Positions 1 to 32,256 of a stretch of 32,256 bases of DNA are shown piece after piece; the first letter of the stretch is position 1; the number at the start of each line of letters is the position of its first letter. The position numbers and the translations under genes are program-made. The stretch covers positions 1-32,256 of the forward strand of contig JAIYDC010000005.1 of assembly GCA_027487685.1 (NCBI GenBank), written 5' to 3'. Below the pieces are notes generated by a model. The model searched no databases. It saw only the letters and a list, made by a program, of their open reading frames with translations, and had not been told where the DNA came from. The stretch comes from Pseudomonadota bacterium (lineage in GTDB: Bacteria > Bdellovibrionota > Bacteriovoracia > Bacteriovoracales > Bacteriovoracaceae).

Positions 1-2
1 TG

Positions 3-1046
3 ATTGAACATCAAACGGGTAACACATCTAATCAAATCGACCTCACCAAGACCTTTGCCAACTTTATAACTGGACCATCAAATAATATTGCCCATGCTCT
101 CGCACTTGCAGTCTCGAAAGACCCAGGTAAATCATATCCTGCCCTCTACATCTATGGGAACTCAGGACTCGGAAAAACACATCTAATCCACGCCATCGCA
201 AATTTGGTAAGTTCAAATCGGCCTAGCATGAGAATATGCCTCACTACGGCTAATAGATTTATGAATGAGATGGTGGATTCTATTAAGAAAAATCAGTCTT
301 TCGAGTTTAAAAAACACTATACCGAGAGTACTGATATTTTAATTATCGATGATATCCACGAACTGAAGAATAAAACAACGACTCAAGAAATGTTCTTCCA
401 TATATTTAACGAACTAATTAGCAAAGGTAAGCAACTCGTTTTTACGTCAGATAAGACACCAAAAGAAATCGATGGCATCGAGGAGAGAATAAGAACTCGC
501 CTTTCCTCCGCACTGCCAGTAGAGATACAGCAACCAGATTTGGAAACTCGAATAGCAATCTTAAAGAAAAAAGCCATCGAAAAAGACGTTTACCTAAGTG
601 ACGATGTCGTAAATCTCGTAGCAAAATGCGTGAAAAGTAACATAAGGGAACTCGAAGGATGCCTTATCAAACTTGGGGCCGTAACCTCCATACTTAAAGT
701 CGACATTGACCTGGAAGTAGCGAGGGAGCATTTGAAACTAAATGAAGAGCTCGAGAATCAGAAGAATGTAACGATAGAAACCATCACAAAAACCGTCGCC
801 AATTATTATAAAATTCCACTAGGTGACATTAGAGGAAAGGCCAAAACCAAGGAAGTAGCATTACCAAGGCAAGTGGCGATGTATTTAGTAAGTAAAATGA
901 TAAAGCCAACTCTAAAAGAAAATGGACATTATTTTTCCGGCCGTGATCACTCCACTGTATTACATGCGATTAAGACAATTAGTGATCGGATTAAAAACGA
1001 CGCTCACCTTGGTCAACAAGTCTTAGATATAGAAAAGCAGCTCTGA
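3..1046 (+). CDS. dnaA: Chromosomal replication initiator DnaA, 5'-truncated by window edge
   Basis: The frame is open from the first bases of the window, so the start codon and about 100 N-terminal residues (domain I and the linker) lie outside; 347 residues are visible. An AAA+ ATPase core is clear: Walker A GNSGLGKTH (the usual form is GGVGLGKTH), Walker B ILIIDDIHELK, and an arginine-rich sensor stretch RIRTRLSSAL. The C-terminal DNA-binding domain IV carries LPRQVAMYL and the DnaA signature GRDHSTVLHA. ATP-bound DnaA binds 9-mer boxes and melts the origin. The product presumably acts on the box cluster directly downstream (1115-1278). The position at the head of a dnaN-recF-gyrB-gyrA cluster supports the call. 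Nothing in the visible part looks broken. The promoter and start cannot be judged here. Confidence 0.98.
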   Translation: MEHQTGNTSNQIDLTKTFANFITGPSNNIAHALALAVSKDPGKSYPALYIYGNSGLGKTHLIHAIANLVSSNRPSMRICLTTANRFMNEMVDSIKKNQSFEFKKHYTESTDILIIDDIHELKNKTTTQEMFFHIFNELISKGKQLVFTSDKTPKEIDGIEERIRTRLSSALPVEIQQPDLETRIAILKKKAIEKDVYLSDDVVNLVAKCVKSNIRELEGCLIKLGAVTSILKVDIDLEVAREHLKLNEELENQKNVTIETITKTVANYYKIPLGDIRGKAKTKEVALPRQVAMYLVSKMIKPTLKENGHYFSGRDHSTVLHAIKTISDRIKNDAHLGQQVLDIEKQL

Positions 1047-1114
1047 TTTTTAACATCCAATAAACCAATATTTAGATCAATAACCGGCAGTCGATAGAAC
1101 AACCTATTGAACAG

Positions 1115-1278
1115 TTGTGCACATTATGTGGAAAACCCCTCCAAGAGTGGAGCGATGGGTAATTTTACCTCGTTAAAACTAAGACGATTAATGTTGCCCC
1201 ACCAATTAACAGAACGAAATGTGGAGTACATGTTATCAACACTATTTTTATCCACAATGTGGAAAAAAATGTGGACCA
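1115..1278. promoter_or_regulatory. DnaA-box cluster
   Basis: One perfect consensus box TTATCCACA lies at 1248-1256 (+). TTTTCCACA occurs twice on the minus strand, at 1127-1135 and 1258-1266; the second faces the perfect box across a single base and forms an inverted repeat. Weaker matches are TTATCAACA at 1233-1241 (+), TACTCCACA at 1220-1228 (-), TGGTCCACA at 1270-1278 (-) and TTGTGCACA at 1115-1123 (+). Seven candidates in 164 bases is far above chance density and is typical of a DnaA-assembly region. The perfect site and the two TTTTCCACA sites are secure; the others are degenerate. Confidence 0.85.
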
Positions 1279-1485
1279 TATGGATAGTCAACGGCGCCAG
1301 TTCACAGCAACATGCGCAAGAATGACCGGTTGCAAACAATATCAAAAAAAGTGCGTTGAAAAGTTGCGATTTTAGAGGAACACACAATAATATCCGCACT
1401 TTATTTCGGTGCCTTGAAGGGAGGATGTAGACAGATTGTTAAAATAAGGATGCTAAGTAGCTAAATTAATTACGCCCAACTAGAA

Positions 1486-1560
1486 GTATCAACTCTGTCC
1501 CAGCTACTACTACTATAAGAATTATAAATACATACTATAAGAGATGAAGAAAAAGAAATG
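1486..1560. promoter_or_regulatory. Candidate DnaA-trio tract and DNA unwinding element
   Basis: Four CTA repeats at 1504-1515 on the plus strand read as TAG repeats on the minus strand, which is the 3'-GAT-5' form of the DnaA-trio element described for Bacillus subtilis. Directly after them the sequence becomes AT-rich (1514-1560, with two TATAAG/TATAAA-like stretches), as expected for the melting site. A degenerate box GTATCAACT (1486-1494, 6 of 9 matches to consensus) lies 9 bases upstream, separated by CTGTCCCAG. The order box, GC-richer spacer, trio, AT-rich DNA and its polarity match the B. subtilis layout. The call rests on pattern alone. Confidence 0.6.
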
Positions 1561-1580
1561 GTCCTACAGGGGCACATTAC

Positions 1581-1609
1581 TTGATTAAGTGATCCCATAA
1601 AGTTAAAAC
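1581..1609 (+). promoter_or_regulatory. Weak candidate promoter for dnaN
   Basis: TTGATT (1581-1586) is followed after 17 bases by TAAAAC (1604-1609). Each hexamer matches the sigma-70 consensus at 4 of 6 positions. It would start transcription near 1616, just upstream of the dnaN ribosome site at 1621. dnaN is separated from dnaA by the origin, so it may need its own promoter, but this match is weak and could be chance. Confidence 0.25.
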
Positions 1610-1631
1610 TTTGTCCTACCGAGGACAATGT

Positions 1632-2741
1632 ATGAAGCTAACGATTCAATCTCAAATTTTAAGAGATGCTATAAATAAAGTTTTGTCAGTCGTAGATAAG
1701 AAAAACTCTCGAGCAATACTCACCAATTGTCTTTTGAAATCCCACGGAAAGAAGTTGGAAATTATAGCCACTGATTTAGAAGTATCTGCAAAGATTATTT
1801 TAAATGCTCAAATCGAAAGTGAAGGAAGCTTCTGTATCAATAGTAAAAATATAGCAGATATCCTAAGAGAGCTTCCTAATGAGGACCTTGTTCTGCATGT
1901 TGATAACAACCTTTTAAATCTGACCTGCAAAAGTATCAATTATTCATTGTTAATAATAAACCCTGATGAATTTCCTACACTCAGCTTCCAAAATCAAAGT
2001 TCAGAATTTAGACTTAAGACTAAGCAGATAGCACATATCATTAATAAAACGTCACACGCGATATCAACCGATGAGACAAGATTATATCTAAATGGCATCT
2101 ACCTGCAGATGAGTGATTCTAAGCTAAGGGCAGTAGCAATAGACGGTCACCGGCTAGCCCTACTTGATACTCACGAATTTATCGGAGAGAATAAATTTTT
2201 AGGTGACGGTGTAATTATCCCCAAAAAAGGCATATCTGAACTCAAGAAAATTGCCGAAACATTTCCAGAAGATGAGATTTCGATATCACTAGACGACTCT
2301 TTTATGTTTGTTAACGCTCGAAATGAGTACTATCTATCAATCCGCCTCATTGCACGTGAATACCCTAAGTACCAAACAGTCATTCCATCAAAGACTTCAA
2401 ACAGATTTTATATCGATCGAAATGCTATTCTGAATGCAGTAAAGAGAATAAAAATCCTGTCTAATGAAAAAACTAATGGAGTGAAACTTAACATCCAAAA
2501 GAACGAACTCATTATATCTACAAATCATCCGTCATTGGGCCAGGCAACTGAAGTACTTCCTATCTCCTACGATGGAAAGGCCACAGAAATTGGATTTAAT
2601 GCAAAATATCTAATTGAGAGCCTCACTGTACTAAACGAAACCGATGTAACTTTTGAATTTAATAATGAACTTAGTCCGGTCGTAATTAAGGCCGACGATC
2701 TCCCGGAGTTCTTAGGCATAATTATGCCTCTCAAGCTCTAG
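1632..2741 (+). CDS. dnaN: DNA polymerase III beta subunit (sliding clamp)
   Basis: This encodes a 369-residue protein, the usual clamp length (about 366 in E. coli). The N-terminal MKLTIQSQILRDAINKVLSV, the middle RAVAIDGHRLALLD and the C-terminal LGIIMPLKL match the three-domain beta clamp, which encircles DNA as a dimer and tethers Pol III and repair polymerases. The ATG at 1632 is chosen because GAGGA at 1621-1625 sits 6 bases upstream. A TTG at 1611 would add seven residues not usual for the family and would lie upstream of that ribosome site. The gene ends 3 bases before recF, so the two are probably co-transcribed. Its bases are visibly AT-rich: two 60-base lines I counted (1681-1740 and 2461-2520) hold 20 and 17 G or C. 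Confidence 0.97.
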   Translation: MKLTIQSQILRDAINKVLSVVDKKNSRAILTNCLLKSHGKKLEIIATDLEVSAKIILNAQIESEGSFCINSKNIADILRELPNEDLVLHVDNNLLNLTCKSINYSLLIINPDEFPTLSFQNQSSEFRLKTKQIAHIINKTSHAISTDETRLYLNGIYLQMSDSKLRAVAIDGHRLALLDTHEFIGENKFLGDGVIIPKKGISELKKIAETFPEDEISISLDDSFMFVNARNEYYLSIRLIAREYPKYQTVIPSKTSNRFYIDRNAILNAVKRIKILSNEKTNGVKLNIQKNELIISTNHPSLGQATEVLPISYDGKATEIGFNAKYLIESLTVLNETDVTFEFNNELSPVVIKADDLPEFLGIIMPLKL

Positions 2742-2744
2742 CGG

Positions 2745-3860
2745 ATGCTCTCAGAAAAACATAACGGTTGGAAACTTGAGAAATTACAGGTTCAAAATTT
2801 TAGAAACCTGAAAACATCACTTTTTAACTTCGCCCCGGGGATAAACTGTATTCTGGGTCAAAATGGGAATGGTAAAACAAACCTCCTCGAAGCTGTCTAC
2901 TTTACCACCAATCGAAAATCCTTCCGTAAAAATACCGATTATGCACAAATGATCAACATTGAGGGTGCAAACCCAGAGATTGTGATTCAAGCAGTATTTT
3001 CGAATGGGGTTGAGCTTCTCCCCTACTCCCTTCGATTAACTGAAACTACAGATGAAAGATATATCAACAATAAACTGGAAAAAAAGAAATTCATCACGTC
3101 TTCAGTCTTTATAAATCCCTTTGATGCTTATAGCTTTCACACTAGTTCGTCTTTCAGACGTCAATGGATAGATTCTCATATTTCTCTTGGAGACCGGGAA
3201 TATCGTCAGATTTTAACACGATTCCAAAAGTCCATGCGCTTTAGGAATTCATTGTTAGGCTACCAGGCCAAAGGATATGCTGGTCAGCTTATGGCAATTG
3301 ACGAACAAGTTGCTGAGTATTCTGCATTTCTAACTCATAGGCGAAACGAATTTCTAGCTGCATTGAATCAGTATATCACTTCCACCTTTCGCGAGATTTT
3401 TTCAGAAGAACATACTCTAGAGCTGACTCTTGAAAGCATCTTCACTCATTGGGACAAAAAGAGAATCTTTGACTTTTATCGGCACCAAGAGTCAACCGAC
3501 GCCAAAGCAGGAGTCACACAAGTTGGAATTCATCGCGATGACTTCATATTTAGCTTCAATGGACTCAACGCGTTCGAGTTCTGTTCTCTAGGTCAGCAAA
3601 AAATGGCCTTCCTGAGCTTGATATTTGCCTATATAGAGCTTTTTAGATATAAATTCAGGTCTTATCCCTTGGTTCTTATTGATGACGTTTCTGGCGAATT
3701 GGATAGCCAGAGGTGGAAAAACTTGGTTCAATATTTGGAGAAAAAAAACTTTCAAGTATTGATTACTACAGCCAACGAGAACTTTGGGAAAGAGTTGGAA
3801 AAGATTCCGGCATCCAAGAAGTTTTATATAGAACATGGAACGCTCACAAACCATGGATAG
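2745..3860 (+). CDS. recF: DNA replication and repair protein RecF
   Basis: This encodes 371 residues, normal for RecF. It is an SMC/ABC-like ATPase that binds gapped DNA and helps RecO and RecR load RecA at stalled forks. Visible motifs are the N-terminal LQVQNFRNL, Walker A GQNGNGKTN (residues 38-46), the ABC-type signature CSLGQQK (280-286), and Walker B LVLIDDVSGELD (about 309-320). The ATG lies 3 bases after the dnaN stop with only a weak GCGG upstream, so translation is probably coupled to dnaN. A later start at residue 11 or so would still leave the family core. The gyrB ribosome site overlaps the recF stop codon, continuing the operon. Confidence 0.96.
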   Translation: MLSEKHNGWKLEKLQVQNFRNLKTSLFNFAPGINCILGQNGNGKTNLLEAVYFTTNRKSFRKNTDYAQMINIEGANPEIVIQAVFSNGVELLPYSLRLTETTDERYINNKLEKKKFITSSVFINPFDAYSFHTSSSFRRQWIDSHISLGDREYRQILTRFQKSMRFRNSLLGYQAKGYAGQLMAIDEQVAEYSAFLTHRRNEFLAALNQYITSTFREIFSEEHTLELTLESIFTHWDKKRIFDFYRHQESTDAKAGVTQVGIHRDDFIFSFNGLNAFEFCSLGQQKMAFLSLIFAYIELFRYKFRSYPLVLIDDVSGELDSQRWKNLVQYLEKKNFQVLITTANENFGKELEKIPASKKFYIEHGTLTNHG

Positions 3861-3870
3861 GAGCACCTGA

Positions 3871-6318
<2,448 letters not shown>

Positions 6319-6336
6319 TTAGTTTAAGGAAGAATT

Positions 6337-8823
6337 ATGGCCATCGACGATAATAGCCCTCAACCGAATCACGGAAACATAACCCCTCTTCTCATCCAGG
6401 ATGAGATGCGGAACTGCTACCTAGACTACGCCATGTCCGTTATTGTCGGGCGCGCTCTCCCAGATGTCCGCGATGGTTTTAAACCAGTTCACCGACGCAT
6501 CCTCTTCGCGATGCACATGCTTAATAACTACCACAACCGACCGTACTTAAAGTCGGCGCGGATTGTCGGTGACGTTATCGGTAAGTACCACCCCCATGGT
6601 GACTCAGCAGTCTACGGAGCCCTCGTTCGTCTTGCGCAGGACTTTTCTATGCGCTACCCAATCATTGATGGTCAGGGGAACTTTGGTTCGATTGACGGGG
6701 ATAGTGCCGCGGCCATGCGATACACCGAATCGCGGATGCATAAATTGGCCAACGATTTACTTGGCGACATAGATAAGGAAACTGTCGACTGGCAGGATAA
6801 CTACGATGGTTCTCTCCAAGAGCCTACTGTTATGCCGACCAAGATCCCAAACCTTTTGATCAATGGGTCAGCTGGTATCGCTGTAGGTATGGCGACCAAT
6901 ATTCCGCCCCATAACCTTACTGAGGTCATGGATGGTCTCCTCGCTCTCCTTGATAACCCTGACCTCACGGTCCATGATTTCATCAAAATTATCCCGGGTC
7001 CGGATTTTCCTACCTATGGTTCTATTCATGGCACTGCTGGCATTCAACAAGCCTATCATACCGGAAAAGGAGTCATTCAGATCCGCGCGAAGGCCGACAT
7101 TGAGATCGGTAAAAATGATAGAGAAAAAATCGTCATTACAGAAATTCCGTATCAAGTTAACAAGGCAAAGCTGATCGAAAAGATCGCAGAACTCGTAACT
7201 GAGAAAGCGATTGAAGGAATTTCCGATATTCGCGACGAATCTTCAAGAGAGGGCATCAGGGTCGTCATCGACATTAAGCGGGGTGAACAGGGTGCTGTTA
7301 TCCTGAATCGCCTCTATAAACAGACCCAGATGCAGGTCTCGTTTGGCATTATTTTCCTCTCGATCTACAACGGCCAGCCTCGGGTCATGAATCTAAAAGA
7401 AATGCTTCAGTGCTTTGTCGAGCATCGCCGCGAAGTCGTTATACGTCGAACAACGTACGAATTAAAAAAGGCTAAAGAGCGAGCGCATATCTTAGAAGGT
7501 CTTAAGATCGCAGTCGAGAACATCGATGAAATCGTTGAGATGATTAAAAAATCTGAGGGACCAGCTCAGGCCAAAGACCAGCTCATGCATAGGTTCGCAA
7601 TGTCGACGATTCAGGCGCAGGCCGTTCTCGACATGCGGCTTCAGAGACTCACGGGTCTTGAGCGTGATAAAATCGTTGCAGATTATGAAACGATCATGAA
7701 AGAGATTGCAAGATTAGAGGGAATCCTTGGTTCTGAAGCCCAGATCAAAGATATCATCCGTGGTGAATTCGTTGAGATTCGCGAGAATTACGGGGACACT
7801 CGTCGGACTGAAATCATCGCTCAAGCGGATGAGATTCAAATGGAAGATCTTATTAAAAACGAAGAGGTTATCGTTACCATCACGCAAAAGGGTTACCTGA
7901 AGCGGATGGCAAAAGACACCTATCGCTCGCAAAAACGTGGTGGTAAGGGTGTTAAGGGCGCTGACCTTGATGACGATTTCTACACGTCAATCTTCACCGC
8001 AGACACCCATGACACGCTTATGATCTTCACTGACAAGGGGACTGTGTTCTCGATTAAGGTTTACCAAATACCTGAGGGGCAGCGGACCTCTAAGGGACGG
8101 AACATCGTTAATATTATTACGCTTCCTCAAGACGAGAAAGTAAAAGAAATTATTACAGTCCCAAGAGAAGCCGAGGGCCACTACCTCGTCTTCGCAACGA
8201 AGCACGGTATCGTGAAGAAATCGGAATTATCTGAGTATAAAAACCTCCGTCAAAATGGACTTAAGGCCATAAAGGTCGTAGATGGCGACGGAGTTCTCGG
8301 AGTCAGAATTACCGATGGAAAAAAAGACGTTCTACTCGCCTCTTCAGGTGGAAAGTCCATTCGATTCCATGAGGATGAGTGCCGTGTTCTTGGCCGCGTA
8401 TCTCAGGGCGTAAAAGGTATGACCCTCGAAGAAGGCGAAGTCGTCATCGGAATGGAAGTGATCGACGAGAAGTCCGAGATTTTAACCGTCACTGCTAGAG
8501 GCTATGGAAAGCGGTCAAGTGCTGAGGAGTACCGGACCCAATCTCGCGGTGGGAAAGGCATCTTGGCGATGAAGCTTACTGAGAAGACCGGCGAAATTAT
8601 GGGCATCCTTCCTGTCACTGACAAAGATGACCTGATGATTATCACAGATAAAGGGCAGGTCATCCGTACGAAAATCTCGGGAATATCGCTACTGGGAAGG
8701 AATACTCAAGGGGTACGCCTTATCAACGTTAAGCCTGACGAGAAGGTCGTTGCGGTTGAGAAAATTGCCGAGTCCGACGAAGAGACTGTTGATGGTGAAA
8801 CTCCTGATACTCCGGTTCAGTAG
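6337..8823 (+). CDS. gyrA: DNA gyrase subunit A
   Basis: This 828-residue subunit cleaves and rejoins DNA through Tyr129 in AAMRYTESR. The N-terminal [18 protein letters not shown] and VHRRILFAM are typical. A true GyrA box QKRGGKG (532-538) starts the beta-pinwheel that wraps DNA and separates this from ParC; a second box-like QSRGGKG is at 735-741. AAGGAAG (6326-6332) lies 4 bases before the ATG, and gyrB ends 18 bases upstream, so the two are one unit. In the quinolone-resistance region the sequence is [12 protein letters not shown]: the position of E. coli Ser83 is Ser90, but the position of Asp87 is Gly94. The acidic tail (residues about 815-824) is also GyrA-like. The end overlaps the next gene by 32 bases. 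Confidence 0.99.
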
Positions 8824-9601
8824 ACTTTTAATTCTTTGTGCAGTCCTGGGGTTTAGTTACGCTTGTGACTTCACCTCAGGACTTAACCAAGACATCCTTA
8901 CGGCCCAGCGCCATGTTGATAATCAAGATTTCTCAAAAGCTGTTGAGCTTTATGAAAGAGTTTTAAAGAAAAACCCTTCCAAACTGATCAAGACGAAGAT
9001 TAACTATCAATTGGCGGAAATCTACTACCTGTATTTGGATGAACAGGTCAAAGCGCTCAAGTACTACCAATTTATTGTGGACAACGTAGACGACCCTCTT
9101 TGGCAGGTAAAATCTCTAGAGAAAATGGCAGATATTAATTTTACTTTTGCTAAGAATTTTATAGAGGCGATACGAGCATACCAAGTTCTTATGCAGGTGA
9201 AACCGAGACTTAAAAATTTCGATTATTATTATCTACGTGTTGGGGAGTCATATTTCGAGCTTGGTCGTTATGATAAAGCACGGGAGATTTTCAACCAAAT
9301 TCTCAACCAACCAACTAATCCATACTATGTGGAAGCATACAATCAGATGGGGCTTATCGAGTTTTATAATAGGAACTGGGATAAAGCAGTTGATTACTGG
9401 CTTGAGTACCTCAAGCGAGAGCGTCGAAAAGATCATATTGTTAAAATCAAATTCTTAATTGCGAATGCTTACGAGTCCAATGAAATGCTCAAAGAAGCCT
9501 ATAATATTTACTATTCAATCCTTCCTTCATATCCCAATCCTGAAGTTCTTCGTGCACGACTCAAGTCGTTATATGCCCGCCGAGTTGCAAGAAAACGTTA
9601 G
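8792..9601 (+). CDS. TPR-repeat probable lipoprotein of unknown role
   Basis: From ATG 8792 this gives 269 residues, starting inside gyrA with a 32-base overlap in another frame; GTG 8795 is an alternative start. GAAGAGA at 8778-8784 is a plausible ribosome site. The N-terminus ([19 protein letters not shown]) is a signal peptide ending in SYAC, with Cys25 as the likely lipidation site, although the -3 and -2 residues are not those of a canonical lipobox. The rest is alpha-helical with about five TPR-like units, for example [16 protein letters not shown] and [14 protein letters not shown]. Size and layout resemble BamD/YfiO-type outer-membrane lipoproteins, but I see no residue pattern specific to them. 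It probably works as a periplasmic scaffold. Whether it has anything to do with gyrase is doubtful; coupling may only be for expression. Confidence 0.75.
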
Positions 9602-9653
9602 ACCGGTAGAGTTAAATCATTTATCTTATTTCAAAGATTTATAGGTAGGCAGA

Positions 9654-9845
9654 ATGACCAGTTGGCAAAAAGCACTAGCTATCGCTCTTGGCTTGCCGTC
9701 AACAATTATGGGCATTTTTTTTGTTTTTCAGGAGCTTGTGGGCCACGGCATCATAACTCAGGGGTGGGCCCAAGTTATCCTGATTTCCGTTGTAGTTGTA
9801 ATGCTTATTAAAATGATTCAGGTCTCATGGAAAAAAAAGAAATAG
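9654..9845 (+). CDS. Small two-helix membrane protein, AtpZ-like candidate
   Basis: A 63-residue protein with two predicted membrane helices (about 7-30 and 38-56) and a basic end, SWKKKK. TAGGTAGG at 9642-9649 gives a ribosome site 4 bases before the ATG. Its last 19 bases overlap the next gene, an AtpI-like protein, and atpB follows. In many bacteria a short two-helix protein (AtpZ) precedes AtpI at the head of the atp operon, so position and topology suggest an assembly or ion-uptake helper for the Fo sector. The sequence itself is too short and too plain for me to recognise the family with confidence. Confidence 0.6.
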   Translation: MTSWQKALAIALGLPSTIMGIFFVFQELVGHGIITQGWAQVILISVVVVMLIKMIQVSWKKKK

Positions 9846-10204
9846 ATAAAAGATTTTATTTCCTGTCAGCGGTAAATCTCATTCCGGCCATCATACTTGG
9901 CGGAGGCATGACCTTTGATTCTCTTTCTTTGGCGGGCGCTCTTCTCGTTCTTGTTATCAACCATACAGTCTTGGTCAGTATTGTTAAATCAGTGACGAGT
10001 AGTGCAAGCGAGGAAGGCCGTGGCTCGTCGCGGCAAATGACTCGAATTCTTGGGCTCATGTTTTTAAAGTTTTGCCTATTGTTCGGAGTTGTAGCCCTGA
10101 TCTATTTTTATAAGAAAGAACTCATCACAAAACTCTTCCTCATAATCTTTTTCCAATTGATAATTCAGGTCGTAAGTATTAAAAACAATTACCAAAATAG
10201 TTAG
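9827..10204 (+). CDS. AtpI-like ATP synthase assembly protein
   Basis: A 125-residue membrane protein with four predicted helices (about 11-28, 34-55, 73-94 and 101-118) and a hydrophilic basic loop SSASEEGRGSSRQMTR between the second and third. Length, four-helix topology and position directly before atpB fit AtpI/UncI, which helps assemble the c-ring. It overlaps the upstream small gene by 19 bases and ends 9 bases before the atpB start, so the set is one operon. AtpI proteins are poorly conserved, so the call depends largely on context. I leave the symbol blank for that reason. Confidence 0.7.
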   Translation: MEKKEIDKRFYFLSAVNLIPAIILGGGMTFDSLSLAGALLVLVINHTVLVSIVKSVTSSASEEGRGSSRQMTRILGLMFLKFCLLFGVVALIYFYKKELITKLFLIIFFQLIIQVVSIKNNYQNS

Positions 10205-10213
10205 GACACACAA

Positions 10214-10984
10214 ATGAAACTTTTAGGTCTTATCGCCTTATTCTTGGCCCAGTCAGCCTTCGCATCGGGTGGGTTCAACTTTTTTAATGAAGCTTCAGAT
10301 GCAACGCATATACCCGCTCACACACTCGCACTTATTATTGGCTCTCTCGTTATGTTGGTGACCGGAGTCATCTATCGAGCACAGCTGTCTTCGGTAAAAA
10401 ATTACATTGTCCCTGACCGTGGTATTTCAGTTCGTAATCTTGTAGAGGCCCTCGGGCAGTCAATGTATGGAACTGCAAAAACCGTCATGGGCGAAGAATC
10501 TGCAAAGAAGTATTTTTCATACGTTATTTTCGCATTCTTTTTTATTTTGATTAATAATCTTCTGGGTATTATTCCCGGCTCAATGTCAGCGAATCAAAAC
10601 CTCAACACGACTCTCGCACTAGGTATTTTTACCTTTGTTTATTTTAATTTTCAGGGAATAAGAGCCGTTGGTTTCGTAAATTATATGAAACACTTTGCAG
10701 GTCCAATGCCTGCGCTTGCCTTATTAATTTTTCCTATCGAAATTATTTCAGTCTCAGTCAGACCACTTTCATTGGCACTGCGGTTGCGTGGAAATATGGA
10801 TGGGGATCACTTGATACTTGGTATCTTTTCGGAACTGGTTCCTTACCTTGTCCCTATACCGTTTTACGCAATGGGGATTTTTGTAGGATTCCTGCAAGCC
10901 TTCGTCTTCACACTATTAACAATGATCTATATCGGTATGGCCACTGCTCACCACGATCATGGCGATCACGAACACCATCACTGA
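10214..10984 (+). CDS. atpB: ATP synthase Fo subunit a
   Basis: A 256-residue subunit that forms the proton half-channels facing the c-ring. The essential arginine is Arg190 in SLALRLRGNM, and LQAFVFTLL near the end is the usual last-helix motif with Gln228. Differences from the common pattern are Arg192 where RLFGN proteins have Phe, His199 at the position of E. coli Glu219, and a His-rich tail (7 His in the last 11 residues). The N-terminal 18 residues (MKLLGLIALFLAQSAFAS) look like a cleavable signal peptide, which would place the mature N-terminus in the periplasm as the topology requires. TAGGA at 10202-10206 provides the ribosome site and overlaps the previous stop codon. No F1 genes follow. 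Confidence 0.97.
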   Translation: MKLLGLIALFLAQSAFASGGFNFFNEASDATHIPAHTLALIIGSLVMLVTGVIYRAQLSSVKNYIVPDRGISVRNLVEALGQSMYGTAKTVMGEESAKKYFSYVIFAFFFILINNLLGIIPGSMSANQNLNTTLALGIFTFVYFNFQGIRAVGFVNYMKHFAGPMPALALLIFPIEIISVSVRPLSLALRLRGNMDGDHLILGIFSELVPYLVPIPFYAMGIFVGFLQAFVFTLLTMIYIGMATAHHDHGDHEHHH

Positions 10985-11019
10985 TTAGATCGAGACTTTT
11001 TTTTACAAAGGAAAAAAAG

Positions 11020-11256
11020 ATGGAAAACACTACTGCTTTCGTTGTTCTCGCTGCCGCTTTTGCTTTTGCTTCTGCCGTTATCGGTGGAACTATGGCCCAG
11101 GGTAAGGCTGCTTCAGTTGCTCTTGAAGGTATCGCTCGTAATCCAGCTGCTGCTGAGAAGCTCCAGACTCCGATGATTCTTGCTCTCGCTCTTATCGAGT
11201 CTCTTGTTCTCTTCGGTTTCGGTATTGCATTCCTTATCCTTCAGAAAGCTGCTTAA
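11020..11256 (+). CDS. atpE: ATP synthase Fo subunit c
   Basis: This 78-residue two-helix proteolipid forms the rotating ring. The loop is LEGIARNPAAAEKL, and the ion-binding carboxylate is Glu60 in LALIESLVLFG. Gln27 and Ser61 are also present, but Leu62 and Phe65 stand where sodium-type rings have Thr and Tyr, so proton coupling is more likely. The usual glycine motif GxGxGxG of helix 1 is here G22-G-T-M-A-Q-G28, with bulkier Thr24 and Ala26. A strong ribosome site AAAGGAAAA (11007-11015) and highly uniform codons (mostly GCT and CTT) suggest high expression, as expected for a subunit needed in many copies. A terminator follows. Confidence 0.98.
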   Translation: MENTTAFVVLAAAFAFASAVIGGTMAQGKAASVALEGIARNPAAAEKLQTPMILALALIESLVLFGFGIAFLILQKAA

Positions 11257-11283
11257 TTTCTTTAGACATTCATTTCGGTTTTC

Positions 11284-11306
11284 GGGGTCCTTATGGACCC
11301 CTTTTT
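11284..11306 (+). terminator. Rho-independent terminator after atpE
   Basis: GGGGTCC (11284-11290) and GGACCCC (11295-11301) form a perfect 7-bp stem with a TTAT loop, followed by five T (11302-11306). It ends the plus-strand atp transcript 27 bases after the stop codon. On the minus strand the hairpin is followed by GAAAACC rather than a T-tract, so it is probably a poor terminator for the convergent uvrA transcript. Confidence 0.92.
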
Positions 11307-11313
11307 AATTTCC

Positions 11314-14115
11314 TTAAGACTTTAGGGCCTTTGCTAAATATTTACCCGTGTGGGAACTCTTAACTTTGGCAACGAGTTCAGGTGTACCTTCTGCTACGAG
11401 CAAACCCCCGCCTTTTCCACCCTCAGGGCCTAGATCAATTACCCAGTCAGCAGTTTTAATGACGTCGAGATTATGTTCTATCACGAGAAGTGAGTGTCCC
11501 TGCTCTATCAGTTTATTAAGTGCTTTCAAGAGAATTTTAATATCTTCAAAATGGAGCCCAGTCGTTGGCTCATCAAGAACATAAAGAGTCGAACCCTTCA
11601 CGGATTTTGAGAGTTCACGAGATAATTTTAATCGCTGGGCCTCCCCTCCTGAGAGAGTGGTGGCTGCTTGACCTAGTTTTATGTACCCTAGCCCAACAGC
11701 ATTGAGCACCTTAAGAGCGCGATTAACCTTTGGATAGTTTTCGAAGAAAGGTGCCGCTTCTTCAATGCTCATACCCAACACGTCCGCGACATTTTTGCCC
11801 CGGTATAAGATTGAAAGAGTTTCGTTATTGTAACGGCTTCCTCGACATTCGGAACACGTAACATACACATCTGGTAGGAAGTGCATCTCAATTTTCAGCA
11901 TTCCATTACCCTCGCATGTTTCGCACCGGCCGCCTTTGACATTGAATGAGAATCGTCCAGGTTTGTAGCCGCGGATCTTCGATTCATTGGTCTGTGAAAA
12001 AATATTTCTTATATCATCAAACAGGCCAGTGTAGGTTGCTGGATTCGAATGGGGAGTTCTGCCTATTGGTGATTGGTCTAATTCAATGATTCCCTGGATC
12101 TTATCAACTCCAGTAATTGACCTATAATTTGCACTATTTCCTCGTCGGCCACGTGAGAGGTAATTTCGTATCGCTGGAATTAAGACTTTATGTACAAGTG
12201 TCGACTTTCCGGATCCTGAAACTCCAGTGATGCACGTCAAACCTCCTAGGGGTAGTTTCAGGGTGACTTCCTGAAGGTTGTGTTCTCGTGCTTTTTCAAG
12301 AACTATAAAATCGGTTAGCCCACGACGCACTTCTGGAACTTGAATCTTTAAATCCCCCGAAAGATATCTTCCAGTAATACTTTTATTGTTCTTCTTTACT
12401 TCCTCCGGAGTACCTGCCGCGACGATTTCTCCTCCATGGATTCCTGCAAGAGGGCCCATGTCTATAAGATAATCAGATGCAAGCATCGTATCCTCATCGT
12501 GTTCCACCACGAGAACAGTGTTTCCGATATCACGTAATGCTAATAGGGTCTTAATAAGTTTTTCGTTATCGCGCTGATGGAGTCCTATGCTTGGTTCATC
12601 TAGTACGTACAAAACTCCGGAAAGAGCAGAGCCGATTTGAGTTGCGAGACGTATTCTTTGAGACTCGCCACCGGATAGCGTCATGGCGTCTCTATTGAGC
12701 GTCAGGTAGTTAAGGCCAACGTTTAAGAGAAATTTCAAACGATCCCTGATTTCCTTAAGCACTTTTTGGGCAATAATTGCGCGATTCCCTGTAAATGTTA
12801 GCTTTTCAAAGAAGACAGCAGCTTCAGCGATGGAAAGATCACAAACGTCGATGATTGATTGACCTTCGATGGTGGCAGAAAGAGCAAATGGGTTGAGCTT
12901 TTTACCTTTGCACTCAGGACACTTGCGGATTTGCATATATGCTTCAAGGTCGGCCCGCGTCCGTTCAGACTCCGACTCGTGATACTTTTTTTCAAGCCAA
13001 GCAACGACACCGGGGAATTCTTTTTTAAAGTTCCAGGATGAATTCTCGGACTCAAACTTGTAGGTGTAAATTTTATCGGATCCTTCATAAAGGATCTTAC
13101 GGAACTTGTCCGGCAGCTTACCAAAAGGCTTGGAGAGATCAGCTTTCTCAAACTCAGCAACGGAACGAACCATTTGCATGAGAAAGGTATTTTTCTTAAC
13201 GATGGGCATGGCCCCATCCTCGATTGATAGACTTTCATCAAGAAGCAGGCCATCCACATCGAAGCGCTTTGAAATCCCTAGCCCGTTACAGGTGGGACAT
13301 GCTCCAAGTGGTGAGTTAAATGAAAAAAGACGTGGTTCGAGATCAGGATAGCTTTTTCCAGACTTGAATGAGTAATTTTTCTCTGAGAAAAAATGCTCCT
13401 GGGTGTCGGCCAGGACCACAAGATATCCGTCTGACAGCTTAAGCGCCTGCTCAATCGAGTCGGTCAGTCTTGGACGAATGCCCTCCTTCATCACGAGGCG
13501 GTCTACGACGATATCAATGTCGTTAAAACGGGCTTTATTGATTGAGATCTGATCCTCTAGACCTATAATTTCACCGTTTATCCGGATTCTAGAAAAACCT
13601 AAGCTTTGGAATTTTGCAAGCTCTTCCCGGTGCTCTCCTTTTTTTGAGCGAATCACAGGAGAAAGAATTTGAAGCTTAGTACCATCTTTAAATTTTGCGA
13701 TATTATCGACGATTTGCTGCGGAGATTGCTTCGAAACTTTTTCACCCGTCTCGGGGCAATGTGCTTCTCCGAGACGGGCGAAGAGAAGTCTTAAGTAATC
13801 GTAAATCTCGGTTATAGTCCCAACGGTTGATCTAGGATTTTTGGTGGTTGATTTTTGGTCGATAGCGATGGCCGGAGAGAGTCCAGTGATGCTCTCGACT
13901 TCTGGTGCTTCAAATTGACCGATGAATTGCCGAGCGTAGCTAGAAAGAGATTCGATGTAGCGCCTCTGCCCTTCAGCGTAGATGGTGTCAAAGGCAAGTG
14001 ATGACTTTCCCGAACCTGAAGGTCCAGTTATAACAGTCAGCGAGTGACGTGGAAGTGATACGTCGATGTTTTTGAGGTTATGTACTTTTGCTTTTGTGAC
14101 CTGAATCTTTTCCAT
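11314..14115 (-). CDS. uvrA: UvrABC system protein A (excision-repair damage sensor)
   Basis: A full-length 933-residue UvrA. It has two ABC ATPase modules: Walker A GPSGSGKSS (31-39) and a second GVSGSGKST, with signatures LSGGESQRIRL and LSGGEAQRLKL. A C-terminal zinc module reads CETC...CSEC, and CPEC lies in the insertion domain. In the first zinc module the downstream pair CPTC (273, 276) is kept, but the upstream pair is SFKS (249-252), with Ser at both expected Cys positions. UvrA dimers find bulky lesions and load UvrB, and are recruited by Mfd to stalled RNA polymerase. AAAGG lies about 7 bases before the ATG. The start overlaps the end of pdxA by 38 bases, making it the last gene of the mfd operon. 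Confidence 0.98.
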   Translation of the reverse strand: MEKIQVTKAKVHNLKNIDVSLPRHSLTVITGPSGSGKSSLAFDTIYAEGQRRYIESLSSYARQFIGQFEAPEVESITGLSPAIAIDQKSTTKNPRSTVGTITEIYDYLRLLFARLGEAHCPETGEKVSKQSPQQIVDNIAKFKDGTKLQILSPVIRSKKGEHREELAKFQSLGFSRIRINGEIIGLEDQISINKARFNDIDIVVDRLVMKEGIRPRLTDSIEQALKLSDGYLVVLADTQEHFFSEKNYSFKSGKSYPDLEPRLFSFNSPLGACPTCNGLGISKRFDVDGLLLDESLSIEDGAMPIVKKNTFLMQMVRSVAEFEKADLSKPFGKLPDKFRKILYEGSDKIYTYKFESENSSWNFKKEFPGVVAWLEKKYHESESERTRADLEAYMQIRKCPECKGKKLNPFALSATIEGQSIIDVCDLSIAEAAVFFEKLTFTGNRAIIAQKVLKEIRDRLKFLLNVGLNYLTLNRDAMTLSGGESQRIRLATQIGSALSGVLYVLDEPSIGLHQRDNEKLIKTLLALRDIGNTVLVVEHDEDTMLASDYLIDMGPLAGIHGGEIVAAGTPEEVKKNNKSITGRYLSGDLKIQVPEVRRGLTDFIVLEKAREHNLQEVTLKLPLGGLTCITGVSGSGKSTLVHKVLIPAIRNYLSRGRRGNSANYRSITGVDKIQGIIELDQSPIGRTPHSNPATYTGLFDDIRNIFSQTNESKIRGYKPGRFSFNVKGGRCETCEGNGMLKIEMHFLPDVYVTCSECRGSRYNNETLSILYRGKNVADVLGMSIEEAAPFFENYPKVNRALKVLNAVGLGYIKLGQAATTLSGGEAQRLKLSRELSKSVKGSTLYVLDEPTTGLHFEDIKILLKALNKLIEQGHSLLVIEHNLDVIKTADWVIDLGPEGGKGGGLLVAEGTPELVAKVKSSHTGKYLAKALKS

Positions 14116-15028
14116 GCGAAACCTTTTGCAACAGTGTGAGTGCTTGTCTCAAAGAAAATGAACAGCCGCGATAGTCAGCCTGGTTTCTTCCGAAGAGATT
14201 AAAAGACGTTCCATGGTCAGGACTTACCCTTGGGTAGGGAAGCCCCAAGGTGATATTGGAGCCGATGAATCCTTGAAGTCCTTTAAAACCACTCAGTCCC
14301 TGGTCGTGGAAGAGGTAGACAAGAATGTCGCTATCGCTCTGCTTTTCCAGCAACATTGTATCACCTGGTAAGGGTCCGGACATTTGAAAACTAACAATGC
14401 TTGCAAGACGTCTAAGTGCGGCACTGACCCTTGTATCTTCATTCCCAATGAGTCCTCCTTCTCCTGCATGGGGATTGAGTCCAGAAACGAGAACACGGTG
14501 CATGGGCCAATTCCAATGGCTTAACGATTTAAGGGCGGCCAAGAGCCGAGAGAAAATGAGTTCCTCTGTCATCGTTTCGGACAGCATGTTGATAGGAATA
14601 TGGTCGCTCAGCAAAAGAACCTGGAGCTTCGGAGCTGAAAAAAACATTCCCAGGTCTGGGCGGCGGTAAAATGACCTAAAGAACTCTGTATGACCCGGAG
14701 AGAATGGGAATTGGTCCTTTGACGTGGGAAGTGTATAGAGAACGCCACCCGATTCGCTTAGCTTCATTCCGAGCTCAAGCGCCGTGAAACTTTCGGAGTA
14801 ATCTTTATGTGTTAACCAGCCAGCCGGGATGTGGAGTCCTGCTACCTGAACGCCATCGGCAGAGAGAGAGAAAGGTAGCCTAAGAGTGAGAAGAGTTTCT
14901 TCAACTGTCCTCTTATAGGCGAGTAGCCGCATCTTGTTGAGCTCTGTTTGTCTTTGCATGAGACAAGATTTGAAAAAGACCTCAAGTCCAATCCCCTTCT
15001 CGTGCCCCTGAGTAACGTAAACCTTCAT
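14078..15028 (-). CDS. pdxA: PdxA-family 4-hydroxythreonine-4-phosphate dehydrogenase, divergent
   Basis: This 316-residue protein matches PdxA (usually about 330). The enzyme oxidises 4-phosphohydroxy-L-threonine with NAD(P) in the DXP-dependent pyridoxal phosphate pathway. Substrate-binding GHTE (His113, Thr114) and the three metal histidines are present: SDHIP (His143), LNPHAGEGG (His187) and SPDHGTS (His272). GPLPGDT, HDQG and LGLPYPR are also conserved. The usual N-terminal GDPAGIGPE is replaced by QGHEKGIGLE, which is odd. The ATG is one base after the surA-like stop, and surA-pdxA adjacency is also found in E. coli, which supports the call. Catalytic residues are kept, so activity is likely; a related dehydrogenase with another substrate remains possible. 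Confidence 0.88.
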   Translation of the reverse strand: MKVYVTQGHEKGIGLEVFFKSCLMQRQTELNKMRLLAYKRTVEETLLTLRLPFSLSADGVQVAGLHIPAGWLTHKDYSESFTALELGMKLSESGGVLYTLPTSKDQFPFSPGHTEFFRSFYRRPDLGMFFSAPKLQVLLLSDHIPINMLSETMTEELIFSRLLAALKSLSHWNWPMHRVLVSGLNPHAGEGGLIGNEDTRVSAALRRLASIVSFQMSGPLPGDTMLLEKQSDSDILVYLFHDQGLSGFKGLQGFIGSNITLGLPYPRVSPDHGTSFNLFGRNQADYRGCSFSLRQALTLLQKVSHGKDSGHKSKST

Positions 15029-15029
15029 T

Positions 15030-15962
15030 CTACAGAAGGTTTTTTATGTAATAGTTGGCATATTCCCGGTCAAACCAATTTCCAGTGACTGACTTGCCCT
15101 TACTCATGAAGATGTCGTTTTGAATCTGATCTTTAAATTTTAGGAATTCTTGAGATTCCACTAGATCTTTCTTTTGAACATAAAATACATGCAGGTTCCC
15201 ACCCAGAAGAACTGGTGTAGAGAAAGAACCTTCGCTTGTTATTTTTAAGGTTGACGCCAGATCCTTAGAAAGGCCGTCTTCGCTAAGATTATCAAGATTG
15301 TTGGATTCTAGTGACCGGTACTCTTCGGGAAGTTTGCCAGTTAATTGGTAGTCTTTGAGAACAGCAAGAAACTGACCTTGGTCTTTACGATCCACAAGTT
15401 TATCTTCAGGAATATAGAAATCCACTAGGTTATACTTAAATGCAAGGGCGTTATTAGTCGTGTTACGGCGGTAAAATTCGTTCTTTATCTCTTGTTCTGT
15501 GACGGAGATAAGGGGCGAAATGATCCTCTGTGCGAAGATATTAAACTCCATTGTTTCTCGTATGATTTCGAAGTACTCCTCATAGGTCACCCCCTTGCCC
15601 TTGAGGAACACTAGGAGGTCGGCCCTCTTAAGGCCAAGGCGCTCTTCGGTCATCTTAATCCTGGATTCAACGGCATCGTCATTGATGACATAACCTTGGG
15701 CATTGATCTTATCCCTTATAATGAAGGAATTGATCATGATGTTGAGAAGCTCTTTGCGACCGTACTTTTCCTCCGTGTAAATCATGGGAGAGATTTCTTT
15801 GCGTGCCGGAATCGTTGCTGTTACTCGGTCTATCTCTGAGAGAGAGATGACGCGAGTATTTACGACAGCAACGATTTTATCGAGGAGTTTTTCGGAAGAT
15901 TTAGTGTCCTGTGCGTGGACTAGATCTACGCACAGAAGGAGGAGAGGTATTAGGAATTTCAC
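15030..15962 (-). CDS. SurA-like periplasmic chaperone with degenerate or absent PPIase domain
   Basis: The protein has 310 residues with a signal peptide, MKFLIPLLLLCVDLVHAQ. Next comes a SurA-N-type segment: LLDKIVAVVNTRVISLSEID, a strongly helical middle part and a paired long-helix region up to about residue 175. The C-terminal third has the outline of a parvulin domain (EGSFSTPVLLGGNLHVFYVQKK) but lacks the usual AHIL and GGDLG motifs, so isomerase activity is doubtful. SurA-type proteins escort unfolded outer-membrane proteins across the periplasm. The start is GTG at 15962, which gives the signal peptide directly; the ribosome site is weak (GGTAAG). It lies 12 bases after the ppiC-type gene and 1 base before pdxA. 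Calling it surA proper is reasonable but not certain. Confidence 0.8.
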   Translation of the reverse strand: MKFLIPLLLLCVDLVHAQDTKSSEKLLDKIVAVVNTRVISLSEIDRVTATIPARKEISPMIYTEEKYGRKELLNIMINSFIIRDKINAQGYVINDDAVESRIKMTEERLGLKRADLLVFLKGKGVTYEEYFEIIRETMEFNIFAQRIISPLISVTEQEIKNEFYRRNTTNNALAFKYNLVDFYIPEDKLVDRKDQGQFLAVLKDYQLTGKLPEEYRSLESNNLDNLSEDGLSKDLASTLKITSEGSFSTPVLLGGNLHVFYVQKKDLVESQEFLKFKDQIQNDIFMSKGKSVTGNWFDREYANYYIKNLL

Positions 15963-15974
15963 TTACCGTCACTG

Positions 15975-16784
15975 TTATAAGAGGTTAGGGTTTGTCTTTA
16001 TGTCTGAGCCCTTCGCCAAGCTTTTGAAATAGTCTTCAATCATGGCGTCTCTTTTTTTATCGTAAATAATTTTCTTGTACAAGTTTTTGTCGATCTGATC
16101 TAAGGACTTAACGCCCAGGACCTTAATAACGTGATAACCCATTTGCGTCCTGACTGGTTTTGAAATGAAGCCCACCTTCTGGCCCCGGATCGCTTCAAAA
16201 TATTCTGGGGCAAGCCTAGTTGGAGGTTGGAACCCAAGGTCACCCCCAACTGGTGCTGTTGATGTCTGGGAGAGCTTGTTCGCATACTTCGCAAATTCGT
16301 CAGGGCTCTTAGAGAGAAGATCGTAAATATCCATTGATTGTGTAAACCCTGCCTTCACTTCTTCAGGAGTCGGCTCTGCACGGAGTCGGAACAGAATATG
16401 GGCGGTACGATATTCTTTGTTACTTTCGTAGTACTTCTTAACATCATCATCGGAGACAGTAATTTTTGTAAACTCGTTCTCGAGATCCTTTGAAGTCTGT
16501 GCATTAAATAGAATATCTTCCTGCTTCGAAACGACCACTGGATCTTTATCGGTTCCAGACTTACGTGCCTTCTGTATACCTAGCTCACGGTTAATCAGAT
16601 CTTGAAGCGAAACTTCTTTCGTGATCTTTCGCTGTCCGACAAATTTGAGATTCTGAAGATGATATTCCTCAAATTGCTTTTTCGTTATTGGGCGACCATT
16701 AACAGAAGCCACGATGTCCTTATTCTGTGCGAATGACGGAAGAGCGAGCGTTAGGACAACTACGGCGAGAGAAAGGTTCTTCAT
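15975..16784 (-). CDS. PpiC-type (parvulin) peptidyl-prolyl isomerase, periplasmic
   Basis: From ATG 16784 the protein has 269 residues with a clean signal peptide, MKNLSLAVVVLTLALPSFAQ, cut after SFA. AGGGA lies 5 bases upstream of this ATG. The frame extends upstream to an ATG at 16838 that overlaps the mfd stop (ATGA), but that would put 18 hydrophilic residues before the signal peptide. The ATG at 16790 is too close to the ribosome site. An N-terminal SurA-like segment is followed by a recognisable parvulin domain: YRTAHILFRLR, then GGDLGF, then MGYHVIKVLG near the end. It probably helps fold periplasmic and outer-membrane proteins together with the SurA-like product encoded next to it. 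The family is secure; the exact paralogue (PrsA, PpiD or SurA type) is not. Confidence 0.9.
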   Translation of the reverse strand: MKNLSLAVVVLTLALPSFAQNKDIVASVNGRPITKKQFEEYHLQNLKFVGQRKITKEVSLQDLINRELGIQKARKSGTDKDPVVVSKQEDILFNAQTSKDLENEFTKITVSDDDVKKYYESNKEYRTAHILFRLRAEPTPEEVKAGFTQSMDIYDLLSKSPDEFAKYANKLSQTSTAPVGGDLGFQPPTRLAPEYFEAIRGQKVGFISKPVRTQMGYHVIKVLGVKSLDQIDKNLYKKIIYDKKRDAMIEDYFKSLAKGSDIKTNPNLL

Positions 16785-16834
16785 ACACATCCCTGTGGTA
16801 TTCGATTTAAAAAGAGCTTCTAATAAAAACGGTA

Positions 16835-19800
16835 TCATACACCCATTTCCGCCGCAATATGTTTCGCAAACTCGTAAAGCATCTGATGACTCACATGCTC
16901 TTTAAAGAGTGCAATCACAGATGAATCGGGGTTGAGTTTGTAGAACTTCGGTTTTCCGATGAAGAACTTCAGCATCTTATCCCTTAGCTGATGGTTCCAG
17001 TTTAGTATTTCCTGGTCGAAGAAGAGCCCGATTTGGACCCCAGAAACCTTAACCAAACGTACGCCTAGAGGCTGGAAAATTATTCTCGCACGCAGTATGG
17101 CGTAGAGTGATTCGAGCTCTTTTGGGGTGTGGCCGAAAGCATCCGCCAACTCCGTTACGATGTCTTCAAGGCGCGAGAGGTCGTTGCAGTTTGAGAGGCG
17201 TTTATAGTACTTCAGTCGGAGAGCGTGATCTGGGATGTATGCATTGGGGATGTAGGCCGAAAATGGGGCTTGGATCTCTATATTCTTGACCGAGACTTTC
17301 TGCTCACCTTTTATTTCTTGGACTGCTTCCTGGAGCAGGTCCATGTAGAACTCGAGTCCAATGGCCTCGATGTGGCCAGATTGTTCACCCCCAAGGATGT
17401 CCCCGGCCCCGCGGATCTCCATGTCGGAAGACGCCAGCGCGAAACCAGAACCCATCTCTGCGTAGGTCTGGAGCGCCTGTAGACGACGCTGGGCAGTTTC
17501 GCTTAATAAGCGGTTATCTGGAACGATAAAGTAAGCATAAGCTTTCCGGTCTGATCGGCCGATCCGGCCTCTTAGCTGGTGGAGCTGGGCCAGGCCGTAG
17601 GTATCGGCACGATCGATAATCATTGTGTTGGCGTTTGGAATGTCTATTCCGGATTCAATGATCGTCGTGGCGAGAAGTATGTCAGACTTATGGTCGTAAA
17701 AATCATTAATGCGCTTTTCCAGATCACGCTCGTTCATCTGCCCGTGGGTTACGGAGATGCGTGCCCCGGGGACGAGTTTTTTCAGGTAGAGCTCGTGTTC
17801 TTCAATGTCGTGCACTCGATTGTGAACGTAATAGATCTGTCCTCCACGTGAGAGCTCCTTTTCGATCGCAGCCTTAAGTGTAAGATCATCTTCTTTTATA
17901 ATGTACGTTTTTATGGCCTGGCGACGCGGTGGAGCAGTCTGGATGAGCGACAGGTCCCTGATTCCGAGAAATGAGAGCTGAAGTGTTCTCGGGATTGGCG
18001 TCGCGGTCATCGTAAGTACATCTACGCCTGTCTTTAAGAGTTTTAGCTTTTCCTTGTGAGCGACTCCAAACCGGTGTTCTTCGTCAATGATCAAAAGGCC
18101 GAGGTCATGGAACTCTAGTTTGTCTGAGAGGACCGAGTGCGTGCCAATCAGAATGTCCACTTTCCCCTCTGCTACCTCAATCATGACCTCGCTTTTCTGC
18201 TTGGCCGATTTAAACCTTGAGATAAAGTTAATCGAGACAGGAAAATTCTCGAAACGTTTCACAAACGAATGGTAATGCTGCAACGCCAGAACTGTCGTTG
18301 GCACCAGAATGACAACCTGTTTTTTATCTAGAACGGCCTTCATTGAAGCCCGCATCGCGACCTCAGTTTTTCCGAAGCCGACATCACCACAGACCAGTCT
18401 GTCCATTGGATATTGACCCTGCATATCTTCCAAGACGTCGTGTATCGCCTTCTGTTGATCTGGGGTCTCTTCAAAAGCGAATGATAGCTCGAATTCTTTA
18501 AACAAATGATCTGGTGGAGAAAAGGGGAAGCCGCCGCGAAGCTTCCTTTCCGCCTGCAGCTTAATTAAGTCGAAGGCGAGTTTCTTGACCGAGCTCCGTG
18601 CCTTGGTTTTTAGGTCAGCAAATTTCTTTGACTTAAGCGAAGCAACCTTTAACCCAGAGCTGGCCTCGGCATGCTTTTGGACGAGGTTCAGCTTGTAAAC
18701 AGGGACGTAAACCTTATCGTTGTCTTCGTAAAGTATCACGAGGTAGTCGCTTTGTTGGTCTCCGGCCGCAATTGTCTCGAGACCCTTATAGACACCGATT
18801 CCGTGGTCCCGGTGGATTACATAGTCATTCACCTTAAGAGTCGCGATTTGTTCAGCGAAAAGGTCCTTGTGCGAAGCCTTTACCGCCTTAGATTTCTTTT
18901 TTTTGACCGAGAAAAAATCACTCTCAGAAAGAACAAAGATGTGTTCATTTTTATAATAGAATCCTTCGTCTAGCTTACCGAAAGTAAAGACGAGGCGAGT
19001 GCCGAGTTCGGTCAAGCGGTTTTCCTCAAGCAGAAACTGGAGCTCTTGCCTGGCGTTCTCCGAGTTATAAGTGACGAGGAGGTGACCCCTGACGTCGAGC
19101 TCTTTGCGAAGGATTTTCAGACACCCCTTAATGTACTCATATTTATTCTCAGGAACACTTCCCGCCAGTTGAAGCTTGGTCTGAAGATAGGTCTTCATTT
19201 TCTCAAAACTTAAGTGAAGTTCTCGGTCGAAGGGAGTATCTAGGTTGATGGTGATATCGAGTTGATCAATATAAAGTCGCTTGAACGGATATTCCGGTAA
19301 CTTGTGAAGATAAAAGTTCTCGGGCCCTGGTAAGACCGACCCGCTCTCCACCACCATGCTCAGGGCCTCGTAGTCCTCTGACTGCCCCGCGTAGAAACCT
19401 TCAAAGGAATTGAGTGCATTGTCAAAATTGAGGAAGGTCAGCTTTGCAGAGACCGGTAGGAAATCGAAAAGTGTTTTGGGTTGATCGAAGAACAAGGGGA
19501 CGAACAAGGGATAGTTTTCAAAAAGTTGACCCTCGCCAATTCGAGCAAGAAGAAGCTTCCTGGCCTCATACTTGTTCTTGAACGCTGGCTGCGCTTGAGG
19601 AAGTTTCGCCCTTAGACGAGCGGCGTATGGATCCCGAGTCAGGTAGCCGGCACCCGGGATAAAACGGACTTCAGAATAAGTGGTCTCTCTATCTGTTTTC
19701 TGAGTCTCTAGATCGATGAGGTACATTTCTTCAATGAGATCGTCGAAATAATGAATCCGTATCGGCTTCTGAGAGATGGGGTAGACGTCGAAGATCTCAC

Positions 19801-20350
19801 CCCGGCGTGAATAGGTTCCCGGCTCCTCCACAGTACTCGCAGGGTAATACCCAAGATCACTTAACCTTCTCGCAAGGTCGAAGGGGGAAATAATGTCGTC
19901 CTTTTTGATGCTGAAGCTGTTGTTCCGGAAAAATTCCTGATCAGGCCCTAACAAGAGCGCAGCTTCTAGGGTCGTAACGATGGTCATAGGGGCATTAACT
20001 TGAAGGTTCTGCAGTACTGCCCAGCGCGCCAATAAGGTGGCTTCGGAAGTAAGAATAGAGCTATAAAGGCTGTGATTGTGTCCGGGATAGAAGACTATAT
20101 TTTTTATGTGCCTAAGGGAATCGTAGACATCCTCAGCTTCGTCCTGGCCGGCACAGATTATTATGTGCGTAGAGCTAAAGAGTTGCTTGGAAAAATAACT
20201 ACCCGCAAGAAGACACCACTGGTGAGGTGAAACTCCTTTCAGCGAAAGGTCTTGTTGATGGTTTTGAAGCCAGTAATCAATTTTAGCAGAGATTGCACTA
20301 AACAACGTCACATTAAAATCCGATGAAAAAGGTTGTCCTTCCACTCGCAA
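16835..20350 (-). CDS. mfd: Transcription-repair coupling factor Mfd
   Basis: A 1171-residue protein, close to the family norm (1148 in E. coli). The UvrB-homology part near the N-terminus includes GTYSRRGEIFDVYP. The RNA-polymerase-interacting domain holds VNDYVIHRDHGIGVYKG (about 505-520). The RecG-like translocase motor holds GDVGFGKTEVA (about 652), DEEHRFG (about 755), TATPIPRTL and QLRGRIGRSD (about 925). A TRCF C-terminal domain completes it. Mfd pushes or removes RNA polymerase stalled at lesions and recruits UvrA, encoded at the end of the same operon. The start is uncertain: there is no in-frame ATG near the N-terminus. TTG 20350 is the first start after an upstream stop, GTG 20344 is an alternative, and neither has a good ribosome site. 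The stop overlaps an upstream ATG of the next gene. Confidence 0.97.
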   Translation of the reverse strand: MRVEGQPFSSDFNVTLFSAISAKIDYWLQNHQQDLSLKGVSPHQWCLLAGSYFSKQLFSSTHIIICAGQDEAEDVYDSLRHIKNIVFYPGHNHSLYSSILTSEATLLARWAVLQNLQVNAPMTIVTTLEAALLLGPDQEFFRNNSFSIKKDDIISPFDLARRLSDLGYYPASTVEEPGTYSRRGEIFDVYPISQKPIRIHYFDDLIEEMYLIDLETQKTDRETTYSEVRFIPGAGYLTRDPYAARLRAKLPQAQPAFKNKYEARKLLLARIGEGQLFENYPLFVPLFFDQPKTLFDFLPVSAKLTFLNFDNALNSFEGFYAGQSEDYEALSMVVESGSVLPGPENFYLHKLPEYPFKRLYIDQLDITINLDTPFDRELHLSFEKMKTYLQTKLQLAGSVPENKYEYIKGCLKILRKELDVRGHLLVTYNSENARQELQFLLEENRLTELGTRLVFTFGKLDEGFYYKNEHIFVLSESDFFSVKKKKSKAVKASHKDLFAEQIATLKVNDYVIHRDHGIGVYKGLETIAAGDQQSDYLVILYEDNDKVYVPVYKLNLVQKHAEASSGLKVASLKSKKFADLKTKARSSVKKLAFDLIKLQAERKLRGGFPFSPPDHLFKEFELSFAFEETPDQQKAIHDVLEDMQGQYPMDRLVCGDVGFGKTEVAMRASMKAVLDKKQVVILVPTTVLALQHYHSFVKRFENFPVSINFISRFKSAKQKSEVMIEVAEGKVDILIGTHSVLSDKLEFHDLGLLIIDEEHRFGVAHKEKLKLLKTGVDVLTMTATPIPRTLQLSFLGIRDLSLIQTAPPRRQAIKTYIIKEDDLTLKAAIEKELSRGGQIYYVHNRVHDIEEHELYLKKLVPGARISVTHGQMNERDLEKRINDFYDHKSDILLATTIIESGIDIPNANTMIIDRADTYGLAQLHQLRGRIGRSDRKAYAYFIVPDNRLLSETAQRRLQALQTYAEMGSGFALASSDMEIRGAGDILGGEQSGHIEAIGLEFYMDLLQEAVQEIKGEQKVSVKNIEIQAPFSAYIPNAYIPDHALRLKYYKRLSNCNDLSRLEDIVTELADAFGHTPKELESLYAILRARIIFQPLGVRLVKVSGVQIGLFFDQEILNWNHQLRDKMLKFFIGKPKFYKLNPDSSVIALFKEHVSHQMLYEFAKHIAAEMGV

Positions 20351-20471
20351 CGAAGCATCGGGTCAACCTGTACAATACCTCGCCTAATACAAAATAACAC
20401 CTTTCCTAAATTCAACATCTTTTGTATCTTAAAAATACTTTTTTCCGACCTTAATTGAAGTGGAGACTTCC
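20351..20471. promoter_or_regulatory. Divergent intergenic region between mfd and nuoA
   Basis: This 121-base AT-rich gap must hold promoters in both directions. On the minus strand TTGAAT (20415-20410) and TGTATT (20391-20386) are 18 bases apart, each with 4 of 6 consensus matches, a weak candidate for the mfd operon. On the plus strand TTCAAC (20411-20416) and AATACT (20434-20439), 17 apart, are even weaker for nuo. The nuoA ribosome site TGGAGA (20461-20466) is clear. I cannot pin either promoter with confidence. Confidence 0.4.
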
Positions 20472-20888
20472 ATGACACCAGCTCAGATTGATGGCTTGAT
20501 GCCTATTGTTATGCTTATGGGTATAGCGGTTTTGATGTTTACGGGCGGACATTTTCTATCACTACTTCTTGCTCCTAAAAAGCCCTCTCACCTTAAATCG
20601 ACTCCCTACGAATGTGGCGAGTTGCCCGTAGGATCAGCTTGGTCTGCGTTTAACGTGCGCTTCTACGTAGTCGGGCTCATCTTTATCATTTTTGACGTAG
20701 AATCTGTACTCATGTTTCCTATCGCATCGGTTTTTAGGGAATTAAACGATATGGGAGAAGGTTTATACGTTCTCGAAATCTTCTTAAGCTTCATATCGAT
20801 CCTGGTTATGGGCATTGCCTATTGCTGGAAAAAAGGTGACCTGGACTGGGTTAAGTCTTATCAGGTCTCGCTCAATAATAATAAATAA
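20472..20888 (+). CDS. nuoA: NADH-quinone oxidoreductase subunit A
   Basis: From ATG 20472 the protein has 138 residues. TGGAGA (20461-20466) lies 5 bases upstream. A GTG at 20460 is in frame but would overlap that ribosome site, so ATG is preferred. Three membrane helices are visible, with the family hallmark YECGELPVGSAW and RFYVVGLIFIIFDVES. NuoA sits at the junction between the membrane and peripheral arms of complex I and helps form the quinone-channel loop together with NuoH and NuoJ. It is the first gene of a seven-gene operon and is followed 11 bases later by nuoH, not by nuoB as in most complete nuo operons. Confidence 0.97.
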   Translation: MTPAQIDGLMPIVMLMGIAVLMFTGGHFLSLLLAPKKPSHLKSTPYECGELPVGSAWSAFNVRFYVVGLIFIIFDVESVLMFPIASVFRELNDMGEGLYVLEIFLSFISILVMGIAYCWKKGDLDWVKSYQVSLNNNK

Positions 20889-20899
20889 GGCACCGACCC

Positions 20900-22018
20900 A
20901 TGAATCAAACGCTTGTCAGCTATCTCTCTCAATACGAGTTTTATGACATTCTTCTTGGCCTCTTTGGCAAGAATGAGGGCTTTTTAGCCTTCACGATCTA
21001 TCTCCTTTTTACCCTGGCCATTGTTGGCCTATGCGCAACCATTGGCGGCCTAGGAACATACGCCGAGCGGAAGATCTCGGCTGACATACAACAGCGAGTT
21101 GGTCCTAACCGTGTCGGTCCCTATGGAATCCTCCAGTTTCTGGCCGACGGTGTGAAGATGATCACAAAAGAAGATGTGATGCCTTTCACTGCCGACAAAT
21201 TCCTTTTTTATTTAGCTCCCATGCTGGCACTCATTGGTGTGTTCGCAACACTTGCAGTTCTTCCCTGGTCAAGTGGCTTCATCATGGCCGATCTTAATGT
21301 AGGGATCTTCTACCTCATCGCCATTTCTTCACTCGTCGGCGTATCTGTTTTCCTTGGTGGTTATGCATCCAATTCAAAATGGTCGATGCTTGGTGGATTA
21401 AGGGGTGCATCTCAGATCATTTCCTACGAAATCCCCGTTACCATTTCGGTGTTATCGATTACTCTTCTTGCTGGTGGCATGAGCTTTGGAACGATCCTAA
21501 GTCATCAACAGGGTACACCCATCAACTGGTTCCTATTTCATAATCCGTTTGCCTTCATTGCATTCTTTGTCTATTTCATAGGGGCCCTCGCGGAAACAAA
21601 CCGAGCGCCATTCGATCTTCCTGAGGCGGAATCTGAGCTCGTTTCCGGTTACCACACTGAATATACAGGAATGCGATTTGGGTTCTTTGCCCTGGCAGAG
21701 TACATTGAAGTTTTCGTCGTGTGCGGAGTTGGTGCTGCCCTCTTTTTGGGCGGGGGCAATCTCCCATTTAACATTAGCATTGATATCATTCCGCTCCAGC
21801 TAGTGCAGGTGACTGTATTCATGGCCAAAGCCCTGCTTCTTTATTATGTAGTCATTTGGGTACGGTGGACCTTCCCTAGGCTCCGAGTTGACCAGCTCAT
21901 GTCGATTTGCTGGAAATACCTTACCCCAATTGCGATATTCAATCTCGTTGGGAATGCTGTTTGGATGGTTATGTTTAACGGAAAATCCATCGCCGACCTT
22001 GTGTTCGGTGGCCATTAA
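20900..22018 (+). CDS. nuoH: NADH-quinone oxidoreductase subunit H
   Basis: A 372-residue membrane protein with about eight helices. Conserved loops are present: AERKISADIQQRVGPNRVGP and LADGVKMITKED in the first half, and PFDLPEAESELVSGYHTEY with MRFGFFALAEY in the second. These acidic and arginine residues form the quinone chamber and the start of the proton path. It couples quinone reduction in the peripheral arm to the antiporter-like subunits. AAGG (20887-20890) overlaps the nuoA stop codon, 9 bases before the ATG. In complete operons nuoI follows; here nuoJ follows after 13 bases. Confidence 0.99.
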   Translation: MNQTLVSYLSQYEFYDILLGLFGKNEGFLAFTIYLLFTLAIVGLCATIGGLGTYAERKISADIQQRVGPNRVGPYGILQFLADGVKMITKEDVMPFTADKFLFYLAPMLALIGVFATLAVLPWSSGFIMADLNVGIFYLIAISSLVGVSVFLGGYASNSKWSMLGGLRGASQIISYEIPVTISVLSITLLAGGMSFGTILSHQQGTPINWFLFHNPFAFIAFFVYFIGALAETNRAPFDLPEAESELVSGYHTEYTGMRFGFFALAEYIEVFVVCGVGAALFLGGGNLPFNISIDIIPLQLVQVTVFMAKALLLYYVVIWVRWTFPRLRVDQLMSICWKYLTPIAIFNLVGNAVWMVMFNGKSIADLVFGGH

Positions 22019-22031
22019 TTAAGGATAACAA

Positions 22032-22565
22032 ATGTTCGCGCAAGTCCTTTTTCTCATGTCGGCTTTTCTTACCATTGGTTGTGCTATCGCAGTGATGGTG
22101 ACGAAGAACATCATGCATTCTTGTATTTTTCTTCTTGGTTCACTGATCGGAGTGGCGGGTCTGTACGCAACCCTGGGTGCTGATTTTGTGGCAGTTACCC
22201 AGATTATGGTCTACGTTGGCGGTATCGTCATCCTTATGCTTTTTGCAGTCATGCTTACTGGCGGAAAGGACTTTGTATCGCGTGCTCAAAATCTCCTTGG
22301 TCTGGCCCCGGCCATGGGTAACAAGTGGACCTATGGCACTGGTCTATTTGTTGGTGCTGTTTTTCTACTTACGAATGTGAGCCTTTTGATGAATGTTTCA
22401 AAAGCTTATCCAGTGAAGAACTTCGGAAACGAGTTCCCTTCAACTGTTTCAGCAATTGGAAAGCTCCTCGTTAAAGAACATGTGCTCGCCTTCGAGCTCT
22501 CCTCTGTACTACTTCTTGGTGCTCTCGTTGGCGCGGCGATTATCGCTCGGCCAAGAAAGCAATAA
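22032..22565 (+). CDS. nuoJ: NADH-quinone oxidoreductase subunit J
   Basis: A 177-residue protein with five predicted helices. The third helix contains the conserved VAVTQIMVYVGGIVILMLFAVML, which includes the pi-bulge region known to switch conformation during turnover in complex I. It ends 13 bases before nuoK. AAGGATAA just before the ATG at 22032 serves as the ribosome site. Length and pattern are normal for the family. Confidence 0.97.
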   Translation: MFAQVLFLMSAFLTIGCAIAVMVTKNIMHSCIFLLGSLIGVAGLYATLGADFVAVTQIMVYVGGIVILMLFAVMLTGGKDFVSRAQNLLGLAPAMGNKWTYGTGLFVGAVFLLTNVSLLMNVSKAYPVKNFGNEFPSTVSAIGKLLVKEHVLAFELSSVLLLGALVGAAIIARPRKQ

Positions 22566-22578
22566 ACGGAAAAAATTT

Positions 22579-22884
22579 ATGATGGGCTTAACCTCTTATC
22601 TTGTCATCTCTCTGTTCCTCTTCATCACAGGTCTCGTCGTGATGATCTCTAGGAAAAACATCGTTGCCATACTCTTGGGCATTGAACTCATTCTCAACGC
22701 CGCGGCACTTAATTTCGTCGCCTATTCCCGCTACGTAACGGGGAACTTGGACGGGCATATCTTTAGTCTATTCATTATCGTTGTCGCCGCTGCGGAAGCA
22801 GCGGTTGGCCTCGCGATTATAATCCGTTTCTTTCAGATTAAAGAAACCATTCACATCGACGAAGCCACACAACTCCGAAACTAA
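22579..22884 (+). CDS. nuoK: NADH-quinone oxidoreductase subunit K
   Basis: From ATG 22579 the protein has 101 residues, the normal length (100 in E. coli), with three helices. The two buried acidic residues of the proton path are visible in LLGIELILNAAALNFV and VVAAAEAAVGLAIIIR. The frame is open much further upstream, into nuoJ, but translation there gives a polar sequence unlike NuoK. GGA at 22568-22570 lies 8 bases before the chosen ATG. A second ATG follows immediately at 22582. NuoK resembles the MrpC antiporter subunit and links NuoJ to NuoN. Confidence 0.97.
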   Translation: MMGLTSYLVISLFLFITGLVVMISRKNIVAILLGIELILNAAALNFVAYSRYVTGNLDGHIFSLFIIVVAAAEAAVGLAIIIRFFQIKETIHIDEATQLRN

Positions 22885-22893
22885 GGGCACCAC

Positions 22894-25110
22894 ATGGAAT
22901 ATACAGTTGGAAATATTGCGCCGATCTTCCTTGCACCAGTACTTGCGTTTGTCATAAACGCCTTTCTTGGAAGAAAGCTGCCTAGACAGGGTGATTGGCT
23001 AGCGACGTTCAGCATATTCGTCTCTTTTATCTTTTCCGCCCGCATCTTTGCCGACTTCGTATTCGGAAAGTTTGCTACAGATCAATATATTCATAAGACA
23101 TTCACATGGTTTGACCTCACATACGGGGCAAATATTTGGAAAGTCGACATGGGTGTTTACATCGATAATATGGCCGCCATCATGCTTCTCATGGTCTCAG
23201 GCGTTGCTTTTTTGATTCACCTCTTTTCAACGTGGTACATGGATCATGATGAAAAGCATGGTCGCTTCTTTATTTTCCTACCGTTGTTCACGAGCGCCAT
23301 GCTTGCACTTGTACTCTCAGACAACCTTCTCTCACTTTTTATTTTTTGGGAGATCATGGGCTTCTGTTCTTACTCTTTAATCGGAATTTATAATAAAAAA
23401 GAGAAAGCTGGAGACGCGTCCCTTAAGGCCTTCATGACCACCCGAGTGGGAGACGTATTTCTTCTTTTGGGGATGGTTGCGATTTGGATGGTGATTGGTT
23501 CTGTTTCCTACGTGGACATCTACGCAGCTATAGCTCAAGGTAAGTTTGCTGGACAAGCTGTCATGGGAATCTCCCTCGCAACCTTCTCCGGACTATGCAT
23601 TTTTCTTGGGGGCATGGGCAAGTCTGCCCAGTTCCCACTTCATGTTTGGCTCCCGGATGCTATGATGGGTCCAACTCCCGGTTCGGCATTGATTCACGCT
23701 GCTACTATGGTTGCCGCCGGAGTTTACCTATCCCTTCGGATGTATCCCCTGATGGTTCTTGGTGACCTGACTTGGTTTATCGCAGTTATAGGTGCGATCA
23801 CCGCATTTATGGCAGCGACCATCGCCCTTGTGCAGACAGATATTAAAGCCGTTCTTGCTTTTTCTACCATTTCACAGCTTGGCTATATGATGATCGGTGT
23901 CGGAGTAGGTTCTTACAACGCTGCCTTCATGCACCTTATAACACACGCGATTTTCAAGGCTTGTCTCTTCTTGTCTGCTGGATCTGTGATCCATTCGATT
24001 CATGAGCAGGAGATGCCGAAGATGGGTGGGCTTCGTAAATACCTACCCTACACTCATTTTGCGATGATGTGTTGTACGCTGGCCATCGCTGGCATTCCTT
24101 TATTTTCAGGCTTTGTGTCTAAAGACCGAATTCTTGGAGACGCCCTTTATTTTGGCTTCATGGCAGGGCAGAGCCCCCTTATGGCAATTGTTCCCATTTT
24201 GGGTTTTGCTGGAGCTGGTCTGACAGCTTTTTATATGTTCCGGATGATGTTTCTTACTTTTTATGGCGAAAATCGTATGCACCACGATGACCATGGTCAT
24301 GGTCATAAAGATGGCCATAATGATGAAGCTCATGGTCACGACATTCACCACGAGCATCTTTCTGTTCGGCAGAACATCCCTCTCCTCATTCTTTCGGTTT
24401 TCACTTTGGGCTTTTGGTTTGCAGGAACTCTCACTGGCCAGACTTTTGGTAAGGTCTTTGGTGCCAAAACTGAGTGGTTTAAAATTCTAGTAGAGGCTCC
24501 GAAAGTTGAGAGATTTGTTGATCACTCCCGAGAGCTTCTTGGTTCTACTGATACTCGCCCTTCTCTAGAGCTTCCTGTAGCTGTTTATGATCATCACAGT
24601 GACACTCAGACTGGTTACGCAGGGCCAAATCCTGACACACATAAAATCCATCAGGCCCATACAATAGGAGCCATTCTTTCGATCATTATTGCCTTTTCCG
24701 GAGTGTTCTTGGCCTACCTGATGTACATACGAAAATCAGTCACGCCGTTGTCGAGGACATTTTCTAGTTACACGGAGCTTCTTAAGAACCGATATTATTT
24801 TGATAATCTCTATGTGGATATCGTCATAAAGAAAGGGCTACTGCCTTTCAATCGCCTCCTATCTTGGTTTGACATGGGTGTTTACGACCGTTTTGCAGTT
24901 GACGGTTGGGCCAAGGTCAATAGAGTTCTTTTCACCGCTTCTAAATGGTTTGATAACGTAGTCGTCGACGCCATAGGCGTAGATGGAACGGGTGTTGCGG
25001 TTAATTTATTTAATCTTGTGCTTCGGATCGTACAGAGCGGTAAGATTCAGTTTTACTTCATCGTGCTGATCACGGTTCTTGCTTCTTATATTTGGACAGT
25101 AAATATCTAA
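22894..25110 (+). CDS. nuoL: NADH-quinone oxidoreductase subunit L
   Basis: At 738 residues this is longer than E. coli NuoL (613). It is the distal antiporter-like proton pump. Landmarks are FFIFLPLFTSAMLALVLSDN, LFIFWEIMGFCSYSLIG, QFPLHVWLPDAMMGPTPGSA and IKAVLAFSTISQLGYM, followed by ITHAIFKACLFLSAGSVIHS. The C-terminal part should form the long lateral helix that runs along the membrane arm. Some extra length is a His-rich loop at residues 462-488 with 11 His in 26 residues; similar loops are found in NuoL of other bacteria. AAGGG (22883-22887) overlaps the nuoK stop codon, 6 bases before the ATG. Confidence 0.98.
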   Translation: MEYTVGNIAPIFLAPVLAFVINAFLGRKLPRQGDWLATFSIFVSFIFSARIFADFVFGKFATDQYIHKTFTWFDLTYGANIWKVDMGVYIDNMAAIMLLMVSGVAFLIHLFSTWYMDHDEKHGRFFIFLPLFTSAMLALVLSDNLLSLFIFWEIMGFCSYSLIGIYNKKEKAGDASLKAFMTTRVGDVFLLLGMVAIWMVIGSVSYVDIYAAIAQGKFAGQAVMGISLATFSGLCIFLGGMGKSAQFPLHVWLPDAMMGPTPGSALIHAATMVAAGVYLSLRMYPLMVLGDLTWFIAVIGAITAFMAATIALVQTDIKAVLAFSTISQLGYMMIGVGVGSYNAAFMHLITHAIFKACLFLSAGSVIHSIHEQEMPKMGGLRKYLPYTHFAMMCCTLAIAGIPLFSGFVSKDRILGDALYFGFMAGQSPLMAIVPILGFAGAGLTAFYMFRMMFLTFYGENRMHHDDHGHGHKDGHNDEAHGHDIHHEHLSVRQNIPLLILSVFTLGFWFAGTLTGQTFGKVFGAKTEWFKILVEAPKVERFVDHSRELLGSTDTRPSLELPVAVYDHHSDTQTGYAGPNPDTHKIHQAHTIGAILSIIIAFSGVFLAYLMYIRKSVTPLSRTFSSYTELLKNRYYFDNLYVDIVIKKGLLPFNRLLSWFDMGVYDRFAVDGWAKVNRVLFTASKWFDNVVVDAIGVDGTGVAVNLFNLVLRIVQSGKIQFYFIVLITVLASYIWTVNI

Positions 25111-25137
25111 GGTTTCTTTTATAGAGAGAGGTTCGTT

Positions 25138-26655
25138 GTGAACGGAATTTTGAATTGGATTTTATGGTTACCGGTTATCGGTATGGTGGCCGTGATTCTT
25201 ACGCCGAAGGCGAAGGAAAACGCGATCCGCATGGTGACCCTGGCGACGACAACCGTTACCCTAGCGCTTTCGGTTATCCTTTACCTTAAATTTGACACGA
25301 CAACGGCCGACATGCAGTTCGTGGTTAAGTTTCCGTGGATCGAGCAGTTTCATATTAACTACTTCCTCGGTATTGACGGCATCACAATGTTGATGACCTT
25401 CTTGAACGCACTACTCTTCTTTATTTGTACTCTTTCTTCTTGGACAGTCGAAAAGAATGTAAAGGCTTACTTTGCTTTGCTTCTTATGCTCCAATCCACC
25501 GTATTTGGTGTCTTTTTCGCCTTGGACTTTTTTCTTTTCTATGTTTACTGGGAAGTTATGCTCCTTCCAATGTTTTTCTTAATTGGTATATGGGGCGGCG
25601 AGAACCGGGAGTACGCTGCGATAAAGTTTTTCCTCTACACCTTCTTTGGCTCAATTTTCATGCTTGTCGGTATCATCGCCCTTTACTATGCAACCGGCAA
25701 AGGTGTTGATTCCTTTAATATTATCGCTCTTCAAGGTGGTAAGTTTACTGAGCTTACCGTTGACCTCTTTGGTCAAACTCTTTCTTTCGAGACCCTCTTC
25801 TTCTGGTTTATGTTTCTTGGTTTTGCAATTAAGGTCCCAGTGTTTCCTTTTCACACCTGGCTCCCTCACGCGCACGTTCAGGCACCAACCGCTGTTTCTG
25901 TTATTCTTGCAGGCGTTCTCTTGAAAATGGGGACTTATGGCTTCCTCCGGATCGCCTTCCCAATTTTCCCACAGGCCGCCGTTGAATCCTCAACTATTAT
26001 TGCAGTCCTTGGTCTGATCTCTGTCATTTACGGTGCATTCTGCGCCATGGCCCAAGACGATGTTAAAAAGCTCGTTGCCTACTCTTCAGTCTCGCACATG
26101 GGCTTTGTTATGCTCGGTCTAGCCGCAATGACGACCCAGGGAATGAATGGGGCTGTACTCCAGATGTTCAACCATGGCACATCTACGGCCATGATGTTCT
26201 TGCTCATCGGAATCCTCTATGAACGTTCTCACCACCGTTGGATTGTGAAGCCTGATGGTTCTAAGGGTTACGGAGGTCTTTCGACCAAGCTGCCCAAGTA
26301 TACTACGGTCTTCATCATCGGTATGTTTGCCTCTTTAGGCCTTCCGGGACTCTCTGGTTTTATTTCTGAAGCCCTGATCTTCCTCGGTATTTACCAGCGC
26401 TTCACGACGATTACTGTGATTGCAGTCGTTGGTCTATTAATCGGTGCTGCTTATCTCCTTTGGATGTTCAAGCGGATGTTCTTCGGAGAGGTTAATCCTG
26501 AAACTGAAGAGTACGAGGACATGAATGCTCGTGAAGTCTTCTACATGATACCACTATGTGTGTGCGTTATTGTATTTGGAATCTTCCCGAGTCCACTGCT
26601 TAACGTGATGAAGGCTTCCGTTGGACAGCTTGTTGATCTCTTGAGCAAGTTTTAA
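25138..26655 (+). CDS. nuoM: NADH-quinone oxidoreductase subunit M
   Basis: A 505-residue antiporter-like pump subunit. The start is GTG 25138, with AGAGAGG (25125-25131) 6 bases upstream and no alternative ATG at the family's N-terminus. Family landmarks are LFYVYWEVMLLPMFFLIGIWGG, VPVFPFHTWLPHAHVQAPTAVSV and VKKLVAYSSVSHMGFVMLGL, then MFNHGTSTAMMFLLIGILYERS. Conserved Glu (in WEVM) and Lys residues of the proton path are present. It lies 27 bases after nuoL and 12 before nuoN. Confidence 0.98.
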   Translation: MNGILNWILWLPVIGMVAVILTPKAKENAIRMVTLATTTVTLALSVILYLKFDTTTADMQFVVKFPWIEQFHINYFLGIDGITMLMTFLNALLFFICTLSSWTVEKNVKAYFALLLMLQSTVFGVFFALDFFLFYVYWEVMLLPMFFLIGIWGGENREYAAIKFFLYTFFGSIFMLVGIIALYYATGKGVDSFNIIALQGGKFTELTVDLFGQTLSFETLFFWFMFLGFAIKVPVFPFHTWLPHAHVQAPTAVSVILAGVLLKMGTYGFLRIAFPIFPQAAVESSTIIAVLGLISVIYGAFCAMAQDDVKKLVAYSSVSHMGFVMLGLAAMTTQGMNGAVLQMFNHGTSTAMMFLLIGILYERSHHRWIVKPDGSKGYGGLSTKLPKYTTVFIIGMFASLGLPGLSGFISEALIFLGIYQRFTTITVIAVVGLLIGAAYLLWMFKRMFFGEVNPETEEYEDMNAREVFYMIPLCVCVIVFGIFPSPLLNVMKASVGQLVDLLSKF

Positions 26656-26667
26656 GCGAGGTTTCTT

Positions 26668-28134
26668 GTGATTGACCAATTACTTGGTTTCGTAACTTAC
26701 TACTGGCCGGAAATGATCACCATCGTTTTGATGATGACTCTTCTGGTTGCCGAGGCCACGGTAAAAGATGAGCACGCTCCGCGGACAAAGATCCACGTTT
26801 ACACTCAGTTTATGCTTGGCCTTGTCCTGGTAAACCTTTTTCTAAATCTTGGGGAGAAACCGCTACATATCTTCCATAATGCCGTAACAATTGATCCATT
26901 CAGTACGTTGATTAAGATCATTATGACTGCGGGAACTATGGGTGCTATTTTCTTGAGCCACTCCTCACGCGACATCTATACGAACCTCAAGTCTGAATTT
27001 TCCGTAATGGCGGTGGGCGTACTGATCGGTGGAATGCTACTCGCGTCTGCTAACAACATGCTGACCCTTTATCTTGGTATTGAGACTCTCTCGATACTTT
27101 CGTACGTTCTTAGTTCCTTTAAGCGAGATGAGGCGACCTCGACTGAAGCTGGGATGAAGTACGCTCTTTATGGCGGACTTTCGGCAGGGGTAGCTTTATT
27201 TGGAATGTCTCACCTTTATGGCGTTTTTGGATCGATTCAGTTCGTTGAAATGATTGACAAGATTCCAGGACTGGCCGGTCTTAACCTCGCCATTGTTATT
27301 GTATCTTTTCTTATGTTCTTTGTTGGAATTGGGTACAAGATTTCGGCTTTTCCATTTCACATGTGGACTCCGGATGTTTACCAGGGATCCCCGATCCCTG
27401 TGACAGCATTCTTTGCAATAGTTCCAAAGATGGCCGGGGTTGCTGCTTTAGTTCGTGTCTCATTCGTCTTTTTTCAGGAAGGCTCAGCTCTCACGGTGAC
27501 TTGGACTGGTCTGATACTCGTTATTGCAGCAATGACGATGACAGTCGGTAATGTGACTGCGATTGGCCAGAGTTCTGTTAAGCGTCTTCTCGCTTTTTCA
27601 TCCATTGGCCATGTCGGGATGATGATCCTTGGTGTTGTCGTTATGAACGAGGCCGGAGTACAGGCCATTCTATTCTACGGAATTGCTTACCTCTTTATGA
27701 CACTCATCGCGTTTTACATCACGTCATGTTTATCTGATATGTATGGCACTGATTCTTATGATGTATTCCGAGGCCTGGTCTACAAGCATCCTTTGATGGC
27801 CATCATCATGGCCGGTGTTTTGTTTTCTCTTGCAGGAATGCCACCATTCTCGGGATTCGTGGCAAAATTCAATATCTTTTCCGTTATAATTGAAAAGAAA
27901 CACTACGGAATTGCTCTAGTAGCAGCAATTAACTCAGTTATAGCACTTTATTATTACGTCAAGCTCGCGAAGACCATGATCTTTAGTGAGGCGGATGGGG
28001 AAGAGAGAGTTCTTTCGTTTACGACCGCCAATCAAATCGTAATCGTTGCTCTTTTTATACCAGTTCTTTTCCTTGGCATCTTCTGGGATTCAGCGATGGC
28101 ACTGGCCGGGAATGCCCAACTTTTTATCAAGTAA
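26668..28134 (+). CDS. nuoN: NADH-quinone oxidoreductase subunit N
   Basis: A 488-residue antiporter-like subunit, the one closest to NuoK. Landmarks are LYLGIETLSILSYVLSSF, KISAFPFHMWTPDVYQGSPI, VKRLLAFSSIGHVGMMILG and SLAGMPPFSGFVAKF. The start is GTG 26668, with GCGAGG (26656-26661) 6 bases upstream. It is the last gene of the operon; a strong hairpin follows 9 bases after the stop. All seven membrane subunits are now accounted for, and no nuoB, C, D, E, F, G or I is seen in the window. Confidence 0.98.
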   Translation: MIDQLLGFVTYYWPEMITIVLMMTLLVAEATVKDEHAPRTKIHVYTQFMLGLVLVNLFLNLGEKPLHIFHNAVTIDPFSTLIKIIMTAGTMGAIFLSHSSRDIYTNLKSEFSVMAVGVLIGGMLLASANNMLTLYLGIETLSILSYVLSSFKRDEATSTEAGMKYALYGGLSAGVALFGMSHLYGVFGSIQFVEMIDKIPGLAGLNLAIVIVSFLMFFVGIGYKISAFPFHMWTPDVYQGSPIPVTAFFAIVPKMAGVAALVRVSFVFFQEGSALTVTWTGLILVIAAMTMTVGNVTAIGQSSVKRLLAFSSIGHVGMMILGVVVMNEAGVQAILFYGIAYLFMTLIAFYITSCLSDMYGTDSYDVFRGLVYKHPLMAIIMAGVLFSLAGMPPFSGFVAKFNIFSVIIEKKHYGIALVAAINSVIALYYYVKLAKTMIFSEADGEERVLSFTTANQIVIVALFIPVLFLGIFWDSAMALAGNAQLFIK

Positions 28135-28143
28135 TCGTATTCT

Positions 28144-28175
28144 GGGGAGGATCTTAGTCCTCCCCATTTAGTTTT
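28144..28175 (+). terminator. Terminator of the nuo operon
   Basis: GGGGAGGA (28144-28151) and TCCTCCCC (28158-28165) form a perfect 8-bp stem with a TCTTAG loop, followed by ATTTAGTTTT, an imperfect T-tract. It lies directly after nuoN and separates it from the next plus-strand gene, which appears to have its own promoter. Confidence 0.8.
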
Positions 28176-28198
28176 CCCCTCAAATAACTAAAATCCCT

Positions 28199-28204
28199 TA
28201 TAAT
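28199..28204 (+). promoter_or_regulatory. Consensus -10 element just upstream of the GYF/TPR gene
   Basis: A perfect TATAAT lies at 28199-28204. Its expected start of transcription, 6 to 8 bases further on, would fall at or next to the A of the ATG at 28212. No good -35 hexamer is visible at 16 to 18 bases upstream (CCCCTC is there). The 10 bases before the ATG hold no Shine-Dalgarno sequence, unlike nearly every other gene here. A leaderless message is therefore possible. Confidence 0.5.
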
Positions 28205-28211
28205 TGTCATC

Positions 28212-31200
28212 ATGACTAAGTATCGTCTTCGGCTCACCAATGGCCGGGTCATCGGTCCATTCGAAAAGCAGGAGCTTATCCTGCTTAAGTCACGCGGACA
28301 CATCCGAGGAACAGAAGAAGCACAGGTTTATCCTACGGGTAACTGGGCGCCGATTGATCAATTAGAAATCTTTTTCGAGCTGATGGGTAGTGAGCAGGCC
28401 ACAGAGGCATCCCTTGGGTCTACCAAAGTAGAAGAAACCTTCGTCATTGATCTTGCACAACTTAGAAGCCAAAAACAGGAAAAAGAAATAGATGCCTATG
28501 GGGATTTGGCCCCAACCCCTTTAGAGCACCTCACTGAGACCGTTCAATTAAATGCCTCTACGCCAGTCTCTCCGGTTATTCCGATAGACTTACCCTCATC
28601 CGACCTACTTATAGACACTAAACCTGGTGATGAATTCCTCTTCCAGTTAGAGGTAAATGGTGAGGAGGTACCTCCGTTAGTTGAGGACGATGGAAAGACC
28701 TTGCTTAATCCTGTAGCTCAGCAAGAGATTGAAAAGATGCGTCGACAGCAGAAAGCTGCGGAGGCCAAGCGCCTGGTAGAAGAAGAAGCTGCTCGTCGAA
28801 AGGCTGAAGATGACGAACGTCTCCTGGCGGTCTACCAAAAGAGACAGAGTGCCCTCTCTGTGGCCGACGACCGTACGCAGGTCATACGTATCGACAGTCC
28901 TTCCCTCCTACGGTCTGCAAGGCAGGCCGAGCTTGATATTGAAGCCGAGCTACGAACTATTCAAAGGCAAGAGAAAAAACGTGAAATTGAAGCAGAGGAA
29001 CTTGAAGACCCTAACGAGGATAATTCCGCATCCAAAGAGAAGAAAAATCGACTTATTCTTATCGGAGCGGCAATGGCGATTCTCTATGCTGTCTTTTTCC
29101 CCGATGAGAAGGCGGTTGAAAGGACATTTCAGCACCTCGAGCCGCAGATTGTTTTTCCAATCCCTTTTGACCAAGCCGACCCTCGGAAATCAAAGGTAGA
29201 GTTTAAAAAAGGTCTTGAAGCCTTTGCTATGGGGACTTATCCAGGTCTGGTTAAGGCGGGAAATCAATTCAAGCTTAGCTATGAAAATGATCTTGAAAAC
29301 AATGAGGCACTTGGTTTCCTTGTCCGTACTTATGGAGAACAGCTCCAGCACTCGACTCGGAAGCTGACTGATGCTCAAACGCTCTTCAATTTGATTCAGA
29401 GTAAAAGGCCCTTCCTACTCCGAGACCCCAATGGTGTTATCGGTATGAACCTCTTTTATATGGCCATCAACCGTCCAGGGGCGGCAGTCGATGTTATTCA
29501 GAAGTACTTAAAGCTTCAGCCTAAGAATGTAACCCAGGACCTCTTTGCGGTTTACCTCCGGAGCCTCGTAAAACAAGGCCGAATCGATCTGGCCAAACAG
29601 TTTCATGTAGCTCTTGCGAAGGCACCTGATAAGAATCGCTACACCTACCAGGCGTTGGTCGAATACCACCTTCTGAATCAGGAAACAGGCAAGGCGATGG
29701 AGTATGCTGCTGAAGCTTTAAAGCGTAATCCAAGACTGCCTGGACTCTATCTTTTAAATGCGGAACTCAATCTTCGAGAAAGAAAAACCGAACCAGCGGT
29801 TCCTCTTTTAAAAAAAGCAGAAGAGCTAGGCCTTGATTTTAATAACAGAAACCGTGCCAAGTTCTTCGAGCTAAAAGGAATTGTCCTGGGTCTTAGACAA
29901 AAGGTTGCTCCGGCGGCACAGGCCTTTCAGAAATCCCTCGCTATTTATGATTCCGATGAACTTCGAATAAAATTAGCAGATCTTCAGACAAGTAATGGGA
30001 CCTTTGAAGCCGCTGACAAGATTATTCAAGAGAGTAAAGCGGTTAAGCTCTTGATACTTGCCCGAGAGCACTACGATAAAAAAAATTATGAACTAGCACT
30101 TAGTATGGCCGCTAGAGCTACGTCCCAGTTCCCTGGTCATATCCCCTCTGAGCTTTTCCTGGCGAAGGTGCAGCAGCGCCTTGGCCAGGCGCGTCTTAGT
30201 TTACAGACGATTGACGCTCTATTGGCGAAATATCCGGATGATAGAAAGATCAATCTCGCCATGGTTGAAGCCTTTATTGAGACTTATAAGTTCAACGATG
30301 CTCGCAATAGGTTACAGATCGTCGCAAGCACAGGCATGCGCGAAACCTGGGAGTTTGCGTCACTGAATGCAAAGCTCTATCAAAAAATGGGAGATTCTCT
30401 TCAGGCCATGTCTTGGTTAAGGCGGTCGATTTCAACAAATCCTCTGAACGACGCCGATATTTTTGCTCTAAGCCAGATTCTTCATAAAAAGGCCAATTTT
30501 GAAGGGGCTCGGGTACTTCTGAATAAGTCTATGGAGCTCGATCCTGTGAACCCTGACTATCGAATTGCGTATGCCCGGCTCCTTTATGAGACACAAGATG
30601 ATCTTGCGGCCATTGGGTACCTTTTGAGTCTTAAAGAGGATTTTGGGGAGAATCCCAAGGTCATGTCCGAGATTGCGATTTTCTACTACCGATCAGGGAA
30701 GGTAAAAGATTTCCAAGATTATAAAAAGCGCTTAGAGAAGGAGCATGGGACGGATAAGATTTTGTATGAATTCCTTATCAAGGCTGCACTGATGGACGAA
30801 CGCTTTGATGAAGTACCGGTACTCGTTGAGAAACTACTTACAAAGGAGCCAGGTGATCTGGAACAGATGATGACAGCTGGCCGTGTACTATTTGATCAGG
30901 GGAAACTGCCAGAAGCCGCCAAGTGGTTCCGGAGGGTCAAAGATAAACTCCCCTCTTATCCAAAGGTACTTTATTTTATGGCAAAAATTGAATTCATGAC
31001 AGGGGATGTCGATTCAGCGTTAAAGAAAATTGAAGAAGATATCAAGGCCAACGGCGAGAACGATGAAGACTTGGTTTTTATGGCCCAGATCTACCAAGTT
31101 AAGGAGAAGCTCGTCGAAGCGGAGAATTTCTATAAACGGGCACAGAAGTTAAATCCTAAATCCTACGATGCGATCATGGGTCTTGCAGATCTTAGCACCA

Positions 31201-31412
31201 AGCGGAATAATCACGATCTTGCTCTTGACCTTTATAAGCGCGCGATGAAGCTGCGGCAGGACGAGCCGCTTGTGCATAAGAAAATTGGCGACGTCTACCG
31301 CCAACTCGGTCAGGGTGCACTGGCCATTGAAGCGTATAAACTGTATCTTGATATGGACCCTGAGAGCCCCAATAAGAGCAATCTTGAATCATATATTAAT
31401 CTCATGCAATAG
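28212..31412 (+). CDS. GYF_2-domain, single-TM, multi-TPR protein of unknown function
   Basis: A 1066-residue protein. Residues 3-58 look like a GYF_2/DUF4339-type domain (GRVIGPFEKQEL at 11-22, GNWAPID at 43-49). An acidic, proline-containing linker follows, then a charged coiled coil (about 169-212). A second charged stretch runs to one membrane helix at 281-298 (LILIGAAMAILYAVFFP). The remainder, about 330-1066, is helical and built from many TPR-like units such as GKAMEYAAEALKRNPRLPGLY and HDLALDLYKRAMKLRQDEP. Basic KEKKNR before the helix suggests the N-terminus is cytoplasmic and the TPR array periplasmic. GYF domains bind proline-rich peptides, so a trans-envelope scaffold is a fair inference. 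The start is fixed by the GYF domain. serS begins 8 bases later, so they share a transcript. Confidence 0.85.
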   Translation: MTKYRLRLTNGRVIGPFEKQELILLKSRGHIRGTEEAQVYPTGNWAPIDQLEIFFELMGSEQATEASLGSTKVEETFVIDLAQLRSQKQEKEIDAYGDLAPTPLEHLTETVQLNASTPVSPVIPIDLPSSDLLIDTKPGDEFLFQLEVNGEEVPPLVEDDGKTLLNPVAQQEIEKMRRQQKAAEAKRLVEEEAARRKAEDDERLLAVYQKRQSALSVADDRTQVIRIDSPSLLRSARQAELDIEAELRTIQRQEKKREIEAEELEDPNEDNSASKEKKNRLILIGAAMAILYAVFFPDEKAVERTFQHLEPQIVFPIPFDQADPRKSKVEFKKGLEAFAMGTYPGLVKAGNQFKLSYENDLENNEALGFLVRTYGEQLQHSTRKLTDAQTLFNLIQSKRPFLLRDPNGVIGMNLFYMAINRPGAAVDVIQKYLKLQPKNVTQDLFAVYLRSLVKQGRIDLAKQFHVALAKAPDKNRYTYQALVEYHLLNQETGKAMEYAAEALKRNPRLPGLYLLNAELNLRERKTEPAVPLLKKAEELGLDFNNRNRAKFFELKGIVLGLRQKVAPAAQAFQKSLAIYDSDELRIKLADLQTSNGTFEAADKIIQESKAVKLLILAREHYDKKNYELALSMAARATSQFPGHIPSELFLAKVQQRLGQARLSLQTIDALLAKYPDDRKINLAMVEAFIETYKFNDARNRLQIVASTGMRETWEFASLNAKLYQKMGDSLQAMSWLRRSISTNPLNDADIFALSQILHKKANFEGARVLLNKSMELDPVNPDYRIAYARLLYETQDDLAAIGYLLSLKEDFGENPKVMSEIAIFYYRSGKVKDFQDYKKRLEKEHGTDKILYEFLIKAALMDERFDEVPVLVEKLLTKEPGDLEQMMTAGRVLFDQGKLPEAAKWFRRVKDKLPSYPKVLYFMAKIEFMTGDVDSALKKIEEDIKANGENDEDLVFMAQIYQVKEKLVEAENFYKRAQKLNPKSYDAIMGLADLSTKRNNHDLALDLYKRAMKLRQDEPLVHKKIGDVYRQLGQGALAIEAYKLYLDMDPESPNKSNLESYINLMQ

Positions 31413-31420
31413 GTGACTCC

Positions 31421-32256
31421 ATGCTAGACATTAAAAAACTTGAAACCGATTTTGTGGCCATAAAGGCACGGCTGGGAAACAGGAATTTTGATGTTGGTGG
31501 AGTGGACGAGATTCTGCTTCTGAATAAAAAACGCAAGGAACTTACAACGGCGTCTGAAACCAAGAAAGCTGAAGTTAATAAGCTTTCTCGTGAGATCGGT
31601 GAACTGAAGAAGAATAAACAAGATGCAGATTCTCAAATGAAGCAAGTCGCGGCCCTTAAGGCTGCGATGGAATTCGACGCCAATGAGCTCGATGAGGTTC
31701 AAAAGAAGCAGTCATCTCTCCTCCTCAATATTCCCAACCTGCCGGCCAGCGATGTACCTGTAGGTAAAAACGAGGATGATAATGTAGAAGTTAAGCTTTG
31801 GGGAACACCGCGCGTTTTCGACTTTACTCCAGCAGACCATGCTGACCTTGGGGAAAGGCTCGGGCTTCTTGACTTCGAAGCTGCAGCGAAAATTACCGGT
31901 GCACGGTTTGTAGTTTATCGGGGTGCTCTTGCCAGACTAGAGCGGGCGTTGATTAATTTTATGCTCGATCATCAGGGTACTAAGGGTTTCACCGAAATGA
32001 TGACTCCATTTATAGCCCACGAGCGCTCCCTGGTCGGAACAGGAAATCTTCCCAAATTTGAAGATCAGCTCTTTAAGCTAAATTCTGAGCAACCATGGTA
32101 CCTCATCCCTACCTCTGAGGTGACACTTACTAATCTCAAGCGGGAGCAGATTGTCGAGGAAGCCGAACTTCCTTTTCTCTATGCGGCTTATTCCCCGTGC
32201 TTTCGATCTGAGGCAGGATCTCATGGTAAAGATGTGAAGGGTCTCATTCGCATGCA
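31421..32256 (+). CDS. serS: Serine--tRNA ligase, 3'-truncated by window edge
   Basis: The frame is open from ATG 31421 to the end of the window, giving 278 complete codons of an expected 420 or so. AGGTGA (31411-31416) overlaps the stop of the upstream gene and lies 4 bases before the ATG. Residues about 27-100 are a charged antiparallel coiled coil, the arm that holds the long variable arm of tRNA-Ser. The class II catalytic core follows: RFVVYRGALARLERALINF, GFTEMMTPF (motif 1 region), GTGNLPKFEDQLF, and motif 2 FRSEAG (261-266), followed by GKDVKGLIRMH. The enzyme charges tRNA-Ser and tRNA-Sec. No damage is visible. Confidence 0.98.
   Translation, partial: MLDIKKLETDFVAIKARLGNRNFDVGGVDEILLLNKKRKELTTASETKKAEVNKLSREIGELKKNKQDADSQMKQVAALKAAMEFDANELDEVQKKQSSLLLNIPNLPASDVPVGKNEDDNVEVKLWGTPRVFDFTPADHADLGERLGLLDFEAAAKITGARFVVYRGALARLERALINFMLDHQGTKGFTEMMTPFIAHERSLVGTGNLPKFEDQLFKLNSEQPWYLIPTSEVTLTNLKREQIVEEAELPFLYAAYSPCFRSEAGSHGKDVKGLIRM

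Follow-up and report, generated by a model that had tools for sequence, protein, structure and literature searches.

A membrane-arm nuo operon with an unlinked nuoB-C-D-I partner in a Bacteriovoracaceae-like bacterium, probably encoding an 11-subunit complex I without an NADH module

The membrane-arm operon and its flanks

The window, by which we mean the whole stretch of 32,256 nucleotides that was analysed, carries at positions 20472-28134 seven consecutive plus-strand open reading frames, nuoA-H-J-K-L-M-N, which are all seven membrane genes of complex I. The operon begins with nuoA (20472..20888, +; membrane subunit A), which has an ATG start with a GTG at 20460 as alternative, and continues with nuoH (20900..22018, +), whose product is the membrane subunit adjoining the quinone site and scores above the cut-off of NF004741. 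These are followed by nuoJ (22032..22565, +), nuoK (22582..22884, +), for which the listed frame of 22456-22884 opens 5′ of the likely start, and the genes of the antiporter-like proton-pump subunits, nuoL (22894..25110, +), nuoM (25138..26655, +) and nuoN (26668..28134, +). NuoH, L, M and N each score above the curated cut-off of one or more NCBIfam Nuo models, and NuoK does so for one of its NuoK models; the best matches of A and J are NuoA and NuoJ models, with scores below every cut-off. No soluble nuo gene was found among the other main open reading frames of the window, and genome-wide family searches for NuoD, NuoF and NuoE gave matches on contigs C148 and C8 only and none on the window contig, C25. 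Reading of the frames and NCBIfam thus agree with the first-pass annotation that the operon encodes all membrane subunits and none of the hydrophilic ones. Its observation of an Fo-without-F1 atp operon nearby also holds, with atpI, atpB and an atpE-like frame in the window and F1 together with b-type frames on contig C109.

Upstream, the operon is flanked by the divergent gene mfd (16835..20350, −), a conserved neighbour which serves as context and lies outside the enzyme. The A+T-rich gap between mfd and nuoA (20351..20471) presumably contains the promoter, as judged from the divergent layout; a sigma-70 consensus scan gave no site in the gap, and ten sites against 12.8 expected in the scan as a whole. 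Directly 3′ of nuoN lies a terminator-like stem-loop (28143..28166, +) with ten pairs, six of them G-C, the first-listed of 17 such sites in the scanned stretch (shuffled sequences: mean 9.8, sd 3.1).

A nuoB-C-D-I partner and a second, contiguous complex I

Elsewhere in the same genome (G000), positions 12134-14889 of contig C8 hold nuoB-C-D-I, so that A, B, C, D, H, I, J, K, L, M and N are all present across the two loci. No nuoE, nuoF or nuoG was recognised at either one, NuoE and NuoF being covered by genome-wide family searches and NuoG by reading of the loci. The genome's one NuoEFG set belongs to a full nuo operon of 14 contiguous genes on contig C148, which led us to reject a single complex I split by arm. 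The division proposed in the first-pass annotation does follow the arms of the complex exactly, with B-C-D-I on C8 and A-H-J-K-L-M-N in the window; under random assortment, a 7/7 sorting of 14 nuo genes by arm would have a probability of 1/3432. What had been described as removal of seven soluble genes is better put as four genes moved elsewhere (B, C, D, I) and three missing from the set (E, F, G). The suggested alternative input module stands in so far as the membrane arm has no NADH module of its own, but its partner is a conserved NuoB-C-D-I quinone module rather than an exotic one. Although that annotation had regarded a second full 14-gene nuo operon as speaking against its proposal, and C148 carries one, the membrane genes of the window are provided with a separate partner on C8.

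Motifs are intact in NuoB, NuoI and NuoD as well as in K, L, M and N; we take these to be the N2 and NuoI clusters, the quinone-site motifs and the proton-channel Glu/Lys residues. Among solved structures, the best relatives of NuoI are chloroplast NdhI proteins and that of NuoL is photosynthetic NDH-1 subunit 5 (6hum_F), while those closest to NuoD and NuoB are not NDH-1. At E 0.001, the C8 NuoD is matched by Complex1_49kDa and by none of the nickel-hydrogenase models, and hence does not qualify as the large subunit of a group 4 [NiFe] hydrogenase. That the window arm is served instead by a further NuoCD-like set, downstream of the 14-gene operon on C148, was considered and is not supported: the stretches read show no membrane genes recognisable as belonging to this set, its G000 copy is without the quinone-site motifs that were sought, and G034, which has no NuoH match, carries a copy too.

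Conservation of the unlinked layout

The layout is conserved among relatives. In 24 of the 31 family loci read, including the window, the whole block lies beside mfd, the other seven being cut by contig ends, and none of the 31 showed a recognisable soluble nuo gene. The window-type arm and the C8-type NuoD were both present in 41 of 58 genomes, NuoD alone in none, the arm alone in three (G012, G052 and G053, possibly through assembly gaps) and neither in 14, among them G034 and, as scored here, G039, which has a second, unclassified NuoN-like frame on its contig C85. Misassembly or contamination was rejected, since the same layout and mfd synteny recur on one contig in G015 and on two contigs in G027. 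Both assemblies are near-closed: the 4.15 Mb contig of G015 has the two loci at 0.28 and 3.27 Mb, while nuoA lies at 28 kb in G027 and its BCDI locus at 2.56 Mb of 3.44 Mb. Neither NuoF nor NuoE was found in six genomes that are at least 90% complete and carry the window-type arm (G003, G009, G012, G027, G032, G035). NuoF-like matches also occur in G010, G033, G018 and G031. As a hidden N module the last two were rejected: in G018 no other nuo gene was recognised beside the match, which is below the nuoF cut-off, and the neighbours in G031, which by eye we take to be NAD-linked hydrogenase genes, suggest such an enzyme instead. Presence sets, like the slot coordinates used below, were compiled by hand from search results.

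Relatives of both loci stand in one row, A-B-C-D-H-I-J-K-L-M, in L099, a metagenome-assembled genome titled Bacteroidetes. In the NuoD tree the C8 type falls with sequences from L099 and Planctomycetes (SH-aLRT 99), apart from NuoD of the canonical 14-subunit enzyme, while in the NuoH tree the L099 and Planctomycetes rows fall, with open forks, on the 14-subunit side and not with the window type; 11-subunit status is visible only in part for these rows. In other Bdellovibrionota, 14-subunit enzymes are themselves split into BCDEFGI and AHJKLMN, with both halves fully read in five genomes. Division of the genes exactly by arm is old in this phylum and is not confined to the 11-subunit enzyme. 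A different nuo partition occurs in G041 and G039, and G037 and G046 carry two membrane-arm operons in tandem with the peripheral modules elsewhere. Two NuoH proteins were found in G052, where the sole NuoD found is of the BCDEFGI type, and two arms in G053, which has no NuoD match; an assembly gap is an equally good explanation for both.

An enzyme without NuoE, F and G is of a known kind. The Desulfitobacterium enzyme, as described in PMC11238625, is encoded by nuoABCDHIJKLMN, and chloroplast and cyanobacterial NDH-1 share the same 11 subunits without an N module; the Fe-S and quinone motifs are intact in the window/C8 enzyme as in these. It shares a homologous core with the canonical 14-subunit NDH-1. 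What is unusual is the arm-exact layout: in contrast to the one-operon 11-subunit enzymes, the genes here occupy two unlinked loci sorted by arm, and the host is a Bacteriovoracaceae-like bacterium. Two nuo clusters are likewise reported for myxobacteria (nuoEFJKLMN and nuoIHGDBA; PMC2330069) and an Epsilonproteobacterium (nuoGHIJKLMN and nuoABCDEF; PMC11238625), but these partitions mix membrane and soluble subunits. Neither an arm-exact nuo split nor an 11-subunit complex I in Bacteriovoracaceae was described in the literature searched, and a word search of PMC12827227 gave nothing on the subject; an earlier mention in the genome paper of B. marinus SJ (PMC3526173) is possible.

Electron input, NADH oxidation and the meaning of the split

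Because C8 carries BCDI without E, F and G, and six relatives have the arm with neither NuoF nor NuoE, we consider it likely that the operon in the window supplies the proton-pumping membrane arm to a complex I of 11 subunits that has no NADH module and whose unlinked NuoB-C-D-I partner most likely accepts electrons from reduced ferredoxin, with another enzyme oxidising NADH. The products of the two loci would pair physically. Electrons would enter at NuoI, most likely from ferredoxin reduced by 2-oxoacid:ferredoxin oxidoreductases, and reach quinone at the NuoB/D/H site by way of N2, which NuoB carries; their passage would power the pumping of protons by H, J, K, L, M and N. NADH would be oxidised separately, by a contiguous 14-gene complex I, as in G000, or by Nqr. 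That the window arm instead belongs to a second NADH-oxidising complex I, borrowing NuoE, F and G from C148, is compatible with the single NuoEFG set of G000, but is very unlikely: the six relatives without NuoF and NuoE largely refute it, and C148 has membrane and quinone modules of its own. Still less probable is an independent Mrp-like antiporter or hydrogenase membrane part; L, M and N are homologous to Mrp subunits, yet NuoH, A, J and K accompany them with Nuo models as best matches, and the C8 NuoD is of the complex I type.

The distribution of NADH-oxidising enzymes was compared in 35 of the 36 family genomes (G020, 59% complete, was left out). A strong NqrB match (PF03116, E < 1e-90) was present in 12 of the 14 genomes without the 14-gene operon versus two of the 21 with it (Fisher 8.4e-6); on a tree of 33 rows, without G012, G019 and G034, this corresponds to four to five changes and two independent pairs, too few for a phylogenetic test. 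All six genes nqrA-F exceed the NCBIfam Nqr cut-offs in G027, and NqrB does so in G003, G015 and G032, which settles for those matches the doubt between NqrB and RnfD; the other ten strong matches are assigned from PF03116, and weaker matches over the cut-off in G017 and G023 were left uncounted. Within 20 kb of one landmark gene of 951 aa, nqrB is found in 13 of 14 genomes and the NuoD gene of the 14-gene operon in 17 of 21. Nqr and the 14-gene enzyme thus share a chromosomal slot and are seldom found together; neither was found in G018 and G026. Nqr has been reported in Bacteriovorax marinus (PMC4014512).

Since Nqr or the 14-gene enzyme seems to provide for the oxidation of NADH, the split enzyme probably takes its electrons from reduced ferredoxin, as far as gene content can indicate. 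A fused 2-oxoacid:ferredoxin oxidoreductase-like protein, of a type that reduces ferredoxin, occurs in 32 of the 36 family genomes, G026 and G028 being among those in which it was not found. Strong PF01855 matches of another type (E < 1e-40; G002, at 3.6e-14, and the fused proteins of 1,120-1,160 aa not counted), which are KorAB where read (G003), were present in nine of the 14 genomes without the 14-gene operon versus none of the 21 with it (Fisher 2.8e-5, but independent changes are too few to test this on the tree). Both observations argue against the possible but less probable alternative that the donor is mainly another carrier, such as flavodoxin, an NADPH-dependent reductase or several docking donors. 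In favour of such a carrier, no donor gene was recognised beside the window or C8 locus, G035 has the split enzyme with neither oxidoreductase type found, and several partners have been proposed for 11-subunit enzymes (PMC11238625).

For the split itself, an old inherited break-up of the operon without functional meaning, in the same 11-subunit enzyme, is a serious explanation to which we give about even chances. Split nuo clusters are common in bacteria (PMC12361115), other partitions exist in myxobacteria as well as in G041 and G039, and the family-wide layout could go back to a single old event. Against this, both enzyme types are divided exactly by arm while their NuoD proteins lie far apart in the tree, so that two breaks or one very old break would be needed, and the block beside mfd is interrupted only by contig ends. 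We regard it as unlikely that the arms are exchangeable genetic modules in Bdellovibrionota, with one or two membrane-arm operons, in tandem in several genomes, served by BCDI (ferredoxin) or BCDEFGI (NADH) in hybrid or switchable complexes.

Overall, this lineage keeps the split enzyme while Nqr or a 14-subunit complex I fills one slot, and in some of its genomes no NuoE or NuoF was found. The donor of non-phototroph 11-subunit complex I is described as an open question in PMC11238625, and a cultured relative without NuoE and NuoF would allow donor and function to be tested with less interference. Moreover, the arm-exact split in both 11- and 14-subunit enzymes offers a natural experiment on whether the arms of complex I are made, regulated and assembled as modules.

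Two loci, probably for one complex I

On the plus strand of the window, seven genes run from 20472 to 28134 in the order nuoA, H, J, K, L, M and N, with intergenic gaps of 9–27 bases, and no soluble nuo gene was found among the window's other main ORFs. The first-pass annotation, which read this operon as all seven membrane subunits without the soluble ones, is borne out on both counts. A terminator-like stem (28143–28166) directly follows nuoN. Beyond it, 28212–31412 encodes a 1066-aa TPR-rich protein, GYF-like at its N-terminus by eye, whose NCBIfam matches fall far under the cut-offs and which has a relative downstream of nuoN in 19/19 genus loci (L131–L149). NuoL (22894–25110) contains a His/Asp-rich stretch at about residues 462–488, possibly a metal-binding loop. 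The window is the entire contig C25 of a 3.79-Mb assembly (G000; 149 contigs, 97.7% complete) and carries from its start dnaA (entered inside the gene), dnaN, recF, gyrB, gyrA, a TPR protein gene, atpI, atpB, an atpE-like ORF, uvrA, pdxA, two peptidyl-prolyl isomerase-like genes and mfd. The atp genes (9827–11256) stand without F1, as had been remarked; F1 and b-type ORFs are on contig C109, adjoining ParA/ParB- and RsmG-like ORFs (small ORFs named by eye). Such separation of Fo and F1 genes is ordinary.

A family search located NuoD in three places in G000. Contig C148 holds a contiguous nuoA-B-C-D-E-F-G-H-I-J-K-L-M-N operon with the only NuoF and only NuoE matches of the genome, so that the second full 14-gene operon which the first-pass annotation had held to speak against its reading does exist, and the soluble set nuoBCDEFGI, E/F/G included, lies within it. 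A separate nuoB-C-D-I set stands alone on contig C8 (12134–14889, minus strand), with no adjoining redox gene recognised. Despite the C148 operon, the window's arm thus likely has its own quinone module in the C8 genes.

The third set, downstream of the 14-gene operon on C148 (L006, 7317–11185, minus strand), is soluble only: a 492-aa protein without assignment, a NuoB-like protein, a fused NuoCD-like protein and a short NuoI-like protein. It also occurs at L115, L117, L118 and L121, and its own membrane genes are absent at the five loci read. NuoCD-like matches of this kind occur in 31/36 Bacteriovoracaceae-like (family) genomes, including one without NuoH (G034). The G000 set lacks the NuoB Cys pair, present in G027, and the NuoCD quinone-site motifs; the soluble-only set may be a relic put to new use or may help in assembly. 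In G030 (C52:63538–65491), weak NuoE- and NuoF-like matches directly adjoin a NuoCD-like match, and this group may be a variant with an NADH-type part.

Conservation and kind of the split enzyme

The unlinked layout recurs among relatives, the near loci being titled Bacteriovoracaceae, Bacteriovorax or Halobacteriovorax. NuoD of the C8 type was found at 49 of 60 compared loci (L051–L098 and L110), whose titles and identities are Bdellovibrionota-like; 45 of them showed the full set of B, C, D and I, the other four being cut by a contig end, and no membrane nuo gene lay beside any of the 49 within the stretches examined. The remaining 11 (L099–L109), titled Bacteroidetes, Planctomycetes, Planctomycetota or Phycisphaerae, are arranged differently: A-B-C-D-H-I-J-K-L-M in one row at L099, soluble and membrane genes together at L104 and L108, I, A, B, C, D at L100–L103, and D alone recognised at L105, L106, L107 and L109. 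The whole A-H-J-K-L-M-N block is present in 24 family genomes including the window's, a count that leaves aside seven loci cut by contig ends, and adjoins a divergent mfd in every one. The two-contig assembly G027 has nuoA 28 kb from the start of its dnaA-first contig and B-C-D-I at position 2.56 of 3.44 Mb. In the single 4.15-Mb contig of G015 the arm is found at 0.28 Mb and B-C-D-I at 3.27 Mb, a distance of 1.2 Mb if that contig is circular.

The two loci also occur together. Among 58 genomes, 41 carry both the window-type arm and C8-type NuoD and 14 neither, including G034 (96% complete); the arm occurs without that NuoD in three (G012, G052 and G053) and the NuoD without the arm in none (Fisher 7e-11, kinship uncorrected). 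No NuoF or NuoE was found in six arm-bearing genomes at least 90% complete (G003, G009, G012, G027, G032 and G035), all but G012 carrying C8-type NuoD; therefore the split enzyme does not need the NADH module. The motifs that we take to mark N2 in NuoB, two 4Fe-4S clusters in NuoI, the quinone site in NuoD and the proton channels in NuoK, L, M and N are all intact. The predicted enzyme belongs to a known kind, the 11-subunit complex I.

In the NuoD tree the C8 type groups with L099 and Planctomycetes NuoD (SH-aLRT 99), apart from 14-subunit NuoD, whose split and contiguous types form separate clades (97 and 99). Window-type NuoH likewise stands apart from the 14-subunit type, among which the contiguous ones form a clade (89) and the split ones do not resolve. 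In the NuoH tree, however, L099 and Planctomycetes join the 14-subunit side; forks are open there and one branch is long, and the placement speaks against a simple joint history.

Division by arm elsewhere in the phylum

In genomes outside the family, even the 14-subunit enzyme has its genes divided by arm. Nine genomes (G037, G040, G043, G045, G048, G050, G052, G054 and G057) have a soluble row B-C-D-E-F-G-I with no membrane nuo gene beside it in the stretch read, which in G045 and G052 stops shortly beyond the row; G038 and G046 show C-D-E-F-G-I, with B unrecognised. A 14-subunit-type A-H-J-K-L-M-N row without soluble genes occurs in seven (G037, G038, G040, G043, G046, G050 and G054), so that five (G037, G040, G043, G050 and G054) show both complete halves. 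G040 is a single 2.66-Mb contig that starts with dnaA and has the halves at 2.63 and 1.97 Mb; in G037 and G046, a membrane row of the 11-subunit type is in tandem with one of the 14-subunit type. Other arrangements speak against a simple rule: the genes are contiguous in G042, G049 and G056 and in the family's C148-type operon, and C, E and F stay beside membrane genes in G039, G041, G053 and G055. At these last loci (L235, L166, L167 and L168) A also stays with them; in G041 and G039, the two genomes where this was read, B, D and G are elsewhere, as is I in G039. A hydrogenase-4-like cluster in G043 (L116, C87) has NuoD-, NuoN-, NuoL- and NuoH-like members and, by eye, an adjoining SulP-like transporter.

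Split nuo clusters are common (PMC12361115, which counts 415 species that lack EF or EFG), and other partitions are described in myxobacteria (PMC2330069). No arm-exact split was found in the literature searched, whose reach excluded most subscription papers; a word search of the main text of a comparative genomics study of Bdellovibrionota predators (PMC11656739) returned no NADH, nuo, complex I, ferredoxin or Nqr. The observation is real, well conserved and reaches further than the first-pass annotation; what is new is that the division follows the arms exactly across a phylum. That annotation had suggested modular regulation or another electron-input module. In G000, G027 and G040 the membrane row lies close to dnaA, as does atpB in the first two, so gene dosage or timing could be the reason for the split; an old break that was inherited neutrally is equally likely.

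NADH oxidation and the electron donor

Strong NqrB matches occur in 12/14 family genomes without the 14-gene operon versus 2/21 with it; in G018 and G026, neither Nqr nor 14-gene complex I was found. G027 has a confirmed complete nqrA-B-C-D-E-F set, and G003, G015 and G032 a confirmed NqrB; Nqr is also reported from Bacteriovorax marinus (PMC4014512). Nqr and 14-gene complex I have one chromosomal slot in common. With a conserved 951-aa gene (32/36 family genomes) as landmark, nqrB lies less than 20 kb away in 13/14 nqrB genomes (2.3 to 17 kb; on different contigs in G031) and 14-gene NuoD within 20 kb in 17/21 (2.5 to 12.8 kb; on different contigs in G005 and G016, no landmark match in G021 and G028). 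Both occupy the slot in G015 and G029, and G034 keeps Nqr there with complex I absent. In G000 (C148), G003 (C6) and G015 (C1), at L007, L238 and L240, the 951-aa gene and a 233-aa gene adjoin nqr or nuo. NADH is probably the substrate of Nqr or of the 14-gene enzyme, not of the split one, a reading that the Nqr confirmation and slot comparison strengthen.

The donor of 11-subunit enzymes is described as an open question (PMC11238625). A fused 1121-residue 2-oxoacid:ferredoxin oxidoreductase-like protein (best NCBIfam match the indolepyruvate type, under the curated cut-off) is also encoded; it is found in 32/36 family genomes and 0/22 others. A different type, which in G003 reads as KorAB, gives strong PF01855 matches in 9/14 family genomes without the 14-gene operon versus 0/21 with it; G035 has neither protein. 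Because the patterns of Nqr and the 14-gene operon rest on 4–5 tree changes, they are leads. They fit a split 11-subunit enzyme that serves another carrier, most simply ferredoxin: 2-oxoacids derived from amino acids would reduce ferredoxin, electrons would pass through NuoI and N2 of NuoB to quinone, and quinone reduction would drive proton pumping via the window's membrane arm.
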